From Bacteroidota bacterium (GTDB lineage: Bacteria > Bacteroidota > Bacteroidia > Bacteroidales > VadinHA17): DNA of 64,000 nt. The notes beneath the pieces are model-generated. The model ran no database searches. It had not been told where the DNA came from and saw only the letters and a list, made by a program, of their open reading frames with translations. Every line of letters starts with the position of its first letter. Within the stretch, counting starts at the first letter, position 1. The stretch is from NCBI GenBank assembly GCA_022561875.1, contig JADFQJ010000001.1:1-64000 (forward strand), written 5' to 3'. A program made the position numbers and the translations under genes. Shown here piece after piece: positions 1-64,000 of this stretch.

Positions 1-76
1 ATAGTGATGGTGTTTTTACCACCTCCTGATCCCGGTGATAACCATTATCAAGCTTTATTTCAGGCTTGTTGTCCAT
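1..76 (-). CDS. Partial ORF cut by the window edge, unknown product
   Basis: A reading frame opens with ATG at 76 on the minus strand and runs open for 25 codons to the window edge (it begins MDNKPEIKLDNGYHRDQE). It is hydrophilic with no signal peptide. It lies downstream of, and on the same strand as, the zinc-ribbon gene, so it could be the next gene of that group. Too little is visible to name it; it could also be a chance frame. Confidence 0.3.
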   Translation of the reverse strand, partial: MDNKPEIKLDNGYHRDQEVVKTPSL

Positions 77-203
77 TTTTTATGTAAATATACAAAATCC
101 TGATTAATAAGAAAATAAAAAACAGGATGAATATTTTTACGGGAAGTACGCCTGCCTGCTTTGCTATTTTTGGAGAAAAGACAGGCAAATAAAGTTAATT
201 TTT

Positions 204-992
204 TTATTTCTTTCTTTTAGTTTTTTCCGGCTCTGAATCAATATTCTCGTCCACCAGGATACGGCCACAATATTCACATACGATTACTTTTTTTCCTGAT
301 TTGATATCAAGCTGACGTTGAGGAGGAATTTTATTAAAGCAACCTCCACAGGCACCTCTTGCTATTGTAACCACTGCAAGTCCGTTTCTTGCATTCGAGC
401 GGATTCTCCGGTAAGCCGAAAGAAGGCGCGGTTCAATCTGGATATGGATATCTTCAGATCTTTTAACAAGCCCTTCTTCCTCCTTTTTTGTATCCGCAAC
501 AATATCATCAAGTTCTGACTTCTTTGCTTTCAGATCTTTTTGTCTTTCATCAAATGCAGTAACAGAAGTCTCAATAATTTCGCCTTTTTCTTTTATCTTT
601 AAAGTAAACTCTTTAATCCGTTTCGCGCACAACTCAATCTCAAGACTCTGGTATTCAATCTCTTTTGAAAGCGAATCGAATTCACGGTTATTCCTCACAT
701 TCATCTGCTGATCTTCATACTTTTTGATAAGTTCTTCAGCTTGTTTTGTTTCATTCTTTTTTGTAACAATTGAATTCTCCATACTCTTAACTTCCCCCTT
801 GAAATTTTCAACACGAGTTTCCAGACCGACAATTTCGTCTTCCAGATCCTGAACTTCAAGTGGGAGTTCGCCCCGGAGAATTCTTATCTTATCTATCTCG
901 GAGTCTACCTTTTGCAAGGTATATAAAGCCTTCAGTTTCTCTTCAACTGTATATTCTACTGATTTCCCGGCTTTTGCTTTTTTCTGTGTCAT
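204..992 (-). CDS. Coiled-coil protein with C4-type zinc ribbon
   Basis: A 262-residue cytoplasmic protein. Residues 15 to about 190 are a long, charged, heptad-like helical region rich in E, K and L. The C-terminus holds two CxxC knuckles, C215/C218 and C239/C242, the zinc ribbon of the C4-type/zf-RING_7 family. The coiled coil plus C-terminal ribbon is the usual architecture and length of this family, whose exact role is unsettled (nucleic-acid binding has been proposed). It lies 4 bp downstream of the Nif3-like gene on the same strand; these two are frequent neighbours in Bacteroidota and are probably co-transcribed. Confidence 0.85.
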   Translation of the reverse strand: MTQKKAKAGKSVEYTVEEKLKALYTLQKVDSEIDKIRILRGELPLEVQDLEDEIVGLETRVENFKGEVKSMENSIVTKKNETKQAEELIKKYEDQQMNVRNNREFDSLSKEIEYQSLEIELCAKRIKEFTLKIKEKGEIIETSVTAFDERQKDLKAKKSELDDIVADTKKEEEGLVKRSEDIHIQIEPRLLSAYRRIRSNARNGLAVVTIARGACGGCFNKIPPQRQLDIKSGKKVIVCEYCGRILVDENIDSEPEKTKRKK

Positions 993-996
993 AGTG

Positions 997-2091
997 TTAA
1001 AAATAATTTATTGGATTTGTGTTGATAACTGAAAAATAAATTGCAAAGTTAGGATTTTTTTTTGTAAGCAGTTCATAAAAAATGTCTTTTGTTATCAGTT
1101 CACTTTCGTAATGTCCTATATCAATTAACAGAATTTTCATATCTGCATCAAAATATTCATGATATTTAATATCGGCAGTCAGAAAAGCATCAGCCCCGGA
1201 AGAAACAGCTTTCTGAAGTAAAAATGAGCCTGCTCCTCCACAAACAGCTACTCTTTTTACTTTTTTTCCCAACAAAGATGAATGCTTAATACATTTCATA
1301 TTAAAAATCTTCTTCAGATCAGTCAGAAATACTTTCTCTTCAACACTTTCCGGCAATTCACCAATTACGCCCATTCCTGCTCTTAAGGATTCATTATCGA
1401 GTGGATAGATATCATATGCTACCTCTTCGTATGGATGGGCATCTATAAGGGCATTGATAATATTTGTTTGCAGGGATTTTGGGAAGATAGTTTCAATACG
1501 TATTTCTTGCTCAAAATGCAATTTCCCTTTTTCTCCGGAATATGGATTTGATTTATCACTTGCCCTGAAGCTTCCGCTACCATGCAGGTTATAGCTGCAT
1601 TGATCGTAAATACCAATATGACCGGCACCTGCATCAAATATTGCCTTCCTGACCTTATCGGCATGTTCATCAGGAACAAAGGTTACCAGTTTCTTTAATT
1701 CTCCCTTTCTTGGAGAGAGGATTTTCATATTAAGCAATCCAAGTTTCTCTCCCAATTTGGTATTTACACCACCCCATATCCCATCAAAATTTGTATGTGC
1801 AGCATAAATAGCTATATCATTCCTGATAGCCTTGATAACTGTTTTTTCAACATAATTTTTACCCGTAATACTTTTAAGTCCTTTAAAAATAACCGGGTGA
1901 TGTGCAATAATAAGATTTGCTCCTTTGTTGATTGCTTCTTCAATAACCTCTTCTGTAATATCAACAGCTAACAAAACTGATGCAACATCTATTTCGGGGT
2001 CACCGATGATAAGTCCGGAATTATCATATGATTCCTGGTACAACAAGGAAGCATATTCCTCCAATATTGAAGCAACCTCTCTGATTTTCAT
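997..2091 (-). CDS. Nif3-like dinuclear metal centre protein (YqfO type)
   Basis: A 364-residue protein of the Nif3/DUF34 family. The N-terminal half carries HHPVIFKGLKS and AAHTNFDGIWGG, and the C-terminal half carries VAVCGGAGS and DIGHYESE; these hold the His, Asp and Glu ligands of the two-metal site. The middle, about residues 125-230, is the extra CutA/PII-like domain of the long YqfO form, which explains the length compared with about 250 residues for short Nif3. The family forms hexameric toroids; its substrate is uncertain. Start ATG at 2091; the gene sits between the MerR gene (26 bp upstream) and the zinc-ribbon gene. Confidence 0.9.
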   Translation of the reverse strand: MKIREVASILEEYASLLYQESYDNSGLIIGDPEIDVASVLLAVDITEEVIEEAINKGANLIIAHHPVIFKGLKSITGKNYVEKTVIKAIRNDIAIYAAHTNFDGIWGGVNTKLGEKLGLLNMKILSPRKGELKKLVTFVPDEHADKVRKAIFDAGAGHIGIYDQCSYNLHGSGSFRASDKSNPYSGEKGKLHFEQEIRIETIFPKSLQTNIINALIDAHPYEEVAYDIYPLDNESLRAGMGVIGELPESVEEKVFLTDLKKIFNMKCIKHSSLLGKKVKRVAVCGGAGSFLLQKAVSSGADAFLTADIKYHEYFDADMKILLIDIGHYESELITKDIFYELLTKKNPNFAIYFSVINTNPINYF

Positions 2092-2117
2092 ATAATTTGT
2101 TGATTTATTACTAATCC

Positions 2118-2453
2118 TTAAAGTCCTTCTCTAATCTCAAGCAGTAATTCCCTGATTTCTTTAAGCGATTTGATCACCTCAAAATTATTATATGTATCTT
2201 CTTTATTTTCCCTTAATTTCTTCTTTGCCCCCTTCAGGGTCATACCACGTTCTTTAACGAGATGAAATATAATATGAAAATGATCAATATCTTTTTGGAC
2301 AAAAAGCCGGTTGCCTTTTTTGTTTTTTTTAGGTTTAATAATGTCAAACTCCTTCTCCCAATATCTGATCAATGATGTATTTACATTAAATAACTCAGCC
2401 ACTTCGCCTATTGAATAATAGAGCTTTTCAACCTTCTTTTCTTTGTATGGCAT
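2118..2453 (-). CDS. MerR-family transcriptional regulator
   Basis: A 111-residue protein with an N-terminal winged helix-turn-helix of the MerR type: YYSIGEVAELFNVNTSLIRY at residues 12-31, then the wing (KKGNRLF) and a second helical pair. The C-terminal part is a short helical dimerisation segment with no cysteines or effector domain, so no ligand can be inferred. It is a stand-alone short MerR, as often found next to Nif3-like and M23 peptidase genes in Bacteroidota. It is the first of three tightly spaced minus-strand genes (26 bp to the Nif3-like gene). Confidence 0.87.
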   Translation of the reverse strand: MPYKEKKVEKLYYSIGEVAELFNVNTSLIRYWEKEFDIIKPKKNKKGNRLFVQKDIDHFHIIFHLVKERGMTLKGAKKKLRENKEDTYNNFEVIKSLKEIRELLLEIREGL

Positions 2454-2511
2454 AGCAGAAAAGTTAAGAGAACGAAAAAATCATACTAATTTAGTAATTA
2501 TAATGCAACCA

Positions 2512-4032
2512 TCAAGGGTTTTTATTTATTTCGCCAAAACAATACAGGTACCCATCCCTCGAGGCAATATAAATCCTCCTGTTGTGAACAACCGGGGTGG
2601 CTTCAAAGCTTGTTCTCCAAATATCAAGAAGTTGAAAATTCAACACCTGATCATAACTAAAAAGAAATATCCCGTTGTAACTTGCTGCAATTAATTTGTT
2701 TTTTGTGAAAATCGGCGTGGAAATAGAAGGTCCAATATAATGTTTAAATACAAGCTTTGGAACATTATAAGTTCTTAAGCTATCCGGTCCGAGTACAAGA
2801 GAATCTTGTATTAAAGAGTTATGGTCAACCACATAAAGATATCCGTCAATCCCTGAAAAAGCAGCTAATCTGCTATTTCCTTTACTCAGATATTGGTCAT
2901 TTATACCAACCGACCCGATCACTCCTCCTTCCCAGTCCACAAAATCATTATCCCCAACAGGGAAAAACCATTCAGCGGCATTTTCCGGCTCAGTTAGCGG
3001 ATTTAATTTAAATATACCTCCTTTACCTTTAATATATTGTTTCTCGACCGAAACAATAATACAACTGTCACCGGTAACAATTGCCGATCCGTCCATATCC
3101 GATCCAATATAGAAATCCCAGTCCAGTTCTTTGATCTTCAAGTTATAACCCCATACATGTCCTGATCCTGAAGCAATATAAATATGATCGTTCAGCAGAC
3201 TTGGAGAAGATTCGGTGACTACATTATATTTATGTAGCAGAACATCCTTTTCCTGGTACAGTTTTCGCTCCTGTATTATTCTTGGCTGTAACATACTGTC
3301 GATCAAGCGGGCATTCCGGTAATCCGGATCAAAAACTGTGAATAATGAATTCTCAAGACCAATATATGCTGTATCATTAATAATCAGAGCCGATCCGTCC
3401 ACATCACGACTGTAGCTATCCGTCCATTTACTGTCAAGCCTCCATAATTCCTCACCACTAAAATATGATATTGCCCTGTAGCTTGGGATATGTCTGGAAT
3501 CCAGGTAATTTCCCACGCCGAGGCGACTTCCCTGGAGAATTACGTATTTATCACGCAGGTTATCTGCTTTGTTATTCACCCAGATGGTTCCTGTTCCCTT
3601 TACCACATCATCAAATTTATACTGCCATACAATTTCTCTTGTCTCAGCATTTATTTTTTTTAAATGGTGGTCGTAAGCCCCCTGTATGAGATAAAGCACC
3701 GAGTCTTCCATGACAAGTAGCGGCTGCCCTGTCCACCCTGCTCCTTTCCATTTCTTTGTACCAACTTTTCGTGATATAACTGTCTCACCTTCTCCAAGAT
3801 ACAACTTCCAGATAACCTCCAATCGCGAAGGAGCTTCATTGCCATAATAATTTCGCTGCTCATTCCCCAGGAAAGTTGGGATAAGCACCTTCACATGAGG
3901 ATTTTTACCGGAAGCCGGGGAATCTATACGATGGGAAGTATCTAAGACCAAACTGTGGTAATAAGCAAAAAAAATCGGGTTTTCCATATTAAACCCGATT
4001 GATAATAAAATAAGATATATTCTTATTAGCAT
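2512..4032 (-). CDS. PQQ-like beta-propeller protein, probably exported
   Basis: A 506-residue protein built from repeated blades of the PQQ-like/quinoprotein propeller type: LKKINAETREIVWQYKF, AISYFSGEELWRLDSKW, VWGYNLKIKELDWDFYIGSD, GIFKLNPLTEPENAAEWFF and a final RRIYIASRDGYLYCFGEI. No catalytic dehydrogenase motif is evident, so a scaffold, binding or periplasmic role is more likely than enzymatic oxidation. The first 15 residues (MLIRIYLILLSIGFN) are hydrophobic and may be a short signal or anchor; a second possible start is M16 at 3987. A terminator-like hairpin overlaps this N-terminus. The gene follows the M23 peptidase gene by 16 bp. The fold is clear; the function is unknown. Confidence 0.75.
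   Translation of the reverse strand: MLIRIYLILLSIGFNMENPIFFAYYHSLVLDTSHRIDSPASGKNPHVKVLIPTFLGNEQRNYYGNEAPSRLEVIWKLYLGEGETVISRKVGTKKWKGAGWTGQPLLVMEDSVLYLIQGAYDHHLKKINAETREIVWQYKFDDVVKGTGTIWVNNKADNLRDKYVILQGSRLGVGNYLDSRHIPSYRAISYFSGEELWRLDSKWTDSYSRDVDGSALIINDTAYIGLENSLFTVFDPDYRNARLIDSMLQPRIIQERKLYQEKDVLLHKYNVVTESSPSLLNDHIYIASGSGHVWGYNLKIKELDWDFYIGSDMDGSAIVTGDSCIIVSVEKQYIKGKGGIFKLNPLTEPENAAEWFFPVGDNDFVDWEGGVIGSVGINDQYLSKGNSRLAAFSGIDGYLYVVDHNSLIQDSLVLGPDSLRTYNVPKLVFKHYIGPSISTPIFTKNKLIAASYNGIFLFSYDQVLNFQLLDIWRTSFEATPVVHNRRIYIASRDGYLYCFGEINKNP
3967..4000 (-). terminator. Intrinsic terminator or attenuator overlapping the start of the PQQ-like gene
   Basis: On the minus strand a perfect 10-bp stem (arms 3991-4000 and 3973-3982, AATCGGGTTT paired with its complement) with an 8-nt loop is followed by eight T residues (A run at 3967-3974 on the plus strand). 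This is a textbook intrinsic terminator, placed just downstream of the M23 peptidase stop but inside the first 22 codons of the next ORF. It may end the peptidase transcript or act as an attenuator for the propeller gene. Confidence 0.7.
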
Positions 4033-4048
4033 GTTATTGCCATATTGA

Positions 4049-5020
4049 CTAATCGAAAGTTTGTCCGCTTTTCATAGAGATCTCTATCATCCTGTCATAC
4101 TCTTCGGCAGTAAGGTCATTATAGAAAAAATTAACCGGATTCACTCTTTTATGGTTCTTATGTACTTCGTAATGAAGGTGTGGGGCAGTCGACATTCCAG
4201 TATTTCCAACAAATCCAATCACATCACCGCGCTTAACTTTCTGTCCCTTCTTTACATTAAACTTGTCAAAATGAGCATACAGTGTCTCATATCCATATCC
4301 ATGATCAACTACAATATGGTACCCCAATCCTCTTTTTGAACTTTTTACGAAAATAACTTTTCCATTTCCGGTAGCATAAACTTCCGTTCCCCTGGGAGCG
4401 GTAAAATCCAATCCATAATGGAATTTACGGATCTTGTAAATTGGGTGTATCCTGTATCCCCAGCCAGAGGCAGTGCGTTTCAGATCTTTGTTAGAGATTG
4501 GTTGAATAGCCGGAATACTGGCCAGCATTTCTTCTTTGTTCCTGGCAAGTTCTATCAACTCATCATAAGATCTTGATTGCAGATATATCTTCTTTCTGAT
4601 CTTATCAACAGCCTTAGCTGTTTCTATTACAATCTCATCATTATCAAAACCTTCGAGATCAGAATACCTGTTTACACCACCCATTCCTGCCTCGCGTACT
4701 GAGCCCGGAATAGGCTCAACCTCAAAAATTGTACGGTAAATATTGTCATCCGTTTCCTCAAGATCAGACAAAACGTTATTCATCCCGACTAATTGTTTCT
4801 GCATAAACTCATATTGAAACACCATCTGGTTTACTTCTCTCTTCAAGATTTTCTCACGAGGAGAGTCGAAAAACATAGTGAATACAACATAGTACACGAT
4901 CGCAAATAATATACTGGCAAGAAAATAGGAGAGAAATCTGAATGTTTTTGCTTTGAAACTTAGGTGAATCAGATCATAACGTAATGACTCCCGATTGAAT
5001 TTATATTTGTTTTTTGCCAT
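4049..5020 (-). CDS. M23-family murein endopeptidase, membrane anchored
   Basis: A 323-residue cell-wall peptidase. A basic N-terminus precedes one membrane segment at about residues 30-50, then a helical stalk (60-170) and a C-terminal LytM/M23 domain (about 185-300). The metal ligands of the family are visible: H201 and D205 (HYGLDF), and H283 in HLH, with the catalytic-site histidines H250 (YAH) and H281. All key residues are present, so it should be an active zinc endopeptidase cutting peptidoglycan cross-bridges, unlike the degenerate EnvC/NlpD activators. It is read divergently from alaS. A good promoter lies upstream at 5066-5096. Confidence 0.9.
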   Translation of the reverse strand: MAKNKYKFNRESLRYDLIHLSFKAKTFRFLSYFLASILFAIVYYVVFTMFFDSPREKILKREVNQMVFQYEFMQKQLVGMNNVLSDLEETDDNIYRTIFEVEPIPGSVREAGMGGVNRYSDLEGFDNDEIVIETAKAVDKIRKKIYLQSRSYDELIELARNKEEMLASIPAIQPISNKDLKRTASGWGYRIHPIYKIRKFHYGLDFTAPRGTEVYATGNGKVIFVKSSKRGLGYHIVVDHGYGYETLYAHFDKFNVKKGQKVKRGDVIGFVGNTGMSTAPHLHYEVHKNHKRVNPVNFFYNDLTAEEYDRMIEISMKSGQTFD

Positions 5021-5065
5021 ATCCTCCTTAAATAAATTAAAGGGAAAAAAATACTTTTATGGATG

Positions 5066-5096
5066 CAAAAATAAAGTAAATAAACTAATTTTACAA
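5066..5096 (-). promoter_or_regulatory. Bacteroidota-type promoter for the M23 peptidase gene
   Basis: On the minus strand TTG (5096-5094), a 20-bp spacer and TATTTTTG (5073-5066, matching TAnnTTTG) form a -33/-7 promoter of the Bacteroides sigma-ABfr type. The predicted transcript would start about 40 nt before the ATG at 5020. Confidence 0.55.
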
Positions 5097-5304
5097 GCTA
5101 TGAATAAAGGCTTTATAATTTGAACTGTAATTTAATAAATATCCGCCATCTAAAAAGATGGTTTCAAAACTTATAATAACATAGCTTCGCAAAGTAATTA
5201 AAAAGGTTAATACTATTCAAATGAAATGAATCATCATCAACAAATAATTTTGAACCGAACTTGCAAGCTCATTCCGATACATTAAAATAATACTATTAAT
5301 ATAT

Positions 5305-7929
5305 ATGACCTCAAACCAGATCAGAGAAGCATTTTTTGAGTTTTTCAGGGAGAAGCAACACCAAATTATTCCATCTGTGCCTATGGTGATCAAGAACGAT
5401 CCGACCTTAATGTTCACCAATGCAGGAATGAACCAGTTTAAAGATATTTTTCTCGGCAATAAAAAACCGAAGAACCTTCGTGTGGCCAACACCCAGAAAT
5501 GTCTCAGAGTTTCAGGGAAACATAATGATCTTGAAGAAGTGGGACACGACACTTATCACCATACTATGTTTGAGATGCTTGGCAACTGGTCATTCGGAGA
5601 TTATTTTAAGAAGGAAGCTATTATCTGGAGCATAGAGTTTTTAGTTGACAAACTGGGGATTGATAAAACCAGACTCTATGCCACAGTTTTCGAAGGTAGT
5701 AAAGAAGAAAACCTGGAAAAGGATCAGGAAGCATTTGAATTCTGGAGCGGGGTAATTGATAAAGAAAGAATAATCGGTGGGTCGAAAAAGGATAATTTCT
5801 GGGAGATGGGTGATACCGGGCCATGTGGCCCTTGTTCAGAGATCCATATTGATTTGAGAAGTGATGAAGAAAGAAAGAAGATAAATGGTAAAGAGCTTAT
5901 CAATAAGGATAATCCTCTTGTAATTGAGCTTTGGAATCTGGTTTTTATTCAATATAACCGGAAAGCAGATGGTAGTCTGGAGCACCTTCCGCAAAAACAT
6001 GTTGACACGGGACTGGGGTTTGAAAGATTAAGCATGGTTGTTCAAAAGAAACAATCAAACTATGACACAGATATATTTCAAACTATTATAAATGAACTTA
6101 TAAGAATATCTGGTTTGGAATATGGGGAAAAAGAGGAATGGGATATTGCATTCAGAGTAGTTGCCGATCACCTCAGAGCCGTGTCATTCTCAATTGCAGA
6201 CGGTCAGATACCATCCAATAACAAGGCAGGTTATGTAATACGCCGCATTCTCCGCAGGGCAATCCGTTACGGATACACTTTCCTGGGTCTGGAAAACCCG
6301 TTTATTCACTTATTGGTTCCCATACTTACTGAAAATATGGGTGAATCATTTCCTGAATTAAAAAACCAACAGGAACTCATCATAGAAGTTATAAAAGAAG
6401 AAGAAATATCCTTCCTCAAAACCCTCGATACCGGGATCAGCCTGCTTGACAAAATAGCGGATACAGCAAGAAAGAATAACAAAAAAGAGGTATCCGGCAA
6501 AGTAGCTTTTGAATTGTATGATACATATGGCTTTCCTCTTGACCTTACTGAGTTGATCCTCAAAGAAAAAAACATGGTAATTAACCACAAGGAATTTGAA
6601 AATGAGATGAAAACCCAAAAAACCAGGTCAAAACAAGCTGGTAAAATTACTGCTGAAGATTGGACTCAGCTAAAAGAAGATGATACCGGAGAATTTATTG
6701 GTTATAACCACCTGGAATCCGATATCCATATTACAAGGTATCGTAAAGTTACTGTTAAAGGAAAAGAACAGTATCAGCTTATATTTAATATTACACCTTT
6801 TTATGCTACTTCAGGTGGTCAGGTTGGAGATACCGGTTATATCGAATCAGAAAAGGAAAAAATTCAAATTATTGATACCATTTCTGAAAACGAGCTTTCT
6901 ATTCACCTGACGAATAAGTTCCCTGAATATCCGAAAGAGATTTTCCATGCAGTTGTCAATAAAGAAAAAAGGTTGTTTACGGCAAATAATCATTCAGCAA
7001 CCCATTTGCTTCATTTTGCACTTAAGAGTGTTCTTGGAGATCATGTAGAACAAAAAGGATCGTTGGTGACTGCAGATCATCTCCGCTTTGATTTTTCTCA
7101 TTTCCGGAGAATTAATAAAGATCAGCTGGAACAAATTGAAAGCATTGTGAATGCTTTGATCAGAGAGAACATACAACGAGAAGAGTTCAGGGATATCCCG
7201 ATGAATGAGGCGCTGAATAAAGGCGCTATAGCACTTTTTGGCGAAAAATACGGCGATTTGGTAAGTATGATCAAGTTTGGGAATTCGATCGAACTTTGTG
7301 GCGGAACTCATGTAGATGCTACCGGACAGATCGGCTTTTTTAAAATAATTTCCGAAAGTGCTGTTGCTGCAGGAATCAGGAGAATAGAAGCTATTACCGC
7401 ATTAAAAGCCGAAAAATATATTCGTGATCAGCTGGAGATCATTAACGAGATCAAAAACACCTTCAAGTCATCCAGGAAAATAACGGACCAGGTCCGGGAG
7501 CTTGTCAGAGAAAACAGTAAAATGTCCAGGGAAATTGAGGTCATGGAAAGAAATCGTCTTAAAATTATCAGAAAGAACCTCCTTAGTAAAGTAATGGAAA
7601 TCAACGGAATCAATTTTATTGCTGAAAGAATTGAGGTTAATTCCACCGTTGCAATGAGGGATCTGGCTTTTCAAATTAAAAAAGAAATGAAAAATTTATT
7701 TCTGCTGATAGGGGCTGAAATAAACGGTAAAGCAAACCTGGCATTGATGATCTCCGATAACCTGATAAAAGAGAAAGGTCTGAATGCAGCAAATATTATT
7801 CACGCAATTGCAAAAAAAATTAATGGTGGTGGTGGCGGTCAGTCGTTTTTCGCTACAGCAGGAGGCAAAAACCTATCCGGACTGGAAGATGCCTTTAGAC
7901 GGGCAAAGGAAATCGTTTTTGAATTTTGA
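5305..7929 (+). CDS. alaS: Alanine-tRNA ligase
   Basis: An 874-residue class II aminoacyl-tRNA synthetase that charges tRNA-Ala. The catalytic core is N-terminal (TNAGMNQFKDIFLG, then the RVANTQKCLRVSGKHNDLE region and the FERLSMVVQ motif 3 area). The editing domain carries the zinc-binding HSATHLLH and CGGTHVDATG motifs for clearing Ser- and Gly-mischarged tRNA. The C-terminal Gly-rich GGGGGQSFFATAGG belongs to the DHHA1/C-Ala domain. Length is normal and no domain is missing. Start ATG at 5305; no clear promoter is seen in the 284-bp divergent region shared with the M23 gene. Confidence 0.98.
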   Translation: MTSNQIREAFFEFFREKQHQIIPSVPMVIKNDPTLMFTNAGMNQFKDIFLGNKKPKNLRVANTQKCLRVSGKHNDLEEVGHDTYHHTMFEMLGNWSFGDYFKKEAIIWSIEFLVDKLGIDKTRLYATVFEGSKEENLEKDQEAFEFWSGVIDKERIIGGSKKDNFWEMGDTGPCGPCSEIHIDLRSDEERKKINGKELINKDNPLVIELWNLVFIQYNRKADGSLEHLPQKHVDTGLGFERLSMVVQKKQSNYDTDIFQTIINELIRISGLEYGEKEEWDIAFRVVADHLRAVSFSIADGQIPSNNKAGYVIRRILRRAIRYGYTFLGLENPFIHLLVPILTENMGESFPELKNQQELIIEVIKEEEISFLKTLDTGISLLDKIADTARKNNKKEVSGKVAFELYDTYGFPLDLTELILKEKNMVINHKEFENEMKTQKTRSKQAGKITAEDWTQLKEDDTGEFIGYNHLESDIHITRYRKVTVKGKEQYQLIFNITPFYATSGGQVGDTGYIESEKEKIQIIDTISENELSIHLTNKFPEYPKEIFHAVVNKEKRLFTANNHSATHLLHFALKSVLGDHVEQKGSLVTADHLRFDFSHFRRINKDQLEQIESIVNALIRENIQREEFRDIPMNEALNKGAIALFGEKYGDLVSMIKFGNSIELCGGTHVDATGQIGFFKIISESAVAAGIRRIEAITALKAEKYIRDQLEIINEIKNTFKSSRKITDQVRELVRENSKMSREIEVMERNRLKIIRKNLLSKVMEINGINFIAERIEVNSTVAMRDLAFQIKKEMKNLFLLIGAEINGKANLALMISDNLIKEKGLNAANIIHAIAKKINGGGGGQSFFATAGGKNLSGLEDAFRRAKEIVFEF

Positions 7930-8034
7930 AGTTGAGGAGCAGTGATGAAGTGTTGCAGTGTTGCAGTGTCAAAGAGTTACGGGTTTCGGGCTTGCCTTTT
8001 CTTCACCTTACTCAACTTACTCACCTTCTTCCAA

Positions 8035-8907
8035 CTACCTGTAAGTACGTGTCATGGTTTCAGGAACCAGTATAATAAAGTCTGCTGAACCAATATTTTC
8101 CTTTTCTACTTCACCGATTTCCCCTTGAAGCTTTGTTGTAATAGTAACTATTTTCAAATCAGGCTGTTTCTGCAAGAGGTACAAAACAATACCCTGGCGA
8201 TTATCTGAATGGTAACTTCCGTTAAAATGCATAATCATTTTCCCTTCCTGCCAGTTTTCCAGGATAAAATATGCCATAGTAGCATCTTTTACTGCCTGAG
8301 CTTTGGGAAGATTCGGATTTTGGGTATGTCCTTCCATTCCTCTCGTCTCCAACATCGATTTATAACATTCAACATCACCATCATATGGAACAGGTAATGG
8401 ATGGAAATAGTTTTTTGCCTCATCGGATAATTCTTCAAGTCCTTCAAATCCTTTATTAAAAACAATTGAAGCATAGCGACGTGGAATGTTAGAAGCTATA
8501 AAACGAAGACCATTCTCTTTTGCAAACGTTACAAGCGGCTTATAATCAGTCGCATAATTGTTCCATAAGCGTATCTCATCTTCGAATTTTTTCTCTGATA
8601 TCTGTCCACCCAGGTACTCGTCCATTAACAGTTGATTATCTGCTTCGAACATTTCTGCCGCAAGAATCAGGTTTTTTCCTTCATTATTATACAAGTCCCT
8701 GGTAAGCTCATATTGAAGCCAATGGGCAATTGGGTTATCATGTAATTCACCGAAAAAAACAATATCAGCCCCTTTCAGATTTTCAAGCATTTTTTTATAC
8801 TTCACCGGTTTGCCTTCACTATCAAAAATGCGAAAAGCATGCTTGTCACTTTTAAAAGCCAACAAAGTTAAACTTATCAGCAGGAAGAAAAATGTCTTTG
8901 TTTTCAT
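8035..8907 (-). CDS. ChaN-family (DUF399) exported protein
   Basis: A 290-residue protein of the ChaN/haem-binding-uptake Tiki superfamily (related to the EreA/TIKI fold). FFGELHDNPIAHWLQYEL near the N-terminus and MIMHFNGSYHSDNRQGI near the C-terminus are the two conserved blocks, with the Glu and His residues that bind metal or haem iron in this group. I start at the internal ATG at 8907 because MKTKTFFFLLISLTLLAFKS is then a normal signal sequence; the longer frame from 8937 adds ten charged residues in front. There is no lipobox cysteine. Likely a periplasmic or outer-membrane protein; substrate uncertain. It is a single gene, convergent with alaS. Confidence 0.8.
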   Translation of the reverse strand: MKTKTFFFLLISLTLLAFKSDKHAFRIFDSEGKPVKYKKMLENLKGADIVFFGELHDNPIAHWLQYELTRDLYNNEGKNLILAAEMFEADNQLLMDEYLGGQISEKKFEDEIRLWNNYATDYKPLVTFAKENGLRFIASNIPRRYASIVFNKGFEGLEELSDEAKNYFHPLPVPYDGDVECYKSMLETRGMEGHTQNPNLPKAQAVKDATMAYFILENWQEGKMIMHFNGSYHSDNRQGIVLYLLQKQPDLKIVTITTKLQGEIGEVEKENIGSADFIILVPETMTRTYR

Positions 8908-9099
8908 ACTTTCAAATTTTACTAATCGTTTGTACAAATAAAAGTCCCGTTTTTATTAATAATGTCAAAATTGAGTCCGGGTAAAAAATGGTTAAACAGG
9001 ACAATATTAAAAAATCTTTAGAACATAGCTTCTAAAATTTAAAAAATGTAATATTTATTCATGTAATTAATATCTGGTCGAACTTTATGTAAAAATATC

Positions 9100-9107
9100 T
9101 ATATTTG
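9100..9107 (+). promoter_or_regulatory. Possible -7 promoter element (TATATTTG) for the acyl-CoA ligase gene
   Basis: TATATTTG fits the TAnnTTTG consensus 28 nt before the ATG at 9135. I see no good TTTG at the expected upstream spacing, so this rests on one element. Confidence 0.35.
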
Positions 9108-9134
9108 GAGACCACTATATAAAAACAAAAAAAC

Positions 9135-10940
9135 ATGGAAACCACACGAACTTTTGACCTTTTGAACAGGCTACTCGAAAACTATCCACAAAAGGATGAT
9201 ATCCTTGCAGGGAAGAAAAACAATCAATGGATCAAATACAGTTGCAAAGAATATGTTGAACTTGCAACTATGTTAAGTTACGGACTTTTAGCTCTTGGTA
9301 TGAAAAAAGGCGATAAGATAGCTATGGTCTCAAATAACCGGCCGGAATGGAATTTTATCGACATGGGTATCAGCCAGGCAGGAATGATACTTGTTCCAAT
9401 TTATCCAACCATTAGTGTGGAGGAGTATGAATATATTCTTGATGATGCAAAACCGAAACTGATCTTTGTGTCAGATAAAGGCTTGTTTGAAAAGATCAAA
9501 CCCATTGTTGATAAAGCTGCAAGTATTGAAAGTATTTATTCAATTAATAAGGTTGAAGGAGCAAAAAACTGGACCGATGTTAAAGAGCTTGGTAAAGAAA
9601 ATGCTGATAAATACAGGGATGAACTTGTCACGATTAAAGAGAGTATTAAGCCTGGAGATCTGGTTACCCTGATCTATACTTCAGGAACCACCGGGGACCC
9701 TAAAGGGGTAATGCTTAGTCACTCTAATCTTATGAGCAATGTTATTGCCTCATCTGTAGTTCATCCTTACGGGCCGGAATCAAAGTCTCTTAGTTTTCTC
9801 CCCTTGTGTCATATCTATGAAAGAATGCTTAACTATCATTTTCAATATAAAGGAGTAAGCATTTATTATGCTGAGAATATGGGAACTATTGTGAACGACC
9901 TGAAAGATATAAAACCTGAATTATTCTCTACCGTTCCGCGGCTTCTTGAAACTGTTTATGACAAAATTATCGGGAAAGGCAAAGACCTGCCCTATATTAA
10001 AAAGCAAATCTTCTTCTGGGCTGTAAACCTTGGAATGAAATTTAAACTCCACGGAGAGAACTCCTGGTTCTACAAAAAAAGACTTAAAATTGCCGATAAG
10101 CTCATATTTAGCAAATGGCGCGAAGCTTTGGGTGGCAATGTTGGTATAATTGTTTCTGGTGGCGCTGCTTTACAGCCAAGGTTAGCTACTATCTTTTGGG
10201 CTGCCAATATTCGTGTACTCGAAGGGTATGGACTTACTGAAACCTCCCCGGTAGTTGCTGTTGGTAATATGGTAACGGATGAGGTCATGTTTGGTGCCGT
10301 TGGTCCCCTGATTAAAGATGTGGAAGTTAAGATTGCTGAAGATGGCGAGATCCTTTGTAAGGGTCCGAACATTATGATGGGCTATTATAACAAACCTGAA
10401 CTTACTAAAGAGGTAATTGATGAAGATGGATGGTTCCATACGGGCGATATCGGCATGATGGTTGATAACAAATACCTGAAGATTACTGACAGGAAAAAGG
10501 AGATCTTTAAACTCTCCAGTGGTAAATATATTGCTCCACAAGTAATCGAGAATAAACTTAAGGAATCATTTTTCATTCAACAGCTTATGGTTATCGGAGA
10601 AAATGAAAAGTTTGCAAGCGCTCTTATATCTCCTAATTTTGAGTTCCTGCATAACTGGTGCTCGATTCATGATATTAAATACCGCGATAATCAAGAATTG
10701 ATTCAGATACCCGAAGTGGTTGCCAGATACCAGAAAGAAGTGAAAGAGATCAACAAAAACCTGGCTCTCCATGAACAAATAAAGAGATCCAGGCTGGTCT
10801 ACAAAGAATGGACGCCTGGAACCGGCGAGTTATCACCCACGCTCAAACTTAAGAGAAAATTCATATACAAGGAGTACGAGCGTATAATTAAAGAAATCTT
10901 TTCACATGAAGTTGATACCAATTCCAAATCAACTAAATAA
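9135..10940 (+). CDS. Long-chain fatty acid-CoA ligase (AMP-forming)
   Basis: A 601-residue ANL-superfamily adenylating enzyme that activates long-chain fatty acids to acyl-CoA via acyl-AMP. The P-loop YTSGTTGDPKGVMLSHSNL lies near residue 180, the adenine-binding motif is in LEGYGLTETSPVV, the hinge region is GWFHTGDIGMMVDNKYLKIT, followed by DRKKEIFKLSSGKYIAPQ. These are hallmarks of the FadD/long-chain (FAA1-like) branch, and the length fits. It stands alone between intergenic repeat tracts, with no beta-oxidation genes nearby. Fatty-acid uptake or recycling is the likely role. Confidence 0.92.
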   Translation: METTRTFDLLNRLLENYPQKDDILAGKKNNQWIKYSCKEYVELATMLSYGLLALGMKKGDKIAMVSNNRPEWNFIDMGISQAGMILVPIYPTISVEEYEYILDDAKPKLIFVSDKGLFEKIKPIVDKAASIESIYSINKVEGAKNWTDVKELGKENADKYRDELVTIKESIKPGDLVTLIYTSGTTGDPKGVMLSHSNLMSNVIASSVVHPYGPESKSLSFLPLCHIYERMLNYHFQYKGVSIYYAENMGTIVNDLKDIKPELFSTVPRLLETVYDKIIGKGKDLPYIKKQIFFWAVNLGMKFKLHGENSWFYKKRLKIADKLIFSKWREALGGNVGIIVSGGAALQPRLATIFWAANIRVLEGYGLTETSPVVAVGNMVTDEVMFGAVGPLIKDVEVKIAEDGEILCKGPNIMMGYYNKPELTKEVIDEDGWFHTGDIGMMVDNKYLKITDRKKEIFKLSSGKYIAPQVIENKLKESFFIQQLMVIGENEKFASALISPNFEFLHNWCSIHDIKYRDNQELIQIPEVVARYQKEVKEINKNLALHEQIKRSRLVYKEWTPGTGELSPTLKLKRKFIYKEYERIIKEIFSHEVDTNSKSTK

Positions 10941-11150
10941 AAGAGTTGTGTTGCAGTGTTGCTGTGATGCAGTGGGAAGAAGTAAAAAGTCAAAAGGCAA
11001 AAATGAAGAGAGAAGAAAGAAGTGAGAGATGAGTTGTGAGTCGTGAGCGAAGAGCAAAAACTCTGTACAACATAACAATCTTAAACTTTGAACCTAAACT
11101 CATAACCCGTAACAAGAAAGGAAGTACGGAAAACAGAGGTAAGCTTTTAT

Positions 11151-12608
11151 TTATCGCTTATTTTGCCGTTTTTCTTTTATCAGATATAATCCGGTGAATG
11201 TAATTAGCCCATTGAGGATAAGCAATTCAAAACCGAACCGGTATCCGCCTAACAATGTTTCTGAATATATATTAAGAATATAGCATATAACGGGAGAAAA
11301 CAGGGCTACCCATGGCACCAGTTTATCTTTAACCTTAAATTTAGTAAAAAGCCCGAAACTGTATAATCCCAGTAATGGACCATAAGTATAACCCGCCACA
11401 GTAAAAATAGTACTGATAACACTTTGATCGTTAATTGCCTTAAAGATCAAAATAACAATTACCAGGATGACTGAGATTAATATATGAACACGCTTCCTTA
11501 TCCTTTTCAGGGCATTCTCAACCAACCCTTTTGTATTGAGAATATCTACTGTAAATGAAGTAGTTAGTGAGGTAAGCGCCGAATCAGCGCTGGAATAAGC
11601 TGCAGCGATCAACCCGAGAATAAAAAGAATTGTGACAACAGGCTGTAAATAACCCTGGGTGGCTATAATAGGGAACAGATCATCTGTATGCTCAGGCAAG
11701 GCAATTCCATTTGATTTGGCATAAATAAAAAGCAATACTCCCAGCGACATAAACAGCAGGTTAACAGGGATTAATATAATGCTGAACCAGTACATGTTCT
11801 TTTTTGCCTCATTTATATTCTTGCAGCTTAAGTTTTTCTGCATCATATCCTGGTCAAGACCCGTCATAACTATAGTGATAAACGCACCGCTGAAAAACTG
11901 TTTCAGGAAATATCGTTTGTCCTGCCAGTCGTCAAGAAATAATATCTGTGAAAGGGAATGATCTGCAACAGTGTTCACCAATGATCTAAAATCAAGATTC
12001 AAAGAACGGCTGATGAAATAAACACAAAGCCCTACTGCCACAAGCATGAATAAAGTTTGAAAACTATCGGTCCAGATTATTGTTTTGATACCTCCCTTAT
12101 TTGTATATAACCATATCAGCAGTACGGTTATTATAACAGTAGCTATGAATGGCACATTCCATTCGTTAAAAATCGTTATTTGTAAAACATTGGCCACAAG
12201 GAACAAGCGAACAGCAGCACCTATAAGTCGTGAAAGCAGAAAAAATGCCGCTCCTGTCTTATAAGAAAAAAAACCAAACCTGGATTCAAGGTATGTGTAT
12301 ATTGAAGTAAGGTTCAGCCTATAATACAATGGCATCAGAACATTTGCAATGACAGCATAGCCAAGGAGGTATCCAAACACCATCTGCATATACGAAAACT
12401 GGCTGTCAACAACCCATCCCGGAACTGATATGAAAGTAACACCCGACAGACTTGCACCAATCATTCCAAAGGAAACAACATACCAGGGAGATTTTCGGTT
12501 CCCAAGGAAAAAAGCGGCATTGTCAGCTTTCCTCCCTGTGATGTATGAGATCACTAAAAGGATTAAGAAATAAGCAGCAATGATTAAAAGAATGGCTCCG
12601 GGTGACAT
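11151..12608 (-). CDS. Sodium:solute symporter (SSS family)
   Basis: A 485-residue polytopic inner-membrane protein with about 13 hydrophobic segments. The N-terminus (ITGRKADNAAFFLGNRKSPW) and SGVTFISVPGWV in TM2 are typical of the SSS/SLC5 fold, as is the AAYSSADSALTSLTT segment in the central helices, which contributes Na+-site Ser residues. It should couple inward Na+ flow to uptake of a small organic solute; the substrate cannot be read from sequence. It has no sensor-kinase fusion. It is read divergently from recR (117 bp between starts) and would draw on the Na+ gradient made by the NQR complex encoded in the same window. Confidence 0.88.
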   Translation of the reverse strand: MSPGAILLIIAAYFLILLVISYITGRKADNAAFFLGNRKSPWYVVSFGMIGASLSGVTFISVPGWVVDSQFSYMQMVFGYLLGYAVIANVLMPLYYRLNLTSIYTYLESRFGFFSYKTGAAFFLLSRLIGAAVRLFLVANVLQITIFNEWNVPFIATVIITVLLIWLYTNKGGIKTIIWTDSFQTLFMLVAVGLCVYFISRSLNLDFRSLVNTVADHSLSQILFLDDWQDKRYFLKQFFSGAFITIVMTGLDQDMMQKNLSCKNINEAKKNMYWFSIILIPVNLLFMSLGVLLFIYAKSNGIALPEHTDDLFPIIATQGYLQPVVTILFILGLIAAAYSSADSALTSLTTSFTVDILNTKGLVENALKRIRKRVHILISVILVIVILIFKAINDQSVISTIFTVAGYTYGPLLGLYSFGLFTKFKVKDKLVPWVALFSPVICYILNIYSETLLGGYRFGFELLILNGLITFTGLYLIKEKRQNKR

Positions 12609-12725
12609 AGCCTAAAATAAATAAATGTATAGTAAGATTAAAAAAAACATCTAAAAGAAAGAAAAAAGATTGCTAAAACAGTTAATTGCTGTTAATTTTG
12701 AAAACGTAACAGACAATCAATAATA

Positions 12726-13352
12726 ATGTTCGATCTTTTATACTCTTCAAAATTACTGGAAAATGCTGTAAATGAATTCAGTAAGCTTCCCGGCATAGGG
12801 AAAAAGACTGCTCTGAGACTGGTTCTTTTTTTGCTAAAGCAGGAAAAAGACGAAGTTATAAGCTTCGGAAATTCAATTATCAGGCTGCGGAATGAAATAA
12901 AATACTGCAAGAGTTGCAATAACATCTCCGACACAGATCTTTGCAAAATTTGCACAAATCCTTCCCGGGACCATTCCACAATATGCATCGTTGAAAACAT
13001 TAAAGATGTTTTATCAATTGAAAACACTCAGCAATTTCATGGGATATACCACATTCTGGGTTGTATCATATCTCCCATTGACGGGTTCGGACCAGGCGAT
13101 CTGATGATTAAAACTCTTGAAAAAAAGATCAGAAATAAAAATGTAAAGGAAATAATATTTGCTTTACCAACAACCATGGAAGGTGATACCACCAATTTCT
13201 ATCTCTATAAAAAATTTAAAGATTCCGGCGTGAAGGTTTCTACACTTGCAAGAGGTGTTTCAATTGGTGATGATCTGGAATATGTAGATGAAATTACTTT
13301 AGGCAGGTCGATTATAAACCGGATCCCGTTTGAATCATCATTTTCATCCTGA
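12726..13352 (+). CDS. recR: Recombination mediator RecR
   Basis: A 208-residue protein of normal length for RecR, which with RecO (and RecF) loads RecA on gapped DNA. It has the N-terminal helix-hairpin-helix ([20 protein letters not shown]), a C4 zinc finger ([16 protein letters not shown]), then a Toprim domain ([14 protein letters not shown], followed by [15 protein letters not shown]) and a C-terminal [18 protein letters not shown] segment. All elements are intact. It appears to be a single gene; the 3' flank carries short dispersed repeats. Confidence 0.97.
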
Positions 13353-13355
13353 TAT

Positions 13356-13610
13356 TAGAGTTAAGAAATTGTGTTGCAGTGAGGCAGTGTTTCAGTGATG
13401 CGGGTTACGGGTTAACTTTGAACCTTGAACCTTGAACTTTTTTATTTACTACCTGTTCTTTCTTTACAAATAAACTCATCAACAAATAAATTTACACATT
13501 ATTAGGAGTTTATACGTTAAAAAGTTTGTAAAGTTATAAAGTAGGAGATGAACTTTCGTCATTTTAGTCATTTTTAACTTTAGGCATTTTAATTTACTTT
13601 TATCCTTTCA
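13356..13610. repeat. Intergenic mosaic of short dispersed repeats between recR and the GT2 gene
   Basis: This 255-bp gap is made almost entirely of modules seen elsewhere in the window: a GTGTTGCAGTG module (13356-13400), GGGTTACGGGTT, a CAAATAAACTCATCAAC module (13466-13510) also at 53945, an AAAGTTATAAAGT module, and the TTTAGTCATTTTTAAC/TTTAGGCATTTT module (13560-13592) that also precedes several other genes. I see no gene in it. Confidence 0.65.
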
Positions 13611-13627
13611 CCTTGTCATTGTGTATT

Positions 13628-15577
13628 ATGAAGCTATCTGTAATTATTGTCAATTATAATGTCAGGCATTTTTTAGAACAATGTCTCAGATCCGTATTCA
13701 AAGCGTTAAAGAACATCGATTCTGAGGTTTTTGTTGTTGATAATAATTCACTTGACGGATCAGTATCAATGATCAGGAAAAGCTTTCCTGATGTAAAACT
13801 TATCAGGAATAATGAAAATATTGGTTTCTCAAGGGCTAATAATCAGGCAATCAAAAAATCCCGTGGGAAGTTTGTTGTTCTGTTAAATCCTGATACGATG
13901 GTGGAAGAACTTACTTTTGAAAGGTGTATCAGGTTTATGGATGATCACAAAGATGCAGGAGCTGTCGGTGTCAGGCTTATAGATGGCAAAGGCCGATTCC
14001 TCCCCGAATCAAAACGCAGCCTGCCTACCCCGGCGGTGGCTTTTTTTAAAATATTCGGTCTTTCACGGCTTTTCGCAAAATCAAAATTATTCGGGAAATA
14101 TCATCTTAGCTACCTCAACCCTGAAAAAACCCATATAGTAGATGTTCTTCCGGGTGCATTTATGTTCCTTAGAAAAAGCGCCCTTGATAAAACAGGACTG
14201 CTCGATGAAGATTTCTTTATGTATGGTGAAGATATCGACCTTTCATACCGGTTGAAAAAAGCCGGTTTTTCAAACTACTATTATCCCGGAACAACAATTA
14301 TCCACTACAAAGGGGAAAGTACCAGAAAAAGCAGTATCAATTATGTAGTACAGTTCTATAGAGCGATGATTATATTTGCCAAAAAGCATTCTTCAATCGG
14401 CAACCGGCATATTTTTCTTCTTTTTATTAATCTTGCCATCTGTTTCCGGGCAGGTCTCTCGATCATAAAAAGAGCAGGAAATGCCATACTCCTACCGGCA
14501 CTTGACGCATTAATTATTTATTCCGGCTTTTTTGTTTTAACACCGCTCTGGGGAAAAATAAAATTCCAGACAACAGATTATTACCCAGCTGAATTCCTGC
14601 AATTTGTAGTACCGGTTTATATACTTATATGGATAGTTTCAATATATTTCAATAATGGTTATGATAAACCCGCCAGGCCGGTAAATATTGTTTTAGGGCT
14701 CATCACCGGTACAATCTTTATCCTTATCGTATATGCGCTTCTCCCCCCCTCCCTGCGGTTTTCCAGGGCATTGATATTAATGGGTGGGATATTGGCAATG
14801 GGACTTGTATTAACTTTCAGGTTTATCTTAAATAAACTTGGAATCGAAATTTTTAATCTTTATCCGGATGCGAGGAAAACATTGATAATCTCTGATCATG
14901 TTGAGTATCAACGATTGAAAAAGATCATTCCCGACCTTAATCAAATACGCAAAATTGCAGGTTTTGTACATCCGGGAGGAGATTCAGAAGAGAACGACTC
15001 TTTAGGACCATATAGTCAGCTCCCTGATATTGTCCGGATCAATAAAGTAAATGAAATTATCTTTTCAGCTAAAATAATCTCTTCTGAAAAGATAATCCAA
15101 AATATGATGAGTCTAAGCCAGTTTAACCTTGATTTTAAAATTGCTCATCCTGAAGGTTTATCTATCATCGGAAGTAACTCAATTGACTCTAAAGGTCAAA
15201 TATTTGAAATCAGTCTGAATGCCGTTAGCAAGAAGAAGAACCTCCGTAAGAAAAGGATACTGGACTTAACTATCTCGTTTTTTTTCTTATTAACCTTACC
15301 TGCATCAATTCTCACTGTTAAACATAAATCCGGATTTGTTTTTAATATCTTTCACGTTCTCTCAGGCAGGAAATCATGGGTTGGATACGATCTGCAAACA
15401 AACTTAAAAAATCCGGGGCAAAATTCAGTTAAACAAGGAATACTCACACCTGCAAGCCTTTATCCCAAATCTGCCAGGCAAGAAATTCAACGTATCAATC
15501 TTTCTTATGCAAAAGATTACAAGCTAATAAAAGACATTGAGATAATACTGAAAAACTGGCAACAGTTAGGTGATTAA
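13628..15577 (+). CDS. GT2 glycosyltransferase fused to a degenerate polyprenyl-phosphate sugar transferase region
   Basis: A 649-residue protein; I start at ATG 13628 because MKLSVIIVNYNVRHFLEQCL is the canonical GT2 N-terminus (the frame is open five codons further). Residues 1-225 form a GT-A glycosyltransferase with NPDT as the metal-binding acidic motif and GEDIDLSYRLKKAG as the catalytic/acceptor block, like rhamnosyltransferases. Four to five membrane segments follow (about 260-405), then a soluble domain like the CoA-binding_3 region of WcaJ/WbaP proteins. The C-terminus keeps the first PHPT helix (KKRILDLTISFFFLLTLP), then jumps to FHVLSGRKSWVGY and KQGILTPAS, lacking the catalytic middle. 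It is therefore probably an active GT2 with a non-catalytic PHPT-like tail. It likely acts at the inner membrane on surface glycans. Confidence 0.75.
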   Translation: MKLSVIIVNYNVRHFLEQCLRSVFKALKNIDSEVFVVDNNSLDGSVSMIRKSFPDVKLIRNNENIGFSRANNQAIKKSRGKFVVLLNPDTMVEELTFERCIRFMDDHKDAGAVGVRLIDGKGRFLPESKRSLPTPAVAFFKIFGLSRLFAKSKLFGKYHLSYLNPEKTHIVDVLPGAFMFLRKSALDKTGLLDEDFFMYGEDIDLSYRLKKAGFSNYYYPGTTIIHYKGESTRKSSINYVVQFYRAMIIFAKKHSSIGNRHIFLLFINLAICFRAGLSIIKRAGNAILLPALDALIIYSGFFVLTPLWGKIKFQTTDYYPAEFLQFVVPVYILIWIVSIYFNNGYDKPARPVNIVLGLITGTIFILIVYALLPPSLRFSRALILMGGILAMGLVLTFRFILNKLGIEIFNLYPDARKTLIISDHVEYQRLKKIIPDLNQIRKIAGFVHPGGDSEENDSLGPYSQLPDIVRINKVNEIIFSAKIISSEKIIQNMMSLSQFNLDFKIAHPEGLSIIGSNSIDSKGQIFEISLNAVSKKKNLRKKRILDLTISFFFLLTLPASILTVKHKSGFVFNIFHVLSGRKSWVGYDLQTNLKNPGQNSVKQGILTPASLYPKSARQEIQRINLSYAKDYKLIKDIEIILKNWQQLGD

Positions 15578-15620
15578 TTCTAATCGAAATAATAAGGACC
15601 CTTTATGAAATCAGATCAGG

Positions 15621-15701
15621 AACATAGCTTTGCAAATTAATTAAAAAGAACAATTAAATTAAAGTTTATCTCTAATTTTGGAATAAAGTGGTTAAGGCTA
15701 A
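15621..15701 (+). repeat. Dispersed 81-87 bp repeat, copy 1
   Basis: Begins AACATAGCTTTGCAAATTAA and ends GTGGTTAAGGCTAA. It matches 56396-56482 over its full length with a few substitutions and small indels. Shorter copies of the first about 28 bp are at 5178, 22962 and, weakly, 9022. It lies in the 338-bp gap before the PorE-like array; nothing else is recognisable there. Confidence 0.75.
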
Positions 15702-15915
15702 CCTAAGTCTTTTAAACGAGAATGATTATTAAAATGATATAAAGCAGTAAGTGTTTCAGTATTAGTGCTTTTGAGGTTTATTTGATGAATCGGTGATGAC
15801 TCTGGCACTAATCCGGTTATCCTTCATCAATTTATTTCATTAGTTCATCATAAATATATTAAATCAATTCACTATTTTAGTAAATTCGTATTAAATCTAT
15901 TAACCGGTTATTTTT

Positions 15916-18765
15916 ATGAGACCATTGTACTTCGGTTTAGTTGCTGCATTCTTTTTATCTTTATCTGCTTCAGGACAAGGCAAAAGAGAGCTTAAAGTAA
16001 AATTCATCGAGGCGGAATCATATATTCTGTACGAGGAATACAATGAATCTCTACCGGGTTATCTTTATTTACTTGAAATTTATCCTGAAAATGACAATTA
16101 CAAATACAGAATTGGGCTGTGTTACCTGAATACGCCCGGCGAAAAACACAAAGCCATAAAATACCTGGAAGAAGCCGTTTTAAATACTGACGAGAAGTAT
16201 AAAGAAGGTTCTTTTAAGGAAACACAGGCGCCCGTGGATGCATACTATTTTCTGGCTAATGCATACAGGATAAATAACCAACTTGATAAAGCGCTCGAAA
16301 TATATGCTGAATTCAAAAAGCTGCTTAACCCAAAGGTTTATGATACGGTTGTTGTTAATAAACAGATTGAGTCATGCTATAATGCGAAAAAACTACAGCA
16401 GAATCCATTATTCCTCAAATATAATAACCTTGGAGATCCTATAAATACACGTTTCTCCGATTATAATCCTGTTGTTTCAGGAGACGGAATAAAAATGGTT
16501 TACACACGGGCCCTGCAATTTTTTGACGGTGTTTTCTTTTCTGAAAAAACAGACGGAAACTGGAGTATTCCTATCGATCTGACATTCCAGTTAGGAGTGG
16601 ATGAGGATCTGTATCCCTGTGCTCTTTCGTGGGACGGGACAACTCTTTACCTTTACAAACTCGATGATTATGTTGGAAATATTTATGTCAGTCATTACTC
16701 AAATGGTATGTGGTCGCGTGTTGATAAATTGAACGAGAATATCAATGACAAATACTGGGAATCTCATGCCTGTGTTACAAAAGATGAGAATACTATCTAT
16801 TTTACCAGCAACCGGAAAGGAGGATATGGAGGACTTGATATATATAAGTCTGTTAAAGATTCGCTGGGTGAATGGGGACCGGCAGTGAACCTTGGTACCA
16901 ACATCAATACGGAATATAATGAAGAGACACCTTTTATTACCGAAGATGGACAAACCTTGTTTTTTAGCTCGTACGGACACTTTAACACAGGCGGATATGA
17001 TGTTTTGTATTCTACATTACTGGATTCTGCTGAATGGTCAAAACCATTAAATATGGGGTATCCAATTAATACTCCCGATGATGACCTGTTTTTTGTGCCT
17101 GCAAAAGACGGAAATTTTGCTTATTACTCTCGGTTTGATGATGAAGGAATGGGTTTGAGAGATATCTTCCTGCTTGAAATTTTTTCTGAAGAACATCCAA
17201 GGAAATTCAGACTGTCAGGTATAGTCTCTATAAAAAATGTTAACTGGAAAATTGATGAGACATTCAGAATATATGTTGTTAACCATCTAACAGGCGATAC
17301 AATTGCTGTTATTAAACCCGACCTGGAAACAGGAGAATATTCTGTTGATGTGGTTGCCGGTAATTACGAATTGATTTTCAGTGGTGAAAATCTTGAAGTG
17401 ACGAGTAAGCTCATTTCTATGACACTGAACCAGGAAAACGACAAGATCAAAATGCCTACTGTTGAATTGAAAGTGCTGGATATGATTGCTGATTTTCAAG
17501 TGCCGGACACCAGTTTTGTGGTCACTGATAATGAACCCCTTATTTTGCAGCTTGAGACAGAAAACAACTCCAGACTAATAGTCAGGTACTTTCAGGATTC
17601 AGTATTACAAAAAGCCGATACATTTGATATCAGGGATACTTTGTTCGCATACCAGGTTACTCCGCTGGAAGGTGATAACCACCTGGTATTCACCCTTACA
17701 GACCAATATGGTAATCAATCCATTAAAGAAGCTGAAATATTATTCAAACCACCGGTCAAAAAACCGTTGGCAGAAATAATTTCAATAAGTCGAAAGGCAG
17801 AACCACCAAAAGAGCTTGTGGATCTTCTTGTAGCCCTGAAGACTCTTGCAAAAAGTGATGCTCTGATAGTCATTCTCAAAGAGGTTGATCTTAAAGAACA
17901 AGAAATTGGAACTGCCGTGGAATTATTTGAATACCTGACCAAACAATCGCTCCCGGCAGGAGAATTGGATAAGATAGTAACTGTGGGTGCAAATGAAGGT
18001 CTTATCAGTATCGAAGATTTTAGGGATCTTGTAGCTGTCAGGGCTGAAGGAGACATGGGCACTATCATTGATGAAGTTGATCTGCAGGAAGAAAATATTT
18101 CAACACCTGATGATTTGATGCAGTATCTGACGGAGGAGTCATTTAAATCAACAACATTTACAGAACAGGAAGTCAAATCAATATTTGTAACAGATGAACT
18201 TCACACCCTGGATATTTTAATAACCCTGAAAGAAACATTAACTAAATATGCTTCAGGCAATTTAAAGGAAATCCTTGATACTCTTCAGGTTCCGGGTCCG
18301 GAAATACAAACGGCATCACAATTATACGAATTCCTTTATCAGCAAGCTAAACAAAAGAAAATCAAAGAAAAAGATTTCCTTCTGTTGGTGGCTTCGGTCG
18401 CAAGCAATGGCAATCCTGAAGTAAAAACACTCTACAATAAGCTGGTACAGGAGTCTGACGGAGAGCTAAAATCGTATCTTCAGACATTGGATCCTGAAGT
18501 GATTGAAACAACCGATGCCACCGGATTGATTAAATATTTATTACAGAAATCCTCAACTGAAAACTTTTCCAGGGAAGATGTAGTAAATATAATTGCCGCG
18601 GTAGTTTACGGCAGTCAGTTGGACGAAGAAAAAATTACCGGTTATATCGCTTCGACAAAAGAAAAAGCCCGGAACGCCAAAAGGCGAATAGCATGGGGAT
18701 TATCCCTTATTTTTGTGGTTATAATCTTCTTTTACATTCAACGTAAAAAAAAGCATCAGGAATAG
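15916..18765 (+). CDS. PorE-like TPR/PD40 protein with C-terminal helical repeats and membrane anchor
   Basis: A 949-residue exported protein, first of five tandem paralogues. Signal peptide 1-20; TPR-like helices about 22-150 (YLLEIYPENDNYKYRIGLCY); PD40 propeller about 165-425, with blades ending in TIYFTSNRKGGYGGLDIYKS and TLFFSSYGHFNTGGYDVLYS; a carboxypeptidase-regulatory-like beta domain 430-510; an Ig-like domain about 525-625. Unlike its neighbours it then has four degenerate helical repeats of roughly 65-70 residues (about 632-895), each with an L-x-EYL-like core, then a membrane helix at 925-941 and a basic tail RKKKHQE. There is no OmpA domain, so it would be held by the C-terminal helix rather than by peptidoglycan binding. 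Function unknown; family context suggests envelope or T9SS work. Confidence 0.8.
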   Translation: MRPLYFGLVAAFFLSLSASGQGKRELKVKFIEAESYILYEEYNESLPGYLYLLEIYPENDNYKYRIGLCYLNTPGEKHKAIKYLEEAVLNTDEKYKEGSFKETQAPVDAYYFLANAYRINNQLDKALEIYAEFKKLLNPKVYDTVVVNKQIESCYNAKKLQQNPLFLKYNNLGDPINTRFSDYNPVVSGDGIKMVYTRALQFFDGVFFSEKTDGNWSIPIDLTFQLGVDEDLYPCALSWDGTTLYLYKLDDYVGNIYVSHYSNGMWSRVDKLNENINDKYWESHACVTKDENTIYFTSNRKGGYGGLDIYKSVKDSLGEWGPAVNLGTNINTEYNEETPFITEDGQTLFFSSYGHFNTGGYDVLYSTLLDSAEWSKPLNMGYPINTPDDDLFFVPAKDGNFAYYSRFDDEGMGLRDIFLLEIFSEEHPRKFRLSGIVSIKNVNWKIDETFRIYVVNHLTGDTIAVIKPDLETGEYSVDVVAGNYELIFSGENLEVTSKLISMTLNQENDKIKMPTVELKVLDMIADFQVPDTSFVVTDNEPLILQLETENNSRLIVRYFQDSVLQKADTFDIRDTLFAYQVTPLEGDNHLVFTLTDQYGNQSIKEAEILFKPPVKKPLAEIISISRKAEPPKELVDLLVALKTLAKSDALIVILKEVDLKEQEIGTAVELFEYLTKQSLPAGELDKIVTVGANEGLISIEDFRDLVAVRAEGDMGTIIDEVDLQEENISTPDDLMQYLTEESFKSTTFTEQEVKSIFVTDELHTLDILITLKETLTKYASGNLKEILDTLQVPGPEIQTASQLYEFLYQQAKQKKIKEKDFLLLVASVASNGNPEVKTLYNKLVQESDGELKSYLQTLDPEVIETTDATGLIKYLLQKSSTENFSREDVVNIIAAVVYGSQLDEEKITGYIASTKEKARNAKRRIAWGLSLIFVVIIFFYIQRKKKHQE

Positions 18766-18852
18766 TACACTATTCATTAAATTCTCTGCCAAACGAAGTT
18801 TTGTAAAGAGAATCTATTTATCACTATAGTATTAATATATGTAAAAATAATT

Positions 18853-18882
18853 TTTGAATAACTTCATAAATTATTAATTTTG
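18853..18882 (+). promoter_or_regulatory. Bacteroidota-type promoter for the second PorE-like gene
   Basis: TTTG (18853-18856), an 18-bp spacer and TAATTTTG (18875-18882) match the -33/-7 consensus, 24 nt before ATG 18907. The -7 element overlaps the earlier in-frame start at 18880, which supports ATG 18907 as the true start. Confidence 0.6.
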
Positions 18883-18906
18883 TTATATTGGTTAAAAAGT
18901 GTACTT

Positions 18907-20904
18907 ATGAAAAAGTCATTAATCATTCTACTTCTTGCCTTAATTGCCTTTCCAACACTATTTGCCCAGGAAGACATAGAAAAAGAGATATTCCTCGATG
19001 GTGAATATTTTATGATGTATAAAGAATTCACAGATGCTTTGCCTTTCTACCTCCAGCTTATCGGGAAATACCCTGAAAATGCTAATCTTAATTACAGGTT
19101 AGGGTTATGCTATCTTAATATTAAGGGGGAAAAAGACAAAGCCATTCCATATTTCGAAAAAGCCATCAATAATCTTACCAACAGATACAAAGAAGGTGAT
19201 TTCAGAGAAGAAAGAGCTCCTTATGATACATATTTTTTCCTGGCCAATGCATACCAGATTAACAATGAGGTTACTAAAGCACAGCGAACTTACGACAAAT
19301 ATCTTACTTTTCTCGACCCCGGCGATACTCTGAATATAACTTTTGTTAAGAAACAAATTGAATCATGTAAGAATGCAAAAAAACTTAAGCAGAATAGAGT
19401 TTATTTTGATGCTTATAACCTTGGTCAAACCATTAATAACTCGTATGCCAACTTTAGTCCTCAGATTTCGCAGAATGGGAATACACTTGTATACATGACC
19501 AAATTGAAATTCTATGATGCTATTTTCCACAGCAAAAAAGTTAATGGAAAATGGACTATCCCGGTTGACCTTTCTCCTCAGGTCAAATCAGACGGGGATC
19601 TTTATACTTCCTCCCTGTCATCTGACGGGCTAACGCTCTATTTAACAAAAAACGATAATTTAAACAGCGATATTTATGTAAGCTACTTTAAGGACAGCTC
19701 CTGGACTGAAGCTGTTAAATTGAATATGAATATTAATACAAAGTACTGGGAATCACATGCTTCAGAATCTCCGGATGGTTCGACACTTTATTTTTCAAGC
19801 AGCAAACCTAAAGGTTACGGAGGACTTGATATATACAAGTCTCAAAAAGATCCTGAAACCGGCAAATGGGGTAAAGCAGTAAATTTGGGGCCGGTCATAA
19901 ATACCTTATTCAATGAAGATTGTCCTTTCCTGACACAGGATGGCAATAGGTTCTATTTTAGCTCTCAGGGCCATGAAACCATAGGCGGATTTGATATCTT
20001 CTATACCGAAAAAACTGATGTGAATAATTGGACTAAACCTGTAAATATTGGTTATCCTATTAATTCCACTGATGATGATATTTTTTATTTACCTTACGGG
20101 AACGGGACAGGTGCGTATTATTCAATGTTTGGCAAGGAGGATAGCTTTGGTGATGAAGATATCTATTATCTGGATATTTTTTCCAATAATAATCCAAGGA
20201 AGGTAAAAATTAAAGGCACGGTTATCGCCCCCGGAATTACTGCAGACACTGAGAAAAAGATAAATATCGAGATCCGGGAGAAAGAAACTTCTGAAAAGAT
20301 TGCATCACCTGATGTTGAAATACCCTCCGGTAAATTTGTTTGTTCAATAACGAAACCGGGAAATTACATAGTGATTGTTAATGCCAGCGGATATGTCGAT
20401 GCTCAAACTGAATTTTCGGTTCCGGCAGACTATTCCAAAAGTGAAATTATAGTAAAAACCGAACTTAAACCTGTTGAGAAAGAATATGTTATTCTTCCCA
20501 ATATCTTTTTCGATTTTGATAAGTTTTTAATAAAAGATACAGAAACTTATAAAATAGAAGAGCTGTTCCGGATACTTACAGAAAACAAGGATTTAAAGCT
20601 TGAAATCAGGGGACATACTGACTTTATAGGTAGTCGCAAGTATAATGATGCACTCGGCAAAAAAAGATCGTTAGCAATTGTTAAATTACTGGTTTCTAAA
20701 GGGATCAGGGAAGAAAGGTTGAAATCAACAAGTGCAGGAGAAGAGAATCCTGTCGCCATTAATAAACTTCCTGATGGATCAGATTCACCAAAAGGAAGAG
20801 AGTTGAATAGAAGAGCAGAAGCAATTATTCTTCAATCTGATAATAAATTTATCATTCCGGCAAAAACTAATATACCGGATAAATTAAAGATTTCAGAACA
20901 ATAG
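18907..20904 (+). CDS. PorE-like outer-membrane-associated TPR/PD40/OmpA protein
   Basis: A 665-residue protein. Start ATG 18907 gives a clean signal peptide (MKKSLIILLLALIAFPTLFAQ) behind a good promoter. Domains in order: TPR about 24-150, PD40 propeller about 175-420 (TLYFSSSKPKGYGGLDIYKS), carboxypeptidase-regulatory-like domain about 432-520, OmpA-C 524-640. This order and length match PorE, the T9SS-associated peptidoglycan-binding protein of Porphyromonas. The OmpA domain keeps NIFFDFDKF, the Asp of RGHTDFIGS and the Arg of LNRRAEA, which bind diaminopimelate in this family. No lipobox is seen, unlike PorE. It is the most complete member of the array. Confidence 0.85.
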   Translation: MKKSLIILLLALIAFPTLFAQEDIEKEIFLDGEYFMMYKEFTDALPFYLQLIGKYPENANLNYRLGLCYLNIKGEKDKAIPYFEKAINNLTNRYKEGDFREERAPYDTYFFLANAYQINNEVTKAQRTYDKYLTFLDPGDTLNITFVKKQIESCKNAKKLKQNRVYFDAYNLGQTINNSYANFSPQISQNGNTLVYMTKLKFYDAIFHSKKVNGKWTIPVDLSPQVKSDGDLYTSSLSSDGLTLYLTKNDNLNSDIYVSYFKDSSWTEAVKLNMNINTKYWESHASESPDGSTLYFSSSKPKGYGGLDIYKSQKDPETGKWGKAVNLGPVINTLFNEDCPFLTQDGNRFYFSSQGHETIGGFDIFYTEKTDVNNWTKPVNIGYPINSTDDDIFYLPYGNGTGAYYSMFGKEDSFGDEDIYYLDIFSNNNPRKVKIKGTVIAPGITADTEKKINIEIREKETSEKIASPDVEIPSGKFVCSITKPGNYIVIVNASGYVDAQTEFSVPADYSKSEIIVKTELKPVEKEYVILPNIFFDFDKFLIKDTETYKIEELFRILTENKDLKLEIRGHTDFIGSRKYNDALGKKRSLAIVKLLVSKGIREERLKSTSAGEENPVAINKLPDGSDSPKGRELNRRAEAIILQSDNKFIIPAKTNIPDKLKISEQ

Positions 20905-20955
20905 ATCCTTTGATCTCTTCCTGTGTCCATATTTTCTTAAATTCCTGTTCGAAAA

Positions 20956-22749
20956 ATGAGATTTTTTTTTACATATATCATTCTATTATTTTTCCTATCT
21001 GCCCTGACTTTCGGACAGGAACCATTTGATCCGGAAAGGACTTTTTATAATGCTGAATTTGAATACAATAACGGTAACTTCCGAAAAACAGCACAATACT
21101 ATGAGTCTTTATTAAAAAAAGGAACAAAAACTGCCCATATTAAATATAAACTTGCCCGGACTTACCTGGAAATCCCCGGAAAAGAAAGCAATGCCGTTTT
21201 TTTACTTGAAGATGCTGTAAAAACCATTACCCCTGATTTTAAAACACAGAAATTTGCTGAAACCAAAGCTCCTTATGAAGCACTTTTATTGCTTGGTGAA
21301 GCTTACCAGATGAATGATCTACTGGCAAAGGCTACAGAAAAATACAAAAAGTATAAATCCCATATTATTGCATCCGGGAAGAATCCGGAAACCGTAAACA
21401 GGAAACTTAATAGCATTTCTACAGCATTGAAATTACGTAATACTCCATTGGATGTGGATAAAACCTTTTTACCATTTTATGAATTCGGGATCAGAAACTA
21501 TAACCCGGTTTTCTCAGGTGATGGTAATAGAATGGCCTTTATGAGTGATGGGAAATATTATAAAGCTATATATTTCTCGGAAAAACAAAACGGAAAATGG
21601 TTTGAACCCAGGAATATTACAATGGAGCTTGAATCTGACGGCTCATTTTTAATCACCTCTCTTTCTCACGATGGTAATGTGCTTTACCTTACTAAAAAAA
21701 TAAATAACAATGATTATGATTTGTTCTACAGCCGGTTTAATGAAGGTAAATGGTTGAAAATAACTTCCCTTGATCAAATCAATACAATGCGTGATGAAAT
21801 ACATGCATCTGAATCACCTGATGGCCGGTTCCTGGTATTCTCGAGCAATCGCGGAAGTAGTATTGGAGGCTACGATCTGTATATTTCTGCTTCAGCAAAT
21901 GGTAACTGGGAAAATCCTGAAAACTTAGGGCCTGTGATAAATACTCCCTATAACGAAAGCACACCTTTCTATTCACCAGATGGAAAAAAATTATACTTCA
22001 GTTCAGAGGGACACAATACTATGGGAAGATATGATATATTCATGAGCGGCATAACAAACGACAATAGATTCAGTCCGCCTCAAAACCTTGGTTATCCTGT
22101 TAACACAACAAAAGATGATATCTTTTACTGCCCCTCTGAGAAGGATTTTATCGGGTATACAGCTAATGTTTTTGATAAAACACAAGAGTTAAATGTTATC
22201 AGGATTGAACAATTCAATGCTTTTCATCCCAGAAAAGTTATAATTAAAGGCACAATTATAACGGATAAAACAAAGGAAATTATTATCCACACACTGCTTA
22301 AGTCCATACCAATTGAAACTACATTAAAACAGGAAGTTTTTAAGTTAAGTTGCATTCAATTCCTGTTTGATGATTGGGGACTCTCAAAGACTTCAACCCG
22401 GCGTCTCGACCAGGTATATAAGATACTGATCCGGGTTGATTCAGCGAAATTGAGAATTGTTGGTCATACTGACGCTATTGGTAGTAATAAGTACAATATC
22501 AGTCTGTCTCAAAAACGTGCTGTCTCTGTTCAAAATTACCTGATCAAGAAAGGAATTTCTCCTAAGCGTCTTAATATCAGATGGGAAGGCGAAACACACC
22601 CTGTTGCTATTAATAAAAACCCTGATGGGGCCGATAATCCTGAAGGCAGAAAATTCAACAGGCGCGTTTGTTTTGACCCTTTGAATATTCCTGAAAACAT
22701 TACTATTGAATACATTAACCAGGTTCCTGAAGGGCTTAATATAAAATAA
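20956..22749 (+). CDS. PorE-like TPR/PD40/OmpA protein lacking most of the regulatory-like domain
   Basis: A 597-residue paralogue 51 bp after the previous gene, probably in the same transcript. Signal peptide 1-20 (MRFFFTYIILLFFLSALTFG), TPR about 22-150, PD40 propeller about 180-415 (KLYFSSEGHNTMGRYDIFMS). The carboxypeptidase-regulatory-like domain is reduced to a short link (about 420-455), and the OmpA-C domain starts almost at once (463-580). The OmpA domain keeps GHTDAIGSNKYN and FNRRV, so peptidoglycan binding should be intact. The propeller blade motifs are less regular than in its neighbours. Confidence 0.85.
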   Translation: MRFFFTYIILLFFLSALTFGQEPFDPERTFYNAEFEYNNGNFRKTAQYYESLLKKGTKTAHIKYKLARTYLEIPGKESNAVFLLEDAVKTITPDFKTQKFAETKAPYEALLLLGEAYQMNDLLAKATEKYKKYKSHIIASGKNPETVNRKLNSISTALKLRNTPLDVDKTFLPFYEFGIRNYNPVFSGDGNRMAFMSDGKYYKAIYFSEKQNGKWFEPRNITMELESDGSFLITSLSHDGNVLYLTKKINNNDYDLFYSRFNEGKWLKITSLDQINTMRDEIHASESPDGRFLVFSSNRGSSIGGYDLYISASANGNWENPENLGPVINTPYNESTPFYSPDGKKLYFSSEGHNTMGRYDIFMSGITNDNRFSPPQNLGYPVNTTKDDIFYCPSEKDFIGYTANVFDKTQELNVIRIEQFNAFHPRKVIIKGTIITDKTKEIIIHTLLKSIPIETTLKQEVFKLSCIQFLFDDWGLSKTSTRRLDQVYKILIRVDSAKLRIVGHTDAIGSNKYNISLSQKRAVSVQNYLIKKGISPKRLNIRWEGETHPVAINKNPDGADNPEGRKFNRRVCFDPLNIPENITIEYINQVPEGLNIK

Positions 22750-22961
22750 CAGGCATTTTTTATCTCTTTTTTTGTTTTTTTCTCAAATATCTCTCGCTTT
22801 ATTCTGTTTTTCCAATCAATTTCTTAATTTTGATATAATTGAATTACTTGAATTCTAACCGGATTCTTGCAATAGCTAAAAGTCATAACCAGATAGCTCA
22901 AGAATTTTTTATACGGAAGGTTTACGAAGGGATATTTTTAGTAAGGGTAATTATAAAAAAG

Positions 22962-22990
22962 AACATAGTTTTGCAAAGTAATTAAATAAT
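22962..22990 (+). repeat. Short copy of the AACATAGC repeat abutting a start codon
   Basis: AACATAGTTTTGCAAAGTAA and the following TTAAATAATG match the first 28 bp of the repeats at 15621 and 56396, and run into the ATG at 22989. The rest of the 239-bp gap before this gene shows nothing I can name. Confidence 0.55.
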
Positions 22991-24461
22991 GAAACGTTTT
23001 GCTCTTCTATTCCTGATTGTTTTTATCTGTTCTCACGGATATTCTCAGATTGAAAATACACCGGAAGAATACTTTGAGAATGGGGATTTCTTTTTCTTTG
23101 CTGAAGATTATTCCGAAGCCTTATTCAATTTTCTTCAGCTTGAGGGTACCGATTTTATGAATGAGAATATAAAATACAAAATTGGGTTTTGTTACCTTAA
23201 CATCCCGGGCGAAGAATACAATGCCATCCCTTACTTTAAAGAAGCTTCACAAAATACAACACTGAAGTACAAAATCAAATCGGTAAAGGAAAAACAGGCT
23301 CCCTGGCACACCTATTTTTATCTGGGGAAAGCATACAGGATTATCAATCAACTGGATAAAGCGCTGGAGGCGTATAGTACATTTAAAAATCTACCTGACT
23401 TTGAGGATAATTATAACCTGAACATAGTAGATAACGAAATAAGCTCCTGTGAAAAAGCAAAGATCATCCAGGATATCCCGATCAAGATCAAAGAAACAAA
23501 CCTTGGAGAACTAATAAACAATTCCTCAGCCAACTATAATCCTGTCATATCACCGGATGAAAACACACTGATATTTATGACAGATCTCAAATTTTATAAC
23601 GCCATTTACCAATCGAAAAAAGTCGATGGGCAATGGACTGATCCTGAGAATATTACACCACAGGTTGGCTCAGATGGCGATGTTGTTCCCACCTCACTTT
23701 CGTACGACGGGAAAAAGCTTTTCCTGGTTAAAGGCAGTAATAACAACAGGGATATATACATCAGCAGGTATGAAGATGGATGGTGGACAAAAATGGAACC
23801 CCTGGGTAAAAATATTAACTCCAACCGTGCTGAATCTCATGCCTCTGTTTCTTCCGATGGAAATACCCTGTATTTTACCAGTAACCGGAAAGGTGGCGAG
23901 GGGGAACTGGATATATACAGTTCAAAGAAAATGAAAAACGGGCAATGGGGAGCCGCTGAAAATCTTGGTCCCAAAATAAATACTATTTATAATGAAGAAA
24001 CTCCTTTCCTTTCTGCTGATGGGAAGATACTCTATTTTAGTTCTGAAGGGCATTATAACATGGGAGGCTTTGACGTATTTTACTCCGGTTTGAAAGAAGG
24101 CGGTAATTGGGACAATCCGATAAACATCGGGTATCCGGTTAATACAACCGCTGATAATATTTTTTACAATCCTGTGGGAAACGGATACATTGGTTACATA
24201 TCCAGGATCAAACGTGAGGGATTTGGTAATAAGGATATCTACAGGATTTTGATCATACCTGACGAAAAAAAACCTGTGAGTGAATTTTCCGGACCTGTTG
24301 ATATGAATGGCAAAACCCTGGTGATAGATAAGGATTTCAATATCAAAATTATAGATAAACTGACTAACAAAGTTATTGCTACAATATACTATGATAAAGC
24401 AAAAGGCAAATTCACCTATGTCAGTGAATCCGGTAATTATGACTTTAAATATGAAGAATAG
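22989..24461 (+). CDS. Short PorE-like TPR/PD40 protein without OmpA domain
   Basis: A 490-residue paralogue. Signal peptide 1-19 (MKRFALLFLIVFICSHGYSQ), TPR about 20-150 (CYLNIPGEEYNAIPYFKEAS), PD40 propeller about 170-425 (TLYFTSNRKGGEGELDIYSS and ILYFSSEGHYNMGGFDVFYS). After the propeller only about 60 residues of a regulatory-like beta domain remain, and the frame ends with a normal stop. With no OmpA, SPOR or membrane segment it should be soluble in the periplasm or bound to a partner. Either a truncated paralogue or a deliberate anchor-less form; the reading frame is clean, so I treat it as a gene. Confidence 0.82.
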   Translation: MKRFALLFLIVFICSHGYSQIENTPEEYFENGDFFFFAEDYSEALFNFLQLEGTDFMNENIKYKIGFCYLNIPGEEYNAIPYFKEASQNTTLKYKIKSVKEKQAPWHTYFYLGKAYRIINQLDKALEAYSTFKNLPDFEDNYNLNIVDNEISSCEKAKIIQDIPIKIKETNLGELINNSSANYNPVISPDENTLIFMTDLKFYNAIYQSKKVDGQWTDPENITPQVGSDGDVVPTSLSYDGKKLFLVKGSNNNRDIYISRYEDGWWTKMEPLGKNINSNRAESHASVSSDGNTLYFTSNRKGGEGELDIYSSKKMKNGQWGAAENLGPKINTIYNEETPFLSADGKILYFSSEGHYNMGGFDVFYSGLKEGGNWDNPINIGYPVNTTADNIFYNPVGNGYIGYISRIKREGFGNKDIYRILIIPDEKKPVSEFSGPVDMNGKTLVIDKDFNIKIIDKLTNKVIATIYYDKAKGKFTYVSESGNYDFKYEE

Positions 24462-24508
24462 TCATTAATCTATGAACTAATCAGGTTTGAACCTGCATTA
24501 TAAAGCAA

Positions 24509-24539
24509 TTTGTTAAACAATATATTTTGTCTATATTTA
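24509..24539 (+). promoter_or_regulatory. Bacteroidota-type promoter for the SPOR-like paralogue
   Basis: TTTG (24509-24512), a 19-bp spacer and TATATTTA (24532-24539, one mismatch to TAnnTTTG) lie 13 nt before ATG 24552. It overlaps the earlier in-frame ATG at 24510, arguing for the later start. Confidence 0.5.
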
Positions 24540-24551
24540 GATTATTCAGGT

Positions 24552-26480
24552 ATGAGAAAGATATTTTACATAATTGCTATTCTGGTCTGGCTTAGCACAT
24601 CTGTGTCATTTGCCCAGAACAAGTCCCAGATAAGAGATTTCTTTATTAAAGCCGAATCTCACTATTTATATGGTGAATATGAAAAGGCTAATGAGATATA
24701 CATGGTCTTAAACCAGATGATGCCTGAAAATGCCAATATTCAATACAAGATAGGTAATTGTTATCTACAAATCCCTCATGAAAAGACAAAAGCCATTCCC
24801 TACCTTCAAAGTGCCATAACAAATGCTGAATATGGAGCCAAAATAACACGGTTCAATGAAAAAAGAGCGCCATTGGATGCATATTTTTCACTTGGTAATG
24901 CATTCCGGATCAATAATAACCTTGATAAAGCCATCTTAACATATGCAAAGTTCAAGGATCTGTTATCCGGTGAGAATGGAATGGTTAACTCCGATTTTGT
25001 TGATCAGATGATCATGGCGTGTAAGAATGCAAAAAAAATAATGGAAACCCCACTGAATATTACTAAGAAAAACCTGGGTGAAAAAATAAATATTGTTGCT
25101 ATTAATCACAGACCGGCTGTTTCAGGGGATGGGAATACAATGGTTTATACATGCGCTATGGGGGAAGAGAATTCAATTTATATGTCAAAGAAAATTAGTG
25201 GTACGTGGAGTCCCCCGATCGAGATAACCAGTCAGATTTCAAATCAAAGAGATATCTCATCATCCTCTCTGAATTATGATGGTTCACAATTATTCATCTA
25301 CAAAGTGGACGACTTTGTTGGAAATATTTATGTTAGCAACTATTCCGATGGTACCTGGAGTAAGATAAATAAGCTTAACAGTAATATCAATACAAAATAT
25401 TACGAGTCACATGCAAGTGTAAGTAAAGATGGTAATACATTATTCTTTACCAGTAACCGGCAAGGAGGAGAAGGAGGATCAGATATTTATAAATCTGAAT
25501 TACAATCTGATGGATCATGGGGCCCTGCTAAAAACCTTGGGTCTTTAATAAATACTCCATTTAATGAAGACACTCCTTTCCTTACCAATAACGATTCTAT
25601 CCTTTTTTTCAGCTCCGAAGGTCATTACACCATGGGAGGATACGATATATTTAAGGCGAAAAGAAAGAATGACGTTTGGAAAACGCCTGAAAACATTGGT
25701 TATCCAATTAATACCACAGATGACGATCTATTCTTCCAACCTATTGGAGACGGGACAACTGCTTATTATTCAATGCTTACCGGTTACAAAGAGAAAAATA
25801 TTTTCAAAATAAATCTTTTCCCCAGGAAAATTGAACTTGTTTTTGAAATCAGAGGAATTCTCAGCCTGCAGGATACAATCATTTCGTTTAGTGATGATTT
25901 CCCAATCAGTCTGATTGATATCGTTAGTAAAGACACTTTCGACGTAAGCTACCCGAACAAATCTACGGGTTTATACAGTTTTATTACAAACACGGGGGAG
26001 TATGAGCTCACTTATGAAGGAACAGGGTATCTCAAACAAACAAAAAAGCTTTCCCTTAATGAGGATAGTCCTGAATCTGTGATAACTATTGACATCAAGC
26101 TGGAACCTGATATCATATACGTTGAGAAGAAAAAAATGTCTATCGTGGATTTTTCAAAGATACCTGTTGTCGAATCAATTGACTCTTCGTTACTAATTAC
26201 AGATGTCGAAGTTAAAGATATTAGTGATATTGATGAAGAAGGCAGAGATGTTCTTTATTATACCGTACAACTCATGGCGCTTTATAACCCGGTTGATATT
26301 TCTTACTTTATAGGACTCGACGTAAAAGTTCTTTACGGAAAAGACCTGTTTTATCGTTATACTACGGGCAGACTTGAAACCGTTGAAGAGGCTGAACAGC
26401 TAAGAACTGAAATAGTAAATATGGGGTATCCTGAAGAAATATTTATCAAGAAAGTTTACCGTGAGATTACAGAAGAATAG
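24552..26480 (+). CDS. PorE-like TPR/PD40 protein with C-terminal SPOR-like domain
   Basis: A 642-residue paralogue starting at ATG 24552, where MRKIFYIIAILVWLSTSVSF gives a signal peptide. TPR about 24-155, PD40 propeller about 180-415 (TLFFTSNRQGGEGGSDIYKS), regulatory-like domain about 430-515. In place of OmpA it ends in a SPOR-like fold (about 570-640): YYTVQLMALYNPVDISYFIG, DLFYRYTTGRLETVEEAEQL and a final GYPEEIFIKK strand. SPOR domains bind denuded glycan at sites of wall splitting, so this member probably contacts peptidoglycan in a different way from the OmpA members. Last of the five-gene array. Confidence 0.82.
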   Translation: MRKIFYIIAILVWLSTSVSFAQNKSQIRDFFIKAESHYLYGEYEKANEIYMVLNQMMPENANIQYKIGNCYLQIPHEKTKAIPYLQSAITNAEYGAKITRFNEKRAPLDAYFSLGNAFRINNNLDKAILTYAKFKDLLSGENGMVNSDFVDQMIMACKNAKKIMETPLNITKKNLGEKINIVAINHRPAVSGDGNTMVYTCAMGEENSIYMSKKISGTWSPPIEITSQISNQRDISSSSLNYDGSQLFIYKVDDFVGNIYVSNYSDGTWSKINKLNSNINTKYYESHASVSKDGNTLFFTSNRQGGEGGSDIYKSELQSDGSWGPAKNLGSLINTPFNEDTPFLTNNDSILFFSSEGHYTMGGYDIFKAKRKNDVWKTPENIGYPINTTDDDLFFQPIGDGTTAYYSMLTGYKEKNIFKINLFPRKIELVFEIRGILSLQDTIISFSDDFPISLIDIVSKDTFDVSYPNKSTGLYSFITNTGEYELTYEGTGYLKQTKKLSLNEDSPESVITIDIKLEPDIIYVEKKKMSIVDFSKIPVVESIDSSLLITDVEVKDISDIDEEGRDVLYYTVQLMALYNPVDISYFIGLDVKVLYGKDLFYRYTTGRLETVEEAEQLRTEIVNMGYPEEIFIKKVYREITEE

Positions 26481-26489
26481 TAACTTAAC

Positions 26490-26680
26490 GGAAGTGCGAA
26501 GAGTGAAGAAGCAGGAAGTAAATAGTAAGTAGTAAATAGTAAGAAGAAGTAAGATGTCGCGTGTCCCGTCCTGAAAAATGTCTATATAAAAAATCGGAGA
26601 GAGGTGAGAGATGAGAGGTGAGAGATGAGAGGTGAGTTGAAGAGTGAAGAATGAAGAAGAAGATTGAGGAAACCTACATA
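26490..26680 (+). repeat. Purine-rich short-repeat tract
   Basis: The plus strand is almost all A and G, with AGTAAATAGTAAG repeats and then two and a half copies of a 14-mer GAGAGGTGAGAGAT around 26595-26635. A similar tract is at 10985-11050. No gene is visible in this gap. Confidence 0.6.
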
Positions 26681-26719
26681 TAACATATAACGGATAACGT
26701 AAAGATAACTTCCGAATAA

Positions 26720-27265
26720 TTGGATAAAAACTACCTTAAGAATAAAAACATCCTCCTCAGGGCTCCTGAGCCGGAGGACCTTGAATTACTCTACAAATGG
26801 GAAAATGATACTTCTGTCTGGCAGGCAGGTAATACTCTTTCTCCTTTCTCAAAATTTATTCTAAGAAAATTTATTGAGAACTCTCACAAAGACATTCATG
26901 AAACCAGGCAACAACGGTTTATGATTGATCTCCAAAGTAAAACGCCTGTAGAGACTATCGGCACAATTGACCTTTTTGATTATGACCCCTTCCATGAGAG
27001 AGCAGGTATCGGGATTCTTATTATGAACAACAAAATCAGACAAAGGGGTTATGCAACTGAAGCTCTCCAGGCCCTGATCAACTACTCTTTTGAAATCCTG
27101 AGACTGCATCAATTATTTGCTAACGTGGATGTGGAGAATTCTGCAAGTCTCAAACTTTTTGAAAAACATGGATTCAGGATCACAGGGGAAAAAAAGGAAT
27201 GGACCAAAACTCCGTCAGGAAGGAAAGATGAATATTTTCTTCAACTGCTTAGAACTGATCGTTAG
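26720..27265 (+). CDS. GNAT-family N-acetyltransferase (RimJ/RimL-like)
   Basis: A 181-residue acyl-CoA-dependent acetyltransferase. NILLRAPEPEDLELLYKWEN is the usual N-terminus; the acetyl-CoA-binding motif A is GIGILIMNNKIRQRGYATEA with the Q/RxxGxA pyrophosphate loop, and LFANVDVENSASLKLFEKHG is motif B. The start is TTG at 26720, directly after an in-frame TAA; no ATG lies before the conserved domain, so the non-ATG start is forced. The acceptor is unknown; SpeG-like polyamine and protein N-terminal acetylation are both possible. It converges on the HSDR_N gene and overlaps it by 4 bp. Confidence 0.85.
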   Translation: MDKNYLKNKNILLRAPEPEDLELLYKWENDTSVWQAGNTLSPFSKFILRKFIENSHKDIHETRQQRFMIDLQSKTPVETIGTIDLFDYDPFHERAGIGILIMNNKIRQRGYATEALQALINYSFEILRLHQLFANVDVENSASLKLFEKHGFRITGEKKEWTKTPSGRKDEYFLQLLRTDR

Positions 27266-27726
27266 TTTTGTATCTCTTTAAAAGAAGGCATTTCGTTCAC
27301 AAAAGTATATGACTTTCTTTCATAATCCATCTTGCAACAGTAATGTTGCAGACCGTTAGTCACTATTAAATAGTCAACTTCAAAGCTTAAATTATATCTT
27401 GCTACCTGCTCAAAAACAGTCTGGCTTATCCTTACTTTGGGCGATTTGCATTCGACAAGCACTTTAGGTTTCCCGCTTTTATTAAATAAAGCAATATCTG
27501 CTCTCTTTGACAGTCTGTTTAATTTGAAAAACATTTCAACCCGTACCAGCGATTGAGGGTAGCCCTTTTCCCTTATCAGGTAGCTGATGAAGTTCTGCCT
27601 TACCCACTCTTCCGGTGTAAGCAAGACATGCTTTTTTCTTATTTTATCAAAAATATACCTTTTGCCCTCTTTTTCAGTATACCTGAAATCATACGCCGGT
27701 AAGCTCAGATTCTTCAAATTGTACAT
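27262..27726 (-). CDS. HSDR_N-type PD-(D/E)XK nuclease-fold protein
   Basis: A 154-residue protein matching the type I restriction enzyme R N-terminal (HSDR_N) family that Bacteroidota carry as a stand-alone gene. The nuclease signature is visible: D77 in KRADIALF, then E92-C-K94 in VLVECKSP, with a conserved QVARYN helix after it. There is no helicase, methylase or specificity gene nearby, so it is not part of a restriction system. A DNA-processing or repair role is possible but unproven. It starts 58 bp from the divergent AMP nucleosidase gene. Confidence 0.82.
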   Translation of the reverse strand: MYNLKNLSLPAYDFRYTEKEGKRYIFDKIRKKHVLLTPEEWVRQNFISYLIREKGYPQSLVRVEMFFKLNRLSKRADIALFNKSGKPKVLVECKSPKVRISQTVFEQVARYNLSFEVDYLIVTNGLQHYCCKMDYERKSYTFVNEMPSFKEIQN

Positions 27727-27784
27727 TTGTTTTTATTATCTTCGCAAAAATAACTTATTATTCAGTATAAAGCCTGAATATGCC

Positions 27785-28570
27785 ATGAAAGGTACAAATA
27801 TGAAAACTAAAAAAGAAATAGTTAAAAACTGGTTACCGAGATATACGGGTATTGATCTCGATAGATTTGGCAAGCACATATTACTGACAAATTTTTCCTA
27901 TTACATTGAATTGTTCGCCCGGTGGAATAATGTGCCGATCAATGGGATGAAAAAAAACATGCCTAATGTAACTGCCAGGGGTATTACAATCATTGACTTT
28001 GGAATGGGAAGTGCTAATGCTGCAACAATAATGGATTTGCTAAGTGCAATTCACCCAAAAGCTGTCCTTTTTCTTGGAAAATGCGGAGGACTGAAAAAGA
28101 AGAACAAACTTGGCGACCTGATACTCCCTATTGCAGCTATTAGAAGCGATGGTGCTTCAAACGATTATCTCCCTCCCGAAGTCCCTGCGTTACCGGCTTT
28201 TAACCTTCAGAGAGCAGTTTCATCCGTAATACGGGATCATGGCCGTGACTACTGGACCGGTACTGTTTATACAACTAACCGCCGGGTATGGGAATATGAT
28301 GAAAGATTTAAGAAATACCTGCGAAAAACAAAAGCTATGGCAATTGATATGGAATCTGCGACTATTTTTACCGTGGGTTTCATCAATAGTATTCCATCAG
28401 GCGCACTTCTATTGGTATCGGACCAACCAATGATATCAACCGGAATTAAAACAACAAAAAGTGATAAAAAAGTAACAAACAGCTTTGTGGAAGAACACTT
28501 GCGAATCGGAATAGATTCAATGCTGGAATTGATCAATAAAGGTTCCTCAGTGAAACATCTTAAATTTTAG
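27785..28570 (+). CDS. amn: AMP nucleosidase
   Basis: A 261-residue protein cleaving AMP to adenine and ribose 5-phosphate, of the short Bacteroidota type. The frame is open back to 27587, but that extension overlaps the divergent HSDR_N gene; ATG 27785 (or 27800) begins the conserved TKKEIVKNWLPRYTG. The phosphorylase-superfamily core follows: GITIIDFGMGSANAATIMDL, FLGKCGGLKKKNKLGDLILP, and AIDMESATIFTVGF, whose Met-Glu pair contacts the ribose, then LLLVSDQP with the catalytic Asp. Three bp separate it from holA, so the two are probably co-transcribed. Confidence 0.9.
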   Translation: MKGTNMKTKKEIVKNWLPRYTGIDLDRFGKHILLTNFSYYIELFARWNNVPINGMKKNMPNVTARGITIIDFGMGSANAATIMDLLSAIHPKAVLFLGKCGGLKKKNKLGDLILPIAAIRSDGASNDYLPPEVPALPAFNLQRAVSSVIRDHGRDYWTGTVYTTNRRVWEYDERFKKYLRKTKAMAIDMESATIFTVGFINSIPSGALLLVSDQPMISTGIKTTKSDKKVTNSFVEEHLRIGIDSMLELINKGSSVKHLKF

Positions 28571-28573
28571 CAG

Positions 28574-29575
28574 ATGACCTACAATCAAATCATTCAGGAT
28601 CTGGGAAAAAAGAATTTTAAACCTGTCTATTTCCTTCATGGTGAAGAACCTTACTACATTGACAAGATAACGAATTATATAATTGACAATGTCCTCTCAG
28701 AAGCTGAAAAATCATTCAATCAAACGATTTTTTATGGTCACAACACAAATGTTACGGCAGTAATAAATGCAGCTAAAAGATTCCCTATGATGGCAAATAA
28801 CCAGGTTGTTGTTTTGAAGGAAGCCCAATACCTGGATGATCTTGAGGATTTAATTCATTACGTAAAAAATCCTCTGAAATCAACACTGCTTGTCATTGCA
28901 TATAAATACAAGAAACTTGATAAGAGGAAAAAGTTACATAACATCCTGAAGGAGAACGCCCTGATATTTGAATCTAACAAACTATATGATAGCAAGATAC
29001 CCGATTGGATAATCAGTTTTTTGAAGGGAGTTGATTATGAGATCACACCGGCAGCTTCATTATTGTTAACTGAATATCTGGGATCTGACCTCAGTAAGAT
29101 CGTTAATGAACTGGAAAAATTAATTATTGCGTTACCAACAGAAATCAGGAAAATCGATCCTGAAACGATTGAAAAGAATATCGGGATCAGTAAAGATTTT
29201 AACAATTTTGAACTAACCAATGCTTTATCCGGGAAAGATATCCTGAAAGCAAATCGTATTGTCAATTATTTTGATAAAAACCCGCGAAAAAATCCAATTA
29301 CACTTACTATTTCATCCCTTTATTATTTTTTCAGCAGGGTCCTTGCCTATCAGTTTATGAAAAACAAGTCGCCCGCGATAGTAGCCTCCGAACTAAAAAT
29401 TCATCCTTTCTTCTTAAGTGAATATAAGAAAGCTGCCAGCCGTTACAGTTCACAGAAAATTGTTGAAATAATTTCTTTGCTAAGAAAATATGATCTGAAA
29501 TCAAAGGGTTGGGGCAATACGGGCGCTGATCCCGGAAGTTTGTTAAAAGAATTGATCTATAAAATATTGCACTAA
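28574..29575 (+). CDS. holA: DNA polymerase III subunit delta
   Basis: A 333-residue clamp-loader subunit that opens the sliding clamp. PVYFLHGEEPYYIDKITNYI is the standard delta N-terminus, followed by a VVVLKEAQYLDDLE block and the KIPDWIISFLKG region at the domain I/II boundary, with domain III helices at the C-terminus (LKIHPFFLSEYKKAASRYSS). Length is normal. As expected for delta, there is no functional Walker A motif. It is followed by a long TTGAGTAG-type repeat tract. Confidence 0.93.
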   Translation: MTYNQIIQDLGKKNFKPVYFLHGEEPYYIDKITNYIIDNVLSEAEKSFNQTIFYGHNTNVTAVINAAKRFPMMANNQVVVLKEAQYLDDLEDLIHYVKNPLKSTLLVIAYKYKKLDKRKKLHNILKENALIFESNKLYDSKIPDWIISFLKGVDYEITPAASLLLTEYLGSDLSKIVNELEKLIIALPTEIRKIDPETIEKNIGISKDFNNFELTNALSGKDILKANRIVNYFDKNPRKNPITLTISSLYYFFSRVLAYQFMKNKSPAIVASELKIHPFFLSEYKKAASRYSSQKIVEIISLLRKYDLKSKGWGNTGADPGSLLKELIYKILH

Positions 29576-29604
29576 TATTGTGTGTTTATATGCTGAATTG
29601 ATTG

Positions 29605-29756
29605 GGTTGGTTGAGTGGTTGAGTGGTTGAGTGGTTGAGTGGTTGAGTAGTTGAGTAGTTGAGTTGGTTGAGTAGTTGAGTAGTTGAGTAGTTGAGTAGT
29701 TGAGTTGGTTGAGTAGTTGAGTTGGTTGAGTAGTTGAGTAGTTGAGTAGGTTGAGT
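29605..29756 (+). repeat. TTGAGTGG/TTGAGTAG tandem repeat tract
   Basis: About 150 bp made of near-perfect 8-bp units GTTGAGTG/GTTGAGTA, with variants GTTGAGTTG and GTTGAGTAGG. It fills most of the 287-bp gap between holA and the rhomboid gene. Shorter tracts of the same unit are at 30487-30538 and 35312-35350, and on the other strand at 8003-8035, 45404-45440, 46294-46330 and 50571-50598. Confidence 0.85.
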
Positions 29757-29783
29757 TTAGTTGATTTGAGTTAATTTACTTAA

Positions 29784-29830
29784 CATTTTAGTCATTTTAA
29801 ACTTTAGGCATTTTGAATTTCTCTTAAAAA
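29784..29830 (+). repeat. Gene-start-associated repeat (TTTAGTCATTTTAAACTTTA type)
   Basis: Sequence ATTTTAGTCATTTTAAAC, then TTTAGGCATTTTGAATTTCT and CTTAAAAA. Related copies are at 13560-13592, 30561-30600, 32051-32089, 35428-35470, 52045-52080 and, reversed before the minus-strand hldD gene, 62015-62068. Each lies 0-60 bp upstream of a start codon in the same direction as the gene. Confidence 0.7.
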
Positions 29831-29862
29831 GAAACTGATTAATATCATAACGTTAAATCCCC

Positions 29863-30474
29863 ATGACAATAGTATTAATAATTATCACTTCCGTCATTTC
29901 GATCATCTCTTTCGGTCGTCCTGGTTTTATGTTAAAAATGCAATTTAACCCTTACCAGGTATACCACAGAAAAGAATATTACCGTCTTTTCTCACATGCT
30001 TTCTTACATGCTGACTGGATGCATCTTATCATAAATATGATCGTTTTATTTTCATTTGGCACTACTGTTGAACAATATTTTAAGCAACTATCAATGGCGG
30101 GATTGGTTAAAAATCCCGAGATCAGTTTCTTGATCCTATATGCCGGAGGTATCCTGTTTTCCACAACTACAACACTTTTTAAACACAAAGAAGATATCTG
30201 GTATAATTCCATAGGGGCGTCAGGTGCTGTATCTGCTGTAGTTTTCACCAGTATTTTCTTTGCACCCCTCAATAAATTGTTTCTTTACTTTATACCCCTT
30301 CCGGGAATTATTGCCGGTCTCCTGTACCTGGGATACTCACAGTATATGAGCAAAAAAGGTAAAGACAATATTAATCATGACGCCCATTTTCTCGGAGCAA
30401 TTTTTGGTTTTATTTTTCCTGTTTTTATTGACCCGGGATTAATAAAACTTTTTGTTCAGCAATTGGGATTTTAA
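29863..30474 (+). CDS. Rhomboid-family intramembrane serine protease
   Basis: A 203-residue protein with six membrane segments, a minimal rhomboid. The conserved H-x-x-x-N region is HADWMHLIINMIVLFSFGT; the catalytic serine is in GASGAVSAV (family motif GxSG), and the catalytic histidine is in NHDAHFLGAIFG of the last helix. All catalytic elements are present. There is no extra cytoplasmic domain. Substrates of bacterial rhomboids are mostly unknown. It is flanked on both sides by intergenic repeats and looks monocistronic. Confidence 0.9.
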   Translation: MTIVLIIITSVISIISFGRPGFMLKMQFNPYQVYHRKEYYRLFSHAFLHADWMHLIINMIVLFSFGTTVEQYFKQLSMAGLVKNPEISFLILYAGGILFSTTTTLFKHKEDIWYNSIGASGAVSAVVFTSIFFAPLNKLFLYFIPLPGIIAGLLYLGYSQYMSKKGKDNINHDAHFLGAIFGFIFPVFIDPGLIKLFVQQLGF

Positions 30475-30486
30475 TATAAAAGAAAT

Positions 30487-30538
30487 TGTTGAGTAGTTGA
30501 GTTAGTTGAGTAGTTGAGTAGTTGAGTAGGTTGAGTTA
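30487..30538 (+). repeat. Second TTGAGTAG tract
   Basis: GTTGAGTAGTTGAGTTAGTT and further TTGAGTAG units between the rhomboid gene and the GmhB-like gene, in the same orientation as the tract at 29605. Confidence 0.75.
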
Positions 30539-30611
30539 TTTGACATAACTTACTTAGCTAATTTCAAATTTTAGTCATTTTTGTCAACTGATTAGTAACA
30601 AAACATGTATT

Positions 30612-31097
30612 ATGCACAAAGCTGTATTCTTTGACCGTGACGGGGTTCTTATCAATGATGCAGGACATTATTATATCTATGAGACAGATGATATGAGGCT
30701 GAATAATGGAGTTATCGCTGCTCTGAAAACATTCACCGAAATGGGATATTTATTAATAATAATTTCAAACCAGGGGGGAATTGCAAAACAAATATATACC
30801 AAAGAGCATGTTGAAAAGATCCATAATGAGATGAAACGGCAATTTGAATGTGAGGGAATACACATTAAAGAGTTTTACTATTGTCCGCATCATTCAGATG
30901 TTGAAAAATGTCTCTGCAGAAAACCTGAACCTTTACTCATTGAAAAGGCTCTGGCACGTTTCAATATTGACCCAGGCATATCTTATATTATCGGCGATAA
31001 TGAGAGAGACATCGAGGCCGGACAACAAGCCGGATTATCGTGTATCAAAATAAAATCAAATCAAAATTTGCTTGATGTCCTGTCACAGATCAGTTAA
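30612..31097 (+). CDS. gmhB: D-glycero-D-manno-heptose-1,7-bisphosphate 7-phosphatase-like HAD protein
   Basis: A 161-residue HAD-IIIA phosphatase. AVFFDRDGVLINDAGHY holds the nucleophile D8 and acid/base D10; motif II is in LIIISNQGGIAK; a zinc-binding loop CPHHSDVEKCLCRKPEP is diagnostic of the GmhB/HisB-N group; motif IV is YIIGDNERDIEAG. It removes the 7-phosphate on the way to ADP-heptose for LPS core. A second heptose-pathway gene (hldD) is 30 kb away at 61029. HisB-type histidinol phosphatase is a less likely alternative, since no histidine genes are near. Confidence 0.85.
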   Translation: MHKAVFFDRDGVLINDAGHYYIYETDDMRLNNGVIAALKTFTEMGYLLIIISNQGGIAKQIYTKEHVEKIHNEMKRQFECEGIHIKEFYYCPHHSDVEKCLCRKPEPLLIEKALARFNIDPGISYIIGDNERDIEAGQQAGLSCIKIKSNQNLLDVLSQIS

Positions 31098-31144
31098 TAT
31101 ATTTGTTTCCTTCCAGGCATTATTCCACTCTCCCGCCTCTTCCA

Positions 31145-31735
31145 CTAATTCATCCCCGGATTCTCGGGAAAATCCGCCCACATTTTGTATTTCGTGCCCA
31201 ATTTCTGCAATATTTCCTTCCAGATATTCTCATCCGGGTCACGCATTATCACTTCGGGTTCCAGTTCGACAACCAGCCACGAATTCTCAGAAATTTCATT
31301 CTCAAGTTGCTTTGGTTTCCACCCCGAATAGCCAATAAAAAATTTTATTTGCGTTTCATCAAGCTTGCCTGTATTTATCAGAGTTTTAACAGCATTGAAG
31401 TCACCTCCCCAAAAGATATTTTTATATACCTGTACACTTTTAGGAATAATATCACCCATTGTATGCAGATAGTGTATTGTGTTGGTTCCAACCGGTCCTC
31501 CCAGCGAAACTTTAACTTCAGTAACAGGAAAATCCTCAAACACCTCATTAAGAGAGGTATGTACTGGTTTATTCAGAACAAATCCGATTGTGCCTTCTTT
31601 ATTATGCTCGGTAAGAAAAACAATGGAACGTTTGAAATACGTATCTCTGAGGAAAGGTTCAGAGATCAGTATCCTTCCCTGTTTCGGTTGCTTTCCCCCC
31701 GTATCGATGGAAAAAAAATCGTAATCCAACTCCAT
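31145..31735 (-). CDS. YqgE/AlgH family protein
   Basis: A 196-residue protein of the UPF0301/AlgH family. The conserved parts are GRILISEPFLRDTYFKRSIV, GTIGFVLNKPVHTSLNEV, a GGPVGTNTIHYLHTMGD block and FFIGYSGWKPKQLENEI. Length is typical. The family was linked to alginate regulation in Pseudomonas, but its biochemical role is unresolved. Its 3' end lies 48 bp from the convergent gmhB gene. A long plus-strand frame over this gene is a shadow. Confidence 0.9.
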   Translation of the reverse strand: MELDYDFFSIDTGGKQPKQGRILISEPFLRDTYFKRSIVFLTEHNKEGTIGFVLNKPVHTSLNEVFEDFPVTEVKVSLGGPVGTNTIHYLHTMGDIIPKSVQVYKNIFWGGDFNAVKTLINTGKLDETQIKFFIGYSGWKPKQLENEISENSWLVVELEPEVIMRDPDENIWKEILQKLGTKYKMWADFPENPGMN

Positions 31736-32050
31736 AAATTTGGTATCTGTAAGAAAACTAAAAAAGCAAAACTTATTTTATTATCAAAGTTAAGAAAAAT
31801 TCGTTATATTTTACTTCGTTCATGCAAACAATTACACTAAAACGTTTTATTTGCTACAAATAGAGATTATGGCTATTTTTGCATTTTATGTGACATAGAG
31901 CAGAGAGCGGAGAACGGAAATCAAGGAGGAAGTAAGAAAAGGTTGAGAAAACCCGAAACCAGAAACTTGTCCATTGGACTTCTACGGAGAAACGTGAGTT
32001 GTGAAGCGTGAAGTGTTGAAGAAATACTACCAAAATGAAGTGTATTAAGA
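31736..32050. other. Intergenic region with short repeats, no gene seen
   Basis: The gap between yqgE and the Wza-like gene holds GAGCAGAGAGCGGAGAACGG-type purine-rich sequence, a GTGAGTTGTGAAGCGTGAAG module and, at its end, the gene-start-associated repeat. No coding frame or RNA is recognisable. Confidence 0.5.
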
Positions 32051-32089
32051 ATTTTAGTTACTTTAGTCATTTTAAATTTCTCTTAAAAA

Positions 32090-32854
32090 ATGAAAAGGTT
32101 TTTTCAGGTCATTATTGCTTTATCCCTCCTGTTTGGCTCATGTACAAGCCAAAAGCAATTATTATATCTCCAGGATTTAGATACCGGTACTAAAGACAAT
32201 ATTTTTTTCAAACAATCAATCAATTACAAAATACAAACCCAGGATATACTCTATATCAGGATATACAGCATGAATCCTAAGGCGAATGAAATATTTAATT
32301 TAACATCCGGAAGATATCAGCAAAATCTTTTCCAGAATGAAACCAGCCTGTTTATTAACGGGTATAGTGTAACCGATTCAGGTAATGTTGATTTACCCAT
32401 TATCGGAAAGGTAAATGTATTATACAAAACAGTAGAAGAAGCCAAATATGCAATTCAGTCACATGCAGATGAGATCCTTAATAATTCATCTGTTGTTGTA
32501 AAACTGATAAGCTTTAAGTTTTCGGTTCTCGGTGAGGTTCATGCGCCCGGGATGTACAGGAATTATAACAACCAGTTAACTGTTTTAGAAGCGATTGCCA
32601 TGGCAGGAGATATCACTGATTATGGCAACAGGAAAAAAATACTGATTATCAGGCCAATAAAATCAGGAACTGAGACCTTCAGGATAGATCTTACACGCAG
32701 TGAAGTTCTCTCCTCAGAAGGATTTTTCCTGCTTCCCAATGACATCGTTTACGTGGAACCTATCAGTACCAAAACCTTTAGGATCAATACCCCCACATTT
32801 TCTTTATTTCTCTCAACTGTAACCACTTCTTATATTGATTTTGAGTTTTATTAA
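32090..32854 (+). CDS. Wza-like polysaccharide export lipoprotein
   Basis: A 254-residue outer-membrane polysaccharide exporter. The signal peptide ends in a lipobox (LLFGSCTSQ, lipid-modified C18). The Poly_export domain (about 45-140) contains YKIQTQDILYIRIYS and GNVDLPIIGKV; one SLBB-like repeat follows (FSVLGEVHAPGMYRNYNNQL). It is shorter than E. coli Wza, as usual for Bacteroidota. It is 11 bp upstream of the BY-kinase gene, and together they make the export machine for a capsule or exopolysaccharide. The ATG directly abuts a copy of the gene-start-associated repeat. Confidence 0.9.
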   Translation: MKRFFQVIIALSLLFGSCTSQKQLLYLQDLDTGTKDNIFFKQSINYKIQTQDILYIRIYSMNPKANEIFNLTSGRYQQNLFQNETSLFINGYSVTDSGNVDLPIIGKVNVLYKTVEEAKYAIQSHADEILNNSSVVVKLISFKFSVLGEVHAPGMYRNYNNQLTVLEAIAMAGDITDYGNRKKILIIRPIKSGTETFRIDLTRSEVLSSEGFFLLPNDIVYVEPISTKTFRINTPTFSLFLSTVTTSYIDFEFY

Positions 32855-32865
32855 ATAAGCATAGA

Positions 32866-35307
32866 ATGGAATACGGCGCCGATCATATTTACCAGGAAGA
32901 AAATATTGATATTAAGAAATTTCTTTTCAGGATGCTTTCCAACTGGTATTGGTTTGCACTATCTCTATTCCTGACCATTACAAGCGCTTATCTGATAAAC
33001 AGGTATTCTGAACCGGTATATAGTGTTAATTCTACAGTTATTGTCCGGGATTATGAAAAAGGGAGTGGACTCATAGGTGCTGAGCAAATGATCGAGAGTC
33101 TTGATATGTTCAGCAGCCGCAAGAATATTCAGAATGAAATTGGTGTTCTGAAATCATATTCCCTCGCACAAAAAGTTATGAAAGAACTGGATAATTTCAA
33201 GATAACCTATGTGAATGTTGGACGCAGGGGAATTGCAGAATCCAAACTTTACACCCAGTCGCCGATAATTGTAAAACCCGATACATCAGCCACCCAACGA
33301 TACGGATACCCTGTTTACATAAACATCATTTCAGATACCGAATATGAGCTGAAGATTGATGAAGAATTCAATATTAAAAAACGAATGAAATTCGGCGAAC
33401 CCTTTATCAACGAAAATTTTAACTTCATCATAGAGTTAAGGGATAAAAAGAATTTTTTCGTTGAAAACCTGTCATCCGGAAAATACTATTTCATAATCAA
33501 TAGTCTGAATTCACTAACCAACAGGTATAGAAGCAAACTTGGTGTAGGAGTGACTGATAAAGAAAGTTCAATATTGACACTTTCTACCCAGGGATATGTT
33601 GCCCAGCAGGAAGTCGACTATCTAAATAAACTCATGGAGGTATTTATCGGATCTGATTTGGAGGAAAAAAATCTGACAGCTGTTAATACCATTAAATTTA
33701 TTGACGATCTGTTGATGGAAGTTACCGATTCGCTTGCATCGGCTGAATCCAATTTAATGCAATTCAGGCAATCCCATAAGATCCTTGATATTAGCAGAGA
33801 AGGGTCTGCGATTTTTGAACAGCTTGAATCATTTCAACAGGAAAAAACCCGGCTTAACCTCAAGATTAAGTACTATAATTATCTTCGTGATTATGTAGAA
33901 AGTAAGTCGGATTTCAAAGATATCATAGCCCCTTCAGTTATCGGTATAAACGACCCTGTATTGATGTCACTTCTAACACAATTATCCGACCTCTATTCTG
34001 AGAAAACAGAACTGCTTTTTACTGCGAAAGAAAATAACCCGTTAATAGATGTCACGATCCGGAAATTAACAAGTACCAGAAAAGGACTTCTGGAAAATTT
34101 AGGAAACCTGATCCATTCCACTGATATCGCGATGGCTGATGTAGACGAAAGAATAAGTAAAGTCGATATTGAGATAAGGAAATTACCTGCTACTGAGAGA
34201 AAACTCATTGGGATAGAACGGAAATTTAATCTGAATAATGATATTTATACCTATCTGCTGGAGAAAAGGGCAGAAGCGGGAATTGCACAGGCATCGAATA
34301 TTCCTAATAACAAGATACTCGATATAGCCCGCGTTGATAATGCCACAAAAGTCTCTCCCAAGAATTCAATGAACTATATGATCGCATTGGTTATTGGATT
34401 AGCAATTCCTCTGGTTATCATCCTGCTTTTCGATTACTTCAATAACAAGATTATTGACAAGTCTGATATTGAAAACAATACCAATGTTACTATTCTAGGG
34501 ACTATCGGGCATAATTACGGTGAATCTGACCTCCCGGTACTTCAAAATCCAAAGTCATCAATAGCTGAATCATTCAGATCAATCCGAACCAGTATCCAGT
34601 ACCTGTTACCCGAAAAAGAGAGGAATATAATTTCAATTTCATCAGCCATAATCAGTGAAGGAAAAACCTTTGTAGCCGCAAACCTTTCTATCATTATTGC
34701 AATGTCCGGCAAAAAAACCCTGCTCGTGGGATTAGATATGAGAAAACCGAAAATACATAAAGACTTTAATGTAAATAACGATGTGGGCTTGAGCACATAC
34801 CTGATCAGTGAAACAAGTTATAAAGACATTATCCGGTCAACCGATATTGAAAACCTTTACATTGCAACCTCCGGACCCATACCTCCCAACCCTGCGGAAC
34901 TTATCGAAAAGGCATCAATGAAAGAATTCTTTGATAAGGTGAAAAAAGAATTTGATTATGTGATACTGGATACTCCGCCTGTTGCAATTGTTACCGATGC
35001 TATATTGTTAACACAGTATACCGATACTAATATTTTTGTCGTCCGTCAGAAATATTCCTCCAAAAATGTTATTCAATACATCGATGAATTATATAATAAA
35101 AAGAATATTAAGAACCTAAGTCTCCTGGTTAATGATGTTAAGATCCCCAGCTACTATGGATACGGGTACGGTTATTATTTTGGTTACGATTATGGTTATA
35201 GCTACGGGTATGGCTATGGACAAGGATATTACGGTGACGAAGATGAAACACCAAAAAACATATCTGCAAAGATCAGGAGAGTTCTGTTCGGGAAAAGATC
35301 AGGGTGA
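32866..35307 (+). CDS. Wzc-like polysaccharide co-polymerase with BY-kinase domain and Gly-Tyr tail
   Basis: An 813-residue inner-membrane protein. TM1 about 31-47; a Wzz-type periplasmic region with long helices; TM2 about 500-520; a cytoplasmic bacterial tyrosine kinase with Walker A (SEGKTFVAANL, near residue 596), Walker A' (LLVGLDMRKPKIH) and Walker B (VILDTPPVAIVTDA, near 700). The C-terminal autophosphorylation cluster is extreme: about 14 tyrosines within 35 residues, mostly in GY repeats (about 760-797), then acidic residues. It controls chain length and export with the Wza-like partner. No flippase, polymerase, phosphatase or glycosyltransferase genes follow, so the glycan genes must be elsewhere. 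Confidence 0.92.
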   Translation: MEYGADHIYQEENIDIKKFLFRMLSNWYWFALSLFLTITSAYLINRYSEPVYSVNSTVIVRDYEKGSGLIGAEQMIESLDMFSSRKNIQNEIGVLKSYSLAQKVMKELDNFKITYVNVGRRGIAESKLYTQSPIIVKPDTSATQRYGYPVYINIISDTEYELKIDEEFNIKKRMKFGEPFINENFNFIIELRDKKNFFVENLSSGKYYFIINSLNSLTNRYRSKLGVGVTDKESSILTLSTQGYVAQQEVDYLNKLMEVFIGSDLEEKNLTAVNTIKFIDDLLMEVTDSLASAESNLMQFRQSHKILDISREGSAIFEQLESFQQEKTRLNLKIKYYNYLRDYVESKSDFKDIIAPSVIGINDPVLMSLLTQLSDLYSEKTELLFTAKENNPLIDVTIRKLTSTRKGLLENLGNLIHSTDIAMADVDERISKVDIEIRKLPATERKLIGIERKFNLNNDIYTYLLEKRAEAGIAQASNIPNNKILDIARVDNATKVSPKNSMNYMIALVIGLAIPLVIILLFDYFNNKIIDKSDIENNTNVTILGTIGHNYGESDLPVLQNPKSSIAESFRSIRTSIQYLLPEKERNIISISSAIISEGKTFVAANLSIIIAMSGKKTLLVGLDMRKPKIHKDFNVNNDVGLSTYLISETSYKDIIRSTDIENLYIATSGPIPPNPAELIEKASMKEFFDKVKKEFDYVILDTPPVAIVTDAILLTQYTDTNIFVVRQKYSSKNVIQYIDELYNKKNIKNLSLLVNDVKIPSYYGYGYGYYFGYDYGYSYGYGYGQGYYGDEDETPKNISAKIRRVLFGKRSG

Positions 35308-35311
35308 AAAT

Positions 35312-35470
35312 AGTTGAGTGGTTGAGTAGTTGAGTGGGTGAGTGGGTGAGTAGATAAAAAGTTTATTAAGTTATAAAGTTGATGTGTTTAGAAGTTGAGT
35401 AGGTTGCGTGGTTGGCTTACTTACTTAACTTTAGGCATTTTAGTCATTTCAGTCATTTTGAATTTCTCTT
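35312..35470 (+). repeat. Mixed repeat block before the NhaC-type gene
   Basis: TTGAGTGGTTGAGTAGTTGA units (35312-35350), an AAAGTTTATTAAGTTATAAA module, a second short TTGAGTAGG piece, and the gene-start-associated repeat (35428-35470) that runs directly into ATG 35471. The gap is wholly made of such modules. Confidence 0.7.
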
Positions 35471-36955
35471 ATGAGCCATGATATAAAAAAGCCTTCATTA
35501 ATCCAGGCCTTTATTCCCATAGTATTCTTAATCTTTTTTCTTACCCTGAACGTCCTGTTTTTTGGTGATGACACATTATCCGGGGCCAACCAGATGGCGC
35601 TTATCTTTGCATCCGCCATTGCAGCGTTAATTGCCGTCAGGCTGGGACTGAATTGGAAATCTATAAGGAAAAGCATTGTAAAAAGCATCAATTCAGCTAT
35701 GCCATCTATTCTTATCCTGTTCCTGATAGGTTCCCTGGCAGGCACATGGATGATCAGCGGGGTTGTTCCGGCAATGATCTACTATGGCCTGAAAATACTC
35801 AATCCCGGTATTTTTCTGTTTGCCTCCGTTGTAATATGTTCAATAGTCTCACTTGCCACCGGCAGCTCGTGGTCAACTATTGCAACAATCGGTATTGCTC
35901 TTATCGGGATCGGAAGTGCCATGGGGATAAATGAAGGTATTGTGGCGGGTTCTATTATATCCGGTGCTTATTTCGGGGATAAAATGTCACCCATGTCAGA
36001 TACAACCAATCTCGCCCCGGCAATGGCCGGTACTGATCTGTTTACACATATCCGGTATATGGTGCTGACAACCGCTCCCTCAATGCTGATAACTCTTATC
36101 ATTTTCCTGATTATTGGATTTACATACAATTTTGACGCCGTGCAAACTAATATTGGAGAGTTTAGCAGTGTTATTGAAACAAATTTTAATGTTACCCCAT
36201 GGTTATTTCTTGTCCCTGCTTTACTGATCTTTATTATTGTAATGAAAGTTCCTCCTTTGCCATCACTTTTCGCAGGAACCCTTTTAGGCGGAATATTTGC
36301 AATTATTTTTCAGCCGGCAATTATTCAACAGATAACGGATATTCAGGGAAGTTACATGTTAAAATCATACATAGCAGTGATGAAGTCCATGTTCGGACCT
36401 GTTGCGATCATAACCCGGAATGAAGCGGTAAATAATCTTCTTACCACTAACGGGATGGCAGGCATGCTGGATACAATCTGGCTGATTATCGCAGCAATGG
36501 TTTTTGGTGGAGCTATGGAATCAGCCGGTTTGCTAATGAGGATAACCCAGAGTGTGGTAAAATTTGCAAAATCAACAGGTTCACTTGTTGCCTCAACAGT
36601 TGCCACATGCATTTTCTTCAATATTACCGCATCAGATCAGTATATTTCAATCGTTGTACCGGGAAGGATGTATTCCAAAACTTTCAGAGACATGGGTTTA
36701 AAACCCGAATTGCTCAGCCGGACCCTGGAGGACGCAGGTACCGTAACAGCGCCCCTTATTCCCTGGAATACAGGCGGAGCAACACAAGCCAGGGTTCTTG
36801 GAGTACCTACCCTCTCCTATCTTCCTTTTGCATTTTTTAACCTCATCAGTCCTCTCATGAGTATCTTCATGGCTTCTTTCAATATCAAGATCCGCCGACT
36901 GGTAAAAGATGAACCGGACAAAACGCTGAAAGAGGAAGACAGGAAAGATTACTAA
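35471..36955 (+). CDS. NhaC-family Na+/H+ antiporter
   Basis: A 494-residue polytopic membrane protein of the NhaC/ion-transporter superfamily with about 12 hydrophobic segments. Conserved parts include SIVSLATGSSWSTIATIGIA, GAYFGDKMSPMSDTTNLAPA (the signature loop with the ion-binding Asp and Ser) and LEDAGTVTAPLIPWNTGGA. It would exchange Na+ for H+ (malate-lactate type relatives exist, so the substrate is not fully certain). With NQR and the SSS symporter it points to a sodium-based energy economy. Confidence 0.87.
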   Translation: MSHDIKKPSLIQAFIPIVFLIFFLTLNVLFFGDDTLSGANQMALIFASAIAALIAVRLGLNWKSIRKSIVKSINSAMPSILILFLIGSLAGTWMISGVVPAMIYYGLKILNPGIFLFASVVICSIVSLATGSSWSTIATIGIALIGIGSAMGINEGIVAGSIISGAYFGDKMSPMSDTTNLAPAMAGTDLFTHIRYMVLTTAPSMLITLIIFLIIGFTYNFDAVQTNIGEFSSVIETNFNVTPWLFLVPALLIFIIVMKVPPLPSLFAGTLLGGIFAIIFQPAIIQQITDIQGSYMLKSYIAVMKSMFGPVAIITRNEAVNNLLTTNGMAGMLDTIWLIIAAMVFGGAMESAGLLMRITQSVVKFAKSTGSLVASTVATCIFFNITASDQYISIVVPGRMYSKTFRDMGLKPELLSRTLEDAGTVTAPLIPWNTGGATQARVLGVPTLSYLPFAFFNLISPLMSIFMASFNIKIRRLVKDEPDKTLKEEDRKDY

Positions 36956-37140
36956 AGAGTTACGGGTTTCGTGTTACGAGTTACGAGGATGAATACTTTA
37001 GGGGAATGATAAAAAGAGAATAACGAATATCGATTAACGAATGTCGAATTATGAAGTTAAGAATAAAGAGGTGAAATGTAGGCATTGACTGACCAGTAAC
37101 AAGTAACCAGTACCCAGTAACAGCACAAACAAAAAAACGT
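36956..37140. repeat. Intergenic short-repeat mosaic next to the RiPP-like locus
   Basis: Contains GAGTTACGGGTTTCGTGTTA, GTTACGAGTTACGAGG and a GACCAGTAACAAGTAACCAG module related to 43849-43880 and 45262-45300 on the opposite strand. No gene is seen. Confidence 0.55.
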
Positions 37141-37189
37141 AAAGCGATTACAAAAAAAGGAATATTGAAGTTAAAAAACAGGAATTAGC

Positions 37190-37357
37190 CTAACCAAACG
37201 GCTTATCGTCATCAAACGGTGAATCGAAAGAATCACCACTTCCCTTTTTACCACCACGGGGATCAGGGTTAGGAGGGGTGGTAGTCATCATGAAAAGTGA
37301 GATCGAATTATCCAGATCGATCTTTTTTATTTCAGGCTTTTTGTAAATCTTCTTCAT
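37190..37357 (-). CDS. Candidate modified-peptide (RiPP) precursor, 55 aa
   Basis: A 55-residue ORF read from ATG 37357 (an upstream in-frame ATG at 37372 adds five residues). The N-terminal half looks like a leader: MKKIYKKPEIKKIDLDNSIS, with a Y-x-x-P-x-I-x-x-I motif like the one bound by B1/PqqD-type recognition domains in lasso-peptide leaders. The C-terminal half is low in hydrophobics and rich in P, G, D, S (TTTPPNPDPRGGKKG, then SFDSPFDDDKPFG), with an SPF/KPFG ending. It follows five co-directional genes that include a PqqD-like protein, kinase, peptidase and exporter, and has its own consensus promoter. The peptide's function and modification are unknown; similar small Bacteroidota ORFs are usually left as hypothetical. 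Confidence 0.7.
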   Translation of the reverse strand: MKKIYKKPEIKKIDLDNSISLFMMTTTPPNPDPRGGKKGSGDSFDSPFDDDKPFG

Positions 37358-37385
37358 GTTGTAAAAGAGCATACTTTATCACTTT

Positions 37386-37416
37386 CAAAATTACAATAAT
37401 TTATAAATATACCAAA
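37386..37416 (-). promoter_or_regulatory. Consensus Bacteroidota promoter for the candidate precursor gene
   Basis: On the minus strand TTTG (37416-37413), exactly 19 bp, then TAATTTTG (37393-37386): a full match to the TTTG/TAnnTTTG consensus, 28 nt before ATG 37357. It gives the peptide gene its own transcript, separate from the biosynthetic genes. Confidence 0.7.
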
Positions 37417-37521
37417 CTTCATTCTCAACTTTAGTGTTATACGTTATAGTAAGGGTATGACTAAAAAGGCGGGTAATTGGTTGCATTGAGATATAACTTT
37501 CCCGGTTAATTAGAGTTATCC

Positions 37522-38697
37522 TTAATTTAGTATTAAGTAAACAAGCTTGCCGAAGCGGTGCGGGTAATACAATAAAGCCCTTAACTTACTGTGTGTATTG
37601 TACCTCTTCTTCATAAAGCGCAGGGTGGGAAAAAGATCGCCTGTAATAAAAATTATCTTACGGTGAAACCCGGTTATCTGCTTTATTGTTTGCCGGTAAT
37701 TTTCTGCCCGGTTATACAGAACCGGATGTCCCTCCGGCTGTGCAAGAAAAGTCCTGAATAAATGAGAGGTATTATCCGGAGTCTTTTCATTAATAAGTAT
37801 CTCCATTGCCGGAGGAATATAAATTCCCCAGTATTGCTTCAAAAGAAAAAGTTTAGCGGATAAAATTTTTTCAAGTCCGGCTGCTTCTGCCTCATTAAAC
37901 AGCGCCGTATCAAGAAGCTCCCCTCCATATTTATCAACCATACAAAAAAGGTCGGTATACAAACGTAATTGCGATTCACCGTTATTCTCATGTTTGTCGA
38001 GATGGTTTACAAGGTAAAGAAAAAACTCACGCACCGGCGGGATAAGCACACTGCTTTTGTTGAATGTTGTTTCAGTACTGTTGGTGAGCATTCTTTCTGT
38101 AAGCAAGTGGTCTGCTCCGGAAAAAAGTTTATGGTGTATCTCAACAGAAATACCTCCTTTGATCAACTCCGGCAGATGCTTGCCATAGTATGGCAGTATA
38201 AGATTATAGAGTGGTGATTTAAGCGGGATTGACTGAAAACCGTTTTTTAATAATATCCTTCTTGCTTCCATGCATTGTTTATGTGGCACAAGAATATCAA
38301 TATCGTTCATCTGCCTTAACCCCATATTGCCGTAAACGGACAGCTCAAGAGCCATTCCTTTAAGCAATACCGATTTTATTTTTTCCTGTTTAAAAAGCTC
38401 TAATACCTGTTCAATATTTTTAAAAAGAAATGTGTTACGCCCGAGACTTTTCATCCTGCTGTTTGCAAGGTGTGCCATTTTATCTTCAGGCAACAGGTCA
38501 CCGGCGCCTGTCTCCTTCAGGTTATGGTATGTTAATGCTACAATGCCGTGTTTGTTAGCCAGATATGCAAACTTGTCAATATCTGTTATCTTCTTCGCGA
38601 GTGTACGGATATTTTTCTTCTGCTTTTCGCTGAAGGAGAGACGGCAGAGAGATATCAGCAATTGCTCTTCAGGTGATATATCGATATGAAGGCTCAT
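37522..38697 (-). CDS. Nucleotidyltransferase-family protein (NTP_transf_5)
   Basis: A 391-residue protein of the NTP_transf_5 (PF14907-like) family. The Pol-beta-type active site is in the first half: LLKGMALELS (K113-G114) and MNDIDILVP with D132 and D134 as metal ligands. The rest is helical and poorly conserved. Members of this family occur beside HprK-like kinases in lasso-peptide and related clusters, where they are thought to modify the peptide or a phospho-product; that role here is inference. Its start overlaps the end of the ABC transporter gene by 4 bp, so it is translationally coupled to the operon. The precursor gene lies 164 bp downstream. Confidence 0.85.
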   Translation of the reverse strand: MSLHIDISPEEQLLISLCRLSFSEKQKKNIRTLAKKITDIDKFAYLANKHGIVALTYHNLKETGAGDLLPEDKMAHLANSRMKSLGRNTFLFKNIEQVLELFKQEKIKSVLLKGMALELSVYGNMGLRQMNDIDILVPHKQCMEARRILLKNGFQSIPLKSPLYNLILPYYGKHLPELIKGGISVEIHHKLFSGADHLLTERMLTNSTETTFNKSSVLIPPVREFFLYLVNHLDKHENNGESQLRLYTDLFCMVDKYGGELLDTALFNEAEAAGLEKILSAKLFLLKQYWGIYIPPAMEILINEKTPDNTSHLFRTFLAQPEGHPVLYNRAENYRQTIKQITGFHRKIIFITGDLFPTLRFMKKRYNTHSKLRALLYYPHRFGKLVYLILN

Positions 38698-40496
38698 AAC
38701 TTGTATCCGCTGCTTTGCATTGTGTACATCTCACTGTAAATACCACCGGTTTTCATCAGCTCATCATGCGTACCTTCCTCAGTTATCATTCCTTTATCGA
38801 GTACCAGTATCCTGTCGGCCAGACTGACATTTGAGAAACGGTGACTGATAAGTATTGAAGTCCTGTTGCGGGTTATTTCTTTGAACCTGCTGAACAGTTC
38901 ATATTCTGTTGCAGCATCGAGGGCGCTTGTCGGTTCGTCGAGTATCAGTACAGGAGCATCCCTGTAGAGGGCACGTGCCATTGCTATCTTCTGCCATTCG
39001 CCCCAGCTAAGTTCACGACTGTCATCAAAAAGTCTGCCGATTACCGTATCATATCCTTTGGGCAGTGCCTCTATCAGTTCGTCTATACCTGTTTGTGATG
39101 CCGACGTTTTTATTCTTTCCTTATTTTGAGGGGTGAAAATATCCCCCATCCTGATATTATCGCCTGCACTGAGGTTATACAGCATGAAATCCTGAAAGAT
39201 AACCGAGAACAGTCTGCGGTAAGAAGCAGGGTCCATGTGTCTGATATCCTTACCATCAAGAGTTATCTTTCCTTCAGCCGGATCGTACAATCTGCATAGC
39301 AGTCTTACCAGTGTGCTTTTACCTGCACCGTTGGCTCCTACCAGCGCTATCGTTTCGCCCTTCCGTATCTCAAGATTAAGGTTTTTGAGTAGCGGTTCAC
39401 CGGCACCCGGATATGAAAAGGAGAGGTTGTTGACATTGATACTCCTGTTGAAGCTACCCGGTTCAATAAAAGGAGGTACAGCAACGATCTGTTCTTTAAG
39501 ATTGAGGAACTCAAAGGTATCGCCAATGAAAAGATTATCTTCATATAAACCTGCCAGCGATGAGAAGACATCTTTAATATAGACCATACCCTGCCTGAAA
39601 GCAACGAGGTACATTGCCATATCGCCTACCGATATTTGTGAGCTGACAGTTTTTTCGGCGATATACCACAGTGCTAATAAGAATGCTGAAGCCTTAAAAA
39701 TACCGGTAATAAGCTCAATGAATGTTCTCTTGCGTATAATATCTATCTCTTCCTCTTTCAGCTTTTTGAAGTTCTTATTAAAAAGATCCTTGAAATAATT
39801 TCCCAGTCCGAACAGGCGTAACTCTCTCGATGGCCTGTCGCCTGTCAGCAGCCATTTGAAGTATGCTGTTTTTCTTGCGGCTGGTGTTTGTTCGCGCTTG
39901 AAGTTATACAGTACTCCGGCATAATGCAGGCGGAGCCATATTCCAGGTATGTTAGCTGCAAGAAGGATTATTACAATTACCCAGTGCAGATAAAAAAGGA
40001 GTCCTGCCATCAGTAAAAGTGATAACAGTCCCCTGGCAATAGAGATTAGGTTGTTAACGATAGTGTTGGGTCTGTATGGTGCTTCGCGTGCCGCTCGAGC
40101 CAGCGAGTCGTAATATTCAGGATTTTCGAAATGCTGAAGATCGAGCTTTATTGATTTGGAATGAAGCAGGTTATGCATGTGCGCCTCAAGGTGGTAGGAT
40201 TGTTTGTTACGCACCAGGTTGCCCAGACTCGTTGCCGCCTCATCAAAGAATATTATTATTACAATAGCAAGGATATACCATATTACCAGGTTAAAATTCG
40301 TATCCCCTACCTGTCCGGTTGCCCCGGTTATACCGTCAACAAGCTGCTTGATGAGATATACCAGCACCAGAGGGAAGATACTTCGCAAGACAGAGATGAA
40401 GATGTTTGCTGTAGCCCAGCCGGGAGCACTTTCCCAGACGAGGTTGATTGCTTTCCGGAAGAATGATTTCTTAATACTATAGAATAGGTTACTCAC
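38694..40496 (-). CDS. ABC exporter (fused TMD-NBD)
   Basis: A 600-residue half-transporter with about six membrane helices (residues 15-320) and a C-terminal ATPase. Walker A is GANGAGKSTLVRLL (near 385), Walker B is VLILDEPTSALD (near 515), and the H-loop is ILISHRFS (near 548). The signature reads LSWGEWQ (near 495) in place of LSGGQ; the W codon TGG is clear in the sequence. There is no N-terminal C39 peptidase domain, so leader removal must be done by another protein, most simply the S26 peptidase encoded just upstream. Position and family suggest export of the mature peptide. Neighbours on both sides are spaced or overlapped by under 20 bp. Confidence 0.9.
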   Translation of the reverse strand: MSNLFYSIKKSFFRKAINLVWESAPGWATANIFISVLRSIFPLVLVYLIKQLVDGITGATGQVGDTNFNLVIWYILAIVIIIFFDEAATSLGNLVRNKQSYHLEAHMHNLLHSKSIKLDLQHFENPEYYDSLARAAREAPYRPNTIVNNLISIARGLLSLLLMAGLLFYLHWVIVIILLAANIPGIWLRLHYAGVLYNFKREQTPAARKTAYFKWLLTGDRPSRELRLFGLGNYFKDLFNKNFKKLKEEEIDIIRKRTFIELITGIFKASAFLLALWYIAEKTVSSQISVGDMAMYLVAFRQGMVYIKDVFSSLAGLYEDNLFIGDTFEFLNLKEQIVAVPPFIEPGSFNRSINVNNLSFSYPGAGEPLLKNLNLEIRKGETIALVGANGAGKSTLVRLLCRLYDPAEGKITLDGKDIRHMDPASYRRLFSVIFQDFMLYNLSAGDNIRMGDIFTPQNKERIKTSASQTGIDELIEALPKGYDTVIGRLFDDSRELSWGEWQKIAMARALYRDAPVLILDEPTSALDAATEYELFSRFKEITRNRTSILISHRFSNVSLADRILVLDKGMITEEGTHDELMKTGGIYSEMYTMQSSGYKL

Positions 40497-40515
40497 AAAT
40501 GTAAAAGTATAAATT

Positions 40516-40974
40516 TCACAAATTAAAACGAATTATGCGAATGAGTTTGTCAAACATATGGATTGATTTGATCATGAGGCGGTTACGACGGTAATGTATT
40601 TTATTGCTGTGTGGTTTGATTTTACCTCGTTTTGTTTCAATGGCAGTGACCACACCGGATATTTTATCTGCTGTAACTGGTTTATCTTCATTCACACTAC
40701 TGTCGCCTCGCGTGATAAAGAAAATTTTTTTTTCATGATACCGGATATCTGTCAGCCTGTGTAATACAAAACCGGAATCTCTCCTGAAAACTATTATATC
40801 ACCCGGAATGAGGTTTGACTGATTATTGACAGGAGCGATAATAACAATGTCACCGGGACGTATTGCAGGGAACATACTGTAACCACCCGCTTTGATACGC
40901 AACGATTTACCCTCTGAAAGAAGACTGATACTTACCTCTTTTAAGAAAGAATGATCTGACTTGTTATTTTTCAT
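40516..40974 (-). CDS. S26-family peptidase (Sec11/SipW-like Ser-His type)
   Basis: A 152-residue protein with the type I signal peptidase core. GYSMFPAIRPGDIV holds the nucleophile S33; the second motif is FVLHRLTDI, with H72 where bacterial leader peptidase would have Lys, so it belongs to the Ser/His branch (Sec11, SipW). An Asp-containing TRGDSSVNEDKP block (D91/D97) completes the site. It lacks a clear N-terminal membrane anchor, unusual for a signal peptidase; the C-terminus is basic. Given the exporter without protease domain, it may cleave the leader of the candidate peptide. Its start overlaps the kinase gene by 11 bp. Confidence 0.82.
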   Translation of the reverse strand: MKNNKSDHSFLKEVSISLLSEGKSLRIKAGGYSMFPAIRPGDIVIIAPVNNQSNLIPGDIIVFRRDSGFVLHRLTDIRYHEKKIFFITRGDSSVNEDKPVTADKISGVVTAIETKRGKIKPHSNKIHYRRNRLMIKSIHMFDKLIRIIRFNL

Positions 40975-41854
40975 TTTTCAGGATATATGATATTACACTC
41001 TTATCCGGTCTGAAGAAGAGGCGGCGGACATCTGTTTCAGATGTTAGTTTAACAAGCGCTGCAGTCAGCGATTCAATTATTGAAGGGTCCCAAAGATGCT
41101 GAATACAGTTAGCCATAAGCAGTGAAAGAGCTTCACTGTTTCCTGTCGGGACGATAGTGTTTACAGTGCCATGATCGATGAGAAAGATCTTGTCAACAGG
41201 CGCTGACCGCGGTGTTTCATTATTGTATACAGGTGTGTTATACATAACAAAACGATTGTTTATATTTCTGATAATAAGTCTGTCGTCGTGTATCACCCTG
41301 GCGCCTGCCTCATTCCACAACCGTGCAATAGTAGTTTTGCCTTTCCCCGAGACACCGGCAAAAAGGTATCCCCTGTTGTTTATGTTGACTCCTGAACCAT
41401 GAATAAAAATATCACCCGACCTGACAGTGAGATAATAAAGCAGCAGACCGTCAAGAGGATACTCCAGCGGATCTCTTTTTTTTTCCACACCACTGATATA
41501 AAGGTCCCACACATCTGCCCCGGTATTTATTCGCATACAGGCTTTCCTGTTTTTTTTCCCCAACGGCAGGATAGTTTCAATTAATATATCGTCATTGTTT
41601 TTATAAACAGTCCAGAACTCATCATTAATTTTTATCTTTATATTATCAGTCTCTTTAATATACGGGGCATGAAACACCCTTACGGCTTTTTTTTCAGGTG
41701 TGAGTATACCTGAATGTACACGGATTGTAATATCAACATTCCTGTTGTCTGAAAAAAAGTTGTTATATCGTTTTGTAGTGAAAAGCTCTGTTTCAGGTTC
41801 GGCAGATACAAACCGGGTAATATAATCTGCAATATTCAGGCTAAAGCTTCTCAT
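40964..41854 (-). CDS. HprK-like serine kinase
   Basis: A 296-residue protein. The N-terminal 140 residues are a beta-rich domain; the C-terminal half matches the HPr kinase/phosphatase fold: DIFIHGSGV (H152), a P-loop GVSGKGKTT at residues 167-175, and VIHDDRLII with D190/D191 as the metal and catalytic acids. There is no HprK-type N-terminal domain and no PTS gene nearby, so it is not the classical carbon-catabolite kinase. Kinases of this kind in lasso clusters (the paeninodin type) phosphorylate a Ser of the precursor; the candidate precursor here has Ser residues near its C-terminus. Overlaps the PqqD-like gene by 4 bp. Confidence 0.82.
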   Translation of the reverse strand: MRSFSLNIADYITRFVSAEPETELFTTKRYNNFFSDNRNVDITIRVHSGILTPEKKAVRVFHAPYIKETDNIKIKINDEFWTVYKNNDDILIETILPLGKKNRKACMRINTGADVWDLYISGVEKKRDPLEYPLDGLLLYYLTVRSGDIFIHGSGVNINNRGYLFAGVSGKGKTTIARLWNEAGARVIHDDRLIIRNINNRFVMYNTPVYNNETPRSAPVDKIFLIDHGTVNTIVPTGNSEALSLLMANCIQHLWDPSIIESLTAALVKLTSETDVRRLFFRPDKSVISYILKNEK

Positions 41855-42138
41855 CCATTGATAATAAGGAATTGTTTCATCTCACTGATAAAGGAGAGAA
41901 GATCACTCTTTGCTGTTTCAGCGTCTACTTCAAACTCACTCTGCATACAACGGATTATGCTTGCAAGGTCTGATTTACCATCCAGTCTTTCCCATATAAA
42001 CGCACCTGTTTCGTTCAGTGTATAGACACTATCCATGTCTGCTATGTTATTACTGACAGGCACCAGGACATATTCATCCCCTGTTTTTCTCGGAACAATA
42101 TCCGGAGACGGTATAACAACAGAGTTAAGATCAATCAT
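41851..42138 (-). CDS. PqqD-like RiPP recognition element protein
   Basis: A 95-residue stand-alone PqqD-family protein: a beta-hairpin N-terminus (DEYVLVPVSNNIADMDSVYT), then the family hallmark LNETGAFIWERLDGKSDLAS and a three-helix end (YF-type residues replaced by F and M). PqqD-like domains bind the leaders of ribosomal peptides and pass them to modifying enzymes. It is the first gene of the operon, behind a TACCTTTG -7 element. Some PqqD-fold proteins work in exopolysaccharide or exosortase gene sets, so a peptide role is inferred from the neighbours. Confidence 0.87.
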   Translation of the reverse strand: MIDLNSVVIPSPDIVPRKTGDEYVLVPVSNNIADMDSVYTLNETGAFIWERLDGKSDLASIIRCMQSEFEVDAETAKSDLLSFISEMKQFLIING

Positions 42139-42158
42139 AATAATTTTGTTTGTTTTTT

Positions 42159-42166
42159 CAAAGGTA
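42159..42166 (-). promoter_or_regulatory. Possible -7 promoter element (TACCTTTG) of the RiPP-like operon
   Basis: TACCTTTG on the minus strand fits TAnnTTTG, 20 nt before the ATG of the PqqD-like gene at 42138. No TTTG is found at 19-20 bp upstream, so this is a half match. Confidence 0.4.
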
Positions 42167-42277
42167 GGAAAATTGTAATAAAAGAAATTGGGAAAAAACG
42201 ATTTACATTTATCAGCAAATATTCAGTATCTTTATAAGAATTAAGACAATGATTGAGAAAATTAAATATTTGAGAAT

Positions 42278-42382
42278 ATGGATAAAAGAGAAGCTCACCC
42301 TTTTAATGAAGGAGATTTTAATACTTCTAATCCTTTTGCTTCTGAAATAATTAAAAATGGAATTGAAATTAACGTAGCGTAA
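42278..42382 (+). pseudogene. Possible C-terminal remnant of an MNT-type nucleotidyltransferase
   Basis: A 34-codon frame reads MDKREAHPFNEGDFNTSN and ends PFASEIIKNGIEINVA. This resembles the last strand and tail of small MNT nucleotidyltransferases (partners of HEPN toxins), where a HPF-x-x-x-DF segment and an EI-x-K-x-GIEI ending are common. An in-frame stop at 42263-42265 precedes it and no upstream catalytic GSF-x-x-G-x-x-x-x-SDxD part is present. I read it as a gene relic; it could be a chance match. Confidence 0.3.
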
Positions 42383-42439
42383 CAAAAACTTTACCAAATG
42401 CGAAGATTAAGTAAACCAACTCAACTTATAAACTAATAA

Positions 42440-42510
42440 ACTTTTTAACACTGCAAAATTGCATCACCTCATCACGATTTTTCAACACTGCATCACTGCA
42501 ATACTATAAT
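42440..42510 (-). repeat. Reverse-orientation CACTGCAACAC-type repeat cluster
   Basis: AACACTGCAAAATTGCATCA and CAACACTGCATCACTGCAAT are complements of the GTGTTGCAGTG modules at 7949, 10944, 13368 and 50491. They fill the end of the 430-bp gap after the RiPP-like operon. Confidence 0.6.
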
Positions 42511-42536
42511 AATCCGGATTAGTCATAAAAAAGTCT

Positions 42537-42544
42537 TATCTTTG
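42537..42544 (+). promoter_or_regulatory. Possible -7 promoter element (TATCTTTG) for the NqrM-like gene
   Basis: TATCTTTG matches TAnnTTTG, 25 nt before ATG 42569. No clear -33 element was seen. Confidence 0.4.
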
Positions 42545-42568
42545 CTGCATCCAAAAGAGGTATTAATA

Positions 42569-42784
42569 ATGTTTATTAAGTTGTTTTTAATAACAGGTGT
42601 AATTATAGGGATCTCATTTCTTGCTCTGGGATTTTCCATTTTCATTAAAAAAGACGGTAAATTTCCATCTTATGAGATCGGAAAAAACAAAGAGATGAGA
42701 AAACTTGGGATCACCTGTGCGAAACATGATGAACTTAAATGTCATCGTCAGCCCAGGAAGGGGAACCCTTGCGATTGCAGCTAA
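42569..42784 (+). CDS. Small Cys-rich single-pass membrane protein, possibly NqrM-like
   Basis: A 71-residue protein from ATG 42569 (the frame is open nine codons more, but MFIKLFLITGVIIGISFLAL is a natural membrane N-terminus). One membrane helix (2-22), then a short soluble tail with four cysteines: ITCAKHDELKCHRQ and a final NPCDCS. The topology and C-terminal cysteines recall NqrM (DUF539), which delivers iron to the NQR complex, and it sits head-on to the apbE-nqrF-A gene set. The sequence match to NqrM is loose, so the assignment rests on context. It converges on apbE with 8 bp between stops. Confidence 0.6.
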   Translation: MFIKLFLITGVIIGISFLALGFSIFIKKDGKFPSYEIGKNKEMRKLGITCAKHDELKCHRQPRKGNPCDCS

Positions 42785-42792
42785 CCGTTTAG

Positions 42793-43842
42793 TTATTCCT
42801 GCACATCAACAATTATTTTCCCGAAACCATCAGTAAATTCAGTGCAGAAGTCACTATTTTCATCTGAATAAATGAAGTATGCTTCAATCCCGTCAAGCTT
42901 ATTGACAAGCCTTACTGACTTTTCCAATCCCATTATCATAAATGCCGTAGCAAATGCATCTGCCGTCATACAATCAGGGGCTGTAACAGTTACACTTAAA
43001 AGGTTATGCCTGACAGGGTAACCGGTTTTCGGATCGATTGAATGAGAATATTTCACTCCGTTTTCCTCGAAAAATTTCCTGTAGTTCCCTGAGGTAGCCA
43101 TGGAATTATCTTCAAGAGCGAGGATCACCTGGAGATCCTGACCGGGAATATAGTTATTATCATAAGGCTTATCCACCCCAACTTTCCAGGTAGTTCCCTT
43201 CTTTTTCCTACCGGCGGCCCTGATCTCTCCACCGATTTCTACAAGGTAGTTTTTAATCCCTTTACTACCTAGAAAACCGGCAATTATATCAACCGAATAT
43301 CCCTGGGCAATAGCATTGACATCTAATTTTACTCCGGGTTTACTTTTTATCACCATGTCTTTTTCTATTCGCACGTTATCCATACCTACAAATTGGATAA
43401 GGCTGTCTATCAAAGCGCTATCAATCTGCTCACGGAGTTCCGGACCAAACCCCCAGGCATTAACAAGCGGTCCGACAGTAATATCAAAAGCCCCGTCACT
43501 TAATTCATTAACTTCTTTAGCTTTATAAAATACTATCCTGAACAGGCTATCCACCTTTACATCCTTCTCATTATTATTTATGCGGGATATCACTGACCCG
43601 GGAAGATATATCGAAAGCGACCGGTCAAATTCCATCAGCAGAGAATCAATTTCTTCCTGGTAATCATGTAATTTGGGATTTAAGAAATACCCTGGTGAGT
43701 ACGGCTGTTTGTAAACAATATGATAGGTTGTACCCTGTGTAAATCCATCCAGGATCAGTATCTCATTTTTCTTATAATTCACATATGACAGCAGAACCAG
43801 TATCAGAAAGGCAATGACAATGTATATAGTTCTCTTGTTCAA
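42793..43842 (-). CDS. apbE: FAD:protein FMN transferase
   Basis: A 349-residue flavin transferase that attaches FMN through a phosphoester to Thr residues of NqrB and NqrC. One N-terminal membrane anchor (about 6-22, no lipobox), then the ApbE domain: DGAFDITVGPLVNAWGFG, VKLDVNAIAQGYSVD, EIGGEIRAAG, a SGNYRKFFEENGVKYSHSID segment and MTADAFATAFMIMG with the Mg-binding Asp. All blocks are intact. It lies downstream of nqrF, on the same strand, which fits its role in maturing the complex. Confidence 0.95.
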   Translation of the reverse strand: MNKRTIYIVIAFLILVLLSYVNYKKNEILILDGFTQGTTYHIVYKQPYSPGYFLNPKLHDYQEEIDSLLMEFDRSLSIYLPGSVISRINNNEKDVKVDSLFRIVFYKAKEVNELSDGAFDITVGPLVNAWGFGPELREQIDSALIDSLIQFVGMDNVRIEKDMVIKSKPGVKLDVNAIAQGYSVDIIAGFLGSKGIKNYLVEIGGEIRAAGRKKKGTTWKVGVDKPYDNNYIPGQDLQVILALEDNSMATSGNYRKFFEENGVKYSHSIDPKTGYPVRHNLLSVTVTAPDCMTADAFATAFMIMGLEKSVRLVNKLDGIEAYFIYSDENSDFCTEFTDGFGKIIVDVQE

Positions 43843-43957
43843 AGTTCAAAGTAGTTACTGGTTACTGGGTGCTGGGTGCTGGCATGTATCTTCTTTTAAG
43901 CATAATAACCACTCACCACTCATTTCTCACTTCTCACCGCTCTTTTCCCCTTTTTTC

Positions 43958-45214
43958 CTATTCTCCGAAATCGTCAAAGGCGATCATCTCATCAGGCACA
44001 CCCAAATCGTACAACAATTTCTGAACAGCGTCATTCATTAAAGGCGGACCGCAGAAATAATATTCTATTTCCTCAGGTTCTTCGTGTTTGCTCAGGTAAT
44101 TATCATACAGAACCTGGTGAATAAAACCCGTAAGCCCATCCCATTTATCTTCTTTCAGCGGTTCGGAAAGAGCAATATAAAACTTGAAATTGGGAAAACT
44201 CTTTTCCAATTCGCGAAAGTGCTCCTCATAAAATATTTCATTTTTTGATCTGGCACCGTACCAATAGGTTACTTTCCTTTTTGTCTTAAGAGTGCTAAAC
44301 AGGTGCAACAGGTGAGAGCGAAGCGGGGCCATTCCTGCACCACCGCCAATATATACCATTTCCTTGTCAGTATCCTTTATAAAAAAATCACCATAAGGTC
44401 CTGAAATTGTAATTTTATCGCCGGGTTTCCGGGAAAATATATAGGATGAACAGATTCCCGGGTTTACTTTCATAAATCTTCCCTTTGAGCGTTCCCATGG
44501 TGGAGTGGCAATACGGATATTCAGGATAATAATATTTCCTTCAGCCGGATAATTTCCCATTGAATAGGCTCTGTAGGTCTCTTCCGGGTTTTTCATTTTC
44601 AGATCCCACAATCCGAATTTGCCCCACTCATCACGGAATTCTTCTTCAACATAAATATCCTTTCTGAAATGCACGATAATTTCAGGAACATCAATCTGCA
44701 CATAACCACCCGACTGAAAATCGAGTGATTCACCTTCAGGTAATTTAACCACAAACTCTTTGATGAAAGTTGCAACGTTCTTATTTGAAACCACTTCACA
44801 TTCATATTTCTTAATATCCAGTACAGATTCAGGCACCTTGATCACCATATCCCCGCGAACTTTCACCTGACATCCCAGTCTCCAGTTATTTTGTTGTTCT
44901 TTACGCGTAAAAAAGCCTGTTTCAGTTGGCAGAATAGATCCGCCACCTTCAAGCACCTGGCATGTACACATTCCGCAGGTCCCCATCCCTCCACAAGCTG
45001 AGGGAAGGAAAATTTCATTGGCTGACAATGTTGCCAGTATTGTGGATCCGGGGGAGATATCCATTTCCCTGTCATTAATTTTGAGGTGCACTACGCCCTG
45101 TGGTGTTAGTTTCTTTCGTGCATAAAGCAAAATAAGTACAAGAAACAGGATCACAACCAGGAAAATAGCGATACTCACCAGGATAATTTCGAACTGTGAA
45201 AGTAGTAAGATCAT
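43958..45214 (-). CDS. nqrF: Na+-translocating NADH:quinone reductase subunit F
   Basis: A 418-residue NADH-oxidising subunit. TM helix about 8-28; a 2Fe-2S ferredoxin domain with CGGMGTCGMC and a fourth Cys in RLGCQVK; then an FAD-binding reductase domain (RAYSMGNYP, with the flavin RxYS motif) and an NAD-binding domain (MVYIGGGAGMAPLRSHLLHL, ending YYFCGPPLMNDAV). Electrons enter here from NADH. Length is normal. It is 233 bp after nqrE, a gap partly filled with short repeats. Confidence 0.97.
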   Translation of the reverse strand: MILLLSQFEIILVSIAIFLVVILFLVLILLYARKKLTPQGVVHLKINDREMDISPGSTILATLSANEIFLPSACGGMGTCGMCTCQVLEGGGSILPTETGFFTRKEQQNNWRLGCQVKVRGDMVIKVPESVLDIKKYECEVVSNKNVATFIKEFVVKLPEGESLDFQSGGYVQIDVPEIIVHFRKDIYVEEEFRDEWGKFGLWDLKMKNPEETYRAYSMGNYPAEGNIIILNIRIATPPWERSKGRFMKVNPGICSSYIFSRKPGDKITISGPYGDFFIKDTDKEMVYIGGGAGMAPLRSHLLHLFSTLKTKRKVTYWYGARSKNEIFYEEHFRELEKSFPNFKFYIALSEPLKEDKWDGLTGFIHQVLYDNYLSKHEEPEEIEYYFCGPPLMNDAVQKLLYDLGVPDEMIAFDDFGE

Positions 45215-45257
45215 TTCGTCTGTATAATATTTAACGTTTGTTTATAAACTCTTTTTT

Positions 45258-45447
45258 ATGCTAAATCTGTATCTGGTTACTGGTTACTGGTCACTGGTAA
45301 CTGGAACCTTTAAATCTAAAACTCGTCAGCCGAATTCAATTCGGCTCTACTTCGCCTCTTCTCATCTTCTCCTTTTCACCTCTTCTCTTTGCTCTTCCTT
45401 ACTCACCTACTCACCTTACTCAACCACTCAACTCCTCTTCTTTGAAC
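45258..45447. repeat. Repeat mosaic between nqrE and nqrF
   Basis: Plus strand: TGGTTACTGGTTACTGGTCA (45262-45300), a GCCGAATTCAATTCGGC palindrome (45329-45345), then CTTACTCACCTACTCACCTT (45404-45440), the complement of the TTGAGTAG unit. No gene is supported. Confidence 0.55.
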
Positions 45448-46065
45448 TCATATCTTAATTCCCATAAAACTCATAAAGGCTATACCCATCAGACCGGCAA
45501 TAATAAATGTTATCCCCAGTCCGCGTAGCGGGGCCGGAACATTTGAATATCTGATTTTCTCACGGATGGCTGCAATGCCAACAATAGCAAGTAACCAGCC
45601 AACACCTGACCCAAGACCGAAAATTGTGGCTTCACCAATATTCTGATATTCGCGTTCCACCATAAATAACGATCCGCCTAAAATGGCACAGTTTACAGCA
45701 ATCAGCGGAAGAAAAATACCAAGGGATGTATACAATACCGGTATAAACTTTTCAATTACCATCTCAACCAGTTGTACCATTGATGCAATAACAGCGATAA
45801 ACATGATAAAAGTAAGGAAGCTGAGGTCGACATTGGCAAAATCTTCGCTGATCCAGATAAGCGCTCCTTTCTTAAGAAGATAGTTTTCAATCAGATAATC
45901 AACCGGTACGGTTATTACTAATACAAATATTACCGCTATTCCAAGGCCAACAGATGTTTTAACAGTTTTTGAAACTGCCAGGTAAGAACACATGCCCAGG
46001 AAATAGGCAAAAATCATGTTATCGATAAAGATCGACTTAACAAAGATATTCAGTAAGTCTTCCAT
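45448..46065 (-). CDS. nqrE: Na+-translocating NADH:quinone reductase subunit E
   Basis: A 205-residue inner-membrane subunit with six helices, paired with NqrD around the intramembrane iron centre. Conserved parts: [20 protein letters not shown], with the iron-ligand Cys, [20 protein letters not shown] with the second Cys, and [20 protein letters not shown]. Length is normal. Confidence 0.96.
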
Positions 46066-46150
46066 AAGTAAATTATTAATCTCTATTTATTATTTATTTG
46101 GCGACTACTCACCTCTATTATTTCTTCAACATTTTATATTCTTCAAAAGT

Positions 46151-46220
46151 GTTACGAGTTTCGGGCTTGCCACGTTTACCCCATGAAATTCTTTTTATTT
46201 CATCGGGGTGAAATGCGACG
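46151..46220 (+). repeat. 70-bp REP-like repeat with hairpin, copy 1
   Basis: Starts GTTACGAGTTTCGGGCTTGC and ends GGGGTGAAATGCGACG. It matches 62069-62138 at 69 of 70 positions. The second half folds as a hairpin: CCCCATGAAAT pairs with ATTTCATCGGGG with one bulged base. It lies in the nqrD-nqrE gap. A partial version (GTTACGGGTTTCGGGCTTGC) is at 7976. Confidence 0.8.
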
Positions 46221-46316
46221 TAGGAGCATATTTCACTGTGGTTACGAGTTACGAGTTCACCTTTTGTCTTCAAACCTTAAACTCTTCACTCTTCCTTACT
46301 CACCCACTCAACTTAC

Positions 46317-46964
46317 TCAACTTTCTTCAATAAGCTCTTTAGTCCTGCTTCTTTGTACCCAGATAATGACACCAATAATTATAAGCGCCATGGGGGGTAA
46401 AATCATCAAGCCATTGTTTTCATATCCAATATTATAGACACCCAATTTCTCAAGTATCGGGTATCCCCATATCTCTCCCGATCCGAGCAATTCACGTAAT
46501 AAACCTACTATAACAAGTATCAATCCATAGCCGGCCGAATTACCGATACCATCCAGGAAAGCAGGCCAGGGTCTGTTGCCCATGGCAAATGCTTCAAGAC
46601 GGCCCATAATTATACAGTTGGTAATGATCAGTCCGACAAACACTGAAAGTTGCTTGCTCACATCGTATGCGAAAGCTTTCAGAACCTGGTCAACCAGAAT
46701 TACCATTGTCGCAATTACTGTGAGCTGCACAATGATCCTGATCCTCGGTGGTATCATTTTTCTAAGCGCTGAGATCACCACATTGGATACTGCTAATACA
46801 ACCACAACCGATATGGCCATAACCACTGAAGGTTCGAGCTTTACTGTAATAGCCAGTGCGGAACATACTCCAAGTACCTGAACAGTAATTGGATTGTCTA
46901 TGTTCAAAGGATTAGTAAGCAGCTTCATGTTCTTCGAAGAAAATAATGGTTCTCTGTCGTTCAT
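46317..46964 (-). CDS. nqrD: Na+-translocating NADH:quinone reductase subunit D
   Basis: A 215-residue six-helix inner-membrane subunit homologous to NqrE. Conserved parts: NPITVQVLGVCSALAITVKL and VGLIITNCIIMGRLEAFAM, each with one iron-ligand Cys, and DGIGNSAGYGLILVIVGLLR. The start overlaps the nqrC stop by 4 bp, so the two are translationally coupled. Confidence 0.96.
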   Translation of the reverse strand: MNDREPLFSSKNMKLLTNPLNIDNPITVQVLGVCSALAITVKLEPSVVMAISVVVVLAVSNVVISALRKMIPPRIRIIVQLTVIATMVILVDQVLKAFAYDVSKQLSVFVGLIITNCIIMGRLEAFAMGNRPWPAFLDGIGNSAGYGLILVIVGLLRELLGSGEIWGYPILEKLGVYNIGYENNGLMILPPMALIIIGVIIWVQRSRTKELIEES

Positions 46965-47674
46965 TTGATATTATTCATTTGGTTTTTAAAATAAGTTTGA
47001 TAACTGCTAAGGCAGTCATACAGCATTTTTTCAAGGCCATCGCTTGTAAGTGTACCACCAGAAATGGCATCAACTTCATTTAAGCTTTCCGGATCGGCCC
47101 CACCCTTTACAAGGTCAATAGATATAAATTCCAGGTTTTTATTAAATATTTTCTTGTCGGCAAATTGTGCACCGAACCAATCGGTATTGATCTCGGCTCC
47201 CAGTCCCGGTGTTTCACTATCATGGTTAAAATTTGTTCCGTAAATAGTGATAAAGTCATCATTTAATGCCACAAATCCATAAATAGGCCCCCAAAGGCCT
47301 TTGCCTTGAACAGCCACAATATATTTTTTTTTGCCATCTTCAAGAGAACTGATAAATACCGGAAGGGATCTCTGCTCCAGGGATTTCCTCATTTGCGATA
47401 CCATTTCAATCTTAAAAGCATCAACGCCCTTTTGCTCTTTGCCAACAGTATTAATAACAAAACTACCTGTAATATATTTTTCGTACAGTTCTTCCGCATC
47501 TTTGGCACTGCTTTTAATTCTTATCGAAGAAAGGATATTCCTTTTTTTCTGTATCTCAATATTCTTTTCCTGTAATGGCTGAAGCACCATTGCTGCCGTA
47601 CTAAGTAAAGCTGCAACAACAACAACCATTATTGTTGAGAAAACAAAAATGTAGGTATTGCTAAAACTTTTCAT
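46961..47674 (-). CDS. nqrC: Na+-translocating NADH:quinone reductase subunit C
   Basis: A 237-residue subunit with one N-terminal membrane helix (about 8-30) and a periplasmic FMN_bind domain. The flavinylation site is visible in DAISGGTLTSDGLEK, with T208 as the probable FMN-linked residue; the usual motif is SG(A/G)TxxS. GLWGPIYGFVALN and ETPGLGAEI are other conserved pieces. apbE at 42793 would load the FMN. Confidence 0.95.
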   Translation of the reverse strand: MKSFSNTYIFVFSTIMVVVVAALLSTAAMVLQPLQEKNIEIQKKRNILSSIRIKSSAKDAEELYEKYITGSFVINTVGKEQKGVDAFKIEMVSQMRKSLEQRSLPVFISSLEDGKKKYIVAVQGKGLWGPIYGFVALNDDFITIYGTNFNHDSETPGLGAEINTDWFGAQFADKKIFNKNLEFISIDLVKGGADPESLNEVDAISGGTLTSDGLEKMLYDCLSSYQTYFKNQMNNIK

Positions 47675-47823
47675 CTGTTTACATTTAGTATTTTAAGTAT
47701 CATGTATCTTACGTTGTTTATCGTATGAGGTTAATCTTAATATTTTTAGTCTTGATCCATAAGTAACTATTCAGTGCTAAAAATGTTACTGGTTACGAGT
47801 TCACGCCTCTTCGCTCTTTGCTC

Positions 47824-48978
47824 TTAGCTCTTAATTCTTTTCACCCTTTTCTTAATATTAGCTTCAATCACGTAATGATCTATTAACGGAGCAAATACAT
47901 TCATTAACAATATGGCAAGCATCACACCTTCAGGATAAGCAGGATTAATAACACGGATCAGAATAGCAAGAAATCCTGTCAGAAATCCATAGATCCATTT
48001 ACCACGTTCGGTCTGTGCTGCAGTAACCGGATCGGTCGCCATAAACACTGCACCGAATGCAAAACCACCCATAATCAAATGATGCCAGGCAGAGATCTCC
48101 ATGTAAGGATTTACTGCAAAAGCATTGAAAAGCAATCCCATAACAAGCCCTCCTGCAATCATGGAAAACATTATCTTCCAGCTTCCCATACCGGTTGCAA
48201 CAAGTATTACTGCTCCAATCAGAATAGCAATTACCGATGTCTCGCCAATAGATCCGGGAATAGTTCCGAGAAACATTTCCCAGACAGAAGGGATCTTTTC
48301 AAACATACCGGCTGCTGCGTTTGCCAGAGGAGTGGCTCCTGAAAAACCATCTATCACACCCTGACCTTTTGTAAGCCCTTCGATCCATACAGTATCTCCC
48401 GACATCCAACTCGGGTATGCAAAGAAGAGAAACGCCCTGGCTGTGAGCGCCGGGTTCAGGATATTCATTCCGGTTCCGCCAAATACCTCCTTACCGATAA
48501 TAACAGCGAATGCCGTTGCCAGGGCAACCATCCATAAAGGAACATCAACAGGTATTATCAATGGTATTAAGATACCTGAAACAAGAAAACCCTCATTCAC
48601 TTCATGCCCCCTGATCTGGGCAACAGCAAATTCAATCCCCAGTCCAACAACATAGGAAACGACAATAATCGGAAAAACTTTCAGGAATCCGAAGACAAAA
48701 TTTTCCCATAAAGTAACCTCCAGACCGACAGATAAGTTATGCTGGTATCCTGTATTCCACATGCCAAAAAGAAGAGCCGGAACAGTCGCTGCAACAACAA
48801 CACTCATTGCCCTTTTCATATCAAGGGCATCACGAATATGAGCGCCTTTGGTTGTTACCTGGTTTGAAACAAAAAGAAACGATTCGAAAGCTTCGAAAGT
48901 GGAATGTAGCATTTCAAATTTTCCGCCTTTTGAAAAATGTGGTTTGATTTTATCAATAAATCTTCTAAATGACTTCAT
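47824..48978 (-). CDS. nqrB: Na+-translocating NADH:quinone reductase subunit B
   Basis: A 384-residue polytopic subunit that holds the Na+ path, riboflavin and a covalent FMN. The flavinylation motif is GFSGATPLANAAAG with T216 as the likely FMN site. GGTGMNILNPALTARAFLFF and the HHLIMGGFAFGAVFMATDPV segment, also conserved in RnfD, are present. Length is slightly under the Vibrio form. 149 bp separate it from nqrC. Confidence 0.96.
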   Translation of the reverse strand: MKSFRRFIDKIKPHFSKGGKFEMLHSTFEAFESFLFVSNQVTTKGAHIRDALDMKRAMSVVVAATVPALLFGMWNTGYQHNLSVGLEVTLWENFVFGFLKVFPIIVVSYVVGLGIEFAVAQIRGHEVNEGFLVSGILIPLIIPVDVPLWMVALATAFAVIIGKEVFGGTGMNILNPALTARAFLFFAYPSWMSGDTVWIEGLTKGQGVIDGFSGATPLANAAAGMFEKIPSVWEMFLGTIPGSIGETSVIAILIGAVILVATGMGSWKIMFSMIAGGLVMGLLFNAFAVNPYMEISAWHHLIMGGFAFGAVFMATDPVTAAQTERGKWIYGFLTGFLAILIRVINPAYPEGVMLAILLMNVFAPLIDHYVIEANIKKRVKRIKS

Positions 48979-49037
48979 TATATTTTGATTATCAACTTCC
49001 TGGTTTGGTTAATAGAGTAATCTATATAGAGTATTTC

Positions 49038-50396
49038 TTATCCAAGTTCCTTTTGCATCAGTTCAAACCCGCTTCTTAATATTGATTGAACTTCAGTTTT
49101 TGAAGTACAGACAAATTCGCATAAAGCAAAATCTTCTTCTGCCACCTCGTATATTCCAAGGTTTTCCATAAGATCAATATCCTCAACAAGAATGGCTTTA
49201 AGCAAATGTACCGGATAAATATCCATGGGCAATACCTTCTCATATTGTCCACTTAACACAAAAGCTCTTCTGCCACCCTGCAGATTTGTATGCAGTGTGA
49301 ATCCTTTGTTCAGAGTAAAAAATGAAAAGAATGTTCGTGAAGCACTGAATTTTTTCAAACCCGGCAGGGCCCAACCTAAAAACTCATAATGATCACCTTC
49401 GGGTATAACCGTTATCTGTGAATCGTAAAACCCAATGAATCCTTCTTTGCTTATTTTACTGCCTGTAAGCACATTCCCGCTTATATAACGGTTATTGCTA
49501 TCTGTTACGTTATCCTTAACCAACATTTTAACGGAAGCTCCGAGTTTAGTCCTGTAATACCTCGGGTTTATAACCTCTGAGCCTGCGAATGCCACTAACC
49601 TGGTTGGTTTAAAAACACCCTTCTCAAATAGTTTTCCGATCACAACCACATCCTGAGGATTGATGGTCCACACCACTTCTCCTTTTTTTACAGGATCAAT
49701 ATGATTTATTTGCACACCAACATTACCGGCAGGATGCAGACCCTTGAAATGATGAAGCTCTACACCTTCAGCCCTGGAAAAAATATCAGCTGTTGGGAAA
49801 ACAGCGTTTATGCCGATATGTATCTTTCCGGATGTTAATTGTGACAGGGCATCAATCCCGGTTTGAAATGCTTCCTCTTCGCCGTAGAGGATAAAATCCA
49901 GATCGGGCGCCAGTGGTGCTGAATCAAAACCTGAAATAAAAATGGCCCTGGGTTCTTCTTTATAATCAGCAATAATATGAAACGGCCGTTGCCTGATAAA
50001 AGGCCACACTCCGCTCTTCAGAAGATTATCAATAATTTCTTCCTTATTCATAGTTTTAGGATCACCTTTCAGGAAAGTAATGGCTTCATCTTTCTGGTCC
50101 GATTCGATCACAACTTCACTGATACTTCTTCTTTCACCACGATTCACAGCTACAACTTTTCCGCTTACAGGCGAGGTGAATAAAACAGCAGGTTGGTATT
50201 TATCGTAAAATAAAGGAGATCCGACCCTAACGTCAGATCCAACTTTCACGGATAATTTTGGTATTGGGAACAGACCTGGAAAATCTGGTGGTTTAACAGC
50301 ATAAAACTCTGACGGTTCAGCTTGAATGATAATTTTTTCAGCTTTTCCTTTAAGCTTAATATCCAGGCCCTTTTTAATTCTGATAACCTTGGGCAT
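49038..50396 (-). CDS. nqrA: Na+-translocating NADH:quinone reductase subunit A
   Basis: A 452-residue cytoplasmic subunit, first gene of the operon. The barrel-sandwich N-terminal domain begins VIRIKKGLDIKLKGKAE; later conserved parts are GLHPAGNVGVQINHIDPVKK, VAFAGSEVINPRYYRTKLGA and VLSGQYEKVLPMDIYP. NqrA contributes to quinone access. Length fits. A promoter lies directly upstream. Confidence 0.96.
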   Translation of the reverse strand: MPKVIRIKKGLDIKLKGKAEKIIIQAEPSEFYAVKPPDFPGLFPIPKLSVKVGSDVRVGSPLFYDKYQPAVLFTSPVSGKVVAVNRGERRSISEVVIESDQKDEAITFLKGDPKTMNKEEIIDNLLKSGVWPFIRQRPFHIIADYKEEPRAIFISGFDSAPLAPDLDFILYGEEEAFQTGIDALSQLTSGKIHIGINAVFPTADIFSRAEGVELHHFKGLHPAGNVGVQINHIDPVKKGEVVWTINPQDVVVIGKLFEKGVFKPTRLVAFAGSEVINPRYYRTKLGASVKMLVKDNVTDSNNRYISGNVLTGSKISKEGFIGFYDSQITVIPEGDHYEFLGWALPGLKKFSASRTFFSFFTLNKGFTLHTNLQGGRRAFVLSGQYEKVLPMDIYPVHLLKAILVEDIDLMENLGIYEVAEEDFALCEFVCTSKTEVQSILRSGFELMQKELG

Positions 50397-50426
50397 GTTA
50401 TAATTTTGATTTTATTAATTTTGCCA

Positions 50427-50456
50427 TAAAAATAGACAATTTTTATTTTCCTGCAA
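50427..50456 (-). promoter_or_regulatory. Bacteroidota-type promoter of the nqr operon
   Basis: On the minus strand TTG (50456-50454), a 19-bp spacer and TATTTTTA (50434-50427, one mismatch to TAnnTTTG), 30 nt before ATG 50396. Confidence 0.5.
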
Positions 50457-50652
50457 TTGGAATGGATGTAAATTAGTGAAAAAATAGAAATGTGATGCAG
50501 TGTTGCTGTGTTGCAGTAAAAGAATACAAACCGCAGAGTCGCAAAGACGCAGAGAAAACTTATTTACTTAACTCACCTTACTCAACTACTTTCTTCACTT
50601 TTGCCTTTTGCCTTTTGCCTTTTATCTTTTATCTTTTATCTTTATTTAAAAA

Positions 50653-51957
50653 ATGATCCGGAAATTGTTGAATATAGGCAGAAAGAGTTACATGATCTTG
50701 TTAAGTTTTGTGGTAATCCTCTTTTATCATGGAAAAGCTTCATGCCAGGATTCTCTGATTTATTCCGGACATGTTTTTAAACATGGCATAAAAACGGTTC
50801 TGCTTCATAAAAAAGGATGGGACCTATCCTACCCCATTCTGAATCTGAACAGTAACAAAAAGCTGGTGCTTATTTTTGATGAACTGGGATCACAAACAGG
50901 GAATTATCAATATACATTCGAGCATTGTGACGCCGGCTGGAATCCCTCGGATTTATCTCCTTCAGATTACCTTGACGGGTTCCCGGAAAACCACATTGAA
51001 GATTATAGCTTTTCTTTCAATACTACTATCGACTATGTAAATCATCAACTTGAGTTTCCAAATGAGAATATACAATTTAGAATATCAGGTAATTATATTA
51101 TCAAGGTGTACGAAGATTATGATCCTGAAAAGATTGTTCTTACAAAAAGGTTTACTGTTTCTGAGAACCTGGTAAATATAACCGCCAGGGCAAAACGTCC
51201 GTCTATTACAGCAGTATACAACGAGGGACATGAAGTGACCTTTTCAATCGATTTGAATTCATATCATGTCAGGGACCCGTATCAGCAGATCAAAGCAGTT
51301 GTATGCCAGAATAATAAATGGGACTATGCAAGAACTGACCTGAGACCTTCAATATTCAATGGCAACATGCTGATATTCAGCGATCCAACCACAAATGTTT
51401 TCCCTGCCGGAAACGAATATAGATATTTTGACATAAAAAGTATCAGGTATAAATCTGAGTATATTGAACATATCGATTTCATTGACGACCATTATAATAT
51501 CGGATTGTATCCCGAAAAATCACGTGCTCTGAAAAACTACTTCTATAATCAGGATCTAAACGGCAAATATTATATTGATGTACAGGAAGGGCAAAACAGG
51601 CACACCGATGCAGATTACCTTCAGGTTTTTTTTACTTTGCAAATGGGATACCCCCCGGCCAAAGGCAGGGTGTTTATTTACGGGGAACTTACTAACTGGG
51701 AATGTAACAACCTGAACAGAATGATATACAATACGGATTCAAAAGCATATGAATTGAGTCTCCTCCTGAAACAAGGGTTTTACAATTATGAATATGTTTG
51801 TCTGCCAAAGGGAAAAACAATCCCGGATAACACCCTGATTGAGGGCAGCCATTATGAAACTGAGAATGATTATGTTATTTATGTTTACCATAACGATCCG
51901 ATGTTACGGTATGATAAGCTGATCGGGGTTGAGATAGTGAATACTTTGCACGAATAA
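50653..51957 (+). CDS. Type IX secretion system Plug protein (DUF5103)
   Basis: A 434-residue exported protein of the DUF5103 family, the Plug that closes the SprA translocon of T9SS when it is idle. The signal sequence may start at M14 (MILLSFVVILFYHGKASCQ); the frame opens 13 residues earlier. Family-typical parts: LVLIFDELGSQTGNYQYTFE, HCDAGWNPSDLSPSDYLDGF and DYSFSFNTTIDYVNHQLEFP, then an Ig-like second half with VFIYGELTNWECNNLNRMIY. Length is normal. It is monocistronic and divergent from the nqr operon. SprA itself is not in the window. Confidence 0.9.
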   Translation: MIRKLLNIGRKSYMILLSFVVILFYHGKASCQDSLIYSGHVFKHGIKTVLLHKKGWDLSYPILNLNSNKKLVLIFDELGSQTGNYQYTFEHCDAGWNPSDLSPSDYLDGFPENHIEDYSFSFNTTIDYVNHQLEFPNENIQFRISGNYIIKVYEDYDPEKIVLTKRFTVSENLVNITARAKRPSITAVYNEGHEVTFSIDLNSYHVRDPYQQIKAVVCQNNKWDYARTDLRPSIFNGNMLIFSDPTTNVFPAGNEYRYFDIKSIRYKSEYIEHIDFIDDHYNIGLYPEKSRALKNYFYNQDLNGKYYIDVQEGQNRHTDADYLQVFFTLQMGYPPAKGRVFIYGELTNWECNNLNRMIYNTDSKAYELSLLLKQGFYNYEYVCLPKGKTIPDNTLIEGSHYETENDYVIYVYHNDPMLRYDKLIGVEIVNTLHE

Positions 51958-52057
51958 TACATAAATTATTTCCGGGAGTTCTTATTAAAATGTATGACAA
52001 GCAAATTTGAACATAGTAAATATGTTTAATTTCTTCAAAAATTATCATTTCAAACAT

Positions 52058-52088
52058 TTTGGTCATTTTTGTTATTTAGTTTATTTTG
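52058..52088 (+). promoter_or_regulatory. Bacteroidota-type promoter for pruA
   Basis: TTTG (52058-52061), 19 bp, then TTATTTTG (52081-52088, one mismatch). It lies 45 nt before ATG 52134, and its -33 part sits inside a copy of the gene-start-associated repeat (52045-52080), so the repeat may supply promoter parts. Confidence 0.5.
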
Positions 52089-52133
52089 CATTACAAACAG
52101 TTGAATAAGTAACTATTAAAAAAAATAAAAACT

Positions 52134-53765
52134 ATGTCACAAGAGATATTTCAGGTACCGGTTGCCGAGAACGAACCGGTAAAAAGCTATGCTCCCGGGA
52201 CACCGGAAAAAGCAGAGTTAAAAAAAGCTTTAAACGAACTTATGTCTAAAAAGGTTGAACTTCCAATGATCATTGATGGCAAGGAAGTAAAGACAGAAAA
52301 GAAGGTTGCTATCCATCCTCCACATGACATCAATCACACTCTTGGTTATTATTACCAGGGTGATGAAACTCATGTAAAGATGGCTATTGAAGCCGCGTTA
52401 AAAGCAAAAAAAGAATGGGTTGAAATGGACTGGAAGCATCGTGCTTCAATTTTTCTCAGAATTGCCAATCTGCTTGCCGGACCTTACCGTGCAAAAATCA
52501 ATGCAGCAAGCATGCTCGCCCAATCAAAGAATGCTTTCCAGGCAGAGATTGATGCTGCATGTGAATTGATTGATTTTTTCAGGTATAATGTTCAATACAT
52601 GACTGAAATCTACAGTCAGCAGCCAAAATCCACTTCTGAGATATGGAACCGTCTGGAACAAAGGCCTCTGGAAGGGTTTATATTTGCCCTGACACCTTTC
52701 AATTTTACCTCCATAGCCGGCAACCTGCCTACAGCCCCGGCAATCATGGGCAATACTGTTGTTTGGAAAGCCTCAAAAACACAGGTGTATTCAGCAGCGG
52801 TTTTAATGGAAATTTTCATGAAGGCAGGATTGCCCAACGGGGTGATAAACCTGATATTTGTATCCGGTCCGGCTGCCGGAAAGGAGATTTTTACTCATCC
52901 TGATTTTGCAGGTTTCCATTTTACCGGATCAACCGGTGTATTCAATAATATATGGAAGCAGGTTGGAAACAATATCGCAACCTACAAAACTTATCCAAGG
53001 ATTGTTGGAGAAACCGGCGGGAAAGATTTTGTTATGGTTCACGAATCTGCTGACATAAAGGAAACTGCTACAGGGATTGTTCGTGGCTCATTCGAGTACC
53101 AGGGACAAAAATGTTCGGCTGTTTCAAGGACTTACATACCCTCCAGCATCTGGCCCGAACTAAGGAAGGAGATTGAAGACCAGGTAAACAGCATAAAAAT
53201 GGGAACACCTCTTGACTTTACAAATTTTATGAACGCTGTAATTGATGAGGCTTCATTTAACAATATAATGAAATACATTAGTCATGCACAGAATTCTGAT
53301 GCTGCTGAAGTTATTATAGGCGGGAAAGGAGATAAAACGGAAGGTTATTTCATCGAACCCACTGTTATTCTTGCAAAGGACCCCAAATATCTTACAATGA
53401 GAGAAGAGATATTCGGTCCTGTACTGACAATTTATGTTTATGATGCTGCCAAACTTGAGGAAACACTCGATCTGCTTGATGAGACTTCAGAATATGCTCT
53501 TACCGGCGGTGTTTTTGCAAAGGACAGAGCGGCAATTGAGCTTATTACCAAACGCCTGACCAATGCTGCAGGAAATTTCTATATCAATGACAAGCCTACG
53601 GGTGCGGTTGTCGGGATGCAGCCATTTGGCGGAGCCAGAAAATCAGGCACAAATGACAAAGCAGGATCAATGATCAATTTACTTCGTTGGGTTTCACCAA
53701 GAACTATCAAAGAAAATTTTCAGCCGGCTGTTGATTACAGGTATCCGTTTATGGATGAAGAGTGA
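52134..53765 (+). CDS. pruA: L-glutamate gamma-semialdehyde dehydrogenase
   Basis: A 543-residue aldehyde dehydrogenase of the ALDH4 (P5C dehydrogenase) type, second step of proline catabolism: glutamate semialdehyde to glutamate with NAD+. GFIFALTPFNFTSIAGNLPT, the catalytic Glu in VGETGGKDFV and the nucleophile Cys in FEYQGQKCSAVSRTY are present, as is the C-terminal GMQPFGGARKSGTNDKAGS. Length matches the stand-alone enzyme. The first-step gene, proline dehydrogenase, is on the same strand at 60057 but not adjacent. Confidence 0.95.
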   Translation: MSQEIFQVPVAENEPVKSYAPGTPEKAELKKALNELMSKKVELPMIIDGKEVKTEKKVAIHPPHDINHTLGYYYQGDETHVKMAIEAALKAKKEWVEMDWKHRASIFLRIANLLAGPYRAKINAASMLAQSKNAFQAEIDAACELIDFFRYNVQYMTEIYSQQPKSTSEIWNRLEQRPLEGFIFALTPFNFTSIAGNLPTAPAIMGNTVVWKASKTQVYSAAVLMEIFMKAGLPNGVINLIFVSGPAAGKEIFTHPDFAGFHFTGSTGVFNNIWKQVGNNIATYKTYPRIVGETGGKDFVMVHESADIKETATGIVRGSFEYQGQKCSAVSRTYIPSSIWPELRKEIEDQVNSIKMGTPLDFTNFMNAVIDEASFNNIMKYISHAQNSDAAEVIIGGKGDKTEGYFIEPTVILAKDPKYLTMREEIFGPVLTIYVYDAAKLEETLDLLDETSEYALTGGVFAKDRAAIELITKRLTNAAGNFYINDKPTGAVVGMQPFGGARKSGTNDKAGSMINLLRWVSPRTIKENFQPAVDYRYPFMDEE

Positions 53766-54060
53766 AGCGTGAAACGTGAAACGTGAAGAAAGTTATGAGC
53801 AGTGAGACGGTATTGCTATGAAGTGATGAGGTAATGAGGTAATGAGGTGGTGAAAAGTTCATAAGTGTATGAGTTGAGGAGTTGAGAAGATTTTTTTCAA
53901 TAGACCATTAATACTTATTTGTTCGGGTATCACTGCAACATCTTACAAATAAACTCATCAACAAATCAACAAATAAACTTTCACATTGTTAAGAGTTAAG
54001 AAATTGTATTGCAGTGTTTCGGGTTAACATATAAAAATCCGGATTCACCTGATTTGTTAA
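53766..54060. repeat. Intergenic repeat mosaic after pruA
   Basis: Contains GAAGCGTGAAACGTGAAACG, three GAGGTAAT-type units (53828-53850), GAGTTGAGGAGTTGAGAAG, and an ACAAATAAACTCATCAACAA module (53945-53993) shared with 13466, followed by AGAGTTAAGAAATTGTATTG (53992 on) shared with 13356. No gene is visible. Confidence 0.6.
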
Positions 54061-54070
54061 TAACTTAAAG

Positions 54071-54107
54071 GGGAAAGTTTATATTTCGGACTTTCCCATT
54101 GTTTTTT
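54071..54107 (+). terminator. Intrinsic terminator upstream of the DivIC-like gene
   Basis: A perfect 8-bp stem GGGAAAGT (54071-54078) / ACTTTCCC (54090-54097) with an 11-nt loop, followed by ATTG and six T residues. It would stop plus-strand transcription coming from pruA before the divIC-like gene. Confidence 0.55.
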
Positions 54108-54139
54108 ATTCATAACTTTGGCTTGAAAACCTGACAGCT

Positions 54140-54451
54140 ATGAAGTCGCTGATAAAAATACTCATCAGAATATTTAGTAAGAAATACCTGCTTGCTTCAG
54201 TTATTTTTATTATCTGGCTCATCCTTTTTGACGGGAACAACCTGATCGACAGGATTTCAGCACTTCGCAAGCTTCATCAACTGGAAAGGGATAAAAAGTA
54301 CTATACAGAAAAGATAAAAAGTGATTTAAAGAAACTTGAAGAATTAAAGACGAACAATGATAATCTGGAAAAATTTGCCAGAGAACAATACCTGATGAAA
54401 AAAGATAACGAGGAGATATTCATTATTATTGATAAAAACAAGGAAAACTAA
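54140..54451 (+). CDS. Septum formation initiator (DivIC/FtsB-like)
   Basis: A 103-residue bitopic division protein: a short basic cytoplasmic end, one membrane helix (about 17-33, LLASVIFIIWLILFDGNN) and a coiled coil (about 38-80: LHQLERDKKYYTEKIKSDLK), then LEKFAREQYLMKKDNEEIF, the conserved end of the FtsB/DivIC family. It works in the FtsQLB-type divisome subcomplex. A TAACTTTG -7-like element is at 54113-54120 with no proper -33. The stop codon overlaps that of the convergent GT2 gene by 4 bp. Confidence 0.88.
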   Translation: MKSLIKILIRIFSKKYLLASVIFIIWLILFDGNNLIDRISALRKLHQLERDKKYYTEKIKSDLKKLEELKTNNDNLEKFAREQYLMKKDNEEIFIIIDKNKEN

Positions 54452-55707
54452 ACCCTGTCTGTCTTTCTAAACACTTCCAGCAAATATCTTGCATCGGTCA
54501 AATCGCTCTTAATAATTCCCATTTCCAGCAATAAATCATTGGCAGCCCGGGTTACCAGGATCTTATCAAAATAATCACTGTGAACAAAATTCATATACTT
54601 TACCACAAAAAATGCATTAAACTTCTGAAAGAATCTTTTCCTGAATGTTTCCCGGGTAGCAACGTTATTATTTATTTCCGATATCTTTTGTTCAAAATCA
54701 GTGGAAAGCAGGAATTTTTTCAGGGGCTTGGTAAACCGGGAAAGAAATCTTGCCACCTCATCTGAGCCGGCTTCAAAAAACCTGTCAGCATTTATAAACA
54801 GATCTTTCAAATCATTGAAAGCTTCCAGACAGTAAGTTTTCACCTCTTCATTTTCTTCAATACTTCTTTTAACAACCGGACCGGTTCCAAAAGGCACCCG
54901 GTCAGATGGACGTGGGGATGGAAAAACTGACGTTGAATTCAACTCGTTAAATTTGCCATGCGGTGTTATTTTGTGGATAAAATAGAAATCTTCCCCACCC
55001 TTTCGCCGGTTCATCCCGCCATATTTTACGTAAGCTCCTGCTCTGACAGCAAATGCTGAACCAACGGTATGATATGAAAAAGGGAAACCAGTTAAACTTA
55101 ATGCCTGTTTATAATACCGGAGGTATAGCTCATACCGGCAAACAGTTTCATAAACTTTTTTATCAAAATCACAACCCTCGAGAGGATGTTCAAAATAGAT
55201 TGAGCACCCTTCGGTTTTGGGGTATTTTTTGAAATGGCTCTCGATCTCCACAAGATAATTCTCAGCACAGAGAGTATCCGCATCAAGAGAAATGATAATG
55301 CCTTTATTGTTGTTTAGCAGATTAAACCTGTGAACTGCTTCATCCATTCCGATTTTTCTTGCCAATCCTGCCCCAAAATATTTTCCGGGAAGATCAGTTT
55401 TCCTTACAGGCCACAGTCGTATCTTTTCAGAATTATTATTTTTCTTCCACCGTATCAGAGATTCAAACACAATGTCGTTTAGAAACACAGTATTCTTATC
55501 CGCACCTGCATGAGTATTTACAATTGGCAATATTTCAACTGCACAAGCCGGACTTTTACATGAATAAAGCGAGTATAATGTATCCGTTATCCCGGGGTCG
55601 TTATAACATGGGATAACTATAATCAGCTGCAGGTTGTCATACGGGTGAATCTCAACCGAAGGGGTAAAAGATCTCTGTTTCTGAAGATAGGGACCGGCGA
55701 ATCCCAT
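54448..55707 (-). CDS. GT2-family glycosyltransferase
   Basis: A 419-residue cytoplasmic enzyme with a GT-A fold. LQLIIVIPCYNDPGITDTLY is the nucleotide-sugar-binding start; IIISLDADTLCAENYLVEIE carries the DxD metal motif; RRKGGEDFYFIHKI is the acceptor/catalytic block. After about residue 260 is a helical C-terminal part of unknown role. No membrane helix is seen. Donor and acceptor are unknown. It starts 8 bp after the OmpH-like gene on the same strand, suggesting co-transcription. Confidence 0.8.
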   Translation of the reverse strand: MGFAGPYLQKQRSFTPSVEIHPYDNLQLIIVIPCYNDPGITDTLYSLYSCKSPACAVEILPIVNTHAGADKNTVFLNDIVFESLIRWKKNNNSEKIRLWPVRKTDLPGKYFGAGLARKIGMDEAVHRFNLLNNNKGIIISLDADTLCAENYLVEIESHFKKYPKTEGCSIYFEHPLEGCDFDKKVYETVCRYELYLRYYKQALSLTGFPFSYHTVGSAFAVRAGAYVKYGGMNRRKGGEDFYFIHKITPHGKFNELNSTSVFPSPRPSDRVPFGTGPVVKRSIEENEEVKTYCLEAFNDLKDLFINADRFFEAGSDEVARFLSRFTKPLKKFLLSTDFEQKISEINNNVATRETFRKRFFQKFNAFFVVKYMNFVHSDYFDKILVTRAANDLLLEMGIIKSDLTDARYLLEVFRKTDRV

Positions 55708-55715
55708 GCCTTGAT

Positions 55716-56342
55716 TTATTTGTCTTTCGTTTTAGATTTTCTTTCCTCAGCATATTTGGCATTGATACCTTCAATAACATCGTTGGTTATATCCATCTTG
55801 TCCGTAGCATAAAGGAAAGGACCTCCAAGAGAATTACTTACAATGAATTGATAATTATTTTCCTTATTATATTCCTTCAAATAGTCAATAATAAAATAAA
55901 TGAGCTTCCGGTTCATTACCTGCTCCTCATCGGCCAACTCCAGAGAGAGTTTGTCTTTCAAAGTAATAATATTTTGTTGTTCAAGGTAAAGCTCTTGTTC
56001 AATTTCCCTGGCGCCAGAGCGGGTAACAAGTCCCTTTCTGACTTTTTCCTGAAAATCAATTGCTTCTTTCTCAAAACTTTTCGACCTGGAATTTAACTCT
56101 GCCTCTGAACTCTTCTGTTTCTCAACCAGATCATCTCTCATATCAAAAAATATATCCATATTATTCATCAGGGTATCGATATTGATATATGCTATCTCTC
56201 CCTTTCCGGTAGGATTTTTTTCAGCGAGTTTACTTTCTGTTTGTTCCGGATTTGTTTTTTCTTTACCTGTAAAATGCAGGAAAAAAAGTACTCCAACCGC
56301 AATAATTAATACAACATTTATTATAAGATTTACCCTTTTCAT
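55716..56342 (-). CDS. OmpH/Skp-like periplasmic chaperone
   Basis: A 208-residue protein of the OmpH family. One uncleaved-looking N-terminal helix (VNLIINVVLIIAVGVLFFLH) is followed by a linker, a short strand IAYINIDTLMNNM and two long charged helices (about 70-150) that form the Skp prongs, then the end strands YQFIVSNSLGGPFLYA. Skp binds unfolded outer-membrane proteins in the periplasm. Here the membrane anchor and the 40-residue spacer differ from soluble E. coli Skp. The end GINAKYAEERKSKTKDK is basic. Confidence 0.85.
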   Translation of the reverse strand: MKRVNLIINVVLIIAVGVLFFLHFTGKEKTNPEQTESKLAEKNPTGKGEIAYINIDTLMNNMDIFFDMRDDLVEKQKSSEAELNSRSKSFEKEAIDFQEKVRKGLVTRSGAREIEQELYLEQQNIITLKDKLSLELADEEQVMNRKLIYFIIDYLKEYNKENNYQFIVSNSLGGPFLYATDKMDITNDVIEGINAKYAEERKSKTKDK

Positions 56343-56395
56343 ATATCATTTATTTGATTAATATCTCAATTTGCGGAACAAAGATAACTTTTAAG

Positions 56396-56482
56396 AACAT
56401 AGCTTCGCAAATTAATTAAAAAGAGTAGCTAAATTAAAGTTATCCTCTAATTTTGGAACAAAGTGGTCAAGGTTAAGGCTAA
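56396..56482 (+). repeat. Dispersed 81-87 bp repeat, copy 2
   Basis: Begins AACATAGCTTCGCAAATTAA and ends with CAAGGTTAAGGCTAA. It is the full-length partner of 15621-15701, in the same orientation on the plus strand, and touches the stop codon of the PorP/SprF gene. Confidence 0.75.
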
Positions 56483-57465
56483 AACTCTGGACATGGAATA
56501 GCATGTATCTTTTTCTTATACTTACGGGTCAGTTCAAACTTATAAACAAAAGATATCTCATGTGCACCGCCGGTAGAGGTCATCAGGTTAGATACGGTAA
56601 AATCATAAGAGTATCCGATATGCAAATATTTTGTTTTATACCCAATAAGTAAAATGATCGCATCTCCAATCTGATCTTTCAGAAGAGGTATTCCCCGATA
56701 CCAAACTCCCATAATCAAAGGATTTTTATACCAATAGAGTCCAATATCCAATTGTGAAAAGTATTCTTGTTTTTTAAAAAGGAAAGCAAGTGATAAAGAT
56801 TCATCAATGGGTCTTGTCAGTCTGCCTTTCCGTATTACCTGTACCCCTCCAAAAACCGATATTTTTATCGGCACCCTGCTCTTTACATCGTACAATGATT
56901 GTTCAGGCCTCAGAAGATGATCAACGGTTGTTCCGAACCATATTCTTTCAGAATACAAAATAGCAGAGGCTGAAAAATCAATATCTCCGGCATTGTCAAA
57001 CGGAGGTACTTCCAGTACACTGCTTCCTGCATTACCACTTGGAGAAATCTGATCGGTGAATATCAATCTGTTAAAATCGAGCCCCCGTTGAGTATACATA
57101 AAATTTACTCCCGGACGAACATGCCATTCGCGGTTAATCTGAATATCATATGAATACAATACGCCAATGTTAGTATTGCTTAATCGTCCGGTACCTGCAC
57201 GGTCGTGCATAACCAAAAACCCAACACCTGAGTTGAAGTTTGCAAAAGATTTATCGAAAGAAAAACTGTAGGTAAGAAATACGCCTGGCAAAGAAGGCCA
57301 TTGATTACGATGATTCAATGTAATTCTGTTATTCTCAGTTGCTCCGGCAAATGAAGGAGCCAGGTAAAGTTTGTTAGCATAAAACTGTGAAAACTGAGGA
57401 TCCTGCGAAAGACTAACTTTTACCAGAAAAGGAATTAAGAGTAATATGAGAACAAGTTTTTTCAC
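56479..57465 (-). CDS. PorP/SprF-family type IX secretion membrane protein
   Basis: A 328-residue outer-membrane beta-barrel of the PorP/SprF family. Signal peptide about 1-20 (MKKLVLILLLIPFLVKVSLS), then the hallmark QDPQFSQFYANKLYLAPSFA and NHRNQWPSLPGVFLTYSFSF, and a C-terminal SYDFTVSNLMTSTGGAHEIS strand set. These proteins are needed for, or paired with, T9SS substrates carrying type B (CHU_C) sorting domains. It lies downstream of the sigma/PKD/CHU_C pair on the same strand, but a strong terminator at 57672-57706 separates them. Confidence 0.92.
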   Translation of the reverse strand: MKKLVLILLLIPFLVKVSLSQDPQFSQFYANKLYLAPSFAGATENNRITLNHRNQWPSLPGVFLTYSFSFDKSFANFNSGVGFLVMHDRAGTGRLSNTNIGVLYSYDIQINREWHVRPGVNFMYTQRGLDFNRLIFTDQISPSGNAGSSVLEVPPFDNAGDIDFSASAILYSERIWFGTTVDHLLRPEQSLYDVKSRVPIKISVFGGVQVIRKGRLTRPIDESLSLAFLFKKQEYFSQLDIGLYWYKNPLIMGVWYRGIPLLKDQIGDAIILLIGYKTKYLHIGYSYDFTVSNLMTSTGGAHEISFVYKFELTRKYKKKIHAIPCPEF

Positions 57466-57671
57466 AGGCGCAAATTAATTTTCCTTATCTGGTTTTAACA
57501 AAAAGGACCCGGAATAATGGCACTAATATATAACTATTATTCATCTCCTTTTACCTGTCATACGATATATTTTACCTTTTTGTTAGGTAAAATAAGAACA
57601 ATTAACTGTTTTAGAAACTTATTCTGGGTAGAAATAGTTATTCTGGTGACGAATAAACAATTTCTGCTGAT
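57466..57671. other. Intergenic region upstream of PorP/SprF, no gene seen
   Basis: An A+T-rich gap. Open frames here have unusual composition and one runs through the terminator, so I do not call a gene. It probably holds the promoter of the PorP/SprF gene; I found no full consensus match. Confidence 0.4.
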
Positions 57672-57706
57672 AAAAAAAAAGCAGAGAATTGTTCTCTGCT
57701 TTTATT
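57672..57706. terminator. Strong bidirectional intrinsic terminator
   Basis: A 12-bp perfect stem (57677-57688 AAAAGCAGAGAA with 57692-57703) and a 3-nt loop, flanked by nine A residues on the left and TTTTATTTT on the right. On the minus strand it ends the sigma factor/PKD operon, about 125 nt past its stop at 57830, with a run of nine U. Confidence 0.85.
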
Positions 57707-57829
57707 TTGATGTACCGGAATTTAACTTCATTGATTAATAATAAGTTAAATCAATCTTATAAATATTATTATATTAAAGGCTCTGGCTTCCCCTTTGCCT
57801 TTGCGAAGCTATTTTCTTCCTTGCCGGTA

Positions 57830-59179
57830 TTAATGCAGCAAGGTAATATCTCCTGCTTTAATAAAAGGCTTACCATTTACAAACTTACCTGTTACTTTCC
57901 AGATATATACATCCTGCTTAGCAAGCTTATCTTTATGATACCCATCCCATCCGATATTAATATCATTACTTTCAAAAATGAGTTGCCCCAGATGGGTAAA
58001 TATCCTTAACTGGTACTCTACAACGCCTATTGATACCGGATAGAAAACATCGTTGTTGAGCGCTCCGGGTGTATAGTAACCATTGGACGGTCCATTCAAA
58101 TTAGGGGTAAACGCGTTCGGGAATTCAATCATGTATACTGAATGGGCAAAGGCATTATTAATCACCAGTGAATCCACACAGCCCCGGTCTGTCCAAACCT
58201 TCAGCTTAATATCGTAATTATCAGACCGTTTGTAAAAATGAGTGGGTTCTATTTCGTCGGAATGGTTTGAATCACCAAAATCCCACTCATACCTCACTGC
58301 ATTCCTGGAGTAGTTGTGGAAATTTACAGGGTTGTCAGTCAATATTATATCTGTGGGATATATTTCAAACTGTGCTTTCGGTTTCGGAAAAACATTGATA
58401 GTCTGAATAAAAATTGCATTTTCACCTTTGATACCCGTTACCTCAAGTAAAATCTCATATTCTCCGGGTTCATCATAAATATATTTTGGATCTTTCTCTA
58501 TGGATTTACCACCATCGCCAAAATGCCACAAATAATTTTTTGCATTTTCCGACAGGTTTGTGAACTCTACCGGCAGGGAAGCACATCCTGAACTTTGTGA
58601 CAGAGAAAAATCTGCAACCACAGCAGCAACTTGTTCATTGGACAGTCTTTTCCGGTTAGTTTCACCTTTTTTCCTGTTCTTTTGTGATAAATTCTTATCC
58701 GGCTGAACCGTTTTCTCTATTGTTTCATTGTTTTTGCCGGCATTTTCTCCACTCTTTTCACCTTTTTCCTTATCAATTAAGCGGATATCATCGCTTTCAA
58801 CTTCCTCAAATTGTATTTTTGTCTTTTCATCACCAGCAGAGGTTGTCTTTTCACGGTCTGTTTTTAACTTTATTTCCAGTGAATTGGTCCTGATTTCACT
58901 TTCAGAACTATTTTGTTGAGTAACTTTTTCTTCTGTAACTGCTCCCTGTTTTTCAATCTTACCGTTTGAATAATCTGACAACAGAATTATGCCGGCTGCA
59001 CTAAGTGCCACAATTCCTGTTGTATAGTAAATATTAAAACTGCGAAGATTAAACCTGACAAAATTCTGCCAGGCAAGTTTCGAAGAGATCCTTTTCCATA
59101 ATCCGGACGAAGGTTCAATACGAAAATCCTTAAAACTTTCGCTGTACAGTTGTTCAATATTTTTTCCCTTTTTTTTCAC
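57830..59179 (-). CDS. Membrane-anchored PKD/CHU_C protein, probable anti-sigma partner
   Basis: A 449-residue protein with a GTG start at 59179 overlapping the sigma-factor TGA. Residues 1-48 are cytoplasmic and look like the sigma-binding N-terminus common in Bacteroidota (EQLYSESFKDFRIEPSSGLW); TM about 50-67; a long charged linker (70-190); two PKD domains (WHFGDGG near 218, WDFGDS near 299); and a gliding-motility-associated C-terminal (CHU_C) domain 351-449 (FPNAFTPNLNGPSNGYYTPG and GWDGYHKDKLAKQDVYIWKV). CHU_C is a T9SS type B sorting domain, yet the protein has no cleavable signal peptide. I infer an anti-sigma role from the overlap and the N-terminus. Confidence 0.8.
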   Translation of the reverse strand: MKKKGKNIEQLYSESFKDFRIEPSSGLWKRISSKLAWQNFVRFNLRSFNIYYTTGIVALSAAGIILLSDYSNGKIEKQGAVTEEKVTQQNSSESEIRTNSLEIKLKTDREKTTSAGDEKTKIQFEEVESDDIRLIDKEKGEKSGENAGKNNETIEKTVQPDKNLSQKNRKKGETNRKRLSNEQVAAVVADFSLSQSSGCASLPVEFTNLSENAKNYLWHFGDGGKSIEKDPKYIYDEPGEYEILLEVTGIKGENAIFIQTINVFPKPKAQFEIYPTDIILTDNPVNFHNYSRNAVRYEWDFGDSNHSDEIEPTHFYKRSDNYDIKLKVWTDRGCVDSLVINNAFAHSVYMIEFPNAFTPNLNGPSNGYYTPGALNNDVFYPVSIGVVEYQLRIFTHLGQLIFESNDINIGWDGYHKDKLAKQDVYIWKVTGKFVNGKPFIKAGDITLLH

Positions 59180-59736
59180 TTTTCCTCTTTGATATTATGA
59201 GTCTTACTCAAATATTTCAGTTTTTTTCTGATCAGTTTTCTTGCCCTTGAATATTGCGACTTGGATGTATTCACATCGATTTCCAGCAACCCAGCTATTT
59301 CTTTGTGTTTGAACCCTTCCACAGCATACAGGTTAAAAATCATCCTGTATCCTCTGGGAAGTGAACTGACAACATTGAGAAGCTCTTCACGATTAAAATC
59401 CAGCTCATTAAACATAAAATCTTCCATATCTGTTTCATTAACCTCCTCAATATCATAATGAAAATGATGCTTCCGGTTTTTATGGAAATGTGTGATCGCT
59501 GTGTTGATAATTATTCTTGCCATCCAGGCTATTAAAGAACCTATTCCCTTATATTCATTGATCTTTAGATATATCTTCAGAAACCCCTCCTGCAATATAT
59601 CTTCTGCTTCCGAAGTTTCAGCCACGTACCGTCTGCAAATACCCAGCAACAATCCTGAATACCGTTCAAACAATTGTTTCTGGGCCCGGCGGTTATGTTT
59701 TACACATTGTCTTACAAGCTGTTTCTCGTTAAGCAT
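59176..59736 (-). CDS. ECF-type RNA polymerase sigma factor
   Basis: A 186-residue sigma-70 family protein with only regions 2 and 4. Region 2: LLLGICRRYVAETSEAEDIL and QEGFLKIYLKINEY; region 4: LPRGYRMIFNLYAVEGFKHK then EIAGLLEIDVNTSKSQYSRA as the helix-turn-helix for the -35 element. Typical Bacteroidota ECF length. Its stop codon overlaps the start of the PKD/CHU_C gene (GTGA), so the pair is translationally coupled as sigma and membrane regulator. Targets are unknown; the nearby PorP/SprF gene is a candidate. Confidence 0.93.
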   Translation of the reverse strand: MLNEKQLVRQCVKHNRRAQKQLFERYSGLLLGICRRYVAETSEAEDILQEGFLKIYLKINEYKGIGSLIAWMARIIINTAITHFHKNRKHHFHYDIEEVNETDMEDFMFNELDFNREELLNVVSSLPRGYRMIFNLYAVEGFKHKEIAGLLEIDVNTSKSQYSRARKLIRKKLKYLSKTHNIKEEK

Positions 59737-60056
59737 TCTTTTATTTTCAATAATATGACACGTTTACTGCGAAAATGGTTGCAAGTATTCTTAAAGTTAA
59801 TTATAAAGTATTATACCCCGGATTCATAAATATTTATTGCACCAGGCAGACTATATCATCTTTTTCATCAATATGTTACAAACATAAGTATTATTTTCTT
59901 TTGTCAACAATGTTCAAAATCATATATACGGATGACAAAGGTCATAGGTTTGATATTAAGAAAATATTTATTTTTAATTTTTCATTGTTACGATCAGTAA
60001 TATTATCAGAAAGCATAATACCGGATAGTTGTTTTTCTAAATAAAAAAATAAGAAA
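59737..60056. other. Divergent intergenic region, no gene seen
   Basis: A 320-bp A+T-rich gap between the divergent sigma-factor and proline dehydrogenase genes. A plus-strand frame of 89 codons (59775-60044) has no recognisable domain, signal or start context, so I treat it as spurious. Promoters for both genes must lie here, but I found no full consensus. Confidence 0.4.
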
Positions 60057-60968
60057 ATGTTTAATAAGTTAATTGCCAATCTTTTACCCTATTTCCCTAA
60101 AAAATTCGTCTGGCTTTTTTCAAAATCTTATATCGCAGGTGAAACCACAAATGATGCTATAAAAGCATCAAAATTATTAAATGAAAAGGGAATGATGGTC
60201 ACTCTTGATGTTCTCGGAGAATTTATTAAGACACTTGATGAAGCTAAAGAAAACAAAAAACAATACCTGGAATTGATAGAAACATCCGAAAAGAATAAGA
60301 TCGATGGAAACTATTCCGTTAAACCCACCATGTTCGGACTACTGATCGATAAGAAAGCTTGTTATGAGAATATCAGGGAGATCGTAAAAAAAGCTGCCGG
60401 ATATAACAATTTTGTTCGTATTGATATGGAAAATTCGCAATGTGTTGATAAGGAAATAGAATTATTCAGAAAGCTGAAGAATGAATTTCCCTATAATGTT
60501 GGCCTTGTGTTCCAGGCATATATGAAACGTACACTGGATGACCTGAAGAAACTTATGGATATTCACACTGAAAAATCACCTTTAAATTACAGGCTTTGCA
60601 AAGGGATTTACGTTGAACCACCTGAAATAGCTTACAAGAAGTATAAGAAAATTAATGAGCACTTTCTGGAAGATCTTGAATTTATGTTCAGGAATAATGT
60701 CTATCCCGGAATTGCCACTCATGATAAACCTCTGATAGAGGGTGCTTACAAACTTATTGAGAAATATAATGTCCCGAAAGAAAAGTATGAATTCCAGATG
60801 TTGTACGGTGTGACACCGGCCCTGAGACAGTCAATTGTTGATAAAGGGCACAAGATGAGGATTTATATTCCTTTTGGTAAAGAATGGTTCGGTTACTCGA
60901 CCCGGCGGCTAAAGGAAAACCCAAAAATGGCATACCATATTATTAAAGCAATTTTCGTTAAAGGATAA
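60057..60968 (+). CDS. putA: Proline dehydrogenase
   Basis: A 303-residue FAD enzyme oxidising proline to P5C, the monofunctional type. The TIM-barrel blocks are visible: VTLDVLGEFIKTLDEAKENK, KPTMFGLLIDKKACYENIRE, VRIDMENSQCVDKEIELFRK, GLVFQAYMKRTLDDLKKLMD, NYRLCKGIYVEPPEIAYKKY with the substrate Arg, ATHDKPLI and EFQMLYGVTPALRQSI; the C-terminal YIPFGKEWFGYSTRRLKENP has the Arg pair that binds the proline carboxylate. All are intact. It pairs functionally with pruA at 52134. The product would be handed on as P5C/glutamate semialdehyde, and electrons go to quinone. Confidence 0.93.
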   Translation: MFNKLIANLLPYFPKKFVWLFSKSYIAGETTNDAIKASKLLNEKGMMVTLDVLGEFIKTLDEAKENKKQYLELIETSEKNKIDGNYSVKPTMFGLLIDKKACYENIREIVKKAAGYNNFVRIDMENSQCVDKEIELFRKLKNEFPYNVGLVFQAYMKRTLDDLKKLMDIHTEKSPLNYRLCKGIYVEPPEIAYKKYKKINEHFLEDLEFMFRNNVYPGIATHDKPLIEGAYKLIEKYNVPKEKYEFQMLYGVTPALRQSIVDKGHKMRIYIPFGKEWFGYSTRRLKENPKMAYHIIKAIFVKG

Positions 60969-61028
60969 ATGATCGATTATGGCCGCTTATGAATGTTTTT
61001 ATGATTGATTAAAAAGAATGAATTCCGA

Positions 61029-61994
61029 CTAATTATATCCATGTGAATTAAGGTAGCTCTGTATATAATCTTTTATGCCATCTTCCAGCGAAATAAATTC
61101 TTCTGCATACCCTGTTGATCTGAGTTTTGCCATCTCTGCCCTGGTAAAATACTGATACTTATCACGAATATCTTCAGGGGTATCGATATATTCAATATTT
61201 TCATCCAATCCCATAGCTTCAAATATACCCTTAGCAAGATCGTTAAAGGTTCTTGCAGCGCCTGTTCCCAGATTATAGATACCCGGATCTTTCCTGTAAT
61301 GCATCAGAAAGATCAGCACATCTACAACATCTTTAACATAAATAAAATCCCTCGACTGCTCACCATCTTTAAAATTGGGGTTATGAGAACGAAAAAGTTT
61401 TATTTTCCCTGTTTCCTTTATCTGGTTATAAGCATGAAATACAACTGAAGCCATCCTGTCTTTATGATATTCATTTGGTCCATAGACATTAAAGAATTTA
61501 ATTCCTGCCCAGTAATAAGGTTTTTTATCCTGTTCTATTGCCCACTTGTCAAATTCGTTTTTCGATTTCCCATAAGGATTCAGCGGTTTCAGTTCATCCA
61601 CAACCTGGTGATCATCTTTATAACCCAGCTCGCCCAGACCATATGTTGCAGCAGATGATGCATATATCAGTGGAATGCCAAAATCGGCACTTAGTTTCCA
61701 TACTTTTTTTGAGTATCCCAGATTAAGTTTCTCAAACACCGATTCATCAAACTCTGTTGTATCTGTTCGCGCACCTATATGAAAAACAAACTGGATAAAA
61801 CGATGATTCTCCCTGAACCAGCCGGAAAATTCTTCCCGGTCAACTTTGCCGGTATAAATTTTCCCTTCGAAATTTTTATTCTTTTCCGGCATTGAAAAAT
61901 CATCAACCAGAATTATATCCTTAAATCCTTTGTCGTTCAGGCCGGTAACCAGATTACTGGCAATAAAACCTGCTGCTCCGGTAACTATAATCAT
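61029..61994 (-). CDS. hldD: ADP-glyceromanno-heptose 6-epimerase
   Basis: A 321-residue extended short-chain dehydrogenase. The nucleotide-binding start is MIIVTGAAGFIASNLVTGLN; HIGARTDTTEFDESVFEKLN is diagnostic of HldD; the catalytic Y-x-x-x-K is in NPYGKSKNEFDKW; GIKFFNVYGPNEYHKDRMAS and DGEQSRDFIYVKDVVDVLIF follow. It converts ADP-D-glycero- to ADP-L-glycero-D-manno-heptose for the LPS core. Its 5' flank (62015-62068) carries the gene-start-associated repeat in the sense direction. Confidence 0.95.
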   Translation of the reverse strand: MIIVTGAAGFIASNLVTGLNDKGFKDIILVDDFSMPEKNKNFEGKIYTGKVDREEFSGWFRENHRFIQFVFHIGARTDTTEFDESVFEKLNLGYSKKVWKLSADFGIPLIYASSAATYGLGELGYKDDHQVVDELKPLNPYGKSKNEFDKWAIEQDKKPYYWAGIKFFNVYGPNEYHKDRMASVVFHAYNQIKETGKIKLFRSHNPNFKDGEQSRDFIYVKDVVDVLIFLMHYRKDPGIYNLGTGAARTFNDLAKGIFEAMGLDENIEYIDTPEDIRDKYQYFTRAEMAKLRSTGYAEEFISLEDGIKDYIQSYLNSHGYN

Positions 61995-62014
61995 ATCAAA
62001 TGTCTTAAGTGAAG

Positions 62015-62068
62015 AATGACTAAAATTTAAAATGTCTAAAATTGACTAAAATTCAAAATGACTAAAAT
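62015..62068 (-). repeat. Gene-start-associated repeat upstream of hldD
   Basis: On the minus strand it reads ACATTTTAGTCATTTTGAAT then TTTAGTCAATTTTAGACATT and TTAAATTTTAGTCATTC, three units of the same TTTAGTCATTTT module that precedes six plus-strand genes. Confidence 0.7.
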
Positions 62069-62138
62069 GTTACGAGTTTCGGGCTTGCCACGTTTACCCC
62101 ATGAAATTCTTTTCATTTCATCGGGGTGAAATGCGACG
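62069..62138 (+). repeat. 70-bp REP-like repeat with hairpin, copy 2
   Basis: One base differs from 46151-46220 (C for T in the loop at 62120 or so). The following 62139-62165 (CCTGCCCCGCAGGG and on) adds a second small palindrome. It lies in the hldD-mqnD gap, which otherwise holds short repeat modules and no gene. Confidence 0.8.
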
Positions 62139-62300
62139 CCTGCCCCGCAGGGAAGAATGACCGTGCCGGGGTTAAATTTGAGGCACGAAAGTATTTCACC
62201 TTACTTACCCACTCAACTTTAATTACTTTAAACTTCTTACTCTTTTCTTCGTAACTTTAGGCACTTTCAACTTTAGTTCACTTTAAGTACTTCTTCCTCT

Positions 62301-63134
62301 TCAATTACCCTGAAACATATCCCTGTTTACTTCCGGTATCAAACCGGAATGTTCAGCTCTTTTATACAACTCCTTTATGGCATCCCTCCCTCTTTCCGTA
62401 AGATCATAGGTGAATTCATTTACATATAGGTCAATATGTTTACGGATCACTTCATCTTTCACCGATTGTGCGTGTTTCTTAACATAATCAATTGAGGCCC
62501 GGGGATTTTGCTCCGCATAACTCACACTTGCCTGAATGATATGCCCCAATTTCTTTCTTATATCCTCAGGTAAATCCCTCCTGATCATTATTCCGCCGAG
62601 CGGGATTGGCAGGTTAGTTTTCTCTTCCCAGTACTCTCCCAGGTCAATTACTTTTTTTAATCCTTTCCGGTAATAAGTAAACCGCGATTCATGGATAATA
62701 AGACCAGCATCAGTTTCACCGCTTAATACAGCATCTTCAATATCTGAGAAAAGATATTCCTTTTTCATTTTTACATCAGGGTAAGCAATCCCAAGAAGCA
62801 GATTAGCCGTTGTGTATTTACCAGGTATAGCTATAACCAGATCATTTACCTCATCGGGGTATACTTTTTGCTTACTAATGAGGAGAGGACCATTTTTATA
62901 TCCGAGGGCGCTCCCGGAATTCAGGATCTTATAATGATCGGAAACATATGCATAAGCATGAAAGCTTAACTTGGTAACATCCGGAATTGATTCGATTGCC
63001 ATTTTATTCAGTTCCTCAACATCAGCCAAAACAGGCTCAAAAGAGATACCCTCAAGGTTGATCCTCTTGTTCACGATAGCATCAAAAATATATGTGTCAT
63101 TCGGGCAGGTTGAAAAGCCAAGTTTCAGTTTCAT
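62301..63134 (-). CDS. mqnD: 1,4-dihydroxy-6-naphthoate synthase
   Basis: A 277-residue enzyme of the futalosine pathway of menaquinone synthesis, turning cyclic dehypoxanthine futalosine into 1,4-dihydroxy-6-naphthoate. The periplasmic-binding-protein-like fold begins LGFSTCPNDTYIFDAIVN, a clear MqnD signature; VTKLSFHAYAYVSDHYKILN, NGPLLISKQ, IAIPGKYTTANLLLGIAYP and GLIIHESRFTYYRKGLKKVI with the catalytic His follow. Length is normal. It is 30 bp downstream of mqnB, in the same operon. Confidence 0.95.
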   Translation of the reverse strand: MKLKLGFSTCPNDTYIFDAIVNKRINLEGISFEPVLADVEELNKMAIESIPDVTKLSFHAYAYVSDHYKILNSGSALGYKNGPLLISKQKVYPDEVNDLVIAIPGKYTTANLLLGIAYPDVKMKKEYLFSDIEDAVLSGETDAGLIIHESRFTYYRKGLKKVIDLGEYWEEKTNLPIPLGGIMIRRDLPEDIRKKLGHIIQASVSYAEQNPRASIDYVKKHAQSVKDEVIRKHIDLYVNEFTYDLTERGRDAIKELYKRAEHSGLIPEVNRDMFQGN

Positions 63135-63164
63135 TACTAAGTCTCTGAATTCTAAAAATATTCA

Positions 63165-63848
63165 CTAACAAATTTTTTCTATAATTTCAAGAAGTGCTTC
63201 ATTAGATGCATTTACAGCCAATCCGACATCCCACAACTTTCTGTTCCTTACCTCAACAAAATTGGATATACCTCTTAATTCCATAAAGGGAATATTTTCC
63301 ATTATACAAATATAGAAAAATGCAGCTCCTTCCATCGATTCAATATCCGGTTTAAATTTTTTACGGTACAAAGAAATTGTTTCGTTGCTGCCGCTCACAC
63401 AATTAACTGTAATTCCCGATACCCGGGGAATATCTTTGATTATTTTTGGATCAAAATCAACAGGATTTACAAGCTTCCCCCCGGAAAAAGGCAGTCTGTC
63501 AGGTGAAACAATCCCTTTCTCAAACAGTGTAAAAAAATCATCTTTATCTTCCACTCCGAGGTCGGCAAATTGCTCGTTTAGTACATGAACCACAGATCCT
63601 ATCCCAAGCTTTTTACTATAACTTCCTGCGATACCTACCTGAATAATAAAGTCGTAAACTTCGCCGGTAATAAATTTCATAAGTAAGTAAGCTGTTGAAA
63701 TGCTTCCAATACCCGTTATCAGCACATTAACATTATGATCTTCAAACTTGTATCTCCTGAGATCAGGTTCAGGCTGTTTTTCCGGTTTAAGCTTACCGAA
63801 TAAAGGTTTTACCTCTTGATGAGTGGCTGAAAGCACCAAAATCTTCAT
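63165..63848 (-). CDS. mqnB: Futalosine hydrolase
   Basis: A 227-residue nucleoside phosphorylase-superfamily enzyme releasing hypoxanthine from futalosine. I start at ATG 63848 (MKILVLSATHQEVKPLFGKL); the frame opens seven codons earlier at 63869. Other features: VLITGIGSISTAYLLMKFI, FIIQVGIAGSYSKKLGIGSV, ESMEGAAFFYICIMENIPFM with the ribose-binding Met-Glu, and ELRGISNFVEVRNRKLWDV. MTA/SAH nucleosidase is the main alternative, but the position beside mqnD settles it. Confidence 0.92.
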   Translation of the reverse strand: MKILVLSATHQEVKPLFGKLKPEKQPEPDLRRYKFEDHNVNVLITGIGSISTAYLLMKFITGEVYDFIIQVGIAGSYSKKLGIGSVVHVLNEQFADLGVEDKDDFFTLFEKGIVSPDRLPFSGGKLVNPVDFDPKIIKDIPRVSGITVNCVSGSNETISLYRKKFKPDIESMEGAAFFYICIMENIPFMELRGISNFVEVRNRKLWDVGLAVNASNEALLEIIEKIC

Positions 63849-63949
63849 GGTTTTTTTGAAATAAATCAAATAATAGATATCTTGTTTCCCTCATAAATCA
63901 TAAAACTAATTATAATATTTCGAATCGCCTACTTTAAATTTGTTAACCA

Positions 63950-64000
63950 ATGATTTATTTGACTCGCAGGGAACGTTTTAGTGCTGCTCACCGGATGTTT
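63950..64000 (+). CDS. QueD/PTPS-family 6-carboxytetrahydropterin synthase, N-terminal fragment
   Basis: The first 17 codons, cut by the window edge, read MIYLTRRERFSAAHRMF. This is the N-terminal strand of the 6-pyruvoyl-tetrahydropterin synthase family, with F-S-A-A-H supplying the first zinc-ligand His. In bacteria these proteins make 6-carboxytetrahydropterin for queuosine and other 7-deazapurines, or are pterin enzymes. Divergent from mqnB with about 100 bp between starts. Confidence 0.75.
   Translation, partial: MIYLTRRERFSAAHRMF

Follow-up and report, generated by a model that had tools for sequence, protein, structure and literature searches.

What is made by a tightly packed operon that carries the parts of a peptide-tailoring pathway and no cyclase? 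The question is raised by the locus at 37190-42138 on the minus strand of a 64,000-nt stretch of DNA from a Bacteroidota bacterium (GCA_022561875.1 JADFQJ010000001.1:1-64000), the whole of which is referred to here as the window. We consider it likely that this operon directs the biosynthesis of a linear, phosphate-tailored RiPP, related to the linear polyphosphorylated peptides (LPPs) of Bacillota but encoded in Bacteroidota; this function is inferred, without biochemistry.

Five tightly coupled genes follow one another in the order PqqD-type RRE, HprK-like kinase, S26 peptidase, ABC exporter and NTP_transf_5. They are joined by a 4-bp overlap (PqqD/HprK), an 11-bp overlap (HprK/S26), a 19-bp gap (S26/ABC) and a 4-bp overlap (ABC/NTP_transf_5), and a 55-residue ORF lies 164 bp beyond NTP_transf_5, at the operon's end. 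All six features were confirmed (Table 1); an earlier note, which had described five co-directional genes with these junctions and the ORF, held in this respect. It had also found no B2 protease, lasso cyclase, radical SAM, YcaO or LanM enzyme. The absence of B2 is shown genome-wide, as the lasso B2 family (PF13471) has no match in the 98%-complete source genome; PF13471 is likewise absent from eight of the nine other genomes with the system, that is, one of the ten overall has a match. For the rest, the claim holds within the operon and 14 flanking proteins, the scan of which gave no radical SAM, YcaO, LanM or asparagine-synthetase family match, and hence no lasso cyclase of the asparagine-synthetase-like kind. 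Rfam gave no match in the region. The polysaccharide export genes wza and wzc (32090-35307) are located 2-5 kb from the locus.

Table 1. Features of the locus and its polysaccharide context, in window coordinates
Feature	Position	Strand	Evidence or remark
PqqD-type discrete RRE (LppB/B1-like), 95 aa	41851..42138	-	Pfam PqqD 6.6e-19
HprK-like peptide kinase (LppK-like), 296 aa	40964..41854	-	Hpr_kinase_C 1.4e-4, sub-threshold
SipW/archaeal-type S26 peptidase without membrane anchor (LppS-like), 152 aa	40516..40974	-	TIGR02228
MsbA-like ABC exporter (LppD-like), 600 aa	38694..40496	-	ABC_tran + ABC_membrane
NTP_transf_5 enzyme (LppN-like), 391 aa	37522..38697	-	PF14907 1.7e-47
Promoter TTTG-N19-TAATTTTG	37386..37416	-	59 nt ahead of peptide start
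Precursor peptide gene, 55 aa, MKKIYKKPEIKKIDLDNSISLFMMT then TTPPNPDPRGGKKGSGDSFDSPFDDDKPFG	37190..37357	-	Conservation in genus and order, purifying selection, motif
Wza-like polysaccharide export protein (context)	32090..32854	+	Poly_export, SLBB
Wzc-like chain-length/tyrosine-kinase protein (context)	32866..35307	+	Wzz, GNVR, AAA_31

The 55-residue ORF is a real peptide gene. Its congeners are 88-94% identical, and pN/pS is 0.14-0.58 in every pair, which indicates purifying selection; conservation and pN/pS together rule out a chance ORF. About 60 nt before the start, five of six congeners carry TTTG-N19/20-TAnnTTTG (met in 0.2% of shuffles), which we take to be a promoter of the Bacteroidota type, and therefore the peptide gene probably has its own promoter besides its place behind the operon. 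The leader of the source peptide contains Y5xxP8xI10, and the family consensus reads YxKPEIxRIxLDNSISLVMMTxxPPNPPPRGG...DSPFxSPFGDKPFG. All 50 distinct related peptides match [YF]xxPx14[ML]x[ST], although it is important to note that they were collected by profile search, a method that favours conserved motifs. A C-terminal xPF motif is conserved in most of them. Searches of Pfam and NCBIfam with 31 diverse peptides gave no convincing match to a known small-protein family.

Among described systems, the lpp cluster of Paenibacillus alginolyticus (Popov et al. 2026, PMC13381572) comes closest; its products were reported by the authors as restricted to Bacillota. In LPP biosynthesis, the RRE binds YxxP, the HprK-like kinase adds several phosphates to core Ser3, and a SipW-type peptidase (S29/H68/D93) removes the leader with the help of the RRE, cutting the unphosphorylated precursor poorly; the kinase and peptidase steps were shown biochemically, and the NTP transferase had no detectable effect (PMC13381572). 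A search of the open-access literature, which did not cover subscription journals or preprints, found the class only in that report. The earlier note had proposed a peptide class without a backbone cyclase, and here a correction is needed, since such a class was known before from a different phylum.

The present locus shares with LPPs the gene set A, B (RRE), K (HprK), S (SipW-type peptidase), D (MsbA-like) and N (NTP transferase), with no cyclase among the operon genes or scanned flanks here, matching Ser/His/Asp residues of the peptidase and Tyr-pocket residues of the RRE, a polysaccharide-locus context, and a short precursor with the leader motif YxxPx[V/I] (tested as YxxPx[V/L/I]), which is present both here and family-wide. 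The differences are also clear. Besides belonging to another phylum, the Bacteroidota peptides have Px14Mx[ST] where LPPs have Px9Fx[T/A], i.e., five extra residues between the Pro and the cleavage motif; Px9Fx[T/A] occurs in only 1 of 50 peptides. The extended LPP consensus YxxPxVLxHQxIxFETxxS is not matched, there being neither its HQ..FET..S part nor a conserved Ser at +3, whereas the C-terminal xPF is kept in most Bacteroidota peptides. Furthermore, Bacteroidota peptides are often encoded in trans, next to T9SS-secreted proteins with which they are paired, and kinase-peptidase fusions occur. We regard the system as an LPP-like variant rather than a plain LPP member, because gene content, leader motif and residues agree but the extended consensus and Ser+3 fail.

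Conservation of the catalytic and leader-binding residues is shown for the enzymes. The closest PDB matches of the PqqD protein are lasso B1 9x90, TfuB1 6jx3 and LppB 9x8z, and its N42, D79 and F83 align with LppB N33, D70 and F74 (PDB-chain numbering inferred from the alignment), which hold the leader Tyr/Pro (PMC13381572). The S26 enzyme is an archaeal-type signal peptidase I (TIGR02228, 1.9e-16, 60.3 bits against a cut-off of 51.85) with a further match to Peptidase_S24 (5.6e-6). Its S33/H72/D97 are spaced identically to LppS S29/H68/D93, and no hydrophobic or membrane segment was found in its sequence. In six loci of relatives, HprK and S26 are fused in one reading frame, in keeping with the reported poor cleavage of unphosphorylated precursor by LppS (PMC13381572). 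The ABC protein matches ABC_tran (1.6e-33) and ABC_membrane, and its top NCBIfam match is MsbA, under the cut-off. In NTP_transf_5, K113 G114 ... R128 ... D132xD134 is invariant among 8 homologues.

The identity of the kinase rests on weaker domain-level E-values, with Hpr_kinase_C under the Pfam cut-off; a PDB profile match to HPr kinase 1jb1 reached 0.0014, and H152, the Walker A motif GxSGxGKxT and D190 D191 are invariant among 14 homologues. A structure predicted from four close sequences had a mean pLDDT of only 32. HprK-related A/B proteins (NCBIfam TIGR04352 and TIGR04355) are likewise HprK-like, and such proteins occur with PqqD-like proteins in exosortase/EPS settings; however, the present kinase scores far under their cut-offs (14 vs 200 and 34.9 vs 200). 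That the kinase has only a sub-threshold Pfam match, and that there is no biochemistry, count against our preferred explanation.

The operon is widely kept in the family of the source bacterium, 73 of whose 117 genomes encode the kinase. The order PqqD-HprK-S26, mostly followed by ABC and NTP, holds for nearly all of the 40 family loci read, and in other genera the operon adjoins RNase R and IspG, a conserved housekeeping site. A first search near the operon in these other genera found no YxxP ORF, and a scan of genome contigs returned congeners only. A profile of the source peptide revealed remote copies elsewhere in the genome, with E-values outside the genus reaching 1e-21; in all, 41 of 114 family genomes carry the peptide. 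The idea that the peptide always sits beside the operon is thus rejected, and the expectation that a short YxxP ORF is always present likewise failed: in the source family it is usually encoded elsewhere, and it was not found in 22 operon-bearing genomes. About half of the family operons lack a recognisable peptide, and divergent peptides may be missed; the genomes sampled are mostly drafts. Because a peptide gene can lie far from the genes of its enzymes, cluster-based mining misses such cases.

The link between peptide and kinase also holds across the order, where wider profiles found peptides in 31 of 344 genomes, one to five apiece. The usual arrangement is PqqD - peptide - HprK - S26 (- ABC - NTP): in nine loci the peptide gene sits between those for PqqD and HprK, with S26 and often ABC after them, and in two more it is so placed with no S26 in view. 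Other peptides of the order are solitary. Kinase (presence taken as E below 1e-35) and peptide occur together in 24 of the 344 genomes, kinase alone in 4, peptide alone in 7 and neither in 309 (odds ratio 265, Fisher p 9e-27); the p value overstates the association, the genomes being related, though some 15 families are involved. The earlier note had looked to such co-occurrence for support, and this support was obtained, with the peptide placed between PqqD and HprK in many families. The PqqD-peptide-HprK order looks ancestral, and we infer that the source family moved the peptide away. Outside the order, a phylum-wide sample of 396 genomes gave weak matches in only two, both of one genus. 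At three loci, genes beside PqqD-peptide pairs were inspected by eye as candidates for other modifying enzymes and were rejected as unrelated neighbours. The seven order genomes with a peptide and no detected kinase stand against the preferred explanation. No role is known for LPPs, which had been described from Bacillota alone; the present pathway is kept widely as an operon across many families of Bacteroidota.

Where, then, are the remote peptides? In 18 of 20 remote family loci, the peptide lies directly 3' of a gene for a T9SS sorting-domain protein, on the same strand and 27-269 bp apart; one of the two exceptions has a small ORF in between, and the other starts at a contig end. This placement directly behind large T9SS-secreted proteins is a new observation. 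The partner has about 900-1400 residues where complete. Taking as upstream neighbour that of the peptide, or that of PqqD where PqqD precedes the peptide, the T9SS type A sorting domain TIGR04183 was found in 46 of 56, and only 1 of 57 is on the opposite strand. Sorting domains number 20-55 in each family genome and at least 150 in the richest genomes, from which we estimate a background of at most about 9% of genes, even in the richest genomes. The bodies of the neighbours differ, including Ig-like repeats, beta-helix and a neuraminidase-associated domain. Many of the family peptide-partner loci share synteny and do not count as independent cases; diversity is greater among the loci of the wider order.

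The partner is present in all ten peptide-bearing family genomes tested. Among the 22 operon-bearing family genomes without a peptide, it is cut by a contig end in 4, and the remaining 17-18 show no convincing partner orthologue either; peptide and partner are gained and lost together. This makes the role of the peptide a testable question about surface proteins and matrix. These 22 genomes also count against the preferred explanation, in that the enzymes may have other substrates. The source genus has no orthologue of the T9SS partner, and keeps its peptide at the operon's end near wza/wzc.

On this evidence, the pathway may be sketched as follows. PqqD would bind and present the leader via Y5xxP8, and the HprK-like kinase would phosphorylate a hydroxyl residue of the core. 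NTP_transf_5 would probably add a further group to the phosphate, most likely a sugar, which is suggested by analogy because the nucleotidyltransferase of pseudomycoidin adds hexose to phosphate (review PMC8498205), a common family being assumed. The soluble Ser-His-Asp S26 peptidase would cut after the invariant Ser/Thr 25, and the ABC protein would export the remaining 30-residue core without ring formation. The RRE binding, kinase and peptidase steps are shown in the LPP relative and only inferred here; export, a linear product and the presence of several phosphates are inferences as well. The earlier proposal of a peptide that is phosphorylated, cleaved by the S26 enzyme and exported without a backbone cyclase is thus supported by analogy, as work on Paenibacillus demonstrated the kinase and peptidase steps with the same set of genes (PMC13381572). 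Its further suggestion of nucleotidylation is doubtful, given that the one described nucleotidyltransferase of this kind transfers hexose (PMC8498205).

The cleavage site and the modified residue are inferred from sequence alone. Cleavage is placed after residue 25 because M23 and [ST]25 can be read, by analogy, as counterparts of LPP F-3 and T-1; the leader would then end after T25. The free exchange of Ser and Thr at position 25 appears to suit the -1 site of a signal peptidase more than a kinase acceptor, because the LPP kinase does not accept Thr. With this cut, only 3 of 50 peptides have Ser at +3 and 5 of 50 cores lack Ser altogether, so the target of the kinase here remains unidentified, which also weighs against the preferred explanation. 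The modified residue is thus at issue where the known acceptor Ser is missing.

Other readings need to be weighed. A lasso peptide, with its B2 protease and cyclase encoded elsewhere in the genome, is suggested by the lasso B1 proteins closest to PqqD in the PDB, and by the discrete RRE and YxxP leader, which lasso peptides have in common with LPPs. Paeninodin-like lasso clusters and pseudomycoidin have a discrete RRE, an HprK-like kinase, a nucleotidyltransferase and an ABC exporter (PMC8498205). However, those systems need a B2 protease and a macrolactam cyclase, of which PF13471 is missing from the source genome and eight of nine others with the system, and the cyclase was not found in the operon or scanned flanks. 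A signal-peptidase-type enzyme stands in the place of B2, cores after residue 25 do not consistently offer the first residue and acidic acceptor that a macrolactam would need, and the C-terminal Ser targeted by the kinase there is not conserved here. This reading is very unlikely and largely refuted.

It is also unlikely, although less firmly excluded, that the locus works inside the cell to regulate how much exopolysaccharide or surface protein is produced, with the phosphorylated peptide as a small, non-secreted phospho-switch. In its favour, remote peptides lie in capsule/EPS regions, and the operon of relatives occupies its housekeeping site beside RNase R and IspG; the exopolysaccharide alternative of the earlier note is partly right as context, wza/wzc being close to the locus. 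But the kinase shares its operon with a leader peptidase and with an MsbA-like exporter, which suits a secreted product better, and no DNA-binding or receiver protein is among the operon genes. Finally, the operon might have another main substrate, the peptide being just one client among several, or recruited only recently. The operon is indeed commoner than the peptide in the family (73/117 vs 41/114 genomes), and both peptide and partner are missing from 17-18 genomes. Against this, the gene between PqqD and HprK order-wide is the peptide, co-occurrence is strong, and divergent peptides may simply be missed; we consider this reading unlikely too.

Returning to the phosphate-tailored RiPP, a cell-surface role of the peptide is inferred, being suggested by the T9SS-protein genes directly upstream of most relatives' peptides. 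A bolder reading, which we regard as no more than possible, is a two-partner surface system in which each tailored peptide is made for the one T9SS protein encoded immediately upstream, and would join, anchor or mature that partner, or its surrounding polysaccharide, outside the cell; one central operon would then serve several scattered pairs. The remote peptide regions often contain genes for Wza, Wzc, NusG-like, Wzi-like (by eye) and sugar-transferase proteins, and some also carry a second NTP_transf_5 gene or the ABC gene.

Among relatives of the window, the arrangement of the HprK-like kinase and S26 peptidase genes varies. At six loci (L059 and L069-L073) a single reading frame joins the two as a fusion, and at locus L068 (genome G048, 10615-14041) the operon is split, the two being separated by genes for a DNA methylase and for a restriction enzyme of the TdeIII type. 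Many operons of the window's family are followed by a conserved protein of about 69 residues, seen downstream of the NTP_transf_5 and ABC exporter genes at L053, L056, L058 and L061, with the pattern M.KFQKETLK.RLLKLA.LKSTGAP.ELALRFEISERSVKR; by appearance, it could be a helix-turn-helix regulator.

Some of the relatives' precursor peptides encoded away from the enzyme operon (L080, L082, L085, L086, L087 and L090) lack an ATG, leaving their start codon uncertain, and several of these have a common upstream in-frame stretch resembling LHLKTI..K. Just past the remote peptides at L111-L113, L116 and L117, on the opposite strand, lie very large open frames (2100-2750 aa). The one whose sequence was inspected resembles SprB-like repeats, but its span coincides in part with the ABC/NTP matches, and some of it may be a mirror frame.

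In the window itself, the small ORF upstream of PqqD gave no match in a Pfam scan despite its likeness to NqrM, and the five large genes might, from their appearance, encode envelope proteins of the TPR/OmpA type (PorE-like).

Other features in the window
Feature	Positions	Strand	Remark
ApbE and Na+-NQR/Rnf-type operon	42542-50396		upstream of PqqD; range includes the small ORF
Small cysteine-containing ORF	42542-42784	+	NqrM-like by eye
Five large genes in a row	15916-26480	+	similar starts

Follow-up and report, generated by a model that had tools for sequence, protein, structure and literature searches.

A conserved short peptide gene at the end of an RRE, HprK-like kinase and S26 peptidase operon in Bacteroidota, predicted to encode an LPP-like RiPP precursor

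The window, by which is meant the whole 64,000-nucleotide stretch of Bacteroidota DNA that was analysed, carries on its minus strand a tight run of genes in the order PqqD, HprK-like kinase, S26 peptidase, ABC exporter, NTP_transf_5 and, as the last gene, a short peptide. Three of the junctions between the enzyme genes overlap, the S26 and ABC genes lie about 20 bases apart, and a gap of 164 bases separates NTP_transf_5 from the peptide. The peptide gene (37190..37357, minus strand) is an ORF of 55 codons that runs from 37357 down to 37193, with its stop codon at 37192-37190, and its 55-aa product is MKKIYKKPEIKKIDLDNSISLFMMTTTPPNPDPRGGKKGSGDSFDSPFDDDKPFG. This is the ORF that an earlier note, made from the DNA letters, had put forward, and its coordinates and strand were confirmed, as were the YKKPEIKKI motif and the SPFDDDKPFG C-terminus described there. 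Since the five same-genus relatives have no ATG at the position of a further in-frame ATG of the window (37372), 37357 was taken as the start of the gene.

Several elements can be placed within and just ahead of this gene, all on the minus strand. Residues 5-10, YKKPEI (37328..37345), form a predicted RRE-binding motif of the YxxPxI type, as found in the leaders of lasso peptides and of linear polyphosphorylated peptide (LPP) RiPPs. Ser20 (37298..37300), fifteen residues past the motif Tyr (Tyr+15), is the predicted P1 residue of leader cleavage at S20|L21, and Thr25 (37283..37285; Tyr+20) is the predicted phospho-acceptor. The conserved C-terminus SPFDDDKPFG occupies 37193..37222, and SPFxDKPFG is kept through the family. 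Upstream, a candidate Bacteroidota-type promoter, TTTG-N19-TAATTTTG, lies at 37386..37416; five of the six genus copies have it, as do 8 further copies of the family. It is this conservation that serves as the promoter evidence, since the pattern is only mildly enriched in the window itself (6 matches against 2.7 expected). No consensus intrinsic terminator was seen directly 3' of the peptide gene.

By itself, a YxxP motif is weak evidence for a gene. The DNA pattern ATGAAR..TAY..CCN matched the genome 128 times, against 87 times for a reversed control, and a genome-wide pattern search for ATG..YxxP ORFs was dropped as too noisy. It is conservation that carries the case. The same-genus copies are 87-94% identical, and their indels are all in-frame. 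Across six such copies dN/dS is 0.22 (95% bootstrap interval 0.10-0.43), and by region it is 0.14 in the leader, 0.51 in the middle and 0.017 over the last 11 codons. The earlier note had named a lack of conservation in relatives and a dN/dS near 1 as findings that would speak against the peptide; both were checked, and what was found instead was a low ratio with 0 of 2000 bootstrap replicates at or above 1, indels in multiples of three, and widespread homologues. Comparative sequence analysis thus confirms that the peptide gene is real and under purifying selection.

The operon begins with a discrete RRE of the PqqD/B1 family (LppB-like; 41851..42138, minus strand; PF05402, E=6.6e-19). Its best sequence matches in the PDB were PbaB1 (9x90), TfuB1 (6jx3) and LppB (9x8z), with PbaB1 slightly above LppB, and its AlphaFold2 model (pLDDT 89) most resembled leader-bound TbiB1 and TfuB1. 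The LppB residues that hold Tyr and Pro (D70, N33 and F74) have D79, N42 and F83 as their counterparts in the window protein, each at least 90% conserved in 23 homologues, and this match supports the prediction, already made in the earlier note, of a leader with an RRE-binding YxxPxI motif.

The remaining enzymes follow on the same strand. The HprK-like kinase (LppK-like; 40964..41854) matches PF07475 below the cut-off (E=1.4e-4), and its H152, P-loop (residues 167-175) and D190/D191 constitute the motif known from BsfK (PMC10368454), which is invariant in 12 homologues. Next comes an S26 peptidase of the SipW/archaeal type (LppS-like; 40516..40974), which scores above the cut-off for TIGR02228 (60.3 bits) and has S33, H72 and D91 at the triad positions; the catalytic residues of LppS are S29, H68 and D93 (PMC13381572). 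A strict regular expression for the aspartate missed RGD and KGD variants among the homologues, which were seen by eye. Sequence searches of the PDB gave no match for the kinase and a single marginal, unrelated one for the S26 protein. The MsbA-like ABC exporter (LppD-like; 38694..40496) starts with GTG and matches PF00005 and PF00664; its best NCBIfam model is MsbA, under the cut-off, and Pfam and NCBIfam models revealed no peptidase domain in it. The NTP_transf_5 nucleotidyltransferase (LppN-like; 37522..38697) is identified by PF14907 (E=1.7e-47). In relatives, HprK and S26 genes are fused (L038:5921-7288, L066:7538-8728 and L070:8228-9598), as are S26 and ABC genes (L248-L251), and these fusions support a shared pathway.

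The opposite strand carries polysaccharide export genes (Wza-like and Wzc-like) at a distance of a few kilobases. Also nearby, and divergent from the operon, is a gene for an 80-aa membrane protein with a Cys-rich tail and no Pfam match (42542-42784, plus strand). The window's genome encodes a second PqqD-family protein outside the operon (G000:C39:44704-44889; L002).

A search profile built from four genus peptides found homologues (E<=0.1; most <1e-9) in 42 of the 117 genomes of the window's taxonomic family, and the peptide is also present in 33/393 genomes at the level of the order and 13/395 at that of the class. The homologues reach into many other families and into other orders of the class, which bears out the earlier note's expectation of a broad family of peptides starting KK-x-Y-xx-P. 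Counted from the Tyr, the 59 distinct members share P+3, D+11 and S/T+20 without exception, and the Tyr itself is found in 58, I+14 in 52, L+16 in 50 and M+18 in 55; the expression used to collect them constrained positions +0, +3, +5, +8, +10 and +11 and, loosely, +14, leaving +20 free. Position Tyr+15 is Ser in 53 of the 59 and otherwise a small residue (A, T, N or C), and the region after +20 is rich in Pro. The resulting rule, Y-xx-P-x-[IV]-x5-D-xx-I-S-L-x-M-x-[ST], makes it possible to find precursors that lie far from their enzymes.

Some members depart from the usual layout. Four mini-precursors of 26-28 codons stand in tandem directly upstream of PqqD in a genome from another order (L308:8323-8783, G686:C5, minus strand). 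They read MKKKYEKPEVIKVDLDSEIS-[IT]LM-[ALG]-[ST] plus 0-2 residues, so that each ends at, or at most two residues past, the Ser/Thr at Tyr+20. The precursors of another genus (g12; L139, L141, L144, L145, L146 and L149) lack an ATG ahead of the leader, and their conserved 'LKTI' block points to TTG as the start codon. Desulfonema and another proteobacterial MAG also have small ORFs near PqqD whose leader contains YEKP, at L130:1711 (plus strand), with S26 and HprK nearby, and at L131:9750 (plus strand), with S26 nearby. Their cores bear Cys (..LAVGCK..CYGxGS), with a Cys at Tyr+20 in place of the Ser/Thr of the Bacteroidota peptides, and they are possibly another branch of the same logic.

In other genera of the window's family, the PqqD, HprK, S26, ABC and NT genes are conserved, usually in the same operon; no precursor was found beside them, and the profile search placed the peptide elsewhere in the genome. 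Beside two such dispersed precursors, short NTP_transferase-like and S26-like ORFs occur about 3-5 kb (L165) and about 0.6 kb (L167) away, and these are perhaps second copies dedicated to them. In many genomes of the order, from several families, the genes run PqqD, peptide, HprK, S26, ABC, and the gene set in other families and orders is similar, if not always complete within the stretches examined. Across the order, peptide and kinase occurred together in 27 genomes, the peptide alone in 6, the kinase alone in 11 and neither in 349 (Fisher p = 3e-27); the corresponding class counts were 9/4/5/377 (p = 2e-12). As the genomes are related, these p-values overstate independence, and the order counts collapsed to taxonomic families (16/2/6/89, p = 9e-13) are the more careful figure. 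Some of the six peptide-only genomes are incomplete assemblies, the 11 kinase-only cases are mostly weak kinase matches, and absences are soft throughout, most genomes in the survey being unnamed or metagenome-assembled.

Together, the conservation of the gene and its residues, the operon, the co-occurrence, the synteny and the RRE fold make it quite likely that the gene encodes an LPP-like RiPP precursor that is modified, trimmed of its leader and exported by the products of the neighbouring operon; all the chemical steps, the site of cleavage and the acceptor are predictions built on these observations. The PqqD-type RRE would bind the leader at YKKPEI and present the peptide, upon which the HprK-like kinase could phosphorylate a Ser or Thr just past the leader, with Thr25 as the most likely target. 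Leader removal would fall to the S26 peptidase together with the RRE, Ser20 being the likeliest residue before the cut; the MsbA-like ABC protein would export the linear core, and NTP_transf_5 may add a further group. Ser20 and Thr25 are singled out because Tyr+15 corresponds to the T-1 position of LppA and the Ser/Thr at +20 is invariant; with a cut at S20|L21, Thr25 would be core position 5. The earlier note had looked for kinase targets in the Ser-rich acidic tail, and although a target of an HprK-type kinase is plausible, the invariant Thr25 is the likelier one.

A different kind of evidence comes from the genes that precede the peptide. The surroundings of 79 peptides were inspected, and 61 of these peptides are preceded on the same strand by a non-operon ORF of at least 100 codons that ends within 480 bases of the Tyr codon. 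The type IX secretion system (T9SS) type-A sorting domain TIGR04183 occurs in 56 of these 61 neighbours and in 7 of 61 control ORFs (p = 1e-20), the controls being ORFs of the same neighbourhoods, where T9SS genes are in any case plentiful. Many pairings within the family come from one ancestral pair, but at order and class level the cargo proteins differ from case to case. An exception is the window's own genus, in which the peptide lies behind NTP_transf_5 with no adjoining cargo gene; because a search of this genus for the family's cargo protein of about 900 aa gave no match, no such pairing is proposed for the window. The window's genome has 25 T9SS type-A cargo matches.

The pairing suggests a cell-surface role for the peptide. 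It could also be taken, along with the position of most copies in the window's family far from the operon, to mean that the peptide serves T9SS cargo as a small helper, such as a secretion or assembly factor, and that the RRE-kinase operon acts on something else. This is very unlikely in view of the co-occurrence with the kinase, the peptide's place inside the operon in many families, the RRE-type YxxP motif, the mini-precursors beside PqqD and the window's own genus, where no cargo gene adjoins the peptide. If the peptide is instead a RiPP precursor, as preferred here, its mature form might conceivably work with the partner cargo: one operon would make a family of modified peptides, the gene of each lying behind that of the surface protein it serves, for example as an acceptor or tether for a PorU-type sortase that joins cargo after removal of the C-terminal domain. 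The sortase acceptor of Porphyromonas gingivalis is a seryl-bearing sugar of A-LPS (PMC13086638). Such a partnership is speculative and unlikely. No link between a peptide-maturation system and type IX secretion cargo was found in the literature searched, and the cargo connection makes the function of these predicted phosphopeptides testable.

Alternatively, the product of the same biosynthesis could be released to the medium, as a bacteriocin or a signal, and not be a partner of surface proteins. Antimicrobials and signals are common among RiPPs that have ABC exporters, and genomes outside the window's family carry several precursor copies with variable C-termini. Against this, the strong conservation of the core in the family, to which the C-terminal dN/dS of 0.017 attests, is unlike what a fast-evolving bacteriocin would show; no immunity gene was noticed, and the T9SS cargo pairing points to the cell surface. 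A released product is thus possible, if somewhat unlikely.

The earlier note had called the recognition motif of the peptide lasso-like. A YxxPxI leader, PqqD/B1 relatives and an HprK kinase are all shared with paeninodin-type and Bsf lasso systems, so that a lasso precursor with its B2 peptidase and cyclase elsewhere in the genome might be envisaged. However, Transglut_core3 (the B2 family, PF13471) was absent from the window's genome and from 27 of the 32 genomes searched, and the five matches lay on other contigs; an S26 peptidase stands in place of B2. The six operon proteins contain no asparagine-synthetase-like macrolactam cyclase domain, related loci having been read by eye from ORF lists. 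The core shows no Gly1 with Asp/Glu at 7-9, and the mini-precursors would leave 5-7 residues past the predicted cut, which is not enough to form a lasso. The identity as a lasso peptide was rejected, B2 and cyclase being no part of the system, and a lasso product is extremely improbable.

Among known systems, the phosphorylated lasso peptides (paeninodin type; Bsf, PMC10368454) share a YxxPxL leader, a B1/RRE, an HprK-like kinase acting near the core N-terminus and, in some clusters, a nucleotidyltransferase, and differ in having a B2 cysteine peptidase and a macrolactam cyclase where the Bacteroidota system has S26, and in the ring pattern of the core. The recognition Thr-2 of lasso leaders falls at the position equal to Tyr+15 (PMC10368454). 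The closer relatives are the LPPs, described in 2026 from the lpp cluster of Paenibacillus alginolyticus, whose precursor was shown to be phosphorylated by an HprK-like kinase and cut by an S26 peptidase with an RRE; the authors called LPPs restricted to Bacillota, and the LPP NTP transferase was inactive in their expression system (PMC13381572). The window has the whole LPP core gene set, namely an S26 peptidase of the SpI type (SipW/archaeal in both), a discrete RRE, an HprK-like kinase, an NTP transferase, an MsbA-like transporter and a short precursor, and a lasso cyclase occurs in neither system; surface-polysaccharide genes are often near in both.

The leaders agree in part. The LPP motif YxxPxVLxHQxIxFETxxS is represented here by YxxPx[IV] and by the small or hydroxyl residue at Tyr+15, where LppA has T-1, whereas HQ, F-3, E-2 and S3 are missing, F-3 and E-2 adjoining the LPP cut. 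The Bacteroidota leader continues instead as D-xx-I-S-L-x-M-x-[ST], and the predicted acceptor lies at Tyr+20 and core position 5, in contrast to S3 at Tyr+18 in LPP and to core position 3 in both LPP and Bsf. The system, known here from its genes, is therefore best filed as LPP-like, with the gene set present and the full leader motif not. It would extend LPP-type RiPPs to a second phylum, Bacteroidota, in several orders and many families. Apart from the phylum, what is new relative to LPP is the dispersal of precursors away from the operon, the tandem mini-precursors and the near-universal pairing with T9SS type-A cargo, along with the HprK-S26 and S26-ABC fusions that also set the Bacteroidota system apart.
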